NCBI GenBank assembly: GCA_022539475.1
Contig: VCMS01000062.1
Span: forward strand, 121,120-185,119
From: Gracilaria domingensis
Taxonomy: Eukaryota; Rhodophyta; Florideophyceae; Gracilariales; Gracilariaceae
Length of the DNA: 64,000 nucleotides
Reading direction: 5' to 3'
Shown here piece by piece: positions 1 through 64,000 of this stretch (position 1 is the first letter of the stretch; each line of letters starts with the position of its first letter). The notes below the pieces were generated by a model. It was given only the letters and a program-made list of their open reading frames with translations, ran no database searches and was not told the origin of the DNA. Position numbers and translations under genes: made by a program.

Positions 1-1
1 G

Positions 2-649
2 CAGCCTTCCCAACCACCACAAAAGCCCAGCAGTCCACCGACCCCTCCGGAACGTGGGGACAAGCTGCTTGTAGTAGGTCTGGGTAATCCAGGCCCCCGT
101 TTTGAAAACACTAGGCATAATGTAGGCTTCAGCTTACTCGATCAGTATGCAGTCCGTCATGCTGCCGGAAAATTCAGAAAGGAACGCAGTGTGCAAGGAG
201 ATATTGCGCGGTTCCACCTTCACAACAGAAACATCATGTTGCTCAAGCCGAATACATTTATGAATGCCTCCGGTCGCGCCGTGAGGGCAGCTCTCAAATA
301 TTTGAACGCTCCCGTGGCGGCACTACTTGTACTCGTAGACGATATGTCCCTTCCTATCGGAGACCTTAGGTTACGCGCCAAGGGAAGTGCTGGAGGACAT
401 AACGGACTGAAGAGCATTCAGCAAAGTGTGGGTGGTGTGAACTATGCTAGACTGCGTGTCGGCGTTGGTTCCCCAAGACGTGGAGCTCAAGAGTGGTCTG
501 ATTTTGTTCTCGGACCTTTCTCGAGAGGTGAGAGGAGGGTAATGGAAGAAGTAGAGTGGGATGTGATGGAAGCCATTGACTTTTGGGTTCAAGAACCCAG
601 TATAGCAAAGGTACAGAATCAGATGGCGTTATCGAAACAGAAGCGATGA
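2..649 (+). CDS. PTH: Peptidyl-tRNA hydrolase, bacterial/organellar type (5' partial)
   Basis: Releases tRNA from peptidyl-tRNAs that drop off the ribosome; this bacterial-type family serves plastid or mitochondrial translation in eukaryotes. The frame is open from the window edge and no ATG is visible, so the N-terminus is missing; a GTG at 191 is internal to the domain. Seen in order: a Pro-rich leader, VVGLGNPGPRFENTRHNVGF carrying the conserved Asn and catalytic His, the LLKPNTFMNASGRAV segment, VDDMSLPIGDLRLRAKGSAG with the conserved Asp, and GGHNGLKSI. The C-terminal helix ends about 20 residues before the TGA. Length from the GLGNPG motif is about 195 residues, normal for the family. 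The Pro-rich leader could be the end of a targeting peptide. The family is certain; the target organelle is inferred. Confidence 0.93.
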   Translation, partial: QPSQPPQKPSSPPTPPERGDKLLVVGLGNPGPRFENTRHNVGFSLLDQYAVRHAAGKFRKERSVQGDIARFHLHNRNIMLLKPNTFMNASGRAVRAALKYLNAPVAALLVLVDDMSLPIGDLRLRAKGSAGGHNGLKSIQQSVGGVNYARLRVGVGSPRRGAQEWSDFVLGPFSRGERRVMEEVEWDVMEAIDFWVQEPSIAKVQNQMALSKQKR

Positions 650-831
650 TAATTATCGGCGCGATTTCAGCATCATGACGCTTCCGCATCTTTTGCTCAC
701 CGCTTTGCTATGTGTTTATGCTGAATACGACGGGATGTCTTTACACAGCCAATCTTAAAAGTTACTTCTGCCTGTGGTGCAAGGTTTTCGACAACTCTGA
801 GGGACGACTACGATGCCGTGTCAGAACTTCC

Positions 832-1941
832 TTACTGAGATGCGTCGCCATTGCCCTCAACCTTCTTCCTGGCATGGTTATAATGTACTTCGGAACAAGC
901 ACGCAATCTAGCAGCGGCTTGCTCTGCGGTCAGATCTCTTTGGGATTCACCAAGCATCTCGAAACCGACCATGAACTTCCTCACCGTCGCACTTCGGAGC
1001 AGAGGTGGGTAAAAGTGCATGCGGAAGTGCGAATATTCGTGCTCAGCGGGATCAGCACCATTGGGAGTGGGTGACTGATGAATGCCCATGGAATATGGGA
1101 AGAGAGTGGTGAACAGATTGTCGTATCGCGCACAAACACGACGATAGATGTCCGCGAGATCAGTTTTCATGGCTTCGTCGAAGTTCTTAAGGCACGGTAC
1201 GCGTTTCTTGGTCATAACCAACACCTCAAACGGCCAGGTTGCCCAGAAGGGCACGACGGCAAGGAAGGTGTCATTCTCGCAGACGATTCGTTCCTTGGCT
1301 TCCATCTCGAGCTTGACATAGTCTTCCAGCATATGAGTACCTTTCTTCTCATGGTAGGCCTTGAGGTTATCCAAGGCAATACGGGGTTCTTCGGGGACAA
1401 ACTCTGAGGACCAGATTTGTCCATGAGGATGAGGGTTTGAGCATCCCATCATCTGTCCCTTGTTCTCAAAGATCTGCACGTGGCCGATGTAATCCAACTT
1501 AGAGAGAGCGTCGTACTCCTCAACCCAGGCGTCGACGACGTGCTTGATGTCCTCGACGGTCATCTCAGCCACGGTTAGATTGAGCTTCGGAGAAAAGCAA
1601 ACGACGCGACACTTTCCTCGCACAGCTTTGGCCACGAGCAGATCATTGTTCTCCACGCTACCGACTTCGCCGGGCGGTGTCTTCTCAAGCAACGCCTGGA
1701 AGTCATTGTCAAACACGAAGGTTGTGTCGTACTTCGGATTCTGCACGGAGCCGTTCACGCGGAAGTTCCCGGGACCCAGATAGTCCTTGGGATCGTACTC
1801 TGGACGATCATCTGAGGGCAGATCTTCAACGCTTCCCTGCCACGGGCGCTTGGCGCGGTGCGGTGAGCACAGGATCCAGCGCCCTGTGAGCGGGTTGTAG
1901 CGACGGTGCGGGTGCTCGGTGTAGTCGAAGCTGTCGGACAT
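832..1941 (-). CDS. GALT: Galactose-1-phosphate uridylyltransferase
   Basis: Leloir-pathway enzyme exchanging UMP between UDP-glucose and galactose-1-phosphate in the cytosol. The ATG at 1941 gives 369 aa, matching the family (about 350-380); the frame runs further upstream but only through low-complexity leader. Seen: HPHRRYNPLTGRWILCSPHR near the N-terminus, and the HIT-type active site NPHPHGQIW near residue 170, where the second His of HPH is the uridylylated nucleophile. The C-terminal half has FAVVPFWATWPFE-like text and the typical HFYPPLLRS segment. The 5' leader contains long C runs (G runs on the plus strand at 1951-1985). The start faces that of the helicase gene 428 bases away, so they probably share a divergent promoter. 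In an alga the enzyme may supply UDP-galactose for wall or mucilage polysaccharide; that role is inferred. Confidence 0.95.
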   Translation of the reverse strand: MSDSFDYTEHPHRRYNPLTGRWILCSPHRAKRPWQGSVEDLPSDDRPEYDPKDYLGPGNFRVNGSVQNPKYDTTFVFDNDFQALLEKTPPGEVGSVENNDLLVAKAVRGKCRVVCFSPKLNLTVAEMTVEDIKHVVDAWVEEYDALSKLDYIGHVQIFENKGQMMGCSNPHPHGQIWSSEFVPEEPRIALDNLKAYHEKKGTHMLEDYVKLEMEAKERIVCENDTFLAVVPFWATWPFEVLVMTKKRVPCLKNFDEAMKTDLADIYRRVCARYDNLFTTLFPYSMGIHQSPTPNGADPAEHEYSHFRMHFYPPLLRSATVRKFMVGFEMLGESQRDLTAEQAAARLRACSEVHYNHARKKVEGNGDASQ

Positions 1942-2369
1942 GCTTGGGCGGGGGGGGGGGGGCGTGGTACGACAGGGGGGGGGATCGGAGAGAGGGAGAG
2001 AGGGCTGCTGCTGACGACGCGGAATGCGTTTAACTAATGGTTTGGATTGGGGCTCGGACAGGCTGTCCGCTGCTCGTTGCTCGACGGCGCCGTGCATTGG
2101 CGATCGTGACGTGGCGGCGGCGAAGCGGAGCGGCCGCTGCGCGTGGCGCGCGTCGCTGATTGGCTGCCACCGCGCCGCCGAATCGCCGTGCTCCAAAATC
2201 TTCTCAAATCTGCGCAAATCTGCGGATGGTGCCGCCTGACCGACAGCAACTGCGTCGCTTCCAATTTCTTCCCTGCCGCCGCGTCGTTTCTCCGCTCACA
2301 TCGGCACCCACCTCGCGCGCCTTACTTGCGCGCCTCCAGCTCAGCTCCAGCTTGGTCGCTGCATATCAC

Positions 2370-4865
2370 ATGTCGGCACCGTCGAAGCGGCCGCGTTCCC
2401 CGTCGCACGCGTCCGTCGATGACCTGCGTAAGCAGTCGCGCCGCAACTACCTGGCCCGTCGCGAGGCTCAGCAGCTCACTCGACTGCGCGAGGAGATCAT
2501 CGATGAAAAGACTCTCTTTCGGGATGACGAGCTCACGGAGCGCGAACGGCGTGATCTGGAGCTCAAGCAACAGATTTACGACCTTGCCACCCAACGAGGC
2601 GCCACCTCAAATGTCGCCCCGGCATATGCCGTCCCAGACTTGAAGGGCGTGCGCGATTCCGCCGCTGAAGACGCCCTCGTCTCTGATGGAGTCCACCCTA
2701 CATCGGACCAACGCCGTTGGGAAGACTCTCAGATCAAGAAGGGCAAAATCGCAGAGCAGCACACCACTCACTCCTCACAGTACTCAATTTTACTAGATGC
2801 GCCTGACTTTGACATACCTGTCAAATTGCAGGGGTTACCAGATACCAGAACGCATGAATCACTGGCCCAGCAGCGCCAAAGAAGAAGACAAGAGGAAAGA
2901 GAGCATATTCAGCAGGAGAGACGCTCTCTCCCTATGTATGCTCATAGAGATGCGCTAATGGAAGCAATTAAAAAGTATCAGGTTCTCATCGTGCAAAGCG
3001 AAACTGGAAGCGGCAAAACAACGCAGATTCCGCAGTACTTGGTGGAAGAAGGCTTCGGATCTGTTGTTTGCACGCAGCCGCGCCGAGTGGCTGCAATGTC
3101 AGTTGCCGCTCGCGTCGCCCACGAAATGGGCGTTAAGCTTGGTAATGAAGTGGGCTACTCTATACGTTTTGAAGATTGTACTTCGGAGAAGACCGTCATA
3201 AAATATGTCACAGACGGTATGCTGCTTCGCGAATTTTTGTCAGAACCTGATCTCAAGGCATACGACGTCATACTCGTTGACGAGGCGCATGAACGATCGA
3301 TGAGCACTGACATAGTCATGGGGCTCATAAAGGATATTGCGCGTTTTCGGGGCGATGATGTACGAATCATAATTTCTTCTGCTACGATGGATACGGCCAA
3401 GTTTTCATCATACTTTGATGACGCTCCTGTGTATTCCATCCCAGGTCGTCGCTATGAAGTTGACCTATACTATACGAAAACACCTGAACCTGATTATGTG
3501 GAAGCTAGTTGTATTAGTGTTCTTCAGATCCATGCGTCGCAGCCTCGAGGCGACATTCTCGTTTTCCTCACAGGCCAGGAAGAGATTGAAGCCGCCGAAG
3601 AAATCTTGCGCGAGCGTACGAGAGGATTAGGGTCCAAACTCGGTGAGCTTATCATTGCACCAATATATGCCACGCTACCGTCAGAGATGCAGGCGAAAAT
3701 CTTCGAAGTGACACCAGAAAACGCACGCAAAGTAGTCCTGGCGACCAACATAGCGGAAACATCTGTCACAATTCCCGGAATCGTGTACGTGATTGATCCC
3801 GGCTTTTGCAAACAAAAATCGTATGTACCCAAGACTGGTATGGAAAGCCTGCTGGTGGTACCTGTTTCAAGGGCTGGGGCGAAGCAGAGAGCCGGTCGGG
3901 CGGGGAGAACACAGCCAGGAAAGTGTTTTCGGCTGTACACCAAATGGTCGTATATGAATGAAATGGATGAGGATACGATCCCGGAATTGCTTAGAACCAA
4001 CTTGAGCCAGGTTGTGTTGCTCTTGTTATCACTAGGAATCGAGAACTTGATGGAATTTGATTTTATTGACGCACCACCACCAGAAGCACTACTCCGCTCT
4101 TTAGAACATTTGTATGCGTTGGGCGCTCTAAATGATAAGGGAAAGTTGACGAAGCTGGGAAGGAGAATGGCTGAACTTCCTCTTGAGCCCATGATGGCAA
4201 AGGCCTTGCTCGCAAGTGAAAAGTACAAGTGCTCAGAGGAAGTGACCATAATCTGTTCCATGCTCAGTGTGAACAACGCCATTTTCTACCGACCAAAGCA
4301 AAAGAAAGTAATGGCGGAAAGTGCGCACGCAGCTTTTGCGAGAGGCGGGGGCGGTGATCACATGTGCTTGTTGAGATGCTTTGCTCAATGGCGTGATTCG
4401 GGCTTTTCGAATCACTGGTGTTACGAGCATTTTGTACAGACCAGAACAATGAAGCGAGCACGCGATGTATACGAACAACTGGACCAGTTACTGGACAGGG
4501 TAGAGATTGAAAGACATACGGTCGGTGTCGGTGACAAGGTCCCAATTTTGAAAGCGTTAGCTTCGGGGTTTTTCTACAACGCCTGTCGTCTTCAGAAGAA
4601 CGGCCACTACAGAACCATGAAAAACCCTCACACGGTGCGAGTACATCCCTCGAGCTGCTTGGCACGTGCAGAAGTGAAACCCAAGTGGTTGATCTACCAC
4701 GAATTGGTGTTTACTACCAAGGAATTTATGAGACAGGTATTCGACATTGACGGCGAATGGTTGCATGAGGTAGCGCCCCACTTCCATAAACTGGAAGATA
4801 TATTAGAGGAATCAAAACGCAAGATGCCAAGAGTCTTGGGTAAGGCTGGGGGTAAAGTAAGGTGA
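2370..4865 (+). CDS. DHX16: DEAH-box spliceosomal ATPase, DHX16/Prp2 type
   Basis: RNA-dependent ATPase that remodels the activated spliceosome before the first step of splicing. The ATG at 2370 gives 831 aa. The frame extends upstream without an ATG that fits better, and the sequence after 2370 already matches the DHX16 N-terminal block (YLARREAQQLTRLREE, then DDELTERERRDLELK). Helicase motifs: GSGKTTQIP near residue 211, DEAH near 304, SAT near 336, QRAGRAGR near 505, followed by the HA2/OB-fold region (MEFDFIDAPPPEALLRSLEH). The N-terminal block separates it from Prp16, Prp22 and Prp43. It persists although nearly all genes here lack introns, consistent with a retained, lightly used spliceosome. 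Its stop lies 43 bases from that of the convergent bZIP gene. Confidence 0.94.
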   Translation: MSAPSKRPRSPSHASVDDLRKQSRRNYLARREAQQLTRLREEIIDEKTLFRDDELTERERRDLELKQQIYDLATQRGATSNVAPAYAVPDLKGVRDSAAEDALVSDGVHPTSDQRRWEDSQIKKGKIAEQHTTHSSQYSILLDAPDFDIPVKLQGLPDTRTHESLAQQRQRRRQEEREHIQQERRSLPMYAHRDALMEAIKKYQVLIVQSETGSGKTTQIPQYLVEEGFGSVVCTQPRRVAAMSVAARVAHEMGVKLGNEVGYSIRFEDCTSEKTVIKYVTDGMLLREFLSEPDLKAYDVILVDEAHERSMSTDIVMGLIKDIARFRGDDVRIIISSATMDTAKFSSYFDDAPVYSIPGRRYEVDLYYTKTPEPDYVEASCISVLQIHASQPRGDILVFLTGQEEIEAAEEILRERTRGLGSKLGELIIAPIYATLPSEMQAKIFEVTPENARKVVLATNIAETSVTIPGIVYVIDPGFCKQKSYVPKTGMESLLVVPVSRAGAKQRAGRAGRTQPGKCFRLYTKWSYMNEMDEDTIPELLRTNLSQVVLLLLSLGIENLMEFDFIDAPPPEALLRSLEHLYALGALNDKGKLTKLGRRMAELPLEPMMAKALLASEKYKCSEEVTIICSMLSVNNAIFYRPKQKKVMAESAHAAFARGGGGDHMCLLRCFAQWRDSGFSNHWCYEHFVQTRTMKRARDVYEQLDQLLDRVEIERHTVGVGDKVPILKALASGFFYNACRLQKNGHYRTMKNPHTVRVHPSSCLARAEVKPKWLIYHELVFTTKEFMRQVFDIDGEWLHEVAPHFHKLEDILEESKRKMPRVLGKAGGKVR

Positions 4866-4908
4866 GATTAAACGAACAGGGCAAGGAAGCGTATAGCTTC
4901 TCAGCAGC

Positions 4909-6702
4909 TTATGAAGGTGGCTGCGATGCGTTCCTGACCGACACAGTAAGAAGGTTTTGCATATAGAGTAACCGATTGCTTAGGCCGTCAACTTGCTTTC
5001 GAAGTATAGTGTTCTCATTAATCAGAGCATTCAGCTTCCCTTCGTATTCGGCAGCGATAACCTTTCTTCTTACTCTTGACAGTTTTGCACTCTCCCTATT
5101 CTGCTGTTTTCGCCACAGAATGCGTTCCTCATCGGTTAGTTCCGGGTTCTTTCTTTTCCTTCCCCGCTTCTTCTTGACTGGTACCTGGGGGGCAACGGGC
5201 TTCATCCATGGCGACACTGGTGCAGTCATTCCAGATAAACCCCACATACCATTCGCGGCGAGCGGAGACGTGGGCAAGGCAGGAGCTGGCGCAATCTTTG
5301 CGGCCTGTCTCGGCTGCGGTGGCAGCTGAGATGGCTGTGTTTTGCTTGGTGCTATGGTAGTGGCTGATGCAGACCCTTGTGAAGTAACCGACGGCGAAGT
5401 AATGCCTACTGCCGAAACCGCAGAGGATGCAACGGACTTTGAATGCGACGAATGAGATGGCATGGCCAAGGACGGTACCGTCGCACTTGACATAGGAGCG
5501 CCGTGTGGAGCCATCGAGGACGAAAGCGTCGGAACGGAGGCAGTGGAGGGGTTTGGGTTTGCTGACACTGTTGGAGCGATTAAAGGCATGAAGCCGGATG
5601 GTTGCGGCATTGATGACGGGCCATTGGTGTTGCCCGGGGCAGGAGAGTGTAAAGGACGTGGCACACCAACGTTGGGGGCAACTTGTGGGGCCGCGGCTTG
5701 GGTGGAAGCGTGTGATATGGGTGTAGATCCATTGGAGAGAACGTGATGCGAAGCTTCTTCGTCAGAGGAGTCGCCGGGGCATTCATTGTCGGGGGCATGG
5801 TCATGCGCAGCATCAGGCGCTTCGTCGTCTTGGGGTTGATCTCGCTCCTCTTCCAGTACAGAGCGTTCAAGGGATTTTAAGTAATCGTCCAGTTCCAGGC
5901 CGAGTTTAGAAGTAGAGAGAATGCCACTTTGACGTACGGTGTCGACTTCCCAGGTGGTTTGGACGTCTTGCAGCCAGGTCGACTTCTCATTGTTTGCGAG
6001 CACAATGCTATCGCTGGAGAGATTCTTTTGCGGCAGTTGCGGCGGTGGAAGCAGCGGGGCATTGGTGCTCTGGCCAATGTGATGATCGTCGGCTATAGGA
6101 ATGGCGCGCTCGTCCTTCGGCACGGTGATATCGCGTATGACGCGTCGGGCGTTGCGAATGCTCGAAATGGAGGGCTGCTGCGGGGGGGGCACGTCGGCAA
6201 GCGGGTCGTCTTCTTGCCCAAAGAGCTTGGGCAAACGCGTGGTCAAGGAGCGAGCAAGCTCCTCCGGCGTGACCGACTGCCCATGCAAGGTCTCCGCCGT
6301 GGCGTCGGCTGGGAGCTCCTCCGACGCGGCGGCGGCACACAGGGCGGACATGGACTTGATTCCATTGGAAACCCTCTCGACGACTGCGTTGGCGGAGTCG
6401 AGCGCGGCGACCTTGGTGTCCACGTCCGGGCTGCCCGAGTCGATGAGGTGGAGCAGCGAGTTGGCGTGCGCGTACGCGTCGGCAATGTTGGTGTCCAGCA
6501 GCGTGAGCTGGGGATCGAGATCGTTGTTGGCAAACGAGAAGCGCACATCGGGAGAAAGCTTGTCGTGCAGCGCGGCGGTGATGGAGCTGAGCTGCGCGTT
6601 GGGCGGCATGTCGACCTGCTCGACGGTGCCGTCGGGCATGCGCACCAGCAGCGGGACGGTGGCATCGGGGTCTGCGGGGGCGGCGGACGGGGAGCTGGGC
6701 AT
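4909..6702 (-). CDS. bZIP transcription factor with long N-terminal region
   Basis: Predicted nuclear DNA-binding regulator of 597 aa. The ATG at 6702 is chosen because the open frame upstream of it is only the complement of the ALG13 gene and promoter; a TATA-like box on the minus strand lies at 6813-6820, about 115 bases upstream. The C-terminal bZIP has a basic stretch KKKRGRKRKNPEL, then QQNRESAKLSRVRRK (the canonical N-x7-R spacing) and a leucine zipper ending LLYMQNLL. The first 80 residues (PLLVRMPDGTVEQVDMPPNA, then LSSITAALHDKLSP) look like a small folded domain I cannot name. The middle is acidic and then Ser/Pro/Thr/Ala-rich, typical of activation regions. Target genes cannot be inferred. 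Confidence 0.85.
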   Translation of the reverse strand: MPSSPSAAPADPDATVPLLVRMPDGTVEQVDMPPNAQLSSITAALHDKLSPDVRFSFANNDLDPQLTLLDTNIADAYAHANSLLHLIDSGSPDVDTKVAALDSANAVVERVSNGIKSMSALCAAAASEELPADATAETLHGQSVTPEELARSLTTRLPKLFGQEDDPLADVPPPQQPSISSIRNARRVIRDITVPKDERAIPIADDHHIGQSTNAPLLPPPQLPQKNLSSDSIVLANNEKSTWLQDVQTTWEVDTVRQSGILSTSKLGLELDDYLKSLERSVLEEERDQPQDDEAPDAAHDHAPDNECPGDSSDEEASHHVLSNGSTPISHASTQAAAPQVAPNVGVPRPLHSPAPGNTNGPSSMPQPSGFMPLIAPTVSANPNPSTASVPTLSSSMAPHGAPMSSATVPSLAMPSHSSHSKSVASSAVSAVGITSPSVTSQGSASATTIAPSKTQPSQLPPQPRQAAKIAPAPALPTSPLAANGMWGLSGMTAPVSPWMKPVAPQVPVKKKRGRKRKNPELTDEERILWRKQQNRESAKLSRVRRKVIAAEYEGKLNALINENTILRKQVDGLSNRLLYMQNLLTVSVRNASQPPS

Positions 6703-6812
6703 GCTTGCGGGGGAGGCTGCGGACGACGAGTTGGGGGGTGGGGGTAAGGGTAAGGAAGAAGGCGGAGGGGGGGGGGGGGTGGGTTGCTGGCGGTGGAGAC
6801 GTGGAGACTTGG

Positions 6813-6820
6813 TTATTATA
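6813..6820 (-). promoter_or_regulatory. TATA-like box of the bZIP gene
   Basis: Minus-strand TATAATAA lies about 115 bases upstream of the ATG at 6702, inside the 295-base divergent promoter shared with ALG13. Spacing is like that of other genes in this window. Confidence 0.4.
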
Positions 6821-6997
6821 CGCTTGGAATGGCGCGCGCGCCGGCAGCTGCTGGCGCAAGGGCGCTGTGCACTGTCAAAAACGCGCGTTGGCTGCGACTC
6901 GGAGTCCTGAGTCAGGACTGCTGCAGGCGGCTGCCGCAGCCGCGGCAACACGTGTTGACTTGGGCAGGCGTGAAGCGCCGCGGCGGCGGCGGCGCGC

Positions 6998-7071
6998 ATG
7001 GCGCAGCAGCAGCAGCGCGCTCGCGCCGCGACCATGGCGGACGGCGGCGACGGCGACGTCGGCGGCGGCGT

Positions 7072-7140
<69 letters not shown>

Positions 7141-7690
7141 CGGCGCGGCGTGCACGCTGCTGGTGACGGTGGGCTCGACGCAGTTCCCGGCGCTGAGCGA
7201 CTTTGTGGCGCAGCCGTCGACGCTGGCGGCGCTGCACCGGCTGGGCATCTCGCACGTCACGCTGCAGCACGGCTCGCACACGCCGACGCTGCCGGCGCCG
7301 GGCGAGCGGCCGCCGGCGCTGCAGGCGCTGCGCTACCACCCGCAGCTGCGCGAGCTGCTGCGGCGCGCGCACGTGGTGGTGTCGCACGCGGGCGCGGGCA
7401 CGGTGCTGGAGGCGGTGGACGCGGCGCGCCCGCTGGTGGTGGTGGTCAACGACGCGCTCATGCACAACCACCAGGCCGAGCTGGCCGACGCCATGCAGCG
7501 CTGCGGCTGCTGCGTGGTGGTGAGCGCGCAGCGGCTGCGCGAGCGGCTGGTGCCCGCCGTGGCGCAGGTGCTGCGCGCCGCCGACGGCGCGCGCGCGCGC
7601 GCGCCGCCGCGCGCGCGCGGCGCGTTTGCCGCCGTGGTGGCGGAGGAGCTGGTGCACGCGCGCGTGGCGTCGCGCGCGCAGCGTCCATAG
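6998..7690 (+). CDS. ALG13: ALG13-like UDP-GlcNAc transferase subunit with polyglycine tract
   Basis: Catalytic half of the ALG13/ALG14 enzyme that adds the second GlcNAc to dolichol-PP-GlcNAc at the cytosolic face of the ER (N-glycosylation). 230 aa from the ATG at 6998; an in-frame ATG at 7034 is an alternative start. After a leader with a long Gly run the conserved core is clear: LLVTVGSTQFPALSDFV, the LQHGSHTPTLP segment, HVVVSHAGAGTVLEAV (the GT28-family nucleotide-sugar loop), then PLVVVVNDALMHNHQAELA. The length of the core matches stand-alone ALG13. The Gly tract comes from a perfect GGC repeat at 7072-7139. The gene is extremely GC-rich and ends 49 bases from the convergent lactate dehydrogenase gene. 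An ALG14 partner is not in the window. Confidence 0.92.
7072..7139 (+). repeat. Perfect GGC triplet repeat (polyglycine coding)
   Basis: About 22 uninterrupted GGC units inside the ALG13 leader, translated as Gly. It is just upstream of the catalytic core and outside it. Length is likely variable between strains. Confidence 0.95.
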
Positions 7691-7739
7691 CTTGCGTTTA
7701 CCAATGCGTAAAGAAGCAGCACAGAGAGCAGCTTGTTGC

Positions 7740-8855
7740 TCACGTGGGCGCCGCCGCCGACGCGTCATCTTGCTCGGCCTTCACCTCGTAGTCCATCTGC
7801 AGCCCCAGCCGGAACTGTATCATGCAGCGCACCAGGCTTCGCGCCACCGCCGTGATGGCCTCGCTGGTGAGCGCCGACTGGTGCCCCGTGAGCAGCACGT
7901 TGGGCATCGACTTGAGCAGCTGCAGATTCATGTCCGCCACGTCGCCCGTGTGGTCCTTGAAGAACACGGACGTCTCGCCCTCGTACACGTCCATGGCGAG
8001 GCCGCCCACCTGGCCGCTGCGCAGGCCGTCAATGACGGCGTCGATGTCCACCAGCGCGCCGCGCGCGGTGTTGACGATCAGCACGCCGCGCCGGCACGCC
8101 GCCAGCGCCTTGGCGCCAATCAGGTGGCGCGTGGCGGCCATGAGCGGCGCGTGCAGCGACAGCACGTGCGAGCCGGCCAGCAGCTTGTTGAGCGCGACGT
8201 AGCGGCCGCCGGCGCGGCGCACCTCGTCGCACTCCATCACGTCGAACGCCAGGATGCGGCAGCCAAACGCGGCCAGCATGGCGGCGACGCGGCGCCCCAC
8301 CAGGCCGGTGCCGACCACGCCCACCGTCTTGCCGCGCAGCTCGAAGCCCATGAGCCCGTGCAGGCGGAAGTTGCCGTCGCGGATGCGGCTGTGCGCCAGG
8401 TGGATCTTGCGGTTGAGCGTCATGAGCAGCGACACGGCGTACTCGGCCACGCTGGTGGGCGAGTGCGCCGGCGGGCGCGCGATGCGGAAGCCGAACTGCA
8501 GCGCCTGCGCGTCGGAGAAGGCGCGCGCGGCCGAGTAGCGGAACGCCAGCATCTGCACGCCGCACGCCTTGAGCGCCAGCAGCATGTTCTTGTGCACGCG
8601 GTCGGTGGCAAACACGCACACCACCTGCGCGCCCAGCGCCAGCGACGCCGTGGCGTCCTCCAGCGCGCCCTGCACCGGGATCACCTCGATGAAGGCGGCC
8701 GCGCCCGCCAGCTCGATCTCCGCCTGGAACGCCTCGATCTCGTACGGCAGCGCCGAGAACACGATCACGCGCAGCGGCCGCGCGCTCTGCACGGCCGCCA
8801 TGTGCGCCGCCATGCGCGGCTCGGCCGCGAGCAGCGCGGCGGCGGCGCCCGTGTA

Positions 8856-8889
<34 letters not shown>

Positions 8890-9002
8890 TGCGGCTGCTG
8901 CTGCTGCTCCGACGGCGCCGCCGCCGCGTCAGAGCCGGGCGGCGCGGGCGCGCCTGGCGGCAGCGGCGCTATCTGCACGTGCTTGACGGGCGCGTCGTCC
9001 AT
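7740..9002 (-). CDS. D-lactate dehydrogenase, LdhA-like 2-hydroxyacid dehydrogenase
   Basis: NADH-dependent reduction of pyruvate to D-lactate, a fermentative step in algae and bacteria. The ATG at 9002 gives 420 aa; the frame upstream is only complement of the GT29 gene. A low-complexity Gln/Ala leader of about 60 residues is followed by a full LdhA-type body: RVIVFSALPYEIEAFQAEIE, SVAEYAVSLLMTLNRKIH, the Rossmann loop GKTVGVVGTGLVGRR near residue 225, NTARGALVD with the catalytic Arg, DVYEGE with the catalytic Glu, FFKDHTGD and VLLTGHQSALT with the catalytic His. These last two strings are typical of D-lactate dehydrogenase and argue against a CtBP/ANGUSTIFOLIA or phosphoglycerate dehydrogenase assignment. 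The leader has no clear organelle signal, so location is open. Confidence 0.9.
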
Positions 9003-9099
9003 GGTGCGCGCGCGGCGGCGGCGCGGAGCGCGCGCGGGCGGCGCGCGCTCTCTCGCTTTTAGCGCGCGCGTGACGTGGCGCGCGCGCGCTTGGCTAGTA

Positions 9100-9118
9100 A
9101 TACTACCTTCGGTAGTAT
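9100..9118. other. Short perfect hairpin after the GT29 stop codon
   Basis: Eight-base arms (ATACTACC and GGTAGTAT) flank a three-base loop, 10 bases beyond the stop of the minus-strand GT29 gene and 98 bases upstream of the lactate dehydrogenase ATG. It is one of the few AT-containing spots in this GC-rich island. It could mark a transcript end or be a protein-binding palindrome; nothing decides between these. Confidence 0.4.
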
Positions 9119-9127
9119 CTATGCTAG

Positions 9128-9629
9128 TCACGAGAAGAGGCGCAGCGCGCCGCGGCGCGCCAGCGCGCGCACGAGCGCGCGCTCGGCGCGCACGTCGTGC
9201 CCGCGCCACACGCCGGCCGTCGAGCCGTTGAGCGCGAACAGCTGCACGGCGCCGCACACGCGCAGCGCCAGCGCCACCGCCACCAGCCCCGTGCTGGGCG
9301 CGGCCGCGCCGCCGCCGCCGCCGCCGCGCGCGCGCGCCAGCGCCGCCGCCGCGCGCCGCTCCAGCCGCGGGTGCACCACGTGCACGGGCAGCGCCGCCGC
9401 CAGCGGCGACGCGCGCAGCGCCGCCCAGCCCGCCGCGCACGCGCCGCCGCGCGCGGGGCACTCGGCGCGGAACAGCAGCAGCGGGCGCGCGCGCCGCAGC
9501 GCCGCGAACGCGCGCCGGCGCGCGCGCGCCAGCGTGGCGTTGCCGCCGCCCCAGCCGGCCGCCGCGCGGCCCAGCGTGCGCAGCGCGCCGCGCTGCAGCA
9601 GCAGCACGTGCGTGGCGCCGCCCAGCGCC

Positions 9630-9708
<79 letters not shown>

Positions 9709-10168
9709 GGCGCTCCGCGCGCTGCAGCGGCGGCAGCCGCGCGTTGAGCCGGATGACCACGTCCGCGCGCGCGAGCAGCCGCGCCTGGTCGCGCGCGCGC
9801 GCGGCCGCGCCCAGCGGCGCGCCGCCCACCACCGCGCACGTGGCGCGCCGCGCGCGCCGCAGCAGCGCGGGCGTGCCGTGTGCGATGCGCGTCGAGCCGC
9901 GCAGCGCCGCCATCGCGGACAGCGCCTGCCGCGCCTGCTGCGCGCCCATCAGCGCGTTGAGCGGCGCGCGCTGCAGGCACCTTGTCGCCACGCATCGCTC
10001 AATCTCCGCGCGCGTCCATATCACGCCGGCCGCCAGCTTGTCGTGCTCACGCCGGCGCGCACAGTGTCCCACCAGCCACCACAGCGCCAGCGCAGCTGCG
10101 CTCACAACAACGTGCAATCTTCCCGCCGCCATGTGCGCCACTCTGCGCGTACTCCCACGCCTCTTCAT
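9128..10168 (-). CDS. Sialyltransferase-like (GT29) type II membrane protein
   Basis: Predicted Golgi glycosyltransferase, 346 aa from the ATG at 10168; a TATA box on the minus strand at 10222-10230 is about 55 bases upstream. Topology is type II: a short basic cytosolic end, one hydrophobic anchor (HVVVSAAALALWWLVG, about residues 27-42) and a lumenal domain. The L-sialyl motif is visible as CAVVGGAPLG, then ADVVIRLNARLPP; the S motif as PSTGLVAVALALRVCG, then VQLFAL; and a VS-like HDVRAERALVRAL follows. Between L and S motifs a GCC repeat inserts about 25 Gly. The three motifs in order and spacing support GT29. Plant and algal members are not shown to use sialic acid, so the acceptor and donor are unknown. 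Confidence 0.8.
9631..9709 (-). repeat. Perfect GCC/GGC triplet repeat inside the GT29 gene
   Basis: About 26 triplets encode a polyglycine insert between the L and S sialyl motifs. The flanking motifs stay in frame, so the repeat length has been kept in multiples of three. Confidence 0.93.
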
Positions 10169-10221
10169 GGCTCTTGCTCCTCCGACGCGCCATCCCCCCA
10201 CCGCCGCTTTCGCTCAACCCA

Positions 10222-10230
10222 GTATATATA
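10222..10230 (-). promoter_or_regulatory. TATA box of the GT29 gene
   Basis: An alternating T/A run lies 54 bases upstream of the ATG at 10168, in a GC-rich island where such a run stands out. Confidence 0.45.
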
Positions 10231-10423
10231 CCTGTATGTATACATCCGAATCCGCCGATTTCTCTTCGATTTCGCGCGCGCGCGCGCCGCAAGTCGCAAT
10301 CGGCGCCACAAGATTGTGGCGGCCACAATCTTCACGCACCGTGCCAGCAGCAAATCATCATGATATATATGATACATCGTGTAACACACCACATGCTTTA
10401 CAACTCGCTCACTTGTCCACAAC

Positions 10424-11683
10424 TCAAAACCGCTCAGCTCGGAAGCTCCACGTGCCTGTGCCAACGTCGTACCCTAAAAACTGCAGACCTTCTCTATCGC
10501 AATGATGCTTCAGCTTCCTCACCATCTTCGCCACAGAATGTGCGTCCTTCTGTACTACTCCACCCTTCTTTTTCCACACGCCGTGCATCCTCACCACCGC
10601 CGCTTTGTTGAGCTCCTCCCCCGGTAGCGGCACACTATCGTTGCTCGGGTAAATCGTCACCGTCCCCGCCTCAATACTTACAATCTCATCCACATTCAGT
10701 CCACGAATGTCCACCGCCGTCTCCCATCGCACATCCCCAATCTTCTCTCGATACACCGTGAAGCCCTCCACATGACTCAGCTCTTCTTCAGACATGTTCT
10801 GCAACTCTTCGATGCCAGGAATCGTCTTGTACTCGCGCCTTCTGCAGATCGGCGCCACGCTTACCTTACGCCCAACGTCGCTCTCACCGCTCTGTTGCTT
10901 TGCATAATCTGCCTCCTTTCGCTCGCTGCCGCTGTACGAGTTTCGGTAAAACTCGCTATACGGCACATATCGCGCTGATTCCAGAATGTCTTCTTCCTTT
11001 TTCAGAGCCGCTTCGTTTCGATCGCGCTCCTCTTCCTGCTTTGAAGGCGTAACCGTTTCAAAGTCGTCAACACCAACCACAGTTTCTTCACCATCCTCCT
11101 TCACTTCGTGTTGTTCAAAACTGTTTGCCCCGTTCTTCACCAGCGGCGAACGTGATACTCTCAAATGAACCTCTGCTTGTTGGGGCGTAACAGGAGAGTC
11201 GTCCTCCAACATTTCCTCCCCACGAATACTAGCCCCAGCCCTGTGATGATCTCTCTTCAAAATTGGATCCTCTTCAACGGGCTCAATGACGAGCTTCTTC
11301 AGGTTTCTCGCTTTTGTTCGCTGCTCTTCGGTTCTCCAGGGTGTGATGTAGTCGCGACTATGGTCTTTTTCTCGCATCATGTCATCCAAATCGAAGAGAC
11401 TGCCATTTCGGCACCATGGGCGCCCACGCGGCCGGTACCAAGAGTCTACAATGGTTCTAGAACCATTTATGCGACGGGTCTGAGGCTCATCCCCGGCGCG
11501 AATTCGTCTCGATCGACCCCCAATCGGTCCAACTACCACGCTTACCGTCTTCCCCTGTGTTCCCTGAGATTGAGAAGCTCCTGATGGCACGTTTGCCGCA
11601 GAGGTATCCTTGGGGATGTTTGCAAACAGATTTGAATTCCCAAAGGGATTGTTCGTCAGTGACGCTTCCAAAGGCCCACTCTG

Positions 11684-11717
<34 letters not shown>

Positions 11718-13246
11718 AGTTGCTGCTGTTGGGTTCCAAACCCGAAACTACTACCACCGCCAAACATCGATCCACTCATGCCGAAACCGGAACCTGTATT
11801 TCCGAAAAGAGACCCAGAGGGTTGTGAGCCGAAAAGGCTCGATGACGATGCACCGAAACCGATTCCCGAGCCTGAGCCAAACAAATTACCACCCGTGTTT
11901 CCGAAAAGCGAGGCCCCGCTTGATCCTGCGCCGAACAGACTCCCGCCTGCAGACGATCCCATCGCCGAACCCCCAAAGGGAGAAGCAGATTGCTGAGAAG
12001 CACTTGCACCTCCAAACAAACTGGATCCGCCAAATGCGCTCGAAGAGGCCCCAAATTGGCCACCTGCTGGTTGACCTCCGAAAAGACCACCGCTTGACTG
12101 CTGTCCGCCGCCAAACAAGCCGGCGGCAGAAGACTGTCCTCCACCACCAAATAAACCACCCCCGCTTTGCTGCTGTTGTTGTCCTCCGAACAAAGAACCT
12201 CCTGAGGACTGCCCTCCAAACAGACTCGGTGCGCTTTGGGTTGGGGCGCCAAATCCGGATGCACCAGACTGTTGCTGCCCAAATAATGACGCACTACTCT
12301 GTTGCGAACCGAACAACCCGCCGCTTTGTTGAATTCCCCCACCGAACAGAGACTGTGACGACGCACCAAACCCTGCGGCTCCAAATCCAGAGGAACCGGC
12401 ACCTTGAGAACCAAAACCACCAGCTGAGGCTGCCCCAAATCCGGAACCCCCCGAATTTCCAAAGCCCGAACCAAAGCCTCCAGACTGAGCTGCTGTTTGA
12501 CCAAAGCCCGAATTACTACCAAACACGGCTGCGCCAAATACGCCGCCACTGGAGCTCCCAAACGCACTGGAAGACTGAACGAATCCAGATGGTTGCTGAG
12601 CAAATGCGGACTGCGTTTGTCCAAAAGTGCCAAAGCCCGTTTGCTGCTGTTGCTGTTGCTGTTGTGTTTGTCCAAACAAATTATTACCGCCACCAAACGC
12701 AGAAGAAGTATTACCAAACAAGGGTTGCGATGATGCGCCAAACGCGTTGGTAGCACCAAAGCCGCCCGAAGACTGGCCAAATGCTGACGTTCCAAAAGCG
12801 CCTCCCGCAATAGCAGAGCCACCAAAGGCCGACTGCGCGTTTCCTTTGTCGCCGCGCTCGTAATCACCTGCTCGCAGTTCCTCCACACTGAACTGCTGAA
12901 ATTGATTCATGGCGCTAATGGAATGAAAGCGAGACGGGTCATTAGAGTTGCTATCTTGCAGCTGAGAGACCTGCCATTTGACAGCTCGCGTGCTTTGCGG
13001 ATCGCCGGTAGGTTGCTGTTGGAACGCATTCTGTTGGCCAAAGGTAGGAACCGTGCCGGTGCCCCATAGAGATTGCGACTGCGGTTGCCCGAACGCGCCG
13101 AAACTGGAGCTTCCGGCGCCGAAGCCGGACGACGAGGCTCCAAAAGCGGCGGATTGTCCGAAGACCGGCGCGGGCGTGCCGAACGCCGATTGCGTATTTC
13201 CGAAGACATTGTTATTGCCGCCGAAGCCCGAGCCGCCAAAGGCCAT
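10424..13246 (-). CDS. NUP98: Nucleoporin Nup98 without a Nup96 part
   Basis: Phenylalanine-glycine nucleoporin of the pore's permeability barrier, 940 aa from the ATG at 13246. The N-terminal two thirds is built of GLFG/FG/SLFG repeats with polyQ (a CTG run at about 11682-11717 on the plus strand). The Gle2/Rae1-binding GLEBS motif is seen near residues 95-140 (FHSISAMNQFQQFSVEELRA). The C-terminal domain (about 825-940) is the Nup98 autoproteolytic fold: EGFTVYREKIGDVRWE, then DNDS-like VTIYPSNDSVPLPGEELNKA, and GTGTWSFRAERF. The protein stops directly after this last Phe, which aligns with the residue before the usual HF|S cleavage site; the His is Arg and the Ser is absent. Nup96 must therefore be encoded elsewhere. 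Confidence 0.95.
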
Positions 13247-13701
13247 TTCGCCTGCAGCGAGCTATGAGACACAACGTTATGCTTGGAACAGGAAAAACTG
13301 AGGCGGGGGGTGAATGAAATTTACCAACGCGCGGCGGAGGGCGCGCGCTGCGGGGGCTTTCTTGGCGCGTGGGCACACGGGTTTGGAGAGCGGCAAGCGG
13401 GTTAATTGCAGCTGCCGCCGAATGCCCGGATCACGAAAAAATTATAGCGCGCGCGTGTGACGCCGCAGTTGCCGCGCGCCAGTGCTCCACCTGGCGGACG
13501 AGCACGGCCCCCGCGCGCAATGAATCACTCCGGAGTCCGGAGTCCGGAGCGCATCCGCTCACGCTGCAGCCGCGGCCGATGCTTCCCGCGGCCGATGCTT
13601 CCCGCGCCCACCGCGCAGCACGCAGCGCGTCGAAGGCGTACGTCAGCCCAGAGTTGTTCGCGGCGCGATGCCAGTCTGCGACGCTGCGCGATCGCTGAGC
13701 G

Positions 13702-14190
13702 CTACGAGGTGGAGCCAAATGAGTGCGGCGAGTCGCTGTCGGCGCCGAGAAGCAAGCTCGTCTGGCCCCTCCGCTCGCGCGACGGGTACGGGGGCATCAC
13801 GTGCTGATACTCATCATCGAACGCCACGGTTATCTCCCACGCCTTGCGGTGCCCTGGCCCCGGAGGCGGCGCAGGCCTGAGCTGGATTCGCGTCACGATG
13901 TAGCCCGAGTCGAACATATTGTCGCAAAAGTCCTGAACGAGACAGATGAGCTTGAGCCGGTGGCGTTCCCTGTCTCGCGGCAGCGGCGGCGGCGGTCTTT
14001 GAGGGATGGGCGCCGTCACGTTCGGCGGCTTTGGCACGAGCGTTATGGCGAGCACGTCCATGCCAATGGTGCACGAAACATCTCTGAACGCGCCGAGCAG
14101 ACAGCCTAGCTCGGTCAGTTTTTCTTGATTGGATGTTATGGCCTCGGCCGTGAGCGGCTCTGCTGCGGGCACCGGCCCACTACTCGACAT
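13702..14190 (-). CDS. Small protein of unknown function
   Basis: 162 aa from the ATG at 14190. I do not recognise the family. The middle is compact and hydrophobic (EKLTELGCLLGAFRDVSCTI, then GMDVLAITLVPKP), a Pro-rich loop follows, then LKLICLVQDFCDNMFDSGYI and RKAWEITVAFDDEYQH, which read like an alternating strand/helix domain. The last 30 residues are polar. No signal peptide or membrane segment is visible. A coding frame is supported by its ATG, its length between stops and its non-repetitive composition; the opposite-strand frames look like shadows. It lies between Nup98 and the EF-hand kinase gene, both also on the minus strand. Confidence 0.55.
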   Translation of the reverse strand: MSSSGPVPAAEPLTAEAITSNQEKLTELGCLLGAFRDVSCTIGMDVLAITLVPKPPNVTAPIPQRPPPPLPRDRERHRLKLICLVQDFCDNMFDSGYIVTRIQLRPAPPPGPGHRKAWEITVAFDDEYQHVMPPYPSRERRGQTSLLLGADSDSPHSFGSTS

Positions 14191-14844
14191 GTCTATTCAC
14201 ACGCGAAGCGCGTCGCGCTATTTTTTTTTTGTTCGCTAGCTGCCAGCCGTGGTTGGTTCTTGTCGAAGAGGGAACGCCACAACGCGATGAGCCAGGTATA
14301 GAACAATGAATACCATGTATCGCGTTTACGCGTCTTCTGCGTTGACACGCTCCTCTTCTGGTTGCTCTCCTCTCCTCAGTTGCTCTGAGGCGACAGCAGA
14401 GCGAGACGAAGGCGCACGTTCAAGGGCGGTGACGACGCTGGAAAGCGGCGGTGGCAGCAGAGCTGCGCGCCAGGCAGAACGGCGATGGGGGGAGTGATGA
14501 TGGCTGCGGTATGGATTTAGCTGTAAGACGGGCAACGACGTATACGTGTGCACCGAGCTTACAAACCGCGCTTACAGAGCACACTTTGCCGTCTATTGTG
14601 CACTTCAACCGTTTGAAGGGCAACAGATCTTTGCACCTCGCTTCCTGGCTCCTACTTCAACTAATATTATAGGCTACAAGCAAAAGTTTAAGGGCGGCAA
14701 CCTACGACCCGTTAGGGCAAAAGACCTCCGGAGCCGGACTAGAACACATTTGGCACTCCTATCGGTGCTACCATCGGCAGTGCCTGCGATGAACAGCCTC
14801 CTCTGTTTTGGGAGATACAGCCACTGCAATTTCGAATGAAACAG

Positions 14845-16824
14845 TTATTGTATCTTGCAGTCTTCTGAACGCTTTGGTTTTGCGTGTCGCACAGCGTCTC
14901 TCTTCTTCACCCCTTGATTCGAAATGTATGCTCCGAGACCGTGAGTCTGAACTGACGACCAAAATGACTCGAACTCGTTGAAGCATATAGCTCCTGAGCT
15001 GTTCGCGTCGATCGCTTTAAACAACGCTGAGATTTGGTCTGGGTCCTTGACATGGGCGGCATACTTCTCCAGAAATCTTACAAACTCCGCGTACTCGAGT
15101 TCCCCTGAACCATCGTGGTCGAAACTTTCGAACAGAGCCTTTGGGTCTGTTCTCCGAAGTATGTCTAACACGCGCATCATCGTGGGGCGTTGTTTTGGAT
15201 CCGGGTGCCAGCACATCGTCATAACCCTCTGCAGCTTTCCGTCTATGTGCGAAACTTTTGACAGGCTCGGGCGAAAACCGGTTGCAATCTTAATTGGCAG
15301 CGAGTGGATGGTAGACTCTGGGAGGTCATCAAGGAAAGGCTGCTTTCCAGAGAAAACTTCCCACATGATAATGCCAAACGCATACACATCTGTTCGATCA
15401 CTCCACTCGTGGTCCGTAAGCATTTCAGGCGCCATCCACAGCAGACTTCCTTTTCCTCCTTGTGCTTTTTGCATTCTATAAGTTTCGAAAATAGTACGAA
15501 CTGGACCATTCAAAGTCGAATCCCTTCCGATTCGACTACTCCCACTTCGATTCGAGCGAGAGCTGTTACCTTCAAAGACTGCACTTAAACCAAGATCAAT
15601 AATGACCGGAGAACCGTCTGTGCGTCTCAAAATGTTTGGGCTTTTCATATCGAGATGAACGATATTGTTCTTATGTAGGTGATACAAACCTTCTGCAATG
15701 CCAATCACAAGCTTCAGTCCTTCCGCCTCACTTAATCGGCTTGTGCCCTCCAAGAAATCAAAAAGGTCTTGACCCTCAATGAACTCCATAGCAATAGCTG
15801 GTTTCGGCTTTTCGAAAAAGTCCAGAACTGTTACCACATTAGGATGATAAGACATTTTGAGAAGCATCTTCAGTTCATTTTTAAAAGAGTCTTCAGGTTG
15901 GTCGGAAAGATCCATATAGACTTTGAGCGCAATCTTCTTAGAGTCCTTCGTTGCTTCAAATACTTGAGCTTGTCCACTCTCTTTCAGGGGTCTTATTACA
16001 CGGATGTTTCCATAAGGGCCAACAGCCGTTGAACTTGGCGACGAAACGGCGGGGATTTGTCCGCTTTGTTGAGCGGGCAACAACTTTGCGGCTTCGAACA
16101 CAAAGTCTGGCAGAGGTACGTTATTTTTGACTGGAGTAGGGAGCATTGAAATGATACACTGCTGGTCCCGCACGCTGACATGGATATTGTTGAACATATC
16201 CTTCAGCATAATAGCAAAAACGAGGAACGTATGTGGAGGCAATATATCCCCTGTTTCTAATAATTGTAGCGCTGCAGAGAAAGCTTTCCCTTCCAGAACG
16301 GTGAGTGCCATGTTCATCAGGTGTAGACGGATGCAGATGACATAAGCAGCTCCTCGCTTTGTTCGAGATACGAGAAGAATATCGCCGCCATTGTCAAAGT
16401 CCAAGCTTGTTGATACAATTGTATCCGGATTTTCCACGCGCATAGACGAAGCCCCTGGAATAACAGTAGCGACTGAGACGCCCAAAAGGCTATTTGGTCC
16501 ATCCACTCGACCCAGGTTCTGAGCGATTGTTCTGAGACAATTGCCAAAGATTATGGGGCTCATTTCGCTTCCCCTTTCAGCCATTTGCATTGCCGCAGAT
16601 AAGGCTTGACATTCTTTCCATCCTAGTGCTTTTCTGTCATTGAGAACTACGCAGACTGCGTAAAAGTCATTGGTGGCTGTAGAGAACTCGAAGAAAAGAT
16701 CTCCGTCCGAGTCGAATCTTAAACGAACACCCGTAATGCAATTTGATGAAGGCTTCTGGTTGGTTATCAATCCTCTAAAAAAGTTTTGTTCCTTCTGAAC
16801 AGCGGCTCTTTCCTCGTTATTCAT
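14845..16824 (-). CDS. TKL-type protein kinase with duplicated N-terminal domain and two EF hands
   Basis: 659 aa from the ATG at 16824; a TATA-like stretch lies about 110 bases upstream (16929-16936, minus strand). Residues about 30-125 and 130-235 are two diverged copies of one unknown domain: FDSDGDLFFEFSTATND with ECQALSAAMQMAERG in the first, LDFDNGGDILLVSRTKRG with KAFSAALQLLETG in the second. The kinase domain spans about 280-545: ALKVYM carries the ATP lysine, HLDMKSPNIL replaces HRDxKxxN but keeps Asp, Lys and Asn, and DLG stands for DFG; WMAPEML and DVYAFGIIMWEV follow, typical of TKL kinases. Two EF hands close the protein (DHDGSGELEYAEF and DANSSGAICFNEF). It is predicted to be active and Ca2+-responsive, but it is not a CDPK because the kinase type differs. 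The N-terminal pair may be a sensor; its ligand is unknown. Confidence 0.85.
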   Translation of the reverse strand: MNNEERAAVQKEQNFFRGLITNQKPSSNCITGVRLRFDSDGDLFFEFSTATNDFYAVCVVLNDRKALGWKECQALSAAMQMAERGSEMSPIIFGNCLRTIAQNLGRVDGPNSLLGVSVATVIPGASSMRVENPDTIVSTSLDFDNGGDILLVSRTKRGAAYVICIRLHLMNMALTVLEGKAFSAALQLLETGDILPPHTFLVFAIMLKDMFNNIHVSVRDQQCIISMLPTPVKNNVPLPDFVFEAAKLLPAQQSGQIPAVSSPSSTAVGPYGNIRVIRPLKESGQAQVFEATKDSKKIALKVYMDLSDQPEDSFKNELKMLLKMSYHPNVVTVLDFFEKPKPAIAMEFIEGQDLFDFLEGTSRLSEAEGLKLVIGIAEGLYHLHKNNIVHLDMKSPNILRRTDGSPVIIDLGLSAVFEGNSSRSNRSGSSRIGRDSTLNGPVRTIFETYRMQKAQGGKGSLLWMAPEMLTDHEWSDRTDVYAFGIIMWEVFSGKQPFLDDLPESTIHSLPIKIATGFRPSLSKVSHIDGKLQRVMTMCWHPDPKQRPTMMRVLDILRRTDPKALFESFDHDGSGELEYAEFVRFLEKYAAHVKDPDQISALFKAIDANSSGAICFNEFESFWSSVQTHGLGAYISNQGVKKRDAVRHAKPKRSEDCKIQ

Positions 16825-17939
16825 CGAAGAAGGCAGCTAGTGAACTGAGAAAAGAGATAGCAGCTTTTTCTTATGTCATAAAGGAAACTGACATGGATTG
16901 ATTCGCATGAATGTGTGTACTCAGCTGGTTTATATGCAGGAGTGTGGATAGGAACAAAATAAAACGAGTGCGGTAAGACGTGGATGAAGTACTACAAAAC
17001 GAAAATCATAGACTTTGGACTTATGGAACATGAAATGATTCGGGCCGTCGTTCCACATGTTGTAATGGTGTCCTGTGGTAGGTCGTAGTCGTTGCGGCAA
17101 TGGTAGAGAAGAAGTAAAAGAAAAAAAGAAGAAACTTAACAGACAAAGTCCCAGTCGAAGACTGCGTCAGCACCGAATTCACAGATTTCTCCCACATTAG
17201 CAAATAAGGGGGCCTCCGTCACGAGGTAAGGAACTGTGGCATCTGTTCTCTTTCGCGTTCAGTGACCTCGGGATATTGTCTTCGAGACTGATCCCATGCC
17301 TGAGTTTCAGTGCCAACCAGAAAAATGAAAGCCAGTTATAAAGTTGAGTACGCCATGATAACATTGAACTGCAGCAAAAGCATTTGTGGCTTCTGATTGT
17401 CTTAGAACAGAATAGCAAGTGCTGAATAGCGCTGAAGATATAAAGAGAGAAGTCTTTCCGACGACGCTTTGTACAGCGCACGGCATCTCTGAACGGTATC
17501 CGGCACGATACAGCAAACAAAGACGTATCGTTGTCCCAACACAATATCCGTCATCTCCACCAGATGAAACCCTTGGTACACTGCATGCCTGCCTGCCCTT
17601 TGAAGTTGCTCTAGTCACCTTTTAGCCCTCATCCGCGCTTCCTATCTCACTGGCTATATAAGATGGCAATGCTTCTTCCCATATCCCGTTTTCTTCAACG
17701 CCAGTATGAAGTTCATACTACGAACATCGAACTTCGAAGGCAGTTCGGAAAGAAAGCCCACACCTGTCATACGTGTGTACACTCATTTTAGTTGTGTGGC
17801 GCGATGCAGGGCTCCTTGAGATTCGCAAAACTTGTCGGTTCTTCCGAGTGGTCCCATCCCCGCAAAGGATTCCGTGCCACAATCCTGTCGTTCCTTCACG
17901 TCGTCTTCCCCCCCCCCACGTATTGACTCTCACGAAAAC
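16825..17939. other. Gene-free interval upstream of COX5C
   Basis: No convincing coding frame on either strand. It contains the promoter of the EF-hand kinase (minus strand) and a TATA box at 17655-17662 (plus strand) that probably serves COX5C, whose ATG is about 280 bases further on. Confidence 0.5.
17655..17662 (+). promoter_or_regulatory. TATA box, probably of COX5C
   Basis: TATATAAG in a region of mixed composition. The long distance to the ATG at 17940 suggests a longer 5' leader than in neighbouring genes or an unseen leader intron. Confidence 0.4.
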
Positions 17940-18225
17940 ATGGCGGGAGGCGTTGTGCGCGTTGCAGCGAATCAAGTTAGCGCCACCAAGGAAATCCTCA
18001 TGGGTGCCGTGATCGCCATTTCTGTACGTCGCAATTCTTTGTCTCAGTTTTCACATCGATCTCGTATTCTTACAGACACCTGTTCTGCTTTCGATTCACG
18101 TACTACGTATACAGGGTGGTTTTGTGTGGCGTGCCTGGCATCTTTCCTACAAGGCATCCGTGGACGATTATTACAAGAAGCTTGCTGCGGACGAAGCGGC
18201 TGCTGCGGCATCTTCTTCGTCGTAG
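17940..18225 (+). CDS. COX5C: Cytochrome c oxidase subunit 5c (COX5C-like), one intron
   Basis: Small subunit of mitochondrial complex IV known from plants and algae, one inner-membrane helix. Exon 1 is 17940-18023 and exon 2 is 18115-18225, joined in phase 0 across a 91-base intron with GTACGT at its 5' end and a pyrimidine-rich stretch ending in ACAG. The product is 64 aa, the same size as plant COX5C (63-64 aa). Seen: an N-terminal polar leader, TKEILMGAVIAIS at the exon end, then GGFVWRAWHLSYKASVDDYY, matching the plant pattern of KE-x-x-x-G, GG-x-W-K/R-x-x-H-W, and an Ala/Ser tail. The intron splits the helix exactly before the GG pair. It is one of very few introns detectable in the window. 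Confidence 0.85.
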
Positions 18226-18328
18226 ATATTCTTTTCTATACCCATTTGAGTTTGCGATAATCTATGCGTCGCCCTACATTTACGTTGTTCTTCTGGTTCG
18301 GGAGCTCTGAATTTCGTTTTTGCGAGGC

Positions 18329-18631
18329 TTAATCTAGGGCCGACCACCAAGACTGAAGCAAATCAACTCTGGGCCGAAGCGAGTATAGGCCATCCATGAA
18401 AAGCTTTCCTCTTGCGTTCGATGTCAGAAGCGATGATGCGATTCGTTGCTGCGCCATTTGTTTTGCAAGATGTGGTAAAGATCTCAGCTCAGTTAAGTGT
18501 TCTGGGGTGTACTTGTCTTGGAGCCATAATTGTTGCGGAAGAGGCAACAGCGACAGATGGTGGGATGGCCTTTGGATTCGCTTCTTTTGTTGAGTGCAGC
18601 TATTTATCTCTTTAACTTTCAGAGCATACAT
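18329..18631 (-). CDS. Possible small protein, unknown
   Basis: 100-codon frame from an ATG at 18631 to TAA at 18329. The last 70 residues (KYTPEHLTELRSLPHLAKQM, then RGKLFMDGLYSLRPRVDLLQ) read like helical coding sequence rather than chance, but no family is recognised and the first 30 residues are unconvincing, so the true 5' end may be an exon further upstream. A competing plus-strand frame (about 18432-18615) has a hydrophobic stretch. Uncertain. Confidence 0.25.
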   Translation of the reverse strand: MYALKVKEINSCTQQKKRIQRPSHHLSLLPLPQQLWLQDKYTPEHLTELRSLPHLAKQMAQQRIASSLLTSNARGKLFMDGLYSLRPRVDLLQSWWSALD

Positions 18632-19070
18632 GCCGCTTTGTAGCCGTTCCTACAATTGTCCATGGGCGCGCTCTGAACTTCTGAGTCTGAAGCTATCCTA
18701 GATAGCATTTCGTGCAAAAAACATGTACTCGACAGCCGAATACCATCTAGCGGGCTTCTTTCCAGGCAAACGAGTATTGAATGGTCTCGACAAAAGAAAA
18801 AGTTTGAAGATGCCCTCTGGGACATCGTTTAGAGTACAAGCAGATATGCGTCATTCCTATCATAACAGTTAATACATATAGCATGTTATCCTTGAGGGGT
18901 ATGGACACTACGTTGCAACGAAGTCATGCATCAAGTTCTTTTCCTTCTACACTTCAGCACCACGTTTCTATCTTAACACTGCCGGTAGAGAAGCATATCT
19001 ATGTTGGCGTCAATGTTCTCCTATCTATCTACAATAATGCGGATAGATAGATGGGTTTCACGAGTTTTGG
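18632..19070. other. Intergenic, no gene seen
   Basis: Mixed-composition DNA between the possible small minus-strand frame and the CBM48-TPR gene. A 49-codon plus-strand frame from an ATG at 18723 exists but has no recognisable content. Confidence 0.4.
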
Positions 19071-20654
19071 TCATGCCCTGATACTAACTGGCGCAGGCTT
19101 CACGCTTCCGTACTCTACTCGAACTGCTTCGATCTCATGCTCTCGATTCTGTTTCCGCAAGTTTAGGCTTAAATTCTTCACAGCAATTTCGACGTTGTTT
19201 CCCATGATGCTGTGCTCCTTGTACATGTTCAACGCTTTTCTGTACAACTCTTCAGCCTCAGCTCTTCTCTTCTGCCTGTCGACAACTACTCCCACATAAA
19301 GCATCAAGTCAGCAATATGCTCTTTTCCGGCGTCTATGTCGTTGTAAATTCTTAGCGCCAGGCGTAGATGAAGCTCTGCGTCTTTCATTCGATCGCCTTT
19401 GCTGAGGTTTCTCGCCAGATCTACGTGTACTTGGGCGTTTTGACTCGTGCACCACAGACCGTGTCTCTCCCTATGTTGTATGGCCTTAGTGAAGAGCTCT
19501 CTCGCACCGGTAGGATCGCACAAATCGTCTTGCAAGTGTCGCGCCATTTGTCTCCAGTTGTCCGCCTGTCGATTAACTTCATCCATGTCTTTAGGTTCAT
19601 TGACTCTAGTTGGCCGCGATATTTTGACAGCAGTGCCTCTGTTGCTACCGCGGAATGTCTGACGTTTTGAATGACCCCTATCATTACCATTACCAAATGT
19701 GTTAAATCGACTAGCAGAAAATGAATTCTCCTTCTCATCATGCGCACATCGTCCAACACTCGGTTCACTTGCAGAGGGAAAGAGAGAAACTCGGTCGCGA
19801 CTTCCACGAAAAAGGCCGCTCCCAGAACGATCGCGTGTCAAAAACTGAGTTTGGCTCATCGAAAAAGAACAGCCAAACTCACCATCAGCGTCCACCCGGC
19901 CTGAGAAGCGCCTCAGCCATCCTGACCCAACTCTCTGGAGCAATGATTTGCGGGTAATAGCCTTCATGTGAGAGATTCCGCCAACAGGAGGGGGGGAGGT
20001 AAATGACGAGCCTCGCGGAGCGACGTCAACCTTATGACGACCAGTATCCTGGTGAGACACAGAGGACGTTTGTGGTTGGAAGGCATTGGGAGGCAGTGTT
20101 GGATCCGCTCGCTGCTGTATGGGCGGTACAGCCGAAGACGAAGCGGAGCGGAAGACAGCGGTGGAACGAGGATCACCCACGCTGTTGTGAAGGCGCGCAG
20201 TGGCTATTTGTGGGTTGCCGTTTCGTTGAGAGCGGTTCGGGGCTTGGACCACAAGACGATGGTGTTTGACTCCGTCATCCGTAGTTTCAATCGGGTGCTG
20301 ATCGCGGAGGGCCAGACAAGTCGACCAGACTCCGTCCACCAAGAACTTGTACGTATGGGAACCCGGAGGTACACGTAGCGTCAAGGTGAAGTTTCGCGGA
20401 TGGGACAGTGTAGGTCGCATTCGATGGTGAAGATAAGCGTCGAATGAGGCCACCAAGACAACACTGCTGCGCTGATGCTGGGGATCAGGCCACACAAACG
20501 TTGTTGACACATTAGAGTCGATCGCTATCGGCTGCACAAAGGGAATCGCATTCTGGAACCTGTCCGGTGCAGCTGGGGGAGACAGCGGAATCTGCGCTTC
20601 TCCGCGATCGCGAAACAATTTGTTACGGCGTGCGGCGGCTCGGCGGCCTAGCAT
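19071..20654 (-). CDS. Protein with starch/glycogen-binding CBM48 domain and TPR repeats
   Basis: 527 aa from the ATG at 20654; the frame upstream lacks another ATG. After a basic N-terminus, residues about 55-140 match the AMPK-beta/isoamylase carbohydrate-binding fold: TTFVWPDPQHQRSSVVLVAS, then SHPRNFTLTLRVPPGSHTYK and FLVDGVWSTCLALRDQHPIE, ending in a strand (HHRLVVQ). The middle is polar, Ser-rich and probably disordered. Residues about 360-510 are helical TPR-like repeats of the kinesin-light-chain spacing (ARELFTKAIQHRERHGLWCT, DAELHLRLALRIYND, EAEELYRKALNMYKEH). The likely role is a scaffold that brings proteins to storage glucan (cytosolic floridean starch if this is a red alga); no catalytic domain is present. 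That role is inference. I know of no named family with this pairing. Confidence 0.75.
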   Translation of the reverse strand: MLGRRAAARRNKLFRDRGEAQIPLSPPAAPDRFQNAIPFVQPIAIDSNVSTTFVWPDPQHQRSSVVLVASFDAYLHHRMRPTLSHPRNFTLTLRVPPGSHTYKFLVDGVWSTCLALRDQHPIETTDDGVKHHRLVVQAPNRSQRNGNPQIATARLHNSVGDPRSTAVFRSASSSAVPPIQQRADPTLPPNAFQPQTSSVSHQDTGRHKVDVAPRGSSFTSPPPVGGISHMKAITRKSLLQRVGSGWLRRFSGRVDADGEFGCSFSMSQTQFLTRDRSGSGLFRGSRDRVSLFPSASEPSVGRCAHDEKENSFSASRFNTFGNGNDRGHSKRQTFRGSNRGTAVKISRPTRVNEPKDMDEVNRQADNWRQMARHLQDDLCDPTGARELFTKAIQHRERHGLWCTSQNAQVHVDLARNLSKGDRMKDAELHLRLALRIYNDIDAGKEHIADLMLYVGVVVDRQKRRAEAEELYRKALNMYKEHSIMGNNVEIAVKNLSLNLRKQNREHEIEAVRVEYGSVKPAPVSIRA

Positions 20655-22299
20655 TCTTGCGGGGGTCACCCGTGGTGAGCAGGAGTGCTGGGGAGAGTGG
20701 GACAGTCTCGGTTGTGACGACGAATGTTGCGGAAGGTAGTGAACACCAGCATTTAAATGCCAGTTTCGCTGACGGACGGGGGAGTAGTCGCGGGACGAGG
20801 GGGCGCGAACAAGGACGGGGGCAGCGGAAGGCAAGGGGCATTGTGCGAGGGCGCCGTTTATCGCGCGGGGAAACTGCTGAAGGAGGTGTGACGTCGGGCG
20901 CAGCGGCGCATTATCTGCCCGTTTCAAATTTGAGATTTGAACGGCGAGCGCCACTGCGCGTTGTAACGGCCATTTCGAAATTGGACAGTCGTCGCGCGCT
21001 GCGCATCATTGGCGCGCCGCGGTGCAGCCCTCCACCGCGGCGCCACCGCAGCCGCGTCTCGAGCTCGATCTGTTCCACTGCTCCCAAGACTGTCGCCAGC
21101 GCTGGCCGCGTCTGCCGTTCCCCATCTCGCATGCATGTCCACTGCGTTTTGGCGCAACGGCTCATACCGCACCATTCGAATCGAGGCGGTACCACTCGTT
21201 TGGACAGCGGTGTCCCTTGGACGCAGCTCCTTCCACTGCGCGCCCATGGCATCCCCCATCCCCCAAGTACGACCCGCGGCTTCGCGTTACAGAGGTAATC
21301 CGCGCCGGGATCAACAAATTGTTGCCGCAGAGTCCTCCACACAGAAAGCAGGTATTATTAGCACATGTGCTGTAGGAATATAATAACCGCAAACCGTTAG
21401 TTCAAACTCAAAAACAGTGCAGATCAGCGCCCATAGTTCCCCTACCCCGTGCCTCTGTTCTGTATGTTGTCTGTGCCTATTCTGTTACGCCACGCGTCCT
21501 TTCGCAAAGTTTCATCTCTCGTTTCGCTGTTTGACAAAGTTACATCTAATCACCAGTGGAACAGCAACGTTGGCTACTACACATGCTGTGCCGAAGCATG
21601 AGCCTTCCCCAAACTCTGCAAGTTTCTTCCTTAATCGTTCTTATTATCACCGCGTTGAAGAGGCGGATCATCACATGTCTCAATGTTTTCCTACTTCCTC
21701 TTGGCTAAGAGTCTTGGCCGTGTTTTCAGCCAATCTCTTGTATCAGACCGCCATCAGGATTCGCCACTAGCAGCAAGGCACTTCCCGCTCATCTTGTCTT
21801 ATGTAGTTCATACTCCATGACGTGGAGTCCCCGTCTTTCGCGCTGCACAATTACGCCCCTCTCCGAGTGTCTCGCGACGGAAAGCGAACACGGTGCTCTG
21901 CCAACCACTATGTAAGAGACCCCGCCGGTTGCAATCGAAACGAAATTGGTACCTCCTTCCCTATCAGTGACGGCGGGAAATATAACCCGCCAACGGGCAC
22001 ATCTTGTTAACGTCCGGCGAGGCAAAAGTTCTAGTACAGAACATTGCCATTGCCAAGTCTCAAATTCCATGCAGGGTTAGCCAGTCTTCAAAACTTTGAA
22101 AGATGAGGTGCCATCCGTTGTCTCATTCCAAATGTGGGCAACAACTTGCTATATCTAGTGAATGCCTTGGCAGGAGCACTTCACATCACATAGAGCAAGG
22201 TCTCTATTTCCCTCTTTCATTCTCTCCTGGTGGATAAGGCGAACACAAAGTCCAATCATATCAATGCCTCGACATTTCGTTACCTCGTGCATCTCCTGT
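20655..22299. other. Gene-poor interval
   Basis: Between the CBM48-TPR start and the GPN1 stop. The first 700 bases are GC-rich with several short overlapping frames, none with recognisable content; one plus-strand frame ending at 21375 is Pro/Arg-rich and could be an exon but cannot be supported. The rest has ordinary composition with no gene seen. Confidence 0.4.
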
Positions 22300-23610
22300 T
22301 CAGCTCGGTTTCTTTTTAGACTCAGAATTCTTTTCATTGAACATCCTCATAAACTCGTCGTACTTACGTTGTTCTTCTTCTTCATCGTAAAACTCGCCCT
22401 TCATCTTTGCAAGTCGTACAGCATGATGGTCTGGAAACACGCTGGGGCTTGGCTCAACTTTTTCGTCATCCACACCAGCTTCATCCTCTTCAAATCTTGA
22501 TGACGAACCGAAACCGGCTTCGTCTTGCAGATCTTTTCTGACCCGCGCTATTTGTGCGTCTTGAGCAAGTCTCTTTTCTTCGGCTCTGGCTTTCTTCCTC
22601 TTTTCAACGTACGGCCTGTACTCTTGTTCATACTCTAATGCAGCATCTTTGATACATTGCGCTAACTGCTCCATGCCTTCTCCAGTCTGAGCACTGACTC
22701 CCACACTTCGGAAAGTATTGTAGAATTCCTCCAATGCCTGAGCCATGCTTCTGGCCAGTGTTCCCAAAAAGTTGTTGTCCTTGAGGTTCTGTTCCAGTTG
22801 CGTAAAGTCGCGCATCCAAGCCTGAGCGAAATCGCAACTCTTGACGTCAGTCTTGTTGAAGACGATGACCAAAGGAAGGCGGGTTTTATACATTATGGAG
22901 CAGGCGTAGAGCATGTTGCTAACAAACGTCATAGTATTTTCACACCTGGTCGTATCAATGACGAAAAGAATGACAGTCGGGAGCGTGATACCCAAAATCT
23001 CGGTTATGATATCTCCCGATGCCGACCAGGTAAAAGTCTCGATTTGTCCCGGAGTGTCAATAATGACTGCACGGCTTTCAGGAGCGCGCTTTTCGATTAA
23101 GGTAAGCACCTGGTCAAAGCGGGTGGCATACAAATTGAGAGAAGTAATAATAGCACCATTTGGTCCAAGAGAGTAGTTACTCATCACCTGCTTGTACTTG
23201 ATAGTGTCGCGAATGTCAATATTGGGCTCATACGGCAGTTCGTAGACGGCGGGATCCAAGTTAATGATATAAGAGCCATCGCCCGGAAGCAAAGGTTGAG
23301 CATGCTGAGCCGGCGCTTCAGACTGTGAAAGCGAGGCGGATTGCTGGAGCTGGAGCGAGTTCATGGCGTCAACAATCTGGCGATTGAGCTGACTGTCGTC
23401 TTGAGACTGAGCGTCCTCTTCGGTTCCTTGCGAGCTTTGCGATAGATCGTCCTCCTCAAGCCAGGCAGAGAACGCGTCGACCAGGGTGGTCTTGCCCGAG
23501 CCGGCCATGCCGAGCACGAGGCAGACGGGCGTGAGTATGCGCGGATCATGGCGTTCGGCAGAAGAAGACGCCGCGGCCGGGGCAGCCGAAGGCCGCCCGT
23601 TGTGCGCCAT
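22300..23610 (-). CDS. GPN1: GPN-loop GTPase 1 (RNA polymerase II assembly/import factor)
   Basis: 436 aa from the ATG at 23610. GPN-loop GTPases help assemble RNA polymerase II and bring it into the nucleus. Seen in order: the P-loop MAGSGKTTLVDAF near residue 35, a Ser/Gln-rich insert, YIINLDPAVYELPYEPNIDI, the signature LGPNGAI, IIDTPGQIETFTWSASGD (G3), a G4 FNKTDV motif in the LVIVFNKTDVKSC stretch, and an acidic, Lys-rich C-terminus (EEEEQRKYDEFMRMFNEK). The insert after the P-loop and the tail make it longer than human GPN1 (374 aa). The DPAVYELPYEPNIDIRD string is typical of GPN1 rather than GPN2 or GPN3. It shares a 547-base divergent promoter with the CDC6 gene. Confidence 0.92.
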   Translation of the reverse strand: MAHNGRPSAAPAAASSSAERHDPRILTPVCLVLGMAGSGKTTLVDAFSAWLEEDDLSQSSQGTEEDAQSQDDSQLNRQIVDAMNSLQLQQSASLSQSEAPAQHAQPLLPGDGSYIINLDPAVYELPYEPNIDIRDTIKYKQVMSNYSLGPNGAIITSLNLYATRFDQVLTLIEKRAPESRAVIIDTPGQIETFTWSASGDIITEILGITLPTVILFVIDTTRCENTMTFVSNMLYACSIMYKTRLPLVIVFNKTDVKSCDFAQAWMRDFTQLEQNLKDNNFLGTLARSMAQALEEFYNTFRSVGVSAQTGEGMEQLAQCIKDAALEYEQEYRPYVEKRKKARAEEKRLAQDAQIARVRKDLQDEAGFGSSSRFEEDEAGVDDEKVEPSPSVFPDHHAVRLAKMKGEFYDEEEEQRKYDEFMRMFNEKNSESKKKPS

Positions 23611-24069
23611 CGGAGAACCACAGCGAGCAGTAAGTACAGTCAAAGCGCTACCAACGAGAAGCGTCTCCGATACCTTTGGCACCGACGGTACAGGTACGGT
23701 ACAGGCACCGTCGTAGTACGACGGTCGTGCCCTTCACCTCCGTGGGACGTTGGGAGTCCCAACTCGGGACGCACCCCCTCGCCGACGCTTCCCATCCAGT
23801 TGTTTACACATGCGCGTGGGATGCAAGATCAAACGCTTACAGTCTGCCGGCTGGCTGTAAAGCAGTTACATGCAGACAGAAGAGCGGAAGCTTACAGCGG
23901 CAAAACAGAGTAAGCCACGGCGCAGGCGCGGTGCGTGGCGCGACCTCCTCAGTACGAGCTTTGCTTGCACTTCGCGTTGGCGCCAAACGTATCAAAACGG
24001 CGGCGGCAGCTCGCCCTCCCGCCAAAACTCGCCCGCCGTTGGCGCGCTCAACCCTCACAACGGCGCCCG

Positions 24070-24077
24070 TATATATA
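24070..24077 (+). promoter_or_regulatory. TATA box of CDC6
   Basis: TATATATA lies 88 bases upstream of the ATG at 24158. It decides the start: the open frame continues upstream to an ATG at 23870, but that ATG would precede the promoter. Confidence 0.55.
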
Positions 24078-24157
24078 GAGCGCAGAGCTCCCTCGCCACC
24101 GCCGCGCCCCGCCGCGGTCGGCCGCTCGGTGTGCGCTTGTTCGCTGCTCGTCGTGCA

Positions 24158-25666
24158 ATGACGCGCTCTTCCCCTTCTCGTCGCCGCTCCACGCGCCTCG
24201 CGCGCGGCGCCGCCTCGCAGGCGGACCCGCGCCGTGCTCCGCTCTCCGTCGGGCGTGTGCGCAAGCGACGCGTCGCGGCTGCGGCTCGACAGAAGCCACT
24301 TGCTCTTGGTCTGCGCGGCGCGAAGCATGCGCCGGGCGATGTTGCTTCTGAGCTTTTCCCTCTGCCTACTTCGCCATGCTCGTCACGCGCTGACGATTCG
24401 CTCATGCCTGACGCCTCCGAGGCGGGGCCTGTATCGCCTGTGGAAAACAGAGTGAATTCAATGTCTCTATCATTTGAGCCGGAGGGTCTGCCCGTCGGCA
24501 GGGAGAAAGAAGCTCATACGCTCATACAGCTGTTGCGCGAGTCTCTGTCGCCGCATAAGCCTTCAAAGTCTGTGTATGTGTGCGGCACGCCTGGTACAGG
24601 CAAGACCTTCACTGTCACAAAGGTTATCAACCATCTGCGTACTGCCACTCCTTCACAAGTTATTGATCTTACCTCTGATTCCGAATCATTTTCAGACGAC
24701 ATGCAATGCTCCCCGCTGCAGTTTCAGAATGTCTGGGTCAACTGCGCCAATTTGCAAAAACCAAGTCATCTGTATGATCGCATAGCGCACTCACTTAATC
24801 TATCTACCTCTGATGTCACGGCAAGGACCGCAATTCAGAATTACGCTTCGTCATGTAACCAGCCGGTTTTGGTCGTGCTGGATGAAGTAGATTTCCTCAC
24901 CTCCCGAGATCAAATGTTGCTGTACACTGCCTTTGAGTGGCCTCATATCCCATCCTCACAATTCACTGTCATCGGCATCGCAAACTCAATTGACTTGCCG
25001 GTGCGTTTGCTGCCGTGGCTTCGAGCAGCCGGCTGTATGCCTTGTGTGCTATGCTTCAAGCCATACGCCTCTGACGCTTTGCAATCCATTGTCGCGCAGA
25101 GATTGCAGGCTTGTAGTGGAGCTGGTTTGGATCATATTGCGGTCATGCTTGCAGCGAAGAAGGTAGCTGCCGCATCGGGCGATGCACGACTCATGCTCGA
25201 TGTCTGCAATGAGGCAAAGGCCCGTCTTTGTGAACAACCGGATGCGAAGGCTATATCACTGGTGGCTGCTATAATCGATAGAAGAGGTGGTCTTTCAGCT
25301 GCCGTTGACACCATTAGACAACTGCCTCGTCAGCAACAAATCGCCTTGTGTGTGGCTGCAAATGCGACAATGACCCCTGGCTCCGCGAAGGCTAACAAGA
25401 AAGCAACGCTCGGTGGCCTTTACGATGCTTTTGTAAGTATGTGTGAGAAGGTGCATATCTCGCGTTTGCCGTTTTCGGATTTTGCAGACATGTGCTGCAA
25501 TGCATTGGCTCATCACGGATTACTTGACGTGCCAGTGGGGAAATCGCGGGGCTCAAAATCAGTGAGAACTCTTCGTGGGAGAGCGGTTCGGCTGAAGGTC
25601 CCGGTGGATGATGTGCGAGCTGGCGTAGCGGAAAAGGGATTCCTGCCCTTCTTAGTGAAAAAATAG
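24158..25666 (+). CDS. CDC6: CDC6/ORC1-family replication licensing ATPase
   Basis: AAA+ ATPase that loads the MCM helicase with ORC at replication origins; nuclear. 502 aa from the ATG at 24158. The N-terminus is basic and Ser/Arg-rich as in CDC6, with no BAH domain. AAA+ motifs: VYVCGTPGTGKTFTVTKVI (Walker A, near residue 144), VLVVLDEVDFL (Walker B with DEVD), FTVIGIANSIDLPVRLLPWL (sensor 1 and box VII region). The C-terminal winged-helix region follows (LGGLYDAFVSMCEKVHISRL). CDC6 and ORC1 share the core; the length and lack of BAH favour CDC6. The divergent neighbour is GPN1. Confidence 0.85.
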   Translation: MTRSSPSRRRSTRLARGAASQADPRRAPLSVGRVRKRRVAAAARQKPLALGLRGAKHAPGDVASELFPLPTSPCSSRADDSLMPDASEAGPVSPVENRVNSMSLSFEPEGLPVGREKEAHTLIQLLRESLSPHKPSKSVYVCGTPGTGKTFTVTKVINHLRTATPSQVIDLTSDSESFSDDMQCSPLQFQNVWVNCANLQKPSHLYDRIAHSLNLSTSDVTARTAIQNYASSCNQPVLVVLDEVDFLTSRDQMLLYTAFEWPHIPSSQFTVIGIANSIDLPVRLLPWLRAAGCMPCVLCFKPYASDALQSIVAQRLQACSGAGLDHIAVMLAAKKVAAASGDARLMLDVCNEAKARLCEQPDAKAISLVAAIIDRRGGLSAAVDTIRQLPRQQQIALCVAANATMTPGSAKANKKATLGGLYDAFVSMCEKVHISRLPFSDFADMCCNALAHHGLLDVPVGKSRGSKSVRTLRGRAVRLKVPVDDVRAGVAEKGFLPFLVKK

Positions 25667-26248
25667 GGTTGTATATATATAGTGCTTGTGTCTGGATAGA
25701 GTTCGGTCGGGATCTCTGATGGAGAAAGAAGCTAAAGACTAACAATTTGAAACGATGACGGTTTCGTAGAAGATAGGCATAGAATCGGCGAGCTTTATGT
25801 CTCCTCATCCTCTTTTGTGCGCCATATCTGAACAGATTCTGAAACGTTCGACCCCTTGACTGCTTTGCCGGCGAAGAGGACGTGAGTTCGAGTTACCTGA
25901 ATCAAACTGCGCGAATCGTTCCCCCCAGCAAGAGGGAGATGAACAACGTAAATTTGTTGTCAGATATTGGCCAATGGTCAGCGTACATGTGTAGTACTCG
26001 ATTCTTTTCGACCGCAAGTTTCCGGTCCTTCCTCGAGAGCCCATTCAGGCCCGATAAACCTCAACAATCCATTATTGATCTGCATCGCCAAAGGAGGCTT
26101 TTTGAGGCAACGCCTTGCATGCCGTGAAGTGCAGTTGTGTCGCCACTCCCACAACGCCTTCGACTCGGCTCAAAGTTGGTCGGAACGGTCGGGTTGGGCA
26201 ACAAGCCCCTGAAATATAGAGAGAAGCTTTTGCTAGACTCGGTTGACC
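25667..26248. other. Interval with a possible broken small gene on the minus strand
   Basis: A TATA-like run at 25672-25682 is not followed by a plus-strand gene. On the minus strand two frames look coding (HMYADHWPISDNKFTLFISL, then SLIQVTRTHVLFAGKAVKGS) and meet at a run of six G (C at 25921-25926 on the plus strand), ending at TAA, 25795-25797. This could be a small gene with an indel in the homopolymer, or chance; no family is recognised. Confidence 0.25.
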
Positions 26249-27133
26249 ATGGTTGCAGGGTTTATCTTCCCGTCTTACTTGCAGAGCAGCACTTTTGCAA
26301 CAAGGTCTAGAACTTTGGAGAGCAGAACATGTGGCGTTTCCGGATTCGCAACACAATTGCAGGCAAGACGCTCATGGAATAGGGCCAAAATGTCAGCGGC
26401 CGGGGAAGAACAAGACAAAGGCGAAGAGAACGTGATGCAAGGACCAGCATTGGCTCCTACCAAACCAGGCGTTTCCACTGTGGGTCTTGCTGAAGCAGAG
26501 TCGGCGTTCATAGAGGCATGTTATGGCGCAGATGTGTCCAAGATTGAATCGATGTTGGATGAAGGCGTTTCTGCGAATGTCTCTGACGTTAATGGACGCA
26601 CAGCGCTTCATTTCTGCGCTGGGAACGGGTTACCAACTCTTTGTTCAAAGCTACTGGAAAAGGGAGCTACGATTAACAAGCAGGATGTGTTGGGACTTAC
26701 GCCGCTACATATGGCTACTGGATACATTAAGGTTGATACAGCTAAGCTGCTAGTGGAGCAGGGAGCAGACGCGAACATTGCGAGCTTTGCCGGAAAGCTT
26801 CCAGTGGAGATTGCAGAGGATATGCTGGAGAGAACACCTGCGAAGAGGTTTTTTGTGGCCAACGCTAACTATGAAAAGCTGAAGGAAATGGTGCAAGTCT
26901 TGGACGACGCCACAGAGGTGGAGGACGAAGAGGATGAAGAAGAAGAGCAAGAACAAAATGGTGTATCGACTTCAGTGAGTGAGAATGGAGTGATAACCGA
27001 AGAGACTGAGAAGGCAAAGTTTGTGGTGCGAGTAAAGGCCAAGGGAGATGGGTCAGAGAGCGTTACACCAAAGGTGAAAGTGGACGACGTAAAAGTGACG
27101 ATCAAGATCAAAGAACCCGAAAAGAAAACATGA
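26249..27133 (+). CDS. Ankyrin-repeat protein, possibly plastid-targeted
   Basis: 294 aa from the ATG at 26249, which has a favourable ACCATGG context. An in-frame ATG at 26391 would give 247 aa and cannot be excluded, because a weak TATA-like box near 26214-26220 is very close to the first ATG. The first 47 residues (MVAGFIFPSYLQSSTFATRS) are rich in Ser, Arg and Thr and nearly free of acids, as in transit peptides, with an aromatic residue near the start. Residues about 75-185 contain three ankyrin units (NGRTALHFCAGNGLPTLCSK, LGLTPLHMATGYIKVDTAKL). The C-terminal third is a highly acidic stretch followed by a Lys/Val-rich tail. The architecture loosely resembles plastid ankyrin chaperones, but no specific role can be assigned. 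Confidence 0.75.
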   Translation: MVAGFIFPSYLQSSTFATRSRTLESRTCGVSGFATQLQARRSWNRAKMSAAGEEQDKGEENVMQGPALAPTKPGVSTVGLAEAESAFIEACYGADVSKIESMLDEGVSANVSDVNGRTALHFCAGNGLPTLCSKLLEKGATINKQDVLGLTPLHMATGYIKVDTAKLLVEQGADANIASFAGKLPVEIAEDMLERTPAKRFFVANANYEKLKEMVQVLDDATEVEDEEDEEEEQEQNGVSTSVSENGVITEETEKAKFVVRVKAKGDGSESVTPKVKVDDVKVTIKIKEPEKKT

Positions 27134-27364
27134 AGACTAGAACACAGCATAGCTTTTTTTGGCATTGATTGAGACGAATCTGTTAAAGAAAGTTTAACAA
27201 CATGACGGTCTATCCATAGAAACAAGCACAAAACAATGTCCTACACCACGGCGCAAGCGCAGCGATCGAAAGCCAGCACTCGAAAGAATGACAAAGAACG
27301 AATTCAAAGCGCGACTGAACGCGAAACGCACGACGAACAATTGGCAGCCTGTGGCTGGAAAGAA

Positions 27365-27535
27365 TCAGCGGTACTTGTGGAAGCCAATGTTGTTGGCGTT
27401 TTCTCTAAAGCAGCGGCGGCAGATATCCAAGCCGTACTTGCGGATGACGCCGATACGCGACCCACAGACGCGGCAAGAACGGGATCCCTTTCCATACCTC
27501 TTCGGATGCGAGCCCCAGACGTTTTCGTGACCCAT
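27365..27535 (-). CDS. RPS29: 40S ribosomal protein uS14 (RPS29)
   Basis: Zinc-binding small-subunit protein of the cytosolic ribosome. 56 aa from the ATG at 27535 to TGA, exactly the length of the yeast and human proteins. Seen: [20 protein letters not shown] at the N-terminus, then CRVC (Cys 21 and 24), [19 protein letters not shown] with Cys 39 and 42, ending GFHKYR. The two CxxC pairs form the zinc site. Other frames across it on both strands are shadows. A leader intron may exist, as is common for ribosomal protein genes, but is not proven here. Confidence 0.95.
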
Positions 27536-28395
27536 TTGAACGTTCTACGGCGTGCTACAACGAAAGCGCAGTGGTGTGCGAGCGGAAAGTGATATGGACG
27601 GAGAGCGACGGTGGCGCAATCAGCAGTGGTGATCAAGCTCGATGGGGATAGAGGTCGCCGGCGGCGCCAAAGAGAAAACTCCTGCGACAAAGAAGTGTAA
27701 ACGTCCTACACGCGTCATTCGTTGCACAACTGTGCGACGAGGCTGGGTGGCCACGGCCGTTGAGTGGACCAATGCGTACCGTGGACACGTGTTGATTACA
27801 GTGTCGCGTGAGCCAAACGTAAGAGATGACGTACAGAATTAAGCGGGTGGCTGTCAACGACACGCGGCGGGGCGTCGCGTGCCTTTAATCGGCGTGGTGA
27901 CGGCTCGTATCGCGCTGGCTGACAGCGAGCACTCTTCACTTCCAATCGTTCCTGTCCGTCAACGGTAAGCAGCTGTGGCTGCCGAATTACGCACGTGTTT
28001 GAGTTTTTGATAGGCACCGCTGCACGTTCCCGCGCGTGGAAAGCGGCACGACGATCCAACACAACATCCGCACGCTCGCCACGGTTTTCTGCAGACAAGC
28101 GATACCTACACGCGGCTAATAAGTTATGGGCTTGGCTAAGGGCTTTGATTCATAGGCACGTTGCTGACGACGCAGAGTGCTTTAGAAAAACCATGCGTCG
28201 CGTACGGTAAGCAAGCAGCAAGGCCAAAAAAAGACTTGGGCAAGCAATACACGCTGGATTGCCTTGCTGCTTGTCGTGCAGCTGCCCTCCATCAATCTCA
28301 CAAACCAATTTTCTTCTATGCAGAACGTGCAAAACCGAGTAAACAACAAACAAAAAAGAACAAAAGCTAAATGTTACCACAAAGCGTCCGCGTGC
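27536..28395. other. Interval with plus-strand splice-like signals
   Basis: Between uS14 and the PH-domain kinase gene. Good plus-strand splice-like pairs are visible: GTAAGC at 27965 to a TTTTTGATAG end at 28012, and GTAAGC at 28208 to a TTTTCTTCTATGCAG end at 28323. The exon-like pieces do not join into a recognisable protein, so this may be a small spliced gene, a non-coding transcript, or chance. Confidence 0.3.
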
Positions 28396-29508
28396 TTAGC
28401 GAGACAGCCATGGGTGTTGTAGAGCGTTCTCCGCGCTGATTCGTAGTCGCTGCTCGTAGTTGAGCATCAGATTGATCAAGTGCTTAATTTCAGGCGAACA
28501 TCTCCCAAACAGCTGGCTTGGGAACTTGAGGTCTCCGGCCAGTACCGCGCGCTTGATGTCCTCTCTGGTGTCGCCAGTGAACGGTCGTTCTCCCGCCAGC
28601 ATGAAGTAGAGCAGCACCCCACACGACCACACGTCCGCTGCTGGGCCGTAGGGCACGTTTCGAATCACTTCCGGCGCCACGTAACTCGGTGTGCCCACCA
28701 CGGAATGAATATGTTTGTCCTCGTTCACGAACGTCGCCAAGCCAAAGTCGGTAATCTTTGGTAGATCCTGACGTTCCATCAGCACGTTTTCGGGCTTGAT
28801 ATCGCGATGAACAATGTTGACAGAGTGTAAATACGATACAGCGCTCAATATTCCGCGCAGAATCGGCCGTGCTTCCGATTCGCTCAAGCGTTTCTTCTTT
28901 CGAATCAGCTCCCTCAGCGAGCCTCCCTCCACGTACTCGAGCACAATGTGAGGCTTGCCTCGATGAGAGAAAAAGTCCACGGCGCGCACTAGGTTGGGAT
29001 GGTCGGTGATGGACAGCACTTTGACTTCGCGTCGGATGAACTTTTTGCTCTTCTCCATGTCATTCTTGTCCTTGTTAATCACCTTGACGGCAAACTTATC
29101 GCCGGTAGAGCGATCACTAGCCTGATACACCTGCGAGAAATGGCCGCGCCCAATGCATCGTTCGCGTCGGTAGAAGCGCTCAAACGAAGTTCCGGCGGAA
29201 CGATTCAACGCATCCACCCATCGCGCAAACGCGTCGGGTGTTTCGGCGCGCAGGGAGATGACGACCTTGTCGAGGCGCAGCTCGAACGTTTGCGATTGCG
29301 GCTCAACGGAGCGAAGCTCCTTGACCGGAGAGCGCCATAGCTCCGGATACGACGGCTCTGGGTGCGCGGTGAGGGTGGAGCCGCGCAGCTTGAAGAAGAG
29401 ACGCCGCTCCTTAGAGTCTGGCTTGGAGAAAATGTGCTGCTTTTGCACGCACGTTCGGACGAGCCAATCCGACTCCTTGGAGTCGGCGGCATAGCGCAGC
29501 TGGACCAT
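28396..29508 (-). CDS. CAMK-type protein kinase with N-terminal PH-like domain
   Basis: 370 aa from the ATG at 29508. Residues about 15-105 read as a pleckstrin-homology domain (RRLFFKLRGSTLTAHPEPSY, then FELRLDKVVISLRAETPDAF and the ARWVDALNRS terminal helix), suggesting membrane or phosphoinositide binding. The kinase domain fills 112-370 with all catalytic residues: IGRGHFSQVYQA (Gly loop), FAVKVINKD (Lys), HRDIKPENVLM, DFGLATF, GTPSYVAPEVI, and DVWSCGVLLYFMLAGERPF, ending HPWLSR. The order of features and the short length resemble CAMK-like kinases with an added PH domain. No EF hands or calmodulin site are evident. A TATA-like GCTATAAGG lies about 70 bases upstream. It diverges from the inositol phosphate kinase gene across 725 bases. 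Confidence 0.88.
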   Translation of the reverse strand: MVQLRYAADSKESDWLVRTCVQKQHIFSKPDSKERRLFFKLRGSTLTAHPEPSYPELWRSPVKELRSVEPQSQTFELRLDKVVISLRAETPDAFARWVDALNRSAGTSFERFYRRERCIGRGHFSQVYQASDRSTGDKFAVKVINKDKNDMEKSKKFIRREVKVLSITDHPNLVRAVDFFSHRGKPHIVLEYVEGGSLRELIRKKKRLSESEARPILRGILSAVSYLHSVNIVHRDIKPENVLMERQDLPKITDFGLATFVNEDKHIHSVVGTPSYVAPEVIRNVPYGPAADVWSCGVLLYFMLAGERPFTGDTREDIKRAVLAGDLKFPSQLFGRCSPEIKHLINLMLNYEQRLRISAENALQHPWLSR

Positions 29509-30233
29509 GACAGCGGCGACGATATCGACAAGCCAAGTACCGCAAGGAAGAGAGCTCGGGGGTCGGGCAGGCGCTATCCTTATAGCAGCGGCGAGGGCTG
29601 CATGTACGGGGGAGACTCGTCGCGAGGGGGGGGGGGGGGGGGGGGGGGGAGGGAGTTGGGCAGAGAGGCGCGGGAGAGTCGAGGGGGGGCAAAAGCCAAC
29701 GGACGAGTTGGGAGCGAGCGGCGGGAAGGGTCGACGGAGGTTTGTTGCCGTGTCACAAGACGCGACAGACGGCAGCGGGAGGACAGCGCGTGGCTTTTGG
29801 TCGCGCGCGTGTGCCTATATTGTGCGGGAATTGGGGCGCCAACTTTGAACTTTCAACGTCCTCTCGCGCTTTTTGGCGCGCGTGCGTCTCGGCACGCGTG
29901 GCCGCGTGGAAAGCGCGGCCGCGTGGCAAGCGCGGCCAAATGCGGCACGTGCACAGCTGGAGGGGCGCTGCCGCCACGTCAGCCAGGCAACAACGTGTCC
30001 CGCGGGCCAGCTGTAGAATCTCAGCTGGTCCGGCGTGGCAGGCGCGGGGTGCGGCGGTAGCACTTGGGCGCGCCGTGGCCCGTGCTCCGTAGCAATCGTC
30101 GCTGCCGCGCTGTCGCAGCGGCCAGCAGCGCGCGCCGCCTCGTCGCATTGCGCCAGTTCGGGCGTATCTTCCGTATCTTGTCTTAAGCAGCGTGCTGGAG
30201 ACGGCGCCGCGCCGTTGCCAACTCCGAGGGGCC
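29509..30233. promoter_or_regulatory. Divergent promoter region with a long G run
   Basis: 725 bases between the starts of the PH-kinase (minus) and inositol phosphate kinase (plus). Contains a G run at about 29629-29650 and GC-rich, GGCGC-containing DNA, including a GGCCGCGTGG-type direct repeat at 29900-29935. No gene supported. Confidence 0.45.
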
Positions 30234-31598
30234 ATGAAACTGCGTCGCGCGCGCGGAGCTTTGGCGCATACGCACCGACGCGACCGAGATGCAGCCGGAC
30301 ACAAGACGCCTCCTTCGCCTAACTCTGCGAAGCATTTTCTCAAGAGCTCGCGCAAAATTTCGGATCGCCTGAGGAGGGCGGGCAACTCCTCGCACTCGTC
30401 GGACATGCAGACGCTGGTCACCCTCAACCGCCCGCGAGCCGCTCCGCGTGATGGTGATGATAGCGTCACTATGTCCAACGCCGGACAGCTCGTGTTGCCG
30501 ACCATCTTCAGCGCCACCCCGGTTCCGGAAGACAGCCATCAGGAAAACCCTTCCTTCAGTCAGGCTGCGGGCCATGACGGCTCTTTTCTCAATGATGGCC
30601 ATGCGTTGGTGAAGAGGGCGCCCGACAGGGAGGCGGTTTTCTACGAGATGGCTCAGAGTGGCTTGTGGCCGGCACGCCTCTTGCCCGATTACTACGGGAG
30701 GGTTGAGCCCAGCTCCATCAAGATTGAAAATCTCGTGTTCGGGTACAAGCGCCCGTGCGTCATTGACATCAAGATGGGAATTCATACCGTTGAAGAACAG
30801 GAGACCAACTTGTTCAAGAAGCTGAAAATGAACGCGCTTGACCTGGTTACCGGTTCCCGTTCGGAAGGGTGTCGCCTTGAAGGCTTATCCATGTACCGCG
30901 CCATGGCGCATGTAACTGGAAACAAGGCGCAGAGTCATTCGGTTTCCATGTCTACCGGCGTAACTTTGGGCGACGTTCTCACCTTCTTTCTCACCGACGA
31001 GTCTGGCGTGCGCACGGACGTTGCACAGCGCTTTCAGCAAATGGTGCAGGACATTCTCAAGCAGTTTGAACAGAACACGTCGTACAAGTTTATTGGCTCT
31101 TCCTTGCTTCTCATTTACGACAATGACAATCGTGCTCCGTATCGTTTATGGTCGAGGGCTCTGCGCAATTTACATGTCATCAATCCAAACGTGCGTCTTT
31201 CGGAAGACCATATTGTTGGCCTTACTAGGCGCACTCGATGTGATGTGCGAATGATTGATTTCGCTCATTGGAATCCGAGCACAGATGGCACGCGAGACGA
31301 GGGATATATCACCGGCTTACATACCATTTTAGATGCGTTGCGTTCAATCCGGTTTTATAGAGCAAAGCCTATTTTTTCGCTGCTCAATGCTGTGGAGGAC
31401 GTGCTGGATCACGAAGCCAAAACTGGGTCTTCAAGTACGGATAGAGGTATCAAGTTTGAACCTACCGAAGGTCATGCGTTTACGTTTGATACGTTGTGGA
31501 ACGAAATGCCTTCGGCTTCTTTGGGTGCATCGGACGACACTGATAGCTCGGCGCAGTCATATGAAAACATACAAGTGCTGCCGTCTGAAGCATTGTGA
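30234..31598 (+). CDS. Inositol polyphosphate kinase (IP6K/IPMK family)
   Basis: Phosphorylates inositol polyphosphates, feeding inositol pyrophosphate signalling linked to phosphate and energy status. 454 aa from the ATG at 30234; an earlier GTG is not needed. About 130 N-terminal residues are basic or polar and unconserved. The family signature P-x-x-x-D-x-K-x-G is present as PCVIDIKMG near residue 173, followed by the SSLLLIYD and VRMIDFAHW blocks, the latter with the catalytic Asp. The SSLLLIYD spacing favours an IP6-kinase-like member over IP3 3-kinase, but IPMK cannot be excluded without alignment. The C-terminal 60 residues are acidic and Ser-rich. Confidence 0.9.
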   Translation: MKLRRARGALAHTHRRDRDAAGHKTPPSPNSAKHFLKSSRKISDRLRRAGNSSHSSDMQTLVTLNRPRAAPRDGDDSVTMSNAGQLVLPTIFSATPVPEDSHQENPSFSQAAGHDGSFLNDGHALVKRAPDREAVFYEMAQSGLWPARLLPDYYGRVEPSSIKIENLVFGYKRPCVIDIKMGIHTVEEQETNLFKKLKMNALDLVTGSRSEGCRLEGLSMYRAMAHVTGNKAQSHSVSMSTGVTLGDVLTFFLTDESGVRTDVAQRFQQMVQDILKQFEQNTSYKFIGSSLLLIYDNDNRAPYRLWSRALRNLHVINPNVRLSEDHIVGLTRRTRCDVRMIDFAHWNPSTDGTRDEGYITGLHTILDALRSIRFYRAKPIFSLLNAVEDVLDHEAKTGSSSTDRGIKFEPTEGHAFTFDTLWNEMPSASLGASDDTDSSAQSYENIQVLPSEAL

Positions 31599-32792
31599 AA
31601 CCGGCGTGCTGAGGCCCAAGCCAGGCTTGGCTCGTCTCCACTTGTGGTGCGAAAAGACTTTGATAATGCCATGTACACTACTTTTACGTTGTTTCGTTTA
31701 GCTCACCTTAATGTAGGTAGCACTACGTACATATCTCACGCATTCATGTACATACAATCCGTGTACAAAGTTCATGCTTTGCGCCCCTGCATATTTCGGC
31801 TCAAAGATTTCGTGTGCGTGACTTTGTCACTCTCCCTTTGTACGGATTTGACGATGGCTGGGGGTCCCAGCGCACGAGTCCTGTCCTCTCTGTTTACCAA
31901 GCCCCATTTCCACTGGCAAAGTAAAACAGTGAAAATGGAAAGGCAACGTCCATGAAAAATAGAACGCAAACGAAATGCCCTCCCTTAAAACGAAAGCAGA
32001 GAAGAACGGCGTTCTCATGTACACAAGCGCCTATTGAAAGATCTCCTCCCGAGACAAAGACGCCACACACAAGGAAAAAAAGACACTCGCACGAGAGGTT
32101 GCACTAGTTTTGCGCAAAAGATGAAAGCATCCAGAGAGAGATATCCTTTATTGTTTCCTTTGACTTTGGGTTAGTAGGACACCTGAACAGAAGCAGAAAC
32201 GACTTTGTCTCAGCTTTATGTTGGGCTTAAACCAGATTTGCACCCGCTCGGTATCGCATCTCCAGACAGGCCCTGTCTCCAGAGTAAGACATTGGTGTGA
32301 AACTATCGCCCATATGGGCAGTGCCGAATTCTGTTGATCAACATGTACTATGGTGTCCAAAGAGGCTTTTTGTCCAGAAGTTAATGCCTTCCTTTCCCTT
32401 CGTGAGCGGCACACAACTTATTGTTGTTGAGATTGTTCGAAAATGGCCTGACGAGAGTTGCTTTCCATGCGAGAGGACATTTCTCGAGATAGAAACGTTC
32501 TACATTTCGTCATGAGTTACGACTCGTAACCAGGGTAGTACACCCATGAAGGAGAGAAAAGAAAGAAGAAGAAGCAACAATCCATGAAAAGAAACCAGTG
32601 GCACATGATAGACAAGGCCATGATTCGACGGTGACCGTCAAAGTTGTTGGCCTTTTATCGGAGAAATGCTTAAGGTTGTAGTAAGTGTGACTGACATACA
32701 CAGCGTTTGAGATTAAGGGCTTCAGATCGAGATAGAGAAGAAGATCATATCACGCTTATCGCATCAGAGGTCGTGATCATGAGTCTAGGTTT
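31599..32792. other. Gene-free interval, ends in a LINE target-site copy
   Basis: No coding frame supported. The last 12 bases (32781-32792, GAGTCTAGGTTT) are the 5' copy of the target-site duplication of the adjacent LINE. Confidence 0.5.
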
Positions 32793-33272
32793 TAGCAAAG
32801 GCCGGCCTTGAGCTTCCGATAATGGAGGTGAAGATCGATTTCCTGGATGCGAACGCACAAATAGTAAACAAAGTGAAGACGAAACCACTTCTTGCAGAAG
32901 CTCCAGATTTGTTTGCGAATGAGCAATGCATGCGAAAGGCAGAAGTGACACTGGCGCAGCTCTACACTGGACATGTTGCAGGTCTTCATCCAGTCGCATC
33001 ATATCTTAATGGTAGAACTGAACGGTGCACATGCGGCACAAACGTCAAACGGGATGCAGACCACGTAGTCCTGCGCTGTCCCTTGACAAATGCCATACGT
33101 CGAGAAACACTTCCACCGGTAGCTGAGCGTCAAAACCTTACTCTTCCCGACTTGATTAGACAACACCCACATAGATTGTTGGCCTTCCTGACGAGAGAAA
33201 ACATCCTGTAAGGATAGTTTTACTACATCCTAGAAATTAGAGGATGTTGTCCGCATTAAAGAAGAAGAAGAA
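32793..33272 (+). mobile_element. 5'-truncated non-LTR retrotransposon (LINE) 3' end
   Basis: About 480 bases bounded by a 12-base direct repeat, GAGTCTAGGTTT, at 32781-32792 and 33273-33284. It ends in a GAA-repeat tail (33260-33272), as expected for target-primed reverse transcription. Inside, a frame at 32822-33211 (129 codons) encodes the end of a LINE polyprotein: QLYTGHVAGLHPVASYL, then the zinc-knuckle-like C-x-C...H...C text RCTCGTNVKRDADHVVLRCP. The upstream RT part is missing because the copy is 5'-truncated. The frame is still open and the duplication is perfect, so the insertion is probably recent. A diverged relative lies at about 53820-54570. Confidence 0.82.
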
Positions 33273-33284
33273 GAGTCTAGGTTT

Positions 33285-33658
33285 GTCAGAACAGAACGTT
33301 TGGTAATGACTTCGCAGATCTCCGGCGGTGATCAACTCTCTCAAAGCGTAAAGATCTTGAATGAACAACTGGGTTGCACCAGATACCCGTATCTTTCGTC
33401 TTTTTCTCTCTCATTCCTTTGATGCTGTGGTCAGGAGCTTCAGGATTTCGGTATTAGAAACGGGTTTTTTGTACTTCGAGTGAGTTACCACCCTGCCAGC
33501 GGCTTGCTTATATACAGTTTGTCTTTTATGATATAGAACAAATAACTATCTTAAATGATACAGGTAGTGCTAAAGTCCTAGCTAAGAAGAAAACTATGAT
33601 TTCTGTGACGCTATCCTTTTGGATCGTGCTGGGCTTTCCGATCCTGCATAGGAATCAG
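33285..33658. other. Intergenic, no gene seen
   Basis: Ordinary-composition DNA between the LINE insertion and the stop codon of the membrane protein gene. Confidence 0.4.
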
Positions 33659-34864
33659 CTACCCACGGAACTCAACGTCATAACCGTAACTCTTCAACCA
33701 TCTGCGAATACTACGTCTCAGGACGCTCAGTGGTTGCCCATTAGCTCCGTTGCGGAGCGCCATATGGACATTTTGCCATGGATACCTGGCCTGTGAAAAC
33801 AGCTTCGAGTGAAATGTGAGGACGATGAACAACATTTTAAAATGCTCAAAGCGCCGTTGAGCACACTTTGGGAAGCCTTCTTCTCTCTCGAGGATGCTGA
33901 AATGCCAGAGTTTGTCCAGCCCTGTTTCGCGAAAGGTTTCGTTACAAAACGATACGGCCGGTTGATAATTTTTCTTCTTCCGTATCATTTCGAACTCCTT
34001 TTCTATCTTCTCGGCAAAAACCAATCTGCAAAGGTCACCAATAAGAACTATCTCGGTCAAAGCAGAAAGGCCTCTCAGAACGGTCGGGCCATCAGCAGCA
34101 TGCACTTTTGATGGTTGCACCAACAAATGGTGAGCGCCAAGAATCTTTTCCAATGCAAACCATGTTTTTCCGTAGTGGCGAATCACGACCAGTTCAGGCT
34201 CAAACGCCTCGTACGGGTGCTCATCATTGGTCACGTCTTGGCCAGCCCAAAACTCATCACTATCCAGAAGCTCAAACTTTTGCGCGCAGCTCTCATCCTC
34301 CAAGAAGCGACCCAGGTTTTGAGAGTTCTTTTCCGCTTCAGAAGAAGAAAAGAATCGCAGGAATCGGCGAATACGTTGGATACGGCGAGTGAGAGCAGTT
34401 TGATAGGGGTAATAGATAATCTGAAGTCTCTTGGAAGAGTTTGTGCGGTTTGCGGACTGCATACCGGCTAGAAGCTCATAGAAAAAGAAGATTCCGTCCG
34501 TCCCTCCGTAGATGATGCGAAAAATAGACCACCTGAGCTGAAGCTGTGAGAGTTTCAAACGACGAAATGAGCCTATGGTGGGAAGTAATCCGATCGTTGC
34601 TGCGGCCAATGCATCGAGTGAAATAAAGTTGATGGCGGCCAGTACCACAGCTGCGAACGAAATGAGTATACTTGTGATGTTGAGTAAGAGATTTCCAATG
34701 GGGTTGCTCAGTGGTTCTTTCGGGTTTACGTGAGAGGCAAAACTGAGAATAACAGAAAGACTGGCGAATGAGTAGGACAGACAAACTATGATGATCTCCA
34801 GTTCGGCATTGGTTTGATGCAATGCTCGAGTAGACGGCTCGAGTAGGAAAATATCTGGTCTCAT
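33659..34864 (-). CDS. Multi-pass membrane protein, unknown family
   Basis: 401 aa from the ATG at 34864 to TAG. Not recognised. The N-terminal third has three hydrophobic stretches that look like membrane helices (ELEIIIVCLSYSFASLSVIL, NLLLNITSILISFAAVVLAA, LDALAAATIGLLPTIGSF). A hydrophilic domain follows with basic segments (RRIQRIRRFLRF), an acidic loop, and YGKTWFALEKILGAHHLLVQ, then alternating Trp/Phe/His-rich text to the end (RSIRRWLKSYGYDVEF). No signal peptide is obvious, and no catalytic motif is visible. A smaller frame at 59521-60048 has weakly similar helix-then-soluble layout and might be a distant relative. Confidence 0.6.
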   Translation of the reverse strand: MRPDIFLLEPSTRALHQTNAELEIIIVCLSYSFASLSVILSFASHVNPKEPLSNPIGNLLLNITSILISFAAVVLAAINFISLDALAAATIGLLPTIGSFRRLKLSQLQLRWSIFRIIYGGTDGIFFFYELLAGMQSANRTNSSKRLQIIYYPYQTALTRRIQRIRRFLRFFSSSEAEKNSQNLGRFLEDESCAQKFELLDSDEFWAGQDVTNDEHPYEAFEPELVVIRHYGKTWFALEKILGAHHLLVQPSKVHAADGPTVLRGLSALTEIVLIGDLCRLVFAEKIEKEFEMIRKKKNYQPAVSFCNETFRETGLDKLWHFSILEREEGFPKCAQRRFEHFKMLFIVLTFHSKLFSQARYPWQNVHMALRNGANGQPLSVLRRSIRRWLKSYGYDVEFRG

Positions 34865-35690
34865 CGTTGCTGGGTGATTGTGCGTTTGAGAGGAGGTGGG
34901 TTGGAAGAAGGACGCAGATTTGGAGAATGCACGGTGGTGATGACGCGTTAAAAAACATTGACATTGGGACGAAAGGAAAAGAATATTGGAAGGAAACGGC
35001 TAAACGCTGCTGGTCTGTACGAAGACAAAAAAGAGCTTCAAGAAGGTTACATTGGGGCTACGCATGGCTCGAGGTGGTGAAGATGCAAGCTGTGGCCGCG
35101 CGGGGACTGCGAAAAACGGGCACAGGGGTGAGGACGATGGTAGCATCAAAACGTGGCAACGACTGGATCAAAGGGCGGTTTGCATCTGGACAGGGCGGCG
35201 GAGTTGGGTATGGGCGGGGGCCTGCACTTGGGGGGTGGCAGTGCGCAGACATACAAGATTTGCGCGGCTGCTCGGCTGCTCGGCTGCTCGGCTGCTCGCC
35301 ATGGCCCTGAGGGTGGCGCGGGGGAGCGCAAAGACAGCGCGAAGATGAGGCGGGATACGGTCGGAAGGCAGAGCGTTGTGAGGGTGGGGACTGCCCACTG
35401 GGGAGGCGTTCGCAAGGCAAGTTATGTGGGGGAGAACAAGCGTTTTGCGTACTGTCACAGTTGCGGGGCGCGGCACTGGTGCGCGCCTGCCTGGGACTCC
35501 CAGGCTGGGAGACGCGGCGCGCTGCGCGGGGGGTGACGTGCGCCTGCTGAGGTGAACGGCTCAACGGCCGGCAATTACATCGCGAAGAGCCGCGCAGCGG
35601 CGGAAGGAACTGCTCGATATGATTCACGATAAGTATCGATTCCAGCGTCCCAGTACTAGAGATACCCAGTACGCACACGCATGACGAATC
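34865..35690. other. Gene-free interval, mixed composition
   Basis: No supported gene. Contains a 9-base tandem repeat (CGGCTGCTC, about 3.5 units) near 35269-35300. Composition rises to GC-rich towards the carbonic anhydrase island. Confidence 0.45.
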
Positions 35691-35691
35691 A

Positions 35692-35763
35692 GCGCCGCGC
35701 GCCGCGCCGCCGCCGCGCTCGCACCTCGCGCCGCGCGCCGCGCCGCCGCCGCGCTCGCACCTC
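35692..35763. repeat. 36-base tandem repeat, two units
   Basis: Two identical 36-base GC-rich units starting at 35692 and 35728, followed by a partial third. They sit at the edge of the GC-rich island upstream of carbonic anhydrase. Confidence 0.8.
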
Positions 35764-35910
35764 GCGCCGCGCGCGCGCCTCGCGCCCGGCGCCTCGCGCG
35801 GCGCCACCGCGCGGCGAGCGGCCGCCCGCCGCACGCCGGAAGCATTCGCGCGCGAGTGCGAATGCCGCGGCAACGTCATGCGCGCGCGGCCAAGCGGCGC
35901 GGCGCGGCGC

Positions 35911-35988
35911 GGCGCGCCAGCGCGCGCGCCCGCCGCGCGTGGCATACGCGGCGCGCCAGCGCGCGCGCCCGCCGCGCGTGGCATACGT
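35911..35988. repeat. 39-base tandem repeat, two units
   Basis: Units start at 35911 and 35950 and share GCGCGCCAGCGCGCGCGCCC and a GTGGCATACG end. They lie in the promoter-distal part of the carbonic anhydrase upstream region. Confidence 0.8.
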
Positions 35989-36006
35989 GCGCGCCGCGCG
36001 CGCGCG

Positions 36007-36050
36007 CGCGCGGCGCCATCTCGCGCGCGCTCGCGAGATGGCGCCGCGCG
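36007..36050. repeat. Perfect 19-base inverted repeat with 6-base loop
   Basis: Arms at 36007-36025 and 36032-36050 are exact reverse complements and include the 10-base core GGCGCCATCT. It lies about 280 bases upstream of the TATA box of the carbonic anhydrase gene. Confidence 0.85.
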
Positions 36051-36329
36051 CACTCGCGACAAGCGTTCCATCCTGTGCGTCGCTCGCATCATTGCCACAC
36101 ATCATCCGCGCGCAGCGCGCGCGCGGACGCCCCCCCCCCCGCCGGCGGGCGCCCCCCACGCCCCCCGGCGCCGCCCGCCGCACCCGCGCCGCCCGCGCGT
36201 GCGTTGCTTTGCTTTGCTTGCGGCGCGCTTTGAGGCGCGGCGCGCCGATCTCGACGCGCATGTCCGCGCGCGGACGGGTGCCGCGCCGGTGTATCTCGGC
36301 GGCGCGTGCTGCGGCGCGGTGGCGCGCCG

Positions 36330-36337
36330 TATAAATA
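36330..36337 (+). promoter_or_regulatory. TATA box of the carbonic anhydrase gene
   Basis: TATAAATA in otherwise GC-rich sequence, about 154 bases upstream of the ATG at 36484. A clear consensus, implying a leader of roughly 125 bases. Confidence 0.65.
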
Positions 36338-36483
36338 GTGCTCGCCTACTCGCGGGCTTGCCGCATGGTTCGTGCCCATTCCACGCAAAGCTTCTCAGCG
36401 CCGCCCCGCTCTCGCGAATCGAGCCGTACCTCTCACCCCGCCTTTGTGCGCGCCAACAGTTCTTTCACAGCCCCGCCGCCATC

Positions 36484-37336
36484 ATGAACAGCTTCATCGC
36501 CTGTGTGCTCTCCGTGCTCGCCGCCACCGCGCTCGCCAACGAGGAACTCGAGGTGGACGCGTCGTCGTGCGCGGTGAAATCGGCCGTGGGCGACTTTGCG
36601 TACGACATCACGCTGCCGAACAACCCGTCCAACTGGGGCAACATCAAGCAGGAGTTTGCGGCGTGCAAGGACGGCGACAGCCAGTCGCCCATCAACTTCC
36701 CGGCCAACGTGCAGTACGCGCCGAGGGGCGCCGGCCCGCGGCCGCGCATGGCGCTGGCCAACATGACGTTCGGCGCCAGCTCGTACAACTGGGCCATGTC
36801 GTGCAGCGACGAGTCCGGATCGTGTGGCACCACCGTGTTTGGCGGCAAGACGTACGAGCTCATCAACGTGCACTTCCACTCGCCGAGCGAGCACAAGCTG
36901 TTTGGCAAGCAGTACCCGTTGGAATGCCACATGGTGCACGCGGCGGAGGACGGTTCGCTGGCGGTGATCGGCACCATGTTTGACTACCGCCGAGCAAACG
37001 TCGTACCCGGCGCGCATCTACCAGAAGGTGGTGCCCGAGTACGGCGACGACGTGACGCTGGGCACGGTGCTGGAGGGCGTGACGACCAACCGCGAGGAGT
37101 GGGCCGTGCCCGTGGGGCGCATCGTGAACCACAACAAGGGCTACTGCTCGTACTCGGGCTCGCTGACCACGCCGCCGTGCACGGAGGGCGTGACGTGGTT
37201 CATGTCCATGCAGGTGTGGACCGTGTCGGAGCGACAGGTGCACGAGTACTCGCGCTCGGCGGGCACCAGCATCGACGGCAACAACCGACCGGTGCAGCCG
37301 CTCAACGAGCGCCCGGTCACATGCTACGTCTCGTGA
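36484..37336 (+). CDS. Secreted alpha-carbonic anhydrase (frame broken once)
   Basis: Hydrates CO2 to bicarbonate; an extracellular or periplasmic form would aid inorganic carbon uptake. The ATG at 36484 starts a signal peptide (MNSFIACVLSVLAATALANE). The first part has QSPINFP and NVHFHSPSEH (two zinc His), then ECHMVHAAEDGSLAVIG (third His). The family continues in another frame from about 36990: YPARIYQKVVPEYGDD, GYCSYSGSLTTPPCTEGVTW (substrate loop) and NNRPVQPLNERPV, ending at 37336. The switch falls at about 36986-36991; one extra C in GACTACCGCC would explain it, giving about 283 aa. All catalytic residues are conserved on both sides, so an assembly or sequencing error in this GC-rich stretch is more likely than a decayed gene, but a recent pseudogene is possible. 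Confidence 0.85.
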
Positions 37337-38001
37337 GCGCCGCTCCTTCTTTTTATTTTTGTGTGTGTGGTGAGGCAGAGCCGCGCGCGCCGCGCGGGGG
37401 AAGCGCTGGCGCGGCGGCGGAGGGGGCCTTACGAGGGGAACGGGGGCAAGGGGATCTCTCTTCGTTTTGGGGGGAAGGAGCTGAAGAAGAGGGCTTAGCT
37501 TGCGAGCTTCGATAGAGTTGTTTACTGCTGTTTTTTGTTGCTTTGCGCGTCGGTCGACGCGTTGCGCCTTCGGTAAAAGCCCACGGCGCGCACGGCGCGT
37601 CCGTCTTGTGCTGCTTGCCGTGCGCGTGCCCCGCGCCGCGCGCGTCACGTGCGCCGCCGCTCGCTTCGCCGCCAGTGCGCGCGCGCGTCGCCACGCGTCG
37701 TGCCGCGTCGCGCGCCGCTCGGTTGCCGCCGGTAGCGCCGCGCCGCCGCCGGTAGCCGCGCGCACCCGCCGCCTTCTTTCCGTCCGCGCGCGCGCGCGCG
37801 CGTCTTTCATCGCCGCTGCCGCGCCGCGCGCGCCCGCATCTGTGCCGCAGCCCGCGTGCAGACCCGCAACCCCCCCCCCCCCCCACCTCCCCCTCTCCCC
37901 CGCCACCCCCCGCCGCCACCCCGCCCCTTCTCCACCCCCCCCGCTCGCGGTCGCCGCGCGCCGTTCTTCCTCCCGCATGCGGGCGCCGCTGGCGGGGCGC
38001 C
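37337..38001. other. GC-rich interval, no gene seen
   Basis: Between carbonic anhydrase and the F-box-like gene. Holds GCGC runs, C runs near 37869-37883, and short low-complexity frames on both strands that look like shadows. Confidence 0.45.
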
Positions 38002-38109
38002 ATGGTCGATGCCAACCGCGCCGCGCGCGAGGCGCGGCCCGCGCCGAAGCGCGCCTTGCCGCGCTTCACCACCCACACTGCGCACAGTGACACGCGCGCG
38101 CAGAGGTTG

Positions 38110-38143
<34 letters not shown>

Positions 38144-39996
38144 CGCCGCCGTGCAAGCGCCCGCGGAGGACGTGCGCGCGGTCGGAGGCGTCCGTGTTCC
38201 CGCTGCAGCGCCTTCCGCGCGAGGTCATTGCCGTCGTCTTGGAGCATCTGGCCGGCATCAGTCTGCAGCAGCGCTTCTCAGAGGGCACGGACTGCGCTCT
38301 CATGCGGCAGGCCTTCTTCCGCCTGCTCCCGCTTGCCGCCGCTTCTCATGCGCTGTGTCATACTGTTCTGGCCTTCTTCAGGACGTTTCTACCATTTGAA
38401 AACATGCATCGCTTCATGAACTACGTGCGCGAGCATGCACTCCATACCAAGCGCTTTCGTTCCAACCTCTTCGCGGCCGCCAGAAACGCCGCCCACATCA
38501 TGCATCACAACGGCCGCCCTCCGTTCCAGTCCTCCCGCGCGCAGCGCAACAACTTGTACAACAGCTTATCCATCTTCTCCGAACAGCACAGTTTGTCCTG
38601 CCGCGTGGTCACGTCATGCGCGCTCTTGTTACCCGCATCGGATGTGCTAGACATGCACTTTCTCAGCGATTTCTCGCGCACTAGTATTCGCTGTATGCTC
38701 AGTACGTTTATGTTCATGAATATACGCTTTAAAAAACTGGTCGTCTCTTCCTCGCGCCACTTGCCTTTCGTCGCGAGTGCCGACCTTTGCTTCAAGTACT
38801 TTCTGCGCTCCGTCAGATCCTCCTTGACGCATCTTCAGATGCCCATTTCGGTCCACCACCAACGAGCAACTTATCCGCGTCACGTCTTCCCGATCATGCC
38901 TCAGCTGCGCTCTGTTCACTTCAAGGTCCATCACATGGACGAGTCCGAAACTGGTCGCCGCCCTTGTTTCCAGCTGCTACCGAACCAGTTGCTTCGCAGA
39001 ATGGCCAATGCGCTTCCGTCTCTTCATATCATCTCTGTGGAAAACATGTATCGCACACCTAGCCACTCGTATCAACCCGTCAAGTTGCCGCCTACTACCT
39101 CTCAACTACGCGTTGTCAGAGACGTGTCCATCATCACCGCCTTCCAAAACTGCTCCCAACTTAGAATCATAACCTTTCACCGCGCAGAGATTGGTCTCCA
39201 CAAGCTCGTGCGCTTGATGCCTCGTCGAGCGTTTCCAAACCTGAAACGAATCGAATTGATTGCATGCGATCTTTCTTTAGGAGGAACGTTCGATGAGAAC
39301 CTGTCCTTTCTGTCCACCAACATCCAAGTCCTCATGAGTGACAACGATTGTAGCTGCACGGCCTTGAAACCCTCAGACCTGGAATTATTACGTGAACATT
39401 GCCCCAATCTAGCCGTACTTGACTTCTGGATGGCCTCACCTGAGGAAAGATTCAGTTGGACAGTGTTGGGGAGTCTGGTTGAAAAGCTCAAGCATCTGAG
39501 AGTACTGATTATTGAGGCTGATCCTCTGAGTGTGGGCGAGTACAATATGGACTCATGCGCGCTCTTCTGCGAGTATTTAGCACGCAGTTGCAGCCCAATA
39601 TATCATTTGGCTCTTGCCGGATCATGGTTGAATATGGAAGTTTTTTACGGGTTGATAACAGTCAAAGGAGCTGATTTGCGCTCTTTGAGCGTGAACCTAT
39701 GCTCGAAAGATGCTTTGTCAGATGCGTATGGTCCGCTGAATACATCTGATGCGATTCAAGCCCTTTGCGCCATTCGTAAACATTGTCCAAAGCTTGAGAG
39801 TCTATATCTGGGTACTCAAGAAGAGATGAGGCATCATATGTCACAGATAACATTGCTTTCGCCATTGGATCATTCTGCGCTTGATCTGACTGTGGCGGAG
39901 GAGGTGTGGGAACAAACGGCCAAAGATTATTGCTGCATCAAGTTTCGGCAACGCATGACAAGGGAGTACGGCGGGTTTGACACGGGGCTCAAATGA
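38002..39996 (+). CDS. F-box-like protein with leucine-rich-repeat-like C-terminal part
   Basis: 664 aa from the ATG at 38002 in a CCATGG context. The leader has a polyproline run encoded by a CCG repeat (about 38113-38148) and a basic stretch. Residues about 70-115 fit an F-box: FPLQRLPREVIAVVLEHLAG, followed by hydrophobic helices; F-boxes bind SKP1 in SCF ubiquitin ligases. The remainder is long and repeatedly shows LRR-like strands (QLRSVHFKVHHMD, LRIITFHRAEIGL, LKRIELIACDLSL, LAVLDFWMAS, LRVLIIEADPLSV), as in F-box/LRR substrate receptors. The Tigger transposon follows 572 bases downstream. Substrate unknown. The first exon-equivalent is GC-rich while the rest has ordinary composition, marking an abrupt island edge inside one gene. 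Confidence 0.7.
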
Positions 39997-40568
39997 AGAC
40001 AACTGCATTGCCCGAGATGGGCGGTAGCGGAGGCGGAGCCGATTGGCGGTCCCCGAAGGAGACGTTCGTTGACGGAATGAAGCTGGACAGACAGGTGTAG
40101 GCCAAACATCATGACATGATCAGACATTTGTTTGATCATAAATGGTAACCGGAGAAGGTGTATCTGGGCCATTTTGGCCCGTTTCAAGGTTAACCAGACG
40201 ATTTTAGCGGTTGGCGGTTTGACAGGCATCAGCGTTAAATTCTGGAAACCTGATTGTTGTTGTTGTTCTCCCAGTGTCCGCAGCTGGGACAGGAGACCAA
40301 CGAGCACATACATCGAGGCGTCCGTGTGCCGTGAAAACGTCAATATCCTCTCACATCCTTGCTCGCCTTTTTGTCACGTTACCAAGTACTGAGATTCGAT
40401 TGCGGGGGGGGGGGCTATCAGACGGTCCATATCAGACGGTCCATATTAGAGTACTCTTTGGCTGTGGCGAAGCAGTTCTACCAAGCGTATGCTGCCATAG
40501 AAAATTATCAAAGCAAATGCGCCCAAAAAAACTGCATTGCATTCAGATACAGAGGAGTATACGCGTTA
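39997..40568. other. Interval upstream of the transposon
   Basis: No gene supported, although an open frame runs from 40274 into the transposase. It contains a run of nine or ten G near 40405 and a 14-base direct repeat (ATCAGACGGTCCAT, twice, about 40418-40446). Confidence 0.5.
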
Positions 40569-42534
40569 TAGTGCACCCCTGGGACAGTGCACATCCCTTG
40601 CAGTGCACTGAAATTGGCATGGCACGAAAGCACACACGTGTCAATTTGTACACCTGTTATATCCATTGCGGCATGAAGCTGTTAAAGCTCTTGAGCAAAC
40701 CAAGCGTCAAGAATCGAAACAGCTCTTTCCACAACATGTCTCCCATCCAAAAGAAACGAACCCAACTCAAGCAGTCTACAAAGCTGCAGATAACCAATGA
40801 ACTCAGTACTGGGACGACAGTAGACGGCATTGTTCGCAAGTACAATGTTTCCCGCCGTACGGTTTACAACCTCAAAAAGCGCGCGCACAGCATTCAATCA
40901 CTCGACGAACAGAGTCGCACACTCAATTGCTTTCGACAACGACCTGCAAAGTACCCAGAAATTGAGCAAAGGCTTTTGCACTTTCTCTCCGCCGCCCGAG
41001 CAATGAAAATGCCCGTAACAGCAAGCGTTATACAAGTAAAAGCGCGACAGATCCATCACCACCTTATGCAGAGCAACAACGAGACGCTTTGCGCTGCGAT
41101 CCAAGATTTCAAAGCATCAAATGGTTGGGTTCAGAAATTTGTCATTAGGCACAACCTTAAGTCTGTTTCTCTTCATGGTCAGGCTGGCAGCGTCAATGTG
41201 CTGAAAGTGGCGGGAGATATCTCAACATTACGTCAACAATTGAGTGCGTTTGACCCTAACAACATCTTTAACGTCGATGAAACAGGACTTTTTTACAGGT
41301 TGTTACCTAGACGGACATACATTTTGCAGAATGAGAACAGGAAAACGGTGCGAGGCACCAAAAATATGAAGGCAAAGGACCGTATCACCGGTTTCATTTG
41401 TACCAATGCCACGGGAACGTTAAAGCTCCCGGTGGCAGTCATCGGATCCTCAAAAGAGCCGCGATGTTTTCGAAAACAAACCCCTCCCCTCCCATACTTC
41501 TCACAGAAGAATGCGTGGTCAGACGAACCGACATTTAGGAAGTGGTTCTACACCGTCTTTTTGCCCATTGTCAGGAAGCATACAAACTCAGATGTCGCTC
41601 TCATCATGGATAATTGCTCTGCTCACGGAGATTTGAAGGATAACAGGGATCAGGTAACTATATTTAACCTGCCTCCGAACTGCACTGCGCTCTTTCAACC
41701 TATGGATTGCGGTGTTATCGCCGCACTTAAAGTGCGGTATCGTCATCTTCTTTTGAACGAAATCATATGGTCTTTCGAAGATCGTGATCAGCGTAGAAAA
41801 CTTGCAAAAAGTATGACGGCCGGGAGTAAAGGTTTGGCTGAGGGTCATGAACCTCATTTATTAGATGCAATGGAACTAGTAGTGAAGGCTTGGGAGGCTG
41901 TCAGCGAAAGGACGGTTATTCGATGCTGGATAAAATCAGAGTTACTACCAAAAACGGTTCGCTCTGATATAGAGGCTGTCTATGGCAAACAGAATTTGTT
42001 GCAGTCTAGGGAGCAAGAATGTTTAGGGGAAGATTTATGTACTGCGTTCAAGACATTGCGGATTTGTGCAAGCAAGGAGGGTCAAACAGATACTTTGTTA
42101 AATAATGTTTGCAACGAGGACGTCATTCGTTGGGTTAATATCGAGGATAACCCGGATGTGCAAGGAGCAATGTTAGAAGATGTTTGTGAAGACTTAGTTA
42201 ATGAAGCTTTATTGGAAAACAGTAATGATAATGAGGAAGAGAAAGAGAGACTAACACACTCTACGATTGATGCTGTTGCAGTGGTTAAACCAGTCCCTAG
42301 TTCAGGTGTGATCTCGAAAATGTTTGCCTCGCTCGAGAGGTTGGCCACGGACTGCGAGCTGGATAGATTTGGGCATTTGCTTCGCGTAGCGAAGAGGGAG
42401 GTGCTGAACATTTCGACGCGGAGGGCAATGGAGCGACAAAGACAGACGAAGTTGTCCGAGTTCTGGCAGTAAACACTCTAGAGTGCACTCTCTCTGTAGT
42501 GCACTCGTAGGGGCTTTGACACGGGGGTGCACTA
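40569..42534 (+). mobile_element. Tigger/pogo-type DNA transposon, appears intact
   Basis: 1966 bases bounded by terminal inverted repeats that begin TAGTGCACCCC at 40569 and end GGGGTGCACTA at 42534 (the same 11 bases inverted), flanked by TA on both sides (40567-40568 and 42535-42536), the target duplication expected for Tc1/mariner-pogo elements. Each end carries further copies of AGTGCAC (near 40585 and 40601 on the left; near 42482 and 42499 on the right), likely transposase sites. One long transposase frame fills the interior with no stop. Because the frame is open and the ends match, the copy may be young. Confidence 0.88.
40736..42472 (+). CDS. Tigger-like transposase (DDE_1, CENP-B-type N-terminus)
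   Basis: 578 aa from the ATG at 40736; in-frame ATGs at 40619 and 40673 also lie inside the element and would add up to 39 residues. The first 60 residues are a helix-turn-helix (KLQITNELSTGTTVDGIVRK, YNVSRRTVYNLKKRA), then a CENP-B-like second DNA-binding part (SNGWVQKFVIRHNLKSVSLH). The DDE_1 nuclease domain has NIFNVDETGLFYRLLPRRTY (first Asp), DVALIMDNCSAHGDLKDN (second Asp) and TALFQPMDCGVIAALKVRYR (third Asp), so it is a D-D-D catalytic triad typical of pogo/Tigger. The tail is acidic. All three Asp are present and no frame break is seen. Confidence 0.9.
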   Translation: MSPIQKKRTQLKQSTKLQITNELSTGTTVDGIVRKYNVSRRTVYNLKKRAHSIQSLDEQSRTLNCFRQRPAKYPEIEQRLLHFLSAARAMKMPVTASVIQVKARQIHHHLMQSNNETLCAAIQDFKASNGWVQKFVIRHNLKSVSLHGQAGSVNVLKVAGDISTLRQQLSAFDPNNIFNVDETGLFYRLLPRRTYILQNENRKTVRGTKNMKAKDRITGFICTNATGTLKLPVAVIGSSKEPRCFRKQTPPLPYFSQKNAWSDEPTFRKWFYTVFLPIVRKHTNSDVALIMDNCSAHGDLKDNRDQVTIFNLPPNCTALFQPMDCGVIAALKVRYRHLLLNEIIWSFEDRDQRRKLAKSMTAGSKGLAEGHEPHLLDAMELVVKAWEAVSERTVIRCWIKSELLPKTVRSDIEAVYGKQNLLQSREQECLGEDLCTAFKTLRICASKEGQTDTLLNNVCNEDVIRWVNIEDNPDVQGAMLEDVCEDLVNEALLENSNDNEEEKERLTHSTIDAVAVVKPVPSSGVISKMFASLERLATDCELDRFGHLLRVAKREVLNISTRRAMERQRQTKLSEFWQ

Positions 42535-42536
42535 TA

Positions 42537-43829
42537 GCGTGGGGTCGACTGTACACCGATCGGCGTCCCATCGAGCCTTCGATACGATAAAAGTCACGGC
42601 ATTGGCACCGGGTCGATAGCTATTGCTGCGCCTTAGCAGCATTCACCGTTTTGAATCCCGAGATGCATCTTTGAAGAGAACCCTAAATGCTCTTCAGAGG
42701 TGCGTTGATGTCATGAATTTAGAATGACGGCCACTGTGAGCAAAATTCTGCTCAAAGCGTTGCTCCCTTCGCTTCTCAAGCAGCAAGAGCGAAATCATCA
42801 AAGGGAGAGCAAGTTGGCATTGGTATTGAACGGCTAGCATTTCCTACTGTACTATTGCACACGAGACAGAGGTGAGTTTGCGCAAAAGCTGGCAGTGGTA
42901 CTCGCAATTGTCATGGGCAACTAAAGAGCTGGAACCTGTGAGCTACCAATCAACATATAGAAACATGCTCGATTACTTCCTGTACTTTCTCTCAAGACCT
43001 TGCACAGTTTCGATGCGGAGCGTGATTGATTATGAGACGGTGGCATGTGCTTGCAGAGAGTCTCAATCACTTGTATATGTGAATGGCAATGGGTGGAACA
43101 CACACTAAAAAAAGAAACTTGCAACCCATGCATACAATTGACTCATCAAATCGTCTTGCGAAGAACGGCACGTGGAGAATGCTCGGCGGTTATCGCATAT
43201 GCTATTGATCTGTTCTCTCATTTCTCAAAAGTCTGAAAATGCAGGATATCATTAAGAGGCGGGGCTGAAAATTGTCCCAGTCCCGCCGTTTGAGATTAAA
43301 TCGGTTTCGAGCCGGAACAAGTACTGGGCAAGAGATCTCGCTAAGAAAATGTGCGCTCCCTTTTAGCCCTTCAGGGAGACTCGCGTTCTAACTTTGTTTT
43401 ATGCCCACGTTCTTGCGACGCAAAAATTGCGCTGAGCGAAATAGATCTTGCAGTGGGGGTCTGAGAAAGAACACCTCTAGCGCTGCAACACAGAAGGGAT
43501 TGCAAAGGGAGAGAGACGTACGGGAGTATGCGGCAAGCGGGCAAGACGTAGAGCTGAACCATTCCTACCTACGATATGAGAGCTGAAGAAGAGCAGCGCC
43601 GACGTCTGTGCGCGCGGCGGATACGAAATGGGCTGAGATATGACGCGCCCAATGGGCGACGTCCGCGGCGGCAGCGCGCCAATGACGGCGCGCGCGGTGT
43701 GCACGTGTGCGCACGGAGCATACAGCAGATCAGCAGCGCGCAGAAGCGCCGCTCCCGCGCCATGTGCGCGCGTACCGCCGCCCCCGGCGCGAGCTCCGAC
43801 CGCCGCGGCACCTGCCCACGCGCCGCACC
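42537..43829. other. Gene-free interval upstream of the SKI2-like gene
   Basis: No gene supported. The last 250 bases become GC-rich and contain the likely promoter of the SKI2-like protein. Confidence 0.45.
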
Positions 43830-46800
43830 ATGGCCGCGCCGCCGTCGCCGCTGCTCTTCCTCGCGCCCGCACCGCTCCCCCCCCGCCGCATCCTTGTTCG
43901 CCGCACGCGCTGCTTCCCGGCCGCATGTCAGCGCGACGCGCCGCGCGCCGGCCAGCGCTGGCACGCGCGCCAGTCCTCCGCGCTCAACCAGGACACGTCC
44001 GCCGACCGCTACATCGACCTGCATACCATGCAGGTCATCCGCGCCGCGAATGCTCATCTGTGCGACACGCCGCATCCGACCACTTCGTTTGGGCTGTTTG
44101 ATGTGTACACGCCGCTTTCGGACGCCGTGCACGGCGAGCACATTCGCGAACTGCTGTTCACGGCCGATACTGTGCCGCTGTCGGAGCCGCAGAAGGATGT
44201 GGTGCAGGCGTTGTTGTCAAGGCGCTCCGCGCTTTTCGTCGCGCCTGCGGCGCGTGACAAGCACCCGCTGCTCGTGGATGTGGTCATGAGAAGTCGCCTG
44301 TGGAAGGAGCTCATTGTGTACTGCGCGGACTCTCCTCGGGCAGCGGAGGCTGCTTATACGTTGCTTTGCGCACAGTTGCCAGCTGATCGCCGCCAGGAGG
44401 TCCAATTGCACCTTGACAGTTTGCCAGAGAACGGCGATCCAAACACCGACGCCGTTCGCGTCATCATTACCTCTCCGCTGCTCGTGCGTTCTGCGCTTGC
44501 CGATTGCGACGAAAGCAAGTGGTTGCAGAAAACGGCCATATTCTTTGTCGATGCGCTTACCCATTCAAATGCCACCCAGTGGGAGGAGATTCTTCTTGCG
44601 TTGCCAAGTCGCGTGCTGCTTTGCGTTTTCACCGCCGATTTGCCTTATGAGGATCACCAATTGCTTCCACTCTGGTTGGAGACAATTCAGAACTCCTTGA
44701 TTTCCGTCACTCCCTCAAGAGAAGCTTCATTTGCGCACCGCATTGAAAACCCTCAACATGCTCCTCTGCTTCGCACCTTTGCTTATAATGCTGCCACTCA
44801 TGACTCACCTGTGCAAGTATCCTTAACTTTACTCAAAGAGATGTTCGATAACAGGTCTCAATTATCCTTTGTGCCCAAGTACAGCGAATGTTTCCTGCAT
44901 GGCATCAAGATGATTCCGACGGAGAGCCCGTCATCGTTACTTTTTCGAAACGCGGATGAAGCCAGGTATGCGGACATAGCCGCGTTAGTTGTTTCTGACG
45001 CCAAGACCGTGCTCAAGAAGTCACGTAGAAAACGGGGGAGGCCTGGGAAGAGCAAGGAACGAACTGCCTCGTCTCGAGCAGCTGCGAAGAAGAGAAGAGA
45101 CAATGCATACGAATCGTCTTTGCTCTTTCCTGCTATTGCAATTGTCACTGGGCGTGACGCGACAGAGAACGCTGCACATGCTGTAGAGAGTGCTCTGGGA
45201 GATGAAGTTAGTCTTTTGTGGGATGATGACAGTCGTGAACACGTTGAGGATATTGTAGAAGCGGTTAGATCTGCGAATGCGGGTCGCTTGACAGATTCTG
45301 ATATTACTGGTTTAGACGTTTTGCTCTCCGGGGTTGGTGTTGTCCACGGAGGGTTGTCACCTGCTCTTCGAGTTCTGGTTGAAGAGTTGTTCAGGGCTGG
45401 CTTTGTTCCTCTGCTGTGTGCTGATTCTTTTCTTGGTTCTTCGGAGATCTCGGTCATGCCATGTGCCAAGAGTATTCTGATTGACGCATCTGCCATTGGA
45501 GTGTGCGATGACGCCACGAAGGGGCTTGTTGGGGCTGCTACCGTCGTGGCGTTGGCTGGTAGGGCTCAGAAAGATGATGTAGGCAATCTAGTATTTCTGT
45601 GGTACGACGAGTCTGTTGACGACGAAACAGCAGGATATGAGATTACATCAACACTGCTACACCGCTTGTTTTCGGGCGATGAAAATGAGCATCGTGACTA
45701 CTCTACCTCATCCCGAATGCCTCGTACGTCCGTTGCTAGTTTTGAGGAGTATCCCGGAGAAAAGCCGCATTGCGTCTTGTCGTCCTCGTACGGAGGTGTT
45801 TTGCGGAGCGTGCGAAGATTTGGCACGGACGGATACGAATCGATTTTTGAGTATACATTGAATTCATATAGGGGATGGTTGGAAAGAGCAGCAATCAGAG
45901 CGACTTTGGAACGACTTGGCGTGGAGAAAACGGCAATTTCATCACGGCTTGAATCCGAGGATTGGGGAACGATTGCGGAACATGAGCGACGAGAAGCAAA
46001 AGTGAACGAATTGAAACGGATGATGAGAGCGATGGAATCGCGCTACGCGGCGGTGCTGTCAAGGCGCGTGTTCAATGAGCTGCGAAGAAGTACACCTGGT
46101 AGGCTCATTGGAGTCGTTGTGCAAGCCGATGAGGAAGGTAATGGGTCGGCAGAACAGCGATTGTTACGGGGAGGGGAGGACAAAGTAGGAGAGGGTGAGA
46201 GTGTCGAACCCAGTGCAGATGTCAAAGGGGGTGAAGATATGCAAGGAAACAAGCTGGTTGCAAAGGAGAAAGAGGGGTCAAAGAAGGAGCGCATGGTATC
46301 AGCGGTTTTCGTAACGTTGCTTGATCAGGACTTGGACGGGAAACGAATCGGTGGGATGGAAAGTCGGCATCTAGTTGTCTGCATTCTGGCGGATGGATTG
46401 TGGACAATTGTACCACTCTCGGATGTAGCGGCTCTGGCTGGTGAGAACGAGGATTTGGTAGCAAACGTCGACCTGTTGATAATGCCCCATCCCGCGACGT
46501 TTGATCTGGAACCGCTGTCACAGCATGCGACATGCAGACCGATCGACGAGGGTGAACGGGAAGCAGTTTGCCGCATTTCTGACGATCTGATTGCGCGCGT
46601 GGCGTCAGATGACAGACCGGAACTGATTCCATGCAGCATTCCGGAATTCGAAAGTCAGAAGCAGCGAGTGGCAATTGCGGAGCGGCTGCATAGACAATCG
46701 GCATGGTATGGCAAGGATGAGGAAATCATCGAACTGAGGAAACTGAGGAGAAGAGAAGCAAAGCTGGGCGACGAGATTTCATGGCTTCAAAATCGAGAAA

Positions 46801-47783
46801 ACGAGCTGGAGGAGGAGTTGTTCAACAAGCATAACGACCATCGATGCAACCAAGAGGCGGTTATGGCGGTGATGGAGGACTGCCACGCTGTGACGGTGCA
46901 GGGCGATTTCAGCATGCAAATGACGCCGATTGGAGAGCTCGGGTCGGTGCTTCCATGCGAGTTCCCGCTGTTCGCCGGCGCATGTCTTTGTCTGATCGAC
47001 GATCTGGCATCACTGTCGCCTTCGCAGTTTGCGGCGCTGGTGGCGCTGGTGGTATGCGGCGAGGCGGTGTGGGAAGCGAATTCGGTGCGAGACGGATTTG
47101 ACCTGGGCGACAGCGACTACGGCGACGACGAACTTGACGACACGGCCGACAACGAAAGGCTGGATCTATCGATGCTGAAGCGTAAGGCTGACAACGACAA
47201 CGACTGGATGGAGAAGGAGCACAGGCGCGCGGGCACGATCAGCGGGAACGGGGTGGCGAAAGAACGGCTGCAGGTGTCAGTGCTGCCCGAACGAGTGACG
47301 TCGACGGTGGGCGAGATCTGGGAGGCGCTCAAGCTGCTGCACGAACGGCACGTGGACGAGAGCGAGGAGCGCGTGTGGCGCGTGTGCGAAATCGCGCCCA
47401 GCGCGCTGAACACGGCGGCGGCCGAGGCGGCGTTCTCGCTGGCGACGGACGACGGCGGCTGGCGCGACGCCGTGCGCGCGCTGGGCGGCGACGCGCAGGC
47501 GGCGGCGCTGGAGATGCGGCGCGTGTGCGCGGCGCTGCACGTGATTGCGAGGGGCGAGGCCGTGGAGCGCGGCGTGGGCGGCGTGGCGGCCGAGGCGGAG
47601 GCGGCGCTGAGGGCGGCGCTGCGCGCGGTGGGCGGCGGCGGCGGCGCGGCGCTGGCGCTGCGCGAGGGCGTGGCGGAGCGCGTCGTCGGCGGCGGCGCGT
47701 ACGAGCGCTGGTGGCGCGGCGCGCGCGACGCGCTGGCGGCCGTGGCGGTGGCGCGCGCGGCGGGCGGTGGCGACGGCGACGGT

Positions 47784-47837
<54 letters not shown>

Positions 47838-47897
47838 CGTGCGGGGGGAGGCGAAGCGCGGCGCGCTGTGGCGGCGGAGCTCATGGAGCCGTCGTGA
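43830..47897 (+). CDS. SKI2-like helicase-fold protein with degenerate ATPase motifs
   Basis: 1355 aa from the ATG at 43830 (ACCATGG). The first 45 residues (MAAPPSPLLFLAPAPLPPRR) resemble an organelle presequence. The fold is that of SKI2/MTR4/ISE2-type helicases, but motifs are worn. At the Walker A place stands LFVAPAARDKHPLLV instead of AxxGxGKT, at motif II FFVDALTHSN instead of DEVH, and at motif VI ALAGRAQKDD instead of QxxGRAGR. Around GVGVVHGGLSPALRVLVEEL and LLCADSFLGSSEISVM the alignment to the helicase is still evident. The C-terminal DSHCT-like domain is visible (GSVLPCEFPLFAGACLCLID, LASLSPSQFAALVALVVCGE). The frame is long and uninterrupted, which argues for a functional non-ATPase protein, perhaps an RNA-binding or scaffold relative of plastid ISE2. 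A (GD)n tract near the end comes from a hexanucleotide repeat. Confidence 0.75.
47768..47837 (+). repeat. GGCGAC hexanucleotide repeat
   Basis: About 11 or 12 units encode alternating Gly-Asp near the C-terminus of the SKI2-like protein. One unit carries a T. Likely length-variable. Confidence 0.93.
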
Positions 47898-48070
47898 CCC
47901 ACGACTGGAGAGCGTCTCGGCGGACTGCGGCGCTGTGACTGCGCGCTGCTGTCCACAGCTGCACTTGCTGCGCCGGCGGCAACTGGCGAGTCCGGCACAG
48001 TGTCGGTGTCGCTCGCCACACGCACAAGTTTGCGCACGCACGCGCGCGGCCGTCGAGCATCGACGCATGT

Positions 48071-48940
48071 GTGGCGGCGGCTCCAACCAGAATTCGCCAA
48101 GTACGCTCCGGTTCTAAACGAACGGATCACGCACGGATCACGCACGAATTCGAATATGATGGGGACTCGTTCAGGATACAAGTGACCGGCGACGGGAACA
48201 GGCATGAGCACTCTGAGGGGATATTCTATGACGCAGGGTACCAATGCGTCCGAATAATGTTTCCCAGGCTCCAGAATCTTCTTCATGAGCTTCTTCCACA
48301 TGTTCGAGGCCACGGAGTGCAAAACATTGAGATCGTGGCGCCCGATTTCGTTCTCAACTTTCAGAAGACGCGTAATCTGAAGCCAAACATTGAGAACATG
48401 TTTCCGGGCGTTCCTATCATTAAACCTCAAGAAATAACCGTTCTGAAACGATTAGCGCAACGCCAGCTCAAGGTCTCGGTTCGAGGACTGAAGAAGATCT
48501 GTCTGCAAAAAATGGTTTCGTTGCATGATGAAATCTCCTTTTCGAAATACGCATTAATGCTTATGACTATTGGATATCACCCACATGTCACTCAACTTTG
48601 CGACGTGGTCGAAGAGAAAACAGACCAAGTAGTCGGTATTTTGACCGTTTTCAATTCGGGTCGCACGCTAGACAAAGTAAAGAGCGCAACAGACCAACAG
48701 AAAGAAAGATGGATCACTCAAATCAAACGTGCTATACAGCATATTCATGCCAGGGGAGCGAGATGTGGCAGCATGAAGCCATCAGACGTTATGGTGGACG
48801 ACGACATGAATACATGCATAATTGATTTTGGGGAAAGATGTATGCCGAGTTGGCTTGACGAGGACACTTGCGAAGTTATGGAAGTGGATGATAACTGCTG
48901 CAAGAACGTGTTTGACTTTATCGATGGGCTTTCCAACTAG
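48071..48940 (+). CDS. Degenerate protein-kinase-like frame, 5' end unclear
   Basis: An open frame of about 289 codons with no in-frame ATG before the methionine of RIMFPRL (near codon 63), so either an upstream exon is missed or the 5' end is lost. The coordinates give the open frame. The N-terminal 120 residues are unassigned (RIQVTGDGNRHEHSEGIFYD). The C-terminal 150 residues follow the protein-kinase pattern: ICLQKMVSLHDEISFSKYAL (a Lys in the VAIK place), MTIGYHPHVTQLCDVVEEK, VVGILTVFNSGRTLDKV (hinge), then CGSMKPSDVMVDDDMNTCII where HRDxKxxN has become CGSMKPSD, and DFG in IIDFGERCMPS. Loss of the catalytic Asp suggests a pseudokinase or a decaying gene. It ends only about 775 bases before the inverted duplication. 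Confidence 0.45.
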   Translation: MAAAPTRIRQVRSGSKRTDHARITHEFEYDGDSFRIQVTGDGNRHEHSEGIFYDAGYQCVRIMFPRLQNLLHELLPHVRGHGVQNIEIVAPDFVLNFQKTRNLKPNIENMFPGVPIIKPQEITVLKRLAQRQLKVSVRGLKKICLQKMVSLHDEISFSKYALMLMTIGYHPHVTQLCDVVEEKTDQVVGILTVFNSGRTLDKVKSATDQQKERWITQIKRAIQHIHARGARCGSMKPSDVMVDDDMNTCIIDFGERCMPSWLDEDTCEVMEVDDNCCKNVFDFIDGLSN

Positions 48941-49714
48941 CATATCGATTTCGACGGTTGCTCCTTTCCTCGCTGAATTACAGATTTTGATGGCTGTTAA
49001 GCCTCATAACACTCTCAATGTTGGAAAATTCTGATACACACCAATATCGTATGAACGTCCATTGGTGTGGATCGATAAGAGAGTGGGAGATATGGGGAGA
49101 TTGGTATGGAGTTCGGTTTTGGATTGTTTCTATCGTGGGACGGATTGAGCACTCAACTGAGTGATGATGACATGACGATGGGTTTTTGTGGTCATAGTTT
49201 TCAGAAGGTCGCTGCTCACCGTCACGCAGTGAACGCGTCCTGTGACGCGGCGCGGCGCCTATGCGCCGTTCCAACTGCCACACACGACATGGACGCTGTT
49301 CTACGACACTGAAGACCCCGCCCAGGCCGTCAGCGCCCGCCTCCTGCCGGAGACAAGCTGCAACTCTAGGAAATAAACACTGTCTCTTGCTACCGTCTCT
49401 ACATTGCTTTAAATGTGCTCTAGACTCTTTCTTTTACGACCGGCTCGTAGGATTGTAACTTGCTGCGTGTAGTACAAGCGTACGTGCAATTAGGCCGTGA
49501 CATTTGAGCGACCTGCATTCCATGTCTATGACGACGATGAACGAGTTGACTGATCACCGGAAGCGTGTGAGTCCGAATGATTACCACGAACGTATCCCCG
49601 AAAATTGAGACGCAATAACAAATTCTGCCGCTCTTCGACCGAAACACTTCATCCTAGCTACGGAGAAAGGTATAAAAGCTGAACACCGAATATGAAAGAT
49701 TTGATTCTTCTTTT
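48941..49714. other. Interval with diverged homology to the far side of the duplication
   Basis: No gene supported. The part from about 49530 to 49714 is recognisably similar, in reverse complement, to about 59307-59480 (shared stretch GTGTTTCGGTCGAAGAG), but with many differences, unlike the almost identical arms next to it. Confidence 0.55.
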
Positions 49715-49762
49715 GTTTACATAGTTAGAAGCTTCAAGTGGTTATGATTTCGGTTCTACAAG

Positions 49763-52700
49763 TTAGTCTTTGTACATTCTAGATGAGCTGGATGAGTGTC
49801 GGCGTCTCTGCCACCAATTGCGTCTCCACCATCTACGCCTCAACCACCTCTTTCGTGTCACGTTCCGACGCTTTGGTGCTCGAGAAACCGATGGAGTGGG
49901 AGAGGGAGTAATCGAGGCAGAAGAAGAAGGAATCGTTGCAGCGGAAGAAGGGGATGGACTTGACGAAACTGAGGGTGTTGCACTGGATGAGGCTGAGACG
50001 GACGGCTTCGCAGACACCGAAGGGCTCGGAGTAAACGAGTTTGACGGTGACGGAGACGCCAGACGGCTGGGCAAGGCCGATGCAGAAGCTGTTGGAGATA
50101 CAGACGGGCTCGCAGAGACAGACGGTGACGGTGTTGCAGAAACCGAAGGGGTGGGTGATGCGGTGGGGGAAACTGTGGGGGATACGGAGGGAGATACGGA
50201 GGGAGATACAGTGGCTGACGGTGTCGGCGATGCTGATGCACTGGGCGTGACACTGATGGATGCAGACGGTGACGGCGAAGAACTGGGAGAGGCCGGAGGT
50301 GTCCCCTCAGCTCTATCGCCCTGCACAATTCCATGCGTATCCGAATCCACACCGTATATGAATTCCTCATCGTCGTATACCGCCTTTAGCGACCGCGGTG
50401 ACAGCTGTTCCATTGAAAACCGTTCCGGTTCTCCTACGTGTGGGTGGAACGCCATCCAAAACAGCTCCTCTTGCACATGATCGCTGCGAATGATCAATCT
50501 TGTGTGTTCCTTGTCACTGGAAAACTTCTCCACGCGGTATGAAACTGCCTGCCCCATTGTAGACACGTGCACGTCCACTTGAGCGATGCCGTCGTCGTTC
50601 ACTAGCACGATGCGACATCTGTTACCATTGCAGTTTGAAGATTGCGTCTCCACTTGCACACCATCCGCCAACATCAGATACGATTCAAACATATTACTGG
50701 TGGACCACTCAGACACGCGAGCCGAGTCCACAACCATAAAGAAGCCAGGCCCCGCTACACCTCTGTTCAGTATCACAGAACGCACCATCCAATCCAGTTT
50801 AGTTTCGCGATACTTCCTCTTCCACACCCACATGCCTCTGAACCCCACATCCGGGTCGCCATGCATGTTGAACTGCTCTCGTGTGAATCCCAGGTCAGCA
50901 CCGTCGTCGTCAGCAGGCCACCCAAAATCGTGTGGGTGTCCATACTCCGCTTCGTCGAAAAGCATGTTGTCCAGCCTCATCGAGCCGTCTTCATCGTACA
51001 CTGTCACCGCAGCCCTTGGCGCTGTGTTGAAAGGCCAGTTCCGCGCCCATTGAACGTTGTACGCGTACGTGAGATTTGCGGTGGCAACAACCTCCCTTCC
51101 GTTATCCTCTACGCGAACCATAGCCACAGAGGGTGCCCTGGCGTCTTGCGCGAGGCCGTCGATGTGCATCAGCGAATGCTTCCTGGAGTCGATGTTTCTC
51201 ACCCATACGAAATCATCAATCCATGCCGTCTTGAAGGCGGTGAGTGTGAACACGCCGCGATCCGCGTTGTCGTGGCCGACCAAGAACGCATCGGGGCGAG
51301 CATCAAAGTGCATGTATATGGCGTTCTCCGCTTCGCTGCTTCTGGCGATCAGCAGTCCTCGACGAGGGCTAAAGTACGAGAGTGGAAAGTGCTGAAGAAA
51401 CTCGCTCTCCAAACCTTGCGGCGACTCGGCATATGTGGAAGTGCCGTGCTCTAACCCCAGAACTGTGACGTGTGTGAGCACCTGTCCCCACTGGATTCGG
51501 CATGGATTGTTGTTCTTGAAGTCCTTTCCCATTCTCTGTTTCCACACCATTTGTGGCAGCGCGCCGTCGGGGTATGCGTACTTGAACAGAGCAGCCCATG
51601 CTGGGTACGAGATTCCTCCACCCGATGAGTGTCCTACAATGCGAGCGCACTGCCAAGGCTCCATCATCTGCGCCGCGTTGTGAATGAGAGCGCGAAATCG
51701 GTCCGTGTCCATAACGCGCAGGCCGCGGCGCTCAGCCGCCACCAGCGCTAGCGATCCCTCGCGAAGAGCGATGAAGTATGTGTAAGCGTCCTCGAAAGTC
51801 GCACCATCCGGGTAGATAGCGTGCTTCATATAAGCGCTGATGAGGGCGTTGAAGCGGTGGTGCAGCCCCGAATTGAAACCAGTAGTGCGGCCCGACAACA
51901 ACACGGCGCGCGCATATGCGTCGAAATTGGTCTCACCCTCAAGCACAAGGTTGGTGATGTACAGGTGGCCGTGGTACAATGCCCAGTTGCTGAAGATGCG
52001 GTGGGGGTGCTGTTCAGCGTTGGGAGAGCTTCGCGAGCTTTCGACTGCGGTCCCCCAAGACGTCTGCTTGTACATGAGCAGCGCTAATGCGCTGAGCACA
52101 ACGCGTCGCTCATCCACAGAGAACCGGTCGTGCAGCACATCCAAGGTGAGTGCCAGCGAAGACCCTGCCGAGTACCAATCATTGGATACCTGGAACCATC
52201 TTTTTTCATCCCACAAAAACGCTCGAGAGGCACCGTCTCCATTGGGACATTTGCCGGCACAATTGACAGCGCGGTGTGCCAGGAGCACCTTTGCCCATGC
52301 AACGGAGGCCTTGATGCAGTCATCAACGGTGGTGGTAGTGAATGACTCGCCAGTTCCGCGCTCTTCGACAACCTTCTCATTGACGCTGGCCCACACCGCA
52401 CATAGAAAGAAGCTTTGGCAGTGCCTCTCCGACATGTCCATGATGTGATTGGCGAGCGGCTTCAATTTATCAAGCGTTTCACTCGAAGCAGATGATAGGT
52501 CCTCCTCTCCAGTGTAAACCGCAGTTTGGCCATCTCGCTCCATATGAGCCAGCGTTTTCAGGACATTATTGGAAGTGACCAAGGACTGAGATGCTTTGCG
52601 GTTGAAGTAAGACCAAGATGTGGGGAGATCAAAAGTATCGGCGTTTGAATAACGTTGCAAAAGCTGATGCCACCCGTGTCGGTCAAAGAGCACTCGGGGG

Positions 52701-52912
52701 TGTACACCCGGTTCGTACGCGGCGGTCGGGGCAGGTGTCACAGCCGCGGTCCCAAATAAGGAAGGATCAGGTCCGGAGTTCATGAAAGTGGAGACCTTAT
52801 TGACGCTTGACGGGACACCATTAGGTCCGTTGGAATAGATTTGAGCCGAAAGCGCGATGGCAAAGATGGAAGTGAGAGTAGAAAGCAAGTGGAAAACACG
52901 AAGAGTGCACAT
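49763..52912 (-). CDS. Secreted heparinase-II/III-like protein with Ser/Pro linker and Arg/Trp tail, copy A
   Basis: 1049 aa from the ATG at 52912, which begins a signal peptide (MCTLRVFHLLSTLTSIFAIA, then LSAQ). The frame is open 73 codons further, but a TATA box at 53033-53040 lies downstream of that longer start and 121 bases above this one. The N-terminal body is an all-helical toroid-like domain as in heparinase II/III and alginate lyases (HPRVLFDRHGWHQLLQRY, IFSNWALYHGHLYITNLVLE, YPDGATFEDAYTYFIALREG), then a beta-sandwich-like part (SYFSPRRGLLIARSSEAENA, WPADDDGADLGFTREQFN). About 140 residues of Ser-Pro-x repeats form a stalk (about 870-1010). The last 39 residues are strongly basic with five Trp. 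A role on anionic extracellular polysaccharide, as lyase or binding protein, is plausible; the catalytic residues are not proven. Confidence 0.75.
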   Translation of the reverse strand: MCTLRVFHLLSTLTSIFAIALSAQIYSNGPNGVPSSVNKVSTFMNSGPDPSLFGTAAVTPAPTAAYEPGVHPRVLFDRHGWHQLLQRYSNADTFDLPTSWSYFNRKASQSLVTSNNVLKTLAHMERDGQTAVYTGEEDLSSASSETLDKLKPLANHIMDMSERHCQSFFLCAVWASVNEKVVEERGTGESFTTTTVDDCIKASVAWAKVLLAHRAVNCAGKCPNGDGASRAFLWDEKRWFQVSNDWYSAGSSLALTLDVLHDRFSVDERRVVLSALALLMYKQTSWGTAVESSRSSPNAEQHPHRIFSNWALYHGHLYITNLVLEGETNFDAYARAVLLSGRTTGFNSGLHHRFNALISAYMKHAIYPDGATFEDAYTYFIALREGSLALVAAERRGLRVMDTDRFRALIHNAAQMMEPWQCARIVGHSSGGGISYPAWAALFKYAYPDGALPQMVWKQRMGKDFKNNNPCRIQWGQVLTHVTVLGLEHGTSTYAESPQGLESEFLQHFPLSYFSPRRGLLIARSSEAENAIYMHFDARPDAFLVGHDNADRGVFTLTAFKTAWIDDFVWVRNIDSRKHSLMHIDGLAQDARAPSVAMVRVEDNGREVVATANLTYAYNVQWARNWPFNTAPRAAVTVYDEDGSMRLDNMLFDEAEYGHPHDFGWPADDDGADLGFTREQFNMHGDPDVGFRGMWVWKRKYRETKLDWMVRSVILNRGVAGPGFFMVVDSARVSEWSTSNMFESYLMLADGVQVETQSSNCNGNRCRIVLVNDDGIAQVDVHVSTMGQAVSYRVEKFSSDKEHTRLIIRSDHVQEELFWMAFHPHVGEPERFSMEQLSPRSLKAVYDDEEFIYGVDSDTHGIVQGDRAEGTPPASPSSSPSPSASISVTPSASASPTPSATVSPSVSPSVSPTVSPTASPTPSVSATPSPSVSASPSVSPTASASALPSRLASPSPSNSFTPSPSVSAKPSVSASSSATPSVSSSPSPSSAATIPSSSASITPSPTPSVSRAPKRRNVTRKRWLRRRWWRRNWWQRRRHSSSSSRMYKD

Positions 52913-53032
52913 TGCTCCAAGGAGTAAGTTGTTAAAGGTAATTGGATTAGTATAAAAGGCGGTGAAAGGCTGTAAGTTATGCTGTGAGATGTTGAAAGAT
53001 TGTTTGAGTTTGATCGAGAGGAATCGGTGAGA

Positions 53033-53040
53033 GTTATATA
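53033..53040 (-). promoter_or_regulatory. TATA box, copy A
   Basis: TATATAAC on the minus strand, 121 bases upstream of the ATG at 52912; the same box is present at the same distance in copy B. Confidence 0.6.
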
Positions 53041-53819
53041 CCGCAACATTGCGCTGAAGTTTGTAAGAATCCTGCTTGGAGCCATTGTTGTGCAGAAAGG
53101 CCGGTTTGGGTTTCTTTCCCTTTAGAGACACATGTTAAATACGGTGACAAGCATTGCTGGTAGAGTCGGTAAAGGGCAGCAAATGAGGTTACGAATGGCG
53201 CATTTGCATCACGACAAAAATGAGTGCAGACCATTTATGGGATGAATCGGAAGCCATGTTGAATTAGGCCGGCAGCGGTCAAAGTAACGTTCTCTCACTA
53301 GAAAGGCCATTGCCTTCTCATGGCAATTTCTGATAATCTCTCCAGCAGCTAGACCCTGACGCTCGCGCAGCGCTGGAAAACGCAATCGTAGAGTTTTACT
53401 GGAATTTCGAGGTACGAAGAAGATTTATCGGAACGGCATTGCGTGGGAGGCAGATCTTTACAGCGTCGCCGTCGACTGCACTTGTGGCTCAATTATTCGC
53501 GTTCACTACAGACTATACTCCGCCGTCGTCTTGACACCGGCCGTTGCCGTACTCGTGTCTTGGCCGGCTGTTGACGTGCTCGAGTCTTGGCCGGCGGCTG
53601 CCGGCCTCGTTTCTTCGCCAGTTTAGCAACAAGAAATTGCCGCCCAAAGAAAGGAAGAAGAAGAGCAAGATAAAGATAAAAATAAAGAAGAAGAAGCAGA
53701 GTAAACTTCTCGGCATATTTTTCTTCGGTCACCTCAACATCTTTTGCGATATAATGAATTGTGTATTGGTGAAAGGCAAATGTAAACCTTTTAGCGGCCG
53801 CCCTGATATATTCTAGCAT

Positions 53820-54570
53820 TGAAACAGTGTTGCCTCGACACTTTGTTGAATTGTATGCAATGCAACCAAGTGTCGAGACAACAGCTCAAAGAGAGCGATT
53901 GCGCTTGTTTAGTACAAGCAATGAAAGATGTAGTTATGGTACACATGTCAGGAAGGAATCAGATCATGCAGTGCTGAGATGCCCTCTGACTAACTCCTCT
54001 CGCCAAGAAACGCGACCCCCATAAATTCAGGTGTGAACAGTTATAACTGTTCACACCTGGGTGCAACGGATCGAGAAGATCCACTGCAGTGCCGTCCGAA
54101 TGAGGACGACGGTTGGCTCTGACAACCAGTGACCAGTCACCACGAGCACACTGTGCTATGGCTAGAGAGGATCTCGCAGTGGCGGTTTCGGTGTGAAGCT
54201 GCTTGCGATGTCAAGGGCGGCCCAGAGGGAGGGCTGGTTGAGGGAGATGTCTATAAGCATCCGTAGTTGTAGTTTGTATGATAGAGATGAGATCCTTTAC
54301 TTATCGCAAGATCGCGTAGTGCGCTTGAGTTGAAGAACTTCGAACGCCGAGTCCAATGGTGACAGCAAACTGTCAGGGCACGGCGCATAAAGACAAACTA
54401 AGTCTAAAGTACCGTGACAACATGTCGCACATATCTACAAAAATATGAGTCTCCAAGAACTGCTTAGACAACACTCGCATAGATTGTCGGCCTTCCTGAC
54501 GAAATAGAACTTCCTTTAACGAACGTTCTGCTTCGACCTAGGAAATAGAGGTTGTTGTCGGAAGTAAAGA
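53820..54570 (+). mobile_element. Diverged LINE 3' end, interrupted
   Basis: Two blocks match the LINE at 32793-33272. Block one (about 53830-54020) encodes RCSYGTHVRKESDHAVLRCP. Block two (about 54447-54570) matches the 3' part, including CTTAGACAACACTCGCATAG and the AAGAAGAAAGAAGAA tail. The 430 bases between them have no match in the other copy and begin with the 32-base palindrome. It belongs to a different, older copy or subfamily; a few sites break the frame. No target duplication was found. Confidence 0.6.
54028..54059. repeat. Perfect 32-base palindrome
   Basis: Each half is 16 bases and begins CAGGTGTGAACAGTTA, its exact reverse complement follows with no spacer. It lies at the left end of the non-LINE block inside the old LINE copy, so it may mark the end of a small inserted element. 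Confidence 0.9.
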
Positions 54571-55961
54571 AGAAAGAAGAAATACAAGCGATGTGACTGC
54601 GCGCGTATATGACTCATGCTGATGAGCGAGTATTGTTGACCATACCCTGGTTAAGTTTTCAGCAACAACATTGTCGTTGAAATCCGCATATGAGCGAATC
54701 ACGCTCTTTTCAACACATAAACAATTCAGTTTACGTTCATTTTTGGCTCGAATGATATAAACACTAGAACTGCCTCTATTCTCGTTGCGCTTGTTGACCA
54801 ACGATGCTTACTCCGTAGCTCCATCTTCCCATTTCTCTCTTTGCTTAAAACCGTTACACTCCCTGGGTGAATTTTTGCCGTTGTACCCTCCTCGTAAAAG
54901 CGTAGCCGCGCCCATTAACAAGAGCACGTTCCGCCAATCTTGCAATATTGTCTCATGGAAAAATGTTTTTCACGGCAATCATGCAGGCAGGCACATCAAA
55001 TCCCCCACGAGCCATATGTGATCTAATCACATATCTAGAGGTGTATATGCTCAATTGAAAGAACTCATTTTAGCTCGCAGGTTGTATTCAAAACACATTA
55101 GAAGTGTAACACAGCACTCGCCATTAAAATGTCTGGCCTTGTTAAGGAGAGAGGGCTACATGGAATAATGCTTCCGTAGTATCTCAAAATCAGAGACACT
55201 ATCCCACACTAAAGAAAGAAAGCATCTGCCGAACACAACTCTGGATATATCTTACAGACGAGAAAACAAGCCATATAACACTTCAAAACCGTTCATGATA
55301 CTCTTTCAGAACGTTTCTAGCAAACATCTTTCTCGTTTGTGCGTATAAACAAGCTATGACTCCATGCGACTTCCATTTGGCTAGTAGTACGATATTCTGG
55401 TCAAGCATTCTTTTTACATACGAAGGAAAAACTGTCTCGCTAAACTACTTGTGAAGGAACGAGGGACGTTGAAAAATGAGGGACATTTAAGAACGAATGC
55501 ATGAGGATGTAGAAATCAAAAAAAGAAATCGTCTTCACAAGAGCATGCATTAGATACTTCATGCACTTTTCTGACTCAATGCGGAAGATCTGGACATGAT
55601 AACAAAGTACTTTTGCTACAGATACTGATACAGTATCTATTGGACACCTCTTATTCTTGATTATGCGCATAGAACAATAAGTACTTATGTTTTTCGAAAG
55701 ACCTAAACCTGCTACTAATGGCTTTTGATATAGAGAAATTCAACATGGCTTCCGATTCATCCCATAAATGGTCTGCACTCATTTTTGTCGTGATGCAAAT
55801 GCGCCATTCGTAATCTCATTTGCTGCCCTTTACCGACTCTACCAGCAATGCTTGTCACCGTATTTAACATGTGTCTCTAAAGGGAAAGAAACCCAAACCG
55901 GCCTTTCTGCACAACAATGGCTCCAAGCAGGATTCTTACAAACTTCAGCGCAATGTTGCGG

Positions 55962-55969
55962 TATATAAC
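55962..55969 (+). promoter_or_regulatory. TATA box, copy B
   Basis: TATATAAC, 121 bases upstream of the ATG at 56090; same spacing as copy A. Confidence 0.6.
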
Positions 55970-56089
55970 TCTCACCGATTCCTCTCGATCAAACTCAAAC
56001 AATCTTTCAACATCTCACAGCATAACTTACAGCCTTTCACCGCCTTTTATACTAATCCAATTACCTTTAACAACTTACTCCTTGGAGCA

Positions 56090-59000
56090 ATGTGCACTCT
56101 TCGTGTTTTCCACTTGCTTTCTACTCTCACTTCCATCTTTGCCATCGCGCTTTCGGCTCAAATCTATTCCAACGGACCTAATGGTGTCCCGTCAAGCGTC
56201 AATAAGGTCTCCACTTTCATGAACTCCGGACCTGATCCTTCCTTATTTGGGACCGCGGCTGTGACACCTGCCCCGACCGCCGCGTACGAACCGGGTGTAC
56301 ACCCCCGAGTGCTCTTTGACCGACACGGGTGGCATCAGCTTTTGCAACGTTATTCAAACGCCGATACTTTTGATCTCCCCACATCTTGGTCTTACTTCAA
56401 CCGCAAAGCATCTCAGTCCTTGGTCACTTCCAATAATGTCCTGAAAACGCTGGCTCATATGGAGCGAGATGGCCAAACTGCGGTTTACACTGGAGAGGAG
56501 GACCTATCATCTGCTTCGAGTGAAACGCTTGATAAATTGAAGCCGCTCGCCAATCACATCATGGACATGTCGGAGAGGCACTGCCAAAGCTTCTTTCTAT
56601 GTGCGGTGTGGGCCAGCGTCAATGAGAAGGTTGTCGAAGAGCGCGGAACTGGCGAGTCATTCACTACCACCACCGTTGAGGACTGCATCAAGGCCTCCGT
56701 TGCATGGGCAAAGGTGCTCCTGGCACACCGCGCTGTCAATTGTGCCGGCAAATGTCCCAATGGAGACGGTGCCTCTCGAGCGTTTTTGTGGGATGAAAAA
56801 AGATGGTTCCAGGTATCCAATGATTGGTACTCGGCAGGGTCTTCGCTGGCACTCACCTTGGATGTGCTGCACGACCGGTTCTCTGTGGATGAGCGACGCG
56901 TTGTGCTCAGCGCATTAGCGCTGCTCATGTACAAGCAGACGTCTTGGGGGACCGCAGTCGAAAGCTCGCGAAGCTCTCCCAACGCTGAACAGCACCCCCA
57001 CCGCATCTTCAGCAACTGGGCATTGTACCACGGCCACCTGTACATCACCAACCTTGTGCTTGAGGGTGAGACCAATTTCGACGCATATGCGCGCGCCGTG
57101 TTGTTGTCGGGCCGCACTACTGGTTTCAATTCGGGGCTGCACCACCGCTTCAACGCCCTCATCAGCGCTTATATGAAGCACGCTATCTACCCGGACGGTG
57201 CGACTTTCGAGGACGCTTACACATACTTCATCGCTCTTCGCGAGGGATCGCTAGCGCTGGTGGCGGCTGAGCGCCGCGGACTGCGCGTTATGGACACGGA
57301 CCGATTCCGCGCTCTCATTCACAACGCGGCGCAGATGATGGAGCCTTGGCAGTGCGCTCGCATTGTAGGACACTCATCGGGTGGAGGAATCTCGTACCCA
57401 GCATGGGCTGCTCTGTTCAAGTACGCATACCCCGACGGCGCGCTGCCACAAATGGTGTGGAAACAGAGAATGGGAAAGGACTTCAAGAACAACAATCCAT
57501 GCCGAATCCAGTGGGGACAGGTGCTCACACACGTCACAGTTCTGAGGTTAGAGCACGGCACTTCCACATATGCCGAGTCGCCGCAAGGTTTGGAGAGCGA
57601 GTTTCTTCAGCACTTTCCACTCTCGTACTTTAGCCCTCGTCGAGGACTGCTGATCGCCAGAAGCAGCGAAGCGGAGAACGCCATATACATGCACTTTGAT
57701 GCTCGCCCCGATGCGTTCTTGGTCGGCCACGACAACGCGGATCGCGGCGTGTTCACACTCACCGCCTTCAAGACGGCATGGATTGATGATTTCGTATGGG
57801 TGAGAAACATTGACTCCAGGAAGCATTCGCTGATGCACATCGACGGCCTCGCGCAAGACGCCAGGGCACCCTCTGTGGCTATGGTTCGCGTAGAGGATAA
57901 CGGACGGGAGGTTGTTGCCACCGCAAATCTCACGTACGCGTACAACGTTCAATGGGCGCGGAACTGGCCTTTCAACACAGCGCCAAGGGCTGCGGTGACA
58001 GTGTACGATGAAGACGGCTCGATGAGGCTGGACAACATGCTTTTCGACGAAGCGGAGTATGGACACCCACACGATTTTGGGTGGCCTGCTGACGACGACG
58101 GTGCTGACCTGGGATTCACACGAGAGCAGTTCAACATGCATGGCGACCCGGATGTGGGGTTCAGAGGCATGTGGGTGTGGAAGAGGAAGTATCGCGAAAC
58201 TAAACTGGATTGGATGGTGCGTTCTGTGATACTGAACAGAGGTGTAGCGGGGCCTGGCTTCTTTATGGTTGTGGACTCGGCTCGCGTGTCTGAGTGGTCC
58301 ACCAGTAATATGTTTGAATCGTATCTGATGTTGGCGGATGGTGTGCAAGTGGAGACGCAATCTTCGAACTGCAATGGTAACAGATGTCGCATCGTGCTGG
58401 TGAACGACGACGGCATTGCTCAAGTGGACGTGCACGTGTCAACAATGGGGCAGGCAGTTTCATACCGCGTGGAGAAGTTTTCCAGTGACAAGGAACACAC
58501 AAGATTGATCATTCGCAGCGATCACGTGCAAGAGGAGCTGTTTTGGATCGCGTTCCACCCACACGTGGGAGAACCGGAACGGTTTTCAATGGAACAGCTG
58601 TCACCGCGGTCGTTAAAGGCGGTATACGACGATGAGGAATTCATATACGGTGTGGATTCGGATACGCATGGAATTGTGCAAGGCGATAGAGCTGAGGGGA
58701 CACCTCCGGCCTCTCCCAGTTCTTCGCCGTCACCGTCTGCATCCATCAGTGTCACGCCCAGTGCATCAGCATCGCCGACACCGTCAGCCACTGTATCTCC
58801 CTCCGTATCTCCCTCCGTATCCCCCACAGTTTCTCCCACCGCATCACCCACCCCTTCGGTTTCTGCAATACCGTCACCGTCTGTCTCTGCGAGCCCGTCT
58901 GTATCTCCAACAGCTTCTGCATCGGCCTTGCCCAGCCGTCTGGCGTTTCCGTCACCGTCAAACTCGTTTACTCCGAGCGCTTCGGTGTCTGCGAAGCCGT

Positions 59001-59257
59001 CCGTCTCAGCCTCATCCAGTGCAACACCCTCAGTTTCGTCAAGTCCATCCCCTTCTTCCGCTGCAACGATTCCTTCTTCTTCTGCCTCGATTACTCCCTC
59101 TCCCACTCCATCGGTTTCTCGAGCACCAAAGCGTCGGAACGTGGCACGAAAGAGGTGGTTGAGGCGTAGATGGTGGAGACGCAATTGGTGGCAAAGACGC
59201 CGACGCTCGCAGAGACGCCGACGCTCATCCAGCTCATCTAGAATGTACAAAGACTAA
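56090..59257 (+). CDS. Secreted heparinase-II/III-like protein with Ser/Pro linker and Arg/Trp tail, copy B
   Basis: 1055 aa, the twin of copy A, with the same signal peptide, helical and beta-rich parts, Ser/Pro stalk and Arg/Trp tail. Differences found by comparing the two products: D to E and G to R in the body, M to I before HPHVGEPERF, T to I, S to F and P to A in the stalk, T to A before the tail, H to R near the end, and a six-residue insertion (a repeated RRRRSQ unit) that accounts for the 18 extra bases. Synonymous changes also occur (TCT/TCA near HVSTMG; CTA/TTA before the AVYDDEEF stretch). Both copies have complete frames and the same TATA box, so both are probably expressed. The pattern suggests a recent duplication or a recent gene conversion. 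Confidence 0.75.
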   Translation: MCTLRVFHLLSTLTSIFAIALSAQIYSNGPNGVPSSVNKVSTFMNSGPDPSLFGTAAVTPAPTAAYEPGVHPRVLFDRHGWHQLLQRYSNADTFDLPTSWSYFNRKASQSLVTSNNVLKTLAHMERDGQTAVYTGEEDLSSASSETLDKLKPLANHIMDMSERHCQSFFLCAVWASVNEKVVEERGTGESFTTTTVEDCIKASVAWAKVLLAHRAVNCAGKCPNGDGASRAFLWDEKRWFQVSNDWYSAGSSLALTLDVLHDRFSVDERRVVLSALALLMYKQTSWGTAVESSRSSPNAEQHPHRIFSNWALYHGHLYITNLVLEGETNFDAYARAVLLSGRTTGFNSGLHHRFNALISAYMKHAIYPDGATFEDAYTYFIALREGSLALVAAERRGLRVMDTDRFRALIHNAAQMMEPWQCARIVGHSSGGGISYPAWAALFKYAYPDGALPQMVWKQRMGKDFKNNNPCRIQWGQVLTHVTVLRLEHGTSTYAESPQGLESEFLQHFPLSYFSPRRGLLIARSSEAENAIYMHFDARPDAFLVGHDNADRGVFTLTAFKTAWIDDFVWVRNIDSRKHSLMHIDGLAQDARAPSVAMVRVEDNGREVVATANLTYAYNVQWARNWPFNTAPRAAVTVYDEDGSMRLDNMLFDEAEYGHPHDFGWPADDDGADLGFTREQFNMHGDPDVGFRGMWVWKRKYRETKLDWMVRSVILNRGVAGPGFFMVVDSARVSEWSTSNMFESYLMLADGVQVETQSSNCNGNRCRIVLVNDDGIAQVDVHVSTMGQAVSYRVEKFSSDKEHTRLIIRSDHVQEELFWIAFHPHVGEPERFSMEQLSPRSLKAVYDDEEFIYGVDSDTHGIVQGDRAEGTPPASPSSSPSPSASISVTPSASASPTPSATVSPSVSPSVSPTVSPTASPTPSVSAIPSPSVSASPSVSPTASASALPSRLAFPSPSNSFTPSASVSAKPSVSASSSATPSVSSSPSPSSAATIPSSSASITPSPTPSVSRAPKRRNVARKRWLRRRWWRRNWWQRRRRSQRRRRSSSSSRMYKD

Positions 59258-59520
59258 CTTGTAGAACCGAAATCATAACCACTTGAAGCTTCTAACTATG
59301 TAAACAGAAGAAGAATCACATTCTTTCACATTTGGTGTTCAGCGTTTTCCCTTTCTCTGGATTTGGTTGACGTGTTTCGGTCGAAGAGTTGCAAAATCTG
59401 TTGTTGCTACTCAATTTTGGGAGCAGCGTTTGTGGGAATCATTCGTACTTGAACTTGTCCGGGCGTGTCGGACACCACATATAGTGCTTTTCAGCGCATT
59501 TAGAGCTGTGTTGTTCCTCG

Positions 59521-60048
59521 TCACAGCTGCCGTGAAATATACGACGCAACATGGGTAAAGAGGACTCTAAGGATTGCGTCGGTGCATCGGATGTGTACAA
59601 CCAAAAGCACTATACCGACGGTAGTTGTAGAGAGCGTGCACACCCTTATCACCATGTTTTTTCGCCTTAAGATCGTGTGATTGTAATGGTTGAAGATGTT
59701 ATTCAAAGAATAGTGCCGTACACCCGCAGTATAAAGGCTCAAACCATTGAAGTTGTATCCCCAGACTACAAACGGATGCGGACTCTGGAACCAGAGCCAA
59801 AACGCAGTGTTGGGAACATCTTTCCGAGTGCGGTTGTGTTCAAAAAATGGTTTCTCCTCGGGAAGAGCTTGAGAGCGTGCGGCAAAGCTTCTCATCAGCG
59901 CCGAAAGTCGTATAGCAGCAATCTCATCGGCAAAAACGTTGAGTGAAACTGAGATGGGCTCAACGATAATTATGAAAGACAGACGAAGAGCTGCTGACAA
60001 AAATGCTAAAATCGGATAAAAAAATAGGATGCATGGGCGGCCAATCAT
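59521..60048 (-). CDS. Small membrane protein frame, unknown
   Basis: 175 aa from the ATG at 60048; the frame runs further upstream to 60213 without another ATG. Two hydrophobic segments are visible: ILFFYPILAFLSAALRLSFI near the N-terminus and STTTVGIVLLVVHI near the C-terminus. The soluble part has many aromatics (NTAFWLWFQSPHPFVVWGYN, FNGLSLYTAGVRHYSLNNIF). No known family. Its helix-plus-soluble layout and EPIS text loosely recall the membrane protein at 33659-34864 (EPLS), so it may be a distant or truncated relative. It may also be a decayed gene fragment left by the adjacent rearrangement. Confidence 0.4.
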   Translation of the reverse strand: MIGRPCILFFYPILAFLSAALRLSFIIIVEPISVSLNVFADEIAAIRLSALMRSFAARSQALPEEKPFFEHNRTRKDVPNTAFWLWFQSPHPFVVWGYNFNGLSLYTAGVRHYSLNNIFNHYNHTILRRKNMVIRVCTLSTTTVGIVLLVVHIRCTDAILRVLFTHVASYISRQL

Positions 60049-60240
60049 GGAGATGTGGCTTCCAGCCTGGACGCGCAAATGTGGGGCATTGCTGCATGCA
60101 CCCAAAGCGCTGACGTCATCGCGCAAATGGCGGAGAACGAGATTGGCAGAGCAGCTCAAGCGATTGGTGTAAAGTCTATACAGTAAGCGGGGTGGGCAAA
60201 AACGCAGAAGCACAAAAAAAATCGGCGCGGCGCGCGGCGC

Positions 60241-61362
60241 TCATTGGCGCACAGCCTTGCGGTAACTGTACAAGCGCCGCCCATCGGCGCCAACGGCGTG
60301 CGCCTCAAAGGAGTGGCCGTCGAAGCGCAGCGTGAAGAAGCCGTGCGCCGCACGGCCCCACAGCGTGTGGCCCTCGCGCGGTATCCGCGCGCCGTCGCGC
60401 CGCAGCGGCAGCACGTCGCAGCAGCTCGCCCAGCGCTGCTCCTCGCCGCGCGGCGGCGGCTCGATGCGGTGCAGCTTGCTGCCGGCGCCGCTCACGATGT
60501 GGTCCACCGCGGCGCCGCCGGCCGCGCGCGGCTGCAGGTGCATCAGCGAGTGCTCGTGCCCCGAGATGTACGCCAGCATGCGCGCGACGTACGGGCGCAG
60601 CAGCGGCTCCAGCGCGTCGCGCAGCTCGGGCGTGCCCAGGTGGTCGGCGATGGACATGGTGTACATGTTGTGGTGCCCCACCAGCACAAAGTGCGAGCGC
60701 GCCGGCAGCGCGCGCAGCGTGGCCTCCAGCCAGCGCAGCTGCGCGTCCGGCGACTGCCGGTTCACCTGGCGCGCGATGCGGCCGTAGTGCGCGCCGACGA
60801 ACGGCGTGGTGTCCAGGAAGATGGCCGTGAGCGACGGCGACAGCCGCCGGCTGTAGTACGGCGACGGCATGTTCCAGCGCGCCGACAGCTGCGAGTAGCG
60901 CATCTGCGCGTCGATGGAGCCCAGGTGGTCGTGGTTGCCCAGCGAGACGAACCACGGCACGGCGTGCAGCAGCGGCTGGTGGTACACGTGCTCGAACGAC
61001 GTGTTGAACTGCCGGTCGTCCACGGAGCCGACGCCGTGCTTGTAGAAGTTGTCGCCGGTGGAGAGCACCACCACCGCCGCCGAGCGCTCGCGCTCGAGCT
61101 GCACGGCGCGCGCCAGCGCGTCGGCCACCGCCGTCTGCCCGTGCTGCGCCTCGCGCCCCCAGTCGCCCAGCACCAGCATGCTCACAGCCTCCTCGCCGCG
61201 GACGCCCTCGCCCCCACGCGCGCCGGCGGACAGCGCGACGGCCGCCAGCAGCAGCGCGGCGGCGGCGGCGGCGGCGACGGCGCCCGCCACGCGCGCCTCG
61301 CGGCGGCGCGTCGCGGGCGCAGAAAGCAGCAGCGGAGCGCGCTCGTCCCTGCCAGCGTCCAT
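60241..61362 (-). CDS. Type-5 (tartrate-resistant-like) acid phosphatase, membrane-anchored or secreted
   Basis: 373 aa from the ATG at 61362; a TATA-like CATATAAG on the minus strand about 80 bases upstream (61437-61444) supports this start. An Arg-rich N-terminus precedes one hydrophobic helix (VAGAVAAAAAAALLLAAVAL), a signal anchor or signal peptide. Metallophosphoesterase motifs in order: MLVLGDWG, LSTGDNFY, VSLGNHDH, FVLVGHHNMYT and YISGHEHSL. These are the dimetal ligands of purple acid phosphatases; the spacing and length fit the small type-5 group. Phosphate scavenging at the cell surface or in the vacuole is plausible. Very GC-rich; divergent from the GATA gene. Confidence 0.92.
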   Translation of the reverse strand: MDAGRDERAPLLLSAPATRRREARVAGAVAAAAAAALLLAAVALSAGARGGEGVRGEEAVSMLVLGDWGREAQHGQTAVADALARAVQLERERSAAVVVLSTGDNFYKHGVGSVDDRQFNTSFEHVYHQPLLHAVPWFVSLGNHDHLGSIDAQMRYSQLSARWNMPSPYYSRRLSPSLTAIFLDTTPFVGAHYGRIARQVNRQSPDAQLRWLEATLRALPARSHFVLVGHHNMYTMSIADHLGTPELRDALEPLLRPYVARMLAYISGHEHSLMHLQPRAAGGAAVDHIVSGAGSKLHRIEPPPRGEEQRWASCCDVLPLRRDGARIPREGHTLWGRAAHGFFTLRFDGHSFEAHAVGADGRRLYSYRKAVRQ

Positions 61363-61436
61363 GTTCGATCGCGTCGGCGTCGTCGGCGCGCCTGTCGCAT
61401 CGCGCCGCCGCCTCCGCGCCGCGCCGCGCGCGCGCC

Positions 61437-61444
61437 GCTTATAT
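61437..61444 (-). promoter_or_regulatory. TATA-like box of the acid phosphatase gene
   Basis: CATATAAG lies about 80 bases upstream of the ATG, an AT spot in a GC-rich region. Confidence 0.45.
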
Positions 61445-61767
61445 GCGGCCCGCGGCGCGCGCGACCCGCGCGCGCGACGCGCGCGGCCGCGCGCGCCGCG
61501 CAGCGAAGCGGCAATGGCGCGGCGCGCGCATCGCGGCGCGCGCACCACCTATCGCGCGCGCGCGCGCGCGATTGGCCGGGCGCGGCGCGGCGCGCGCCAC
61601 CGGCCGGCCGCGATCCGCCACGGCGCGCGGGCGCGCGAATATTTGACGTGGCCACGCGCGCCGCGCGGCCACGCGGCCACGCGGCCACGCGCCGGCGCGG
61701 CGCCAGCGCGGCAGAGGCCGCCAGCGCGGCGCGACGCAGCGCGCGCGCGCGCGAGTGGCGCGGCGCC

Positions 61768-61775
61768 ATAAAAAC
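61768..61775 (+). promoter_or_regulatory. TATA-like box of the GATA gene
   Basis: CATAAAAA within GC-rich DNA, about 215 bases upstream of the ATG at 61985; the leader between holds a long C run (about 61948-61968). Confidence 0.4.
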
Positions 61776-61984
61776 AGCGCGGCAGGTGAGCGGCCAACCA
61801 GCGCGCGCGCGTCGCGCCGTCACGACCTCGCTGCCACCGCTCCTTCACTGCGCGCGCACACGCCCCCCCCGTCACCTCCGCGCGCCGCCTTCGCCTCCAC
61901 CGCCCTCGCCACCCACCGCCGCCGCCCGCCCGCCCGCCCGCCCACCTCCCCCCCCCCCCCCCCCCCCCACGCCCCCGTCGCGCG

Positions 61985-62645
61985 ATGCGCTGCGTGCATT
62001 GCCACACCACCGAGACGCCGCTGTGGCGCGCCGGCCCCGCCGGCCCCAAGACTCTGCAACGCGTGCGGCGTGCGCTGGAAGAAGACGGGCTCGCTCGTGG
62101 CGCGCTCCAAGCGCGCCCCCCCGCCCGACGCCGCCTCGCTCCGCAAGCGCGCGCGCACCAACCACGCCGCCGGCAACGGCAGCCACCACCACGCCGCGCA
62201 CGCCGCCGCCGCGTCATCGGGCGCGCCCGCGGCAGAGCCCGCGCCGCCGCCGCCCGCCGCGCCGCGCCCCGTGTCGGTGTTCCGCACGGCGGACGCGACG
62301 CGCGCGCGCTACGACTCCATCTTCTCGGGGCTGATGGTGGTGCACCGCAAGGAGCTGCTGGCGCCGCCGCCGCGCCGCCCGCGCGCGGCGGCCGCGGCGG
62401 CGCCGCCGGCCGGCATGGACGTGGACGCGCTGTCGCGCACGCCGTGCGCCAGCCCGCCGCCGCTGGACGCGGACAGCAACGCGTTCGCGCCGCCGGTGTT
62501 TGTGACGGAGGTGCACGCGCCCAGCCCGAGCCCGAGCCCGCCGCCCATCCCGCGCGTGCAGCGCGCGTCGCGCGGCGCCGGCTTCCGGCTGTGCCTGTCG
62601 GTGCTGGGCGACGCGCCCAACGCGTCGGCCGCGCCCACGTCGTGA
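61985..62645 (+). CDS. GATA-type zinc-finger transcription factor (frame broken once)
   Basis: Nuclear DNA-binding protein of about 220 aa. The ATG at 61985 begins MRCVHCHTTETPLWRAGPAG, the first half of a GATA finger (Cys 3 and Cys 6, C-x2-C). The second half, LCNACGVRWKKTGSLVARSK, is in another frame. The break is at about 62050-62053, where GPKTLCNACG is expected and two bases of the Thr codon appear missing. The rest runs to TGA at 62645 and is Ala/Pro-rich with SVFRTADATRARYDSIFSGL and a C-terminal RGAGFRLCLSVLGDAPN. All four Cys are present across the two frames, so a small assembly error in this GC-rich stretch is likelier than a dead gene. The finger at the extreme N-terminus is unusual; the C run upstream may hide another indel and a longer start. 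Confidence 0.75.
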
Positions 62646-62833
62646 GCGCGCGCGGCCGCGCCCTTTAGTTTGTTTGAGACGCGCCCTGTGTGTAGAGAAA
62701 CGGGCGCGCGCGCGCGCCGCGGCGAGCCCTGTACCAATGTATCGTACCGTGTAGTAAAAAGCCCCGCCAACGGCGCGCGCAGTGCACAGCCTCCACGTGC
62801 CCCGTCACCGCGTCACGTTTTTGCGCGCCCCTC

Positions 62834-64000
62834 TCAGATCCACGCCGCCCACCAGATGTACATGCGCGACAGCCGCTCCACGTCCGTCGCCTCGCCCACC
62901 AGCCGCTCCACCTGCCCGCCGATCGACAGCGCCAGCCCCGACGCCTCCACCATCCCCCGCAGCTTCGCCTTCACCGCCGCCCGCATCTCCCGCCCCTCCT
63001 TGCTCCCGCCCTCCCCCCCCACCCCCCGCCAGTCCGCCAGCGGGTCGTGCAGGAAGCTCTCCAGCACCCCCAGCACCGCCTCCCAGTTGCGCCGCATCGC
63101 CCCCAGCACCGTCTCCGCCACCGCCCGGAACAGCCCCTCGTACCCCGCCACCCCCATCACCGTCACCATGTTGCGCGTCAGCCGGAACGGCACGATCTCC
63201 GGCACCTTGAGCGTCAGCCCCTTGTCGAACAGCATCGCAAAGTCCACGTGAACGCACCGCCCGCTCGTGCTCTCCACCAGCACGTTTTCGCCGTGCCGGT
63301 CCCCCAGCCCCACAATGTACCCCGCCATGCTCCACACTGCGCACGACTCGGTCCAGGTGTTGCGCGCGCGCAGCCAGCCGCGCGCGTCCGCGCCGCCGCC
63401 AAACTTGCGCACAAAGTACTTGTCCATCACCGGCGGGAACTTCTCGAACGCCCAGTCCTCCAGGAACTGTCGCTTTGTCGCCGCGTTGCCGTACTGACGG
63501 AAGATGTGCGACGCGTCGGGCAGCAATCCCAACCAGTTGTGCTCCTTTCGAACCACGTTGCGCAACGCCTCCAGGTCATTCACCCATTCGATGATGCCGG
63601 TCTCCTCGCTCAGCGGCAGAACCGCATATGTCTTCAGCTCCAGCTTTTTACCCCTCGATCCCTCCTCCCTGGCCAGCAACCGGTTTACCACCGTCAGAAA
63701 CTCCACCATGCGGCTGTCCTTGCGCATGTCCCCCTGATTCTCTCTCTTCGCCAGATATCGATACTCCAATCCATCGGTGCCGATGAGACTTATGCGTCTC
63801 GGTCTCATTAACGAGCTCATCACCAGCACCTCGTCTTCAAGGTCTGCAATGCGCGCTGGCTCCGCGGCGAATGGCCTGTGCTCCCCGCCGCTCGCATCGG
63901 GCAGCTGCACTGTCAATGAGTGCAACGTAGGAATGATCAGCATTGGGTTGCTTTTCGACCTGAGTATCTTTCTCACTCCGGAAAACTCCTTGATACACTT
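62834..64000 (-). CDS. ATR: ATR-type PI3K-like checkpoint kinase, C-terminal part (5' partial)
   Basis: DNA-damage and replication-stress kinase, nuclear. The frame is open to the window edge, about 388 residues of the C-terminus. Seen: VMSSLMRPRRISLIGTDGLE at the start of the kinase, MRKDSRMVEFLTVVNRLLAR, LKTYAVLPLSEETGIIEWVN, GYIVGLGDRHGENVL (catalytic loop with DRHGEN), VHVDFAMLFDKGLTL (the metal-binding Asp), then IVPFRLTRNMVTVMGVAGYE and FLHDPLADWRG. It ends in a FATC domain (VERLVGEATDVERLSRMYIW) with the typical terminal Trp-rich residues. The LPLSEETGIIEWVN and HDPLADW strings match ATR rather than ATM, TOR or TRRAP. All kinase residues seen are intact. The stop faces that of the GATA gene 189 bases away. 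Confidence 0.92.
   Translation of the reverse strand, partial: KCIKEFSGVRKILRSKSNPMLIIPTLHSLTVQLPDASGGEHRPFAAEPARIADLEDEVLVMSSLMRPRRISLIGTDGLEYRYLAKRENQGDMRKDSRMVEFLTVVNRLLAREEGSRGKKLELKTYAVLPLSEETGIIEWVNDLEALRNVVRKEHNWLGLLPDASHIFRQYGNAATKRQFLEDWAFEKFPPVMDKYFVRKFGGGADARGWLRARNTWTESCAVWSMAGYIVGLGDRHGENVLVESTSGRCVHVDFAMLFDKGLTLKVPEIVPFRLTRNMVTVMGVAGYEGLFRAVAETVLGAMRRNWEAVLGVLESFLHDPLADWRGVGGEGGSKEGREMRAAVKAKLRGMVEASGLALSIGGQVERLVGEATDVERLSRMYIWWAAWI

What the first reader, a model, noticed from the sequence alone, without database searches (positions are those of the whole stretch)
49715..59306. Recent 3.55-kb inverted gene duplication (large imperfect palindrome)
Two arms (49715-53265 and 55737-59306) are almost identical reverse complements around a 2.47-kb spacer. 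The inner edges are sharp, whereas similarity continues outside the outer edges at a clearly lower level (49530-49714 versus 59307-59480). That step suggests an older inverted duplication whose gene-bearing part was homogenised by gene conversion, or a second rearrangement event. Both copies keep full frames and TATA boxes.
Basis: seen in the sequence. Interest (0 to 1): 0.75.

Follow-up and report, generated by a model that had tools for sequence, protein, structure and literature searches.

The report
Inverted gene pair homogenised by conversion
A red-seaweed genome carries two back-to-back, nearly identical copies of an enzyme-like gene whose surroundings are far more diverged than the genes, the usual sign that one copy has overwritten the other; dispersed copies elsewhere in the genome show the same sign.

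Summary
Arms 49715-53265 and 55737-59306 are inverted copies with 23 substitutions and one 18-nt indel over 3,551 aligned bases; the outer flanks are homologous but differ at 33 of 142 sites, then homology stops.

Each arm holds a divergently transcribed gene for a 1,049/1,055-aa protein with an alginate-lyase/heparinase/dermatan-epimerase-like fold. Body dS between the arms is 0.022.

Two comparisons within the family decide it. Copies C258 and C292 differ about equally at silent sites (dS 0.026) and in flanks (2.7-3.5%), so flanks are not simply fast-evolving. Copies C292 and C14, on different contigs, share 1,724 identical bases although adjoining flanks differ by 17%; the odd one out switches from C14 in the flanks to C258 in the body.

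Best reading: an older inverted duplication whose gene part was homogenised by gene conversion, as proposed for Caenorhabditis inverted gene pairs; here it also reached dispersed copies. A new member of a known kind.

The parts
49715..53265 (-). left arm of the inverted repeat
   Evidence: 23 substitutions and an 18-nt indel against the right arm
55737..59306 (+). right arm of the inverted repeat
49763..52912 (-). left gene, 1,049 aa: hydrophobic, signal-peptide-like start, enzyme-like body, Ser/Pro-rich and Arg/Trp-rich tail
   Evidence: identical to database protein P0001
56090..59257 (+). right gene, 1,055 aa, same product with a 6-residue insertion in the basic tail
   Evidence: body (first 870 residues) predicted at mean pLDDT 92
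53266..55736 (.). spacer between the two divergent genes; its full length occurs once in the genome search, but it contains several dispersed repeats
49570..49714 (-). left outer flank, diverged homologue of the right outer flank
59307..59449 (+). right outer flank, diverged homologue of the left outer flank
56090..57195 (+). inner part of the right gene with no silent difference from the left gene (one replacement, D197E, at 56680)
   Evidence: 0 of 14 silent differences fall in the first 290 of 832 silent sites, P = 0.003, statistic chosen after seeing the data

Best explanation
An ancestral gene and some flanking DNA were duplicated in inverted, divergent orientation. The two copies then drifted apart, as the outer flanks (about 23% different) still show. 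Later, gene conversion between the arms overwrote about 3.5 kb that includes the gene and some 350 bases upstream, so that the arms are now 99.35% identical at aligned bases. Shown: the step in identity, the low silent divergence, fewer replacement than silent changes in the body, and the same step between dispersed relatives with a switch of the odd copy out. Inferred: that the process is gene conversion rather than replacement by another rearrangement, and that it happened more than once (the inner third of the silent sites lacks differences). The gene product is inferred to be a secreted carbohydrate-active enzyme; its substrate is unknown.
For: Step from 23/3,551 to 33/142 substitutions with homology on both sides of the step. 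Body dS 0.0216, dN 0.0016 between the arms. Control: C258-C292 has body dS 0.0256 and flank differences of 29/1,061 upstream, 24/775 downstream and 36/1,020 further upstream, so silent sites and flanks run at similar rates. Second case: C292-C14 has body dS 0.0164 but 43/248 (with 104 gap columns) and 42/243 (14 gap columns) differences in the adjoining 5' and 3' flanks; 1,724 identical bases; odd-one-out counts are C14 66, C258 3, C292 0 upstream of the ATG, then C258 10, C14 0, C292 0 in L003 2181-3780, then C14 45, C258 1, C292 2 downstream of the stop. Silent differences between the arms are absent from the inner 290 of 832 silent sites.
Against: No related species' DNA could be compared, so the age of the inverted arrangement is unknown. 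The step at the arms is seen only on the outer (3') side; the inner side has no diverged homologous flank. The longest-run tests give only P = 0.035-0.038, and the stronger P = 0.003 is post hoc. In the C14 case the edges are gradual: between L003 1525-2181 and 3780-4719 all three copies appear as odd one out (C14 34, C292 16, C258 13 together), and the 10 C258-only sites in the middle could be C258's own mutations; it is the absence of C14-only sites that calls for conversion. No GC bias of derived changes is seen: of 17 polarised differences of 22, 10 are GC to AT and 5 AT to GC. Assembly error is not excluded by reads.
Confidence: 0.85

Rival explanations
1. A recent wholesale replacement: one arm was copied once into the place of an older diverged copy by break-induced or template-switch repair, with no recurrent conversion.
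For: A single tract of about 3.5 kb explains the step; the arm difference is low throughout.
Against: Silent differences are unevenly spread, though the tests are modest, and a second case exists in the family. Mechanistically it is close to one long conversion tract.
Confidence: 0.1
2. A recent simple inverted duplication; the flank similarity is unrelated, or the flanks simply evolve very fast while the gene is under selection.
For: Arms are nearly identical and inner edges are sharp.
Against: Flank homology is significant. Silent sites, not only protein, are conserved. In C258-C292 flanks and silent sites have diverged alike.
Confidence: 0.02
3. Assembly artefact: an inverted chimera or two alleles joined.
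For: No reads could be examined; the assembly has 680 contigs.
Against: Read-level foldbacks should give identical arms and identical outer flanks (established knowledge, no call). Here the arms differ by 23 substitutions and an in-frame indel, the outer flanks differ by 23%, and the DNA beyond them is unlike on the two sides.
Confidence: 0.03

Closest known systems
Inverted paralogous gene pairs of Caenorhabditis (Zhao et al. 2007, PMC1803023; abstract, part 1 of 2 of the Results and the Discussion read)
   Same: Divergent paralogues in a long inverted repeat with very high arm identity. In C. [quoted passage not shown] Gene conversion is one mechanism the authors propose.
   Different: There the arrangement is shared by related species, so it predates them; here no relative could be compared. 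The spacer here is 2.47 kb against 126 bp in their F44E5 example. Here a dispersed set of the same family shows the same sign. The authors favour selection for the inverted structure; nothing here tests that.
Mammalian sex-chromosome palindromes with arm-to-arm gene conversion (PMC3723533, PMC8981503; search listing and start of abstract only)
   Same: Near-identical inverted arms, attributed to gene conversion.
   Different: On sex chromosomes, with larger arms (recalled) and GC-biased conversion; no GC bias is seen here and the chromosome context is unknown.
Ectopic gene conversion between paralogues in Caenorhabditis and Drosophila (PMC3966223, PMC3924832; search listing and start of abstract only)
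   Same: Homogenisation of duplicated genes within one genome.
   Different: Papers not opened, so a detailed comparison was not made.
Alpha/alpha-toroid plus beta-sandwich lyases and epimerases: Atu3025, Alg17c, heparinase II, human dermatan sulfate epimerase 1
   Different: Sequence identity 11-14%; no Pfam match in the window proteins; substrate unknown.

Membership tests
Inverted gene pair homogenised by gene conversion | Two inverted arms carrying paralogous genes | tested here: met
Inverted gene pair homogenised by gene conversion | Arm identity far above that of adjoining DNA from the same duplication | tested here: met
   23/3,551 vs 33/142 substitutions; outer side only
Inverted gene pair homogenised by gene conversion | Low silent divergence, not only protein conservation | tested here: met
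   body dS 0.0216; flank/silent control C258-C292
Inverted gene pair homogenised by gene conversion | Arrangement older than the homogenisation, seen in related species | not testable with these tools
   no DNA of related red algae was fetched; only proteins, most of unnamed source
Inverted gene pair homogenised by gene conversion | Arm-to-arm exchange seen in individuals | not testable with these tools
   needs reads or population data
Alpha/alpha-toroid polysaccharide lyase / epimerase fold | Overall fold | tested here: met
Alpha/alpha-toroid polysaccharide lyase / epimerase fold | Catalytic Asn/His, Tyr, His arrangement | tested here: inconclusive
   of 69 rows in A1, H547 is kept in 69, N309 in 67, Y377 in 67, H428 in 68, H314 in 59; position 310 is W in 67 of 69 but H in both planctomycete relatives. 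Equivalence to catalytic residues is by motif and recall; no superposition was made
Pfam Hepar_II_III_C (PF07940) | Profile match above the curated cut-off | tested here: not met
   no match for either window protein at E <= 0.1; 1 of 8 relatives scanned gave 15.8 bits against a cut-off of 24
Red algal galactose-2,6-sulfurylase | Sequence relation to the characterised Chondrus enzymes | not tested
   no Chondrus sequence was compared; PMC7359372 passages mention 263 positions in a sulfurylase II alignment

The most novel reading that the evidence does not exclude
This family of probably secreted, lyase/epimerase-fold proteins undergoes concerted evolution across the Gracilaria genome: conversion tracts keep overwriting the catalytic body between inverted and dispersed copies alike. 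In the C14 case the promoter side, the N-terminus and the 3' flank were left free to diverge, so that one enzyme can sit behind different regulatory DNA; in the inverted pair about 350 bases of upstream DNA were homogenised too.
Probability: 0.35. Interest if true: 0.55.

Novelty: new member of a known kind. Interest (0 to 1): 0.36.

Why it matters
Gene conversion between paralogues makes old duplicates look young and misleads dating of gene families. Here a seaweed gene family offers two cases plus an internal control for the background rate in the same genome, so the claim rests on more than the step alone. The window proteins match no Pfam family yet carry a fold used on acidic polysaccharides and are probably secreted, so they are candidates for cell-wall enzymes in an agar-producing group.

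Tried and rejected
Considered and rejected: fast-evolving flanks or selection on the protein alone (C258-C292 control); a segmental duplication including neighbours (window 48000-49714 and 59258-60300 have no second copy apart from the flank itself and, on the left, a dispersed repeat at about 49175-49414; simple repeats are skipped by that search, and DNA further out was not searched); a read-level foldback (arm and flank differences); GC-biased conversion (not seen). Galactose-2,6-sulfurylase as the product came up from recall and was not tested.

Led nowhere: phmmer of the window protein against solved structures matched mainly in the low-complexity tail; profile searches had an oligoalginate lyase at E = 0.57 as best match. 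A planctomycete relative matched no solved structure at E <= 0.1, and the two planctomycete proteins and two distant hits had no Pfam match above a cut-off.

Literature: none of the papers listed (20 of 309 shown; 10 of 10; 2 of 2; 6 of 6) deals, by title and start of abstract, with gene conversion of nuclear paralogues in Gracilaria; of these only PMC1803023 was opened. The G. domingensis genome paper is not among the 10 of 12 papers shown; it is known here from a citation.

Not done: the base rate of such inverted pairs in this genome. In 248 kb of this genome, window included, one other inverted pair over 1 kb turned up (C89:179073-180898 / 192556-194329, 82%), but those stretches were chosen for the gene family, so this is no base rate.

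Changes on checking: the C258-C292 flank control was recounted over longer flanks (it had been given for 300 and 250 bases only), and H314 is now given as 59 of 69 rather than only as invariant in the 12-row alignment.

Full report
Where the window lies. The window is C62:121120-185119 of a 77.9-Mb genome in 680 contigs. Contig C62 is 328,347 bases long, the length given for database protein P0001, which equals the left gene product; contigs C292 and C154 have the lengths given for proteins named FGB62_292g06 and FGB62_154g116 of Gracilaria domingensis. PMC10388701 (passages seen) gives 78 Mb for that species. I therefore take the genome to be G. domingensis, by inference.

The observation. 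The inverted repeat is real and close to the stated coordinates. In the arms there are 23 substitutions (14 silent, 8 replacement, 1 upstream) and one in-frame 18-nt indel. The inner edges are abrupt. Beyond the outer edges, 145 columns have 109 matches and 33 substitutions, after which similarity falls to background. In genome-wide DNA searches the right flank (window 59258-60300) has only itself and the left flank as matches (2 of 2); of 37 matches to window 48000-49714, one is itself, one the right flank, and 35 are a dispersed repeat at about 49175-49414.

The genes. They are divergent, with their 5' ends facing the spacer. With the body ending at window 58690, body differences are 13 silent to 3 replacement and tail differences 1 to 5 (Fisher P = 0.011); with a slightly different boundary they are 12 to 3 and 2 to 5. 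I read this as purifying selection on the body and little on the low-complexity tail. Silent differences are missing from the inner 290 of 832 silent sites (P = 0.003, statistic chosen after inspection); longest-run tests give P = 0.035 to 0.038.

Relatives in the same genome. A protein search gives eight strong places: the two arms, C258, C292 and C14 (68-69% identical), C154 (57%) and two on C89 (47% and 39%), plus weaker pieces on C76 and a tail-only match on C128 (11 matches; 41 of 48 candidates scored). Silent sites between the arms and the C258/C292/C14 group are at or near saturation. In a tree of 25 rows the arms pair together, C258, C292 and C14 form their sister group, and the unnamed P0002 falls outside both (95/95 support); within the trio C292 and C14 pair on the protein body (91/88). 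Long branches elsewhere (P0047, P0060, P0020) make other joins unsure.

The control. C258 and C292 share C258:66824-73186, about 6.4 kb including a 207-base insertion in C258. Their body dS is 0.0256. Their flanks differ at 29 of 1,061 sites upstream, 24 of 775 downstream and 36 of 1,020 further upstream (2.7%, 3.1%, 3.5%); in the nearest 300 and 243 bases it is 3 and 4 sites. So flank and silent rates are similar in this family, and a tenfold gap as at the arms is not the rule.

The second case. C14 differs from C292 at 43 of 248 sites (104 gap columns) and 42 of 243 sites (14 gap columns) in the adjoining 5' and 3' flanks, but has body dS 0.0164. Counting which of the three is the odd one out: upstream of the ATG C14 66, C258 3, C292 0; L003 1525-2181 C14 17, C258 2, C292 4; 2181-3780 C258 10, C14 0, C292 0; 3780-4719 C14 17, C292 12, C258 11; downstream of the stop C14 45, C258 1, C292 2. 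C292 and C14 are identical for 1,724 bases. The relation of the three copies thus changes between flank and body, with gradual edges, which is the usual mark of gene conversion. C14 is on another contig, so an inverted arrangement is not needed. This raises the odds that the step at the arms has the same cause.

Comparison with known cases. Zhao et al. 2007 (PMC1803023; abstract, part 1 of 2 of the Results, and the Discussion read) describe divergent and convergent inverted gene pairs in Caenorhabditis whose arms are kept alike within species; they propose gene conversion as one mechanism and argue for selection on the structure. The present case fits that kind. What it adds is a dispersed parallel case and an internal rate control in a red alga. 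What it lacks is a between-species comparison.

Limits. Conversion is inferred from pattern, not observed.

Noticed in passing
L003 257-463 (C258:67876-68082); window about 33066-33278, and 53922-54013 with 54440-54583: A short dispersed element with a GAA-rich end is present in C258 but absent from the duplicate C292, bounded by an 11-base direct repeat, so it seems to have moved after the C258-C292 duplication; it may be the 3' end of a non-LTR retroelement. In the spacer a related copy is interrupted by about 430 bases of another dispersed repeat.
   Followed up: partly
window 54028-54059: A perfect 32-base palindrome with no loop, in the left part of the element that interrupts the spacer repeat.
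   Followed up: no
G000 C89:179073-180898 and 192556-194329: Another inverted pair, 1.8 kb at 82% identity about 11.7 kb apart, on the contig of the two C89 members of the same family.
   Followed up: no
G000 C292:44100-44317 and 45403-45847 against 52005-52701: Two stretches resembling the upstream region of the C292 gene lie about 7 and 8 kb further upstream at 70-75% identity, perhaps the remains of an older copy.
   Followed up: no
L035, L036: Both planctomycete relatives have Asn-His where 67 of 69 family rows have Trp after the conserved Asn, a possible change in chemistry.
   Followed up: no
window about 6960-9740, 35692-36030, 47413-47863: GC-rich, repetitive stretches that resemble each other in both orientations; the last lies near the end of a long predicted frame (43707-47897).
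   Followed up: no
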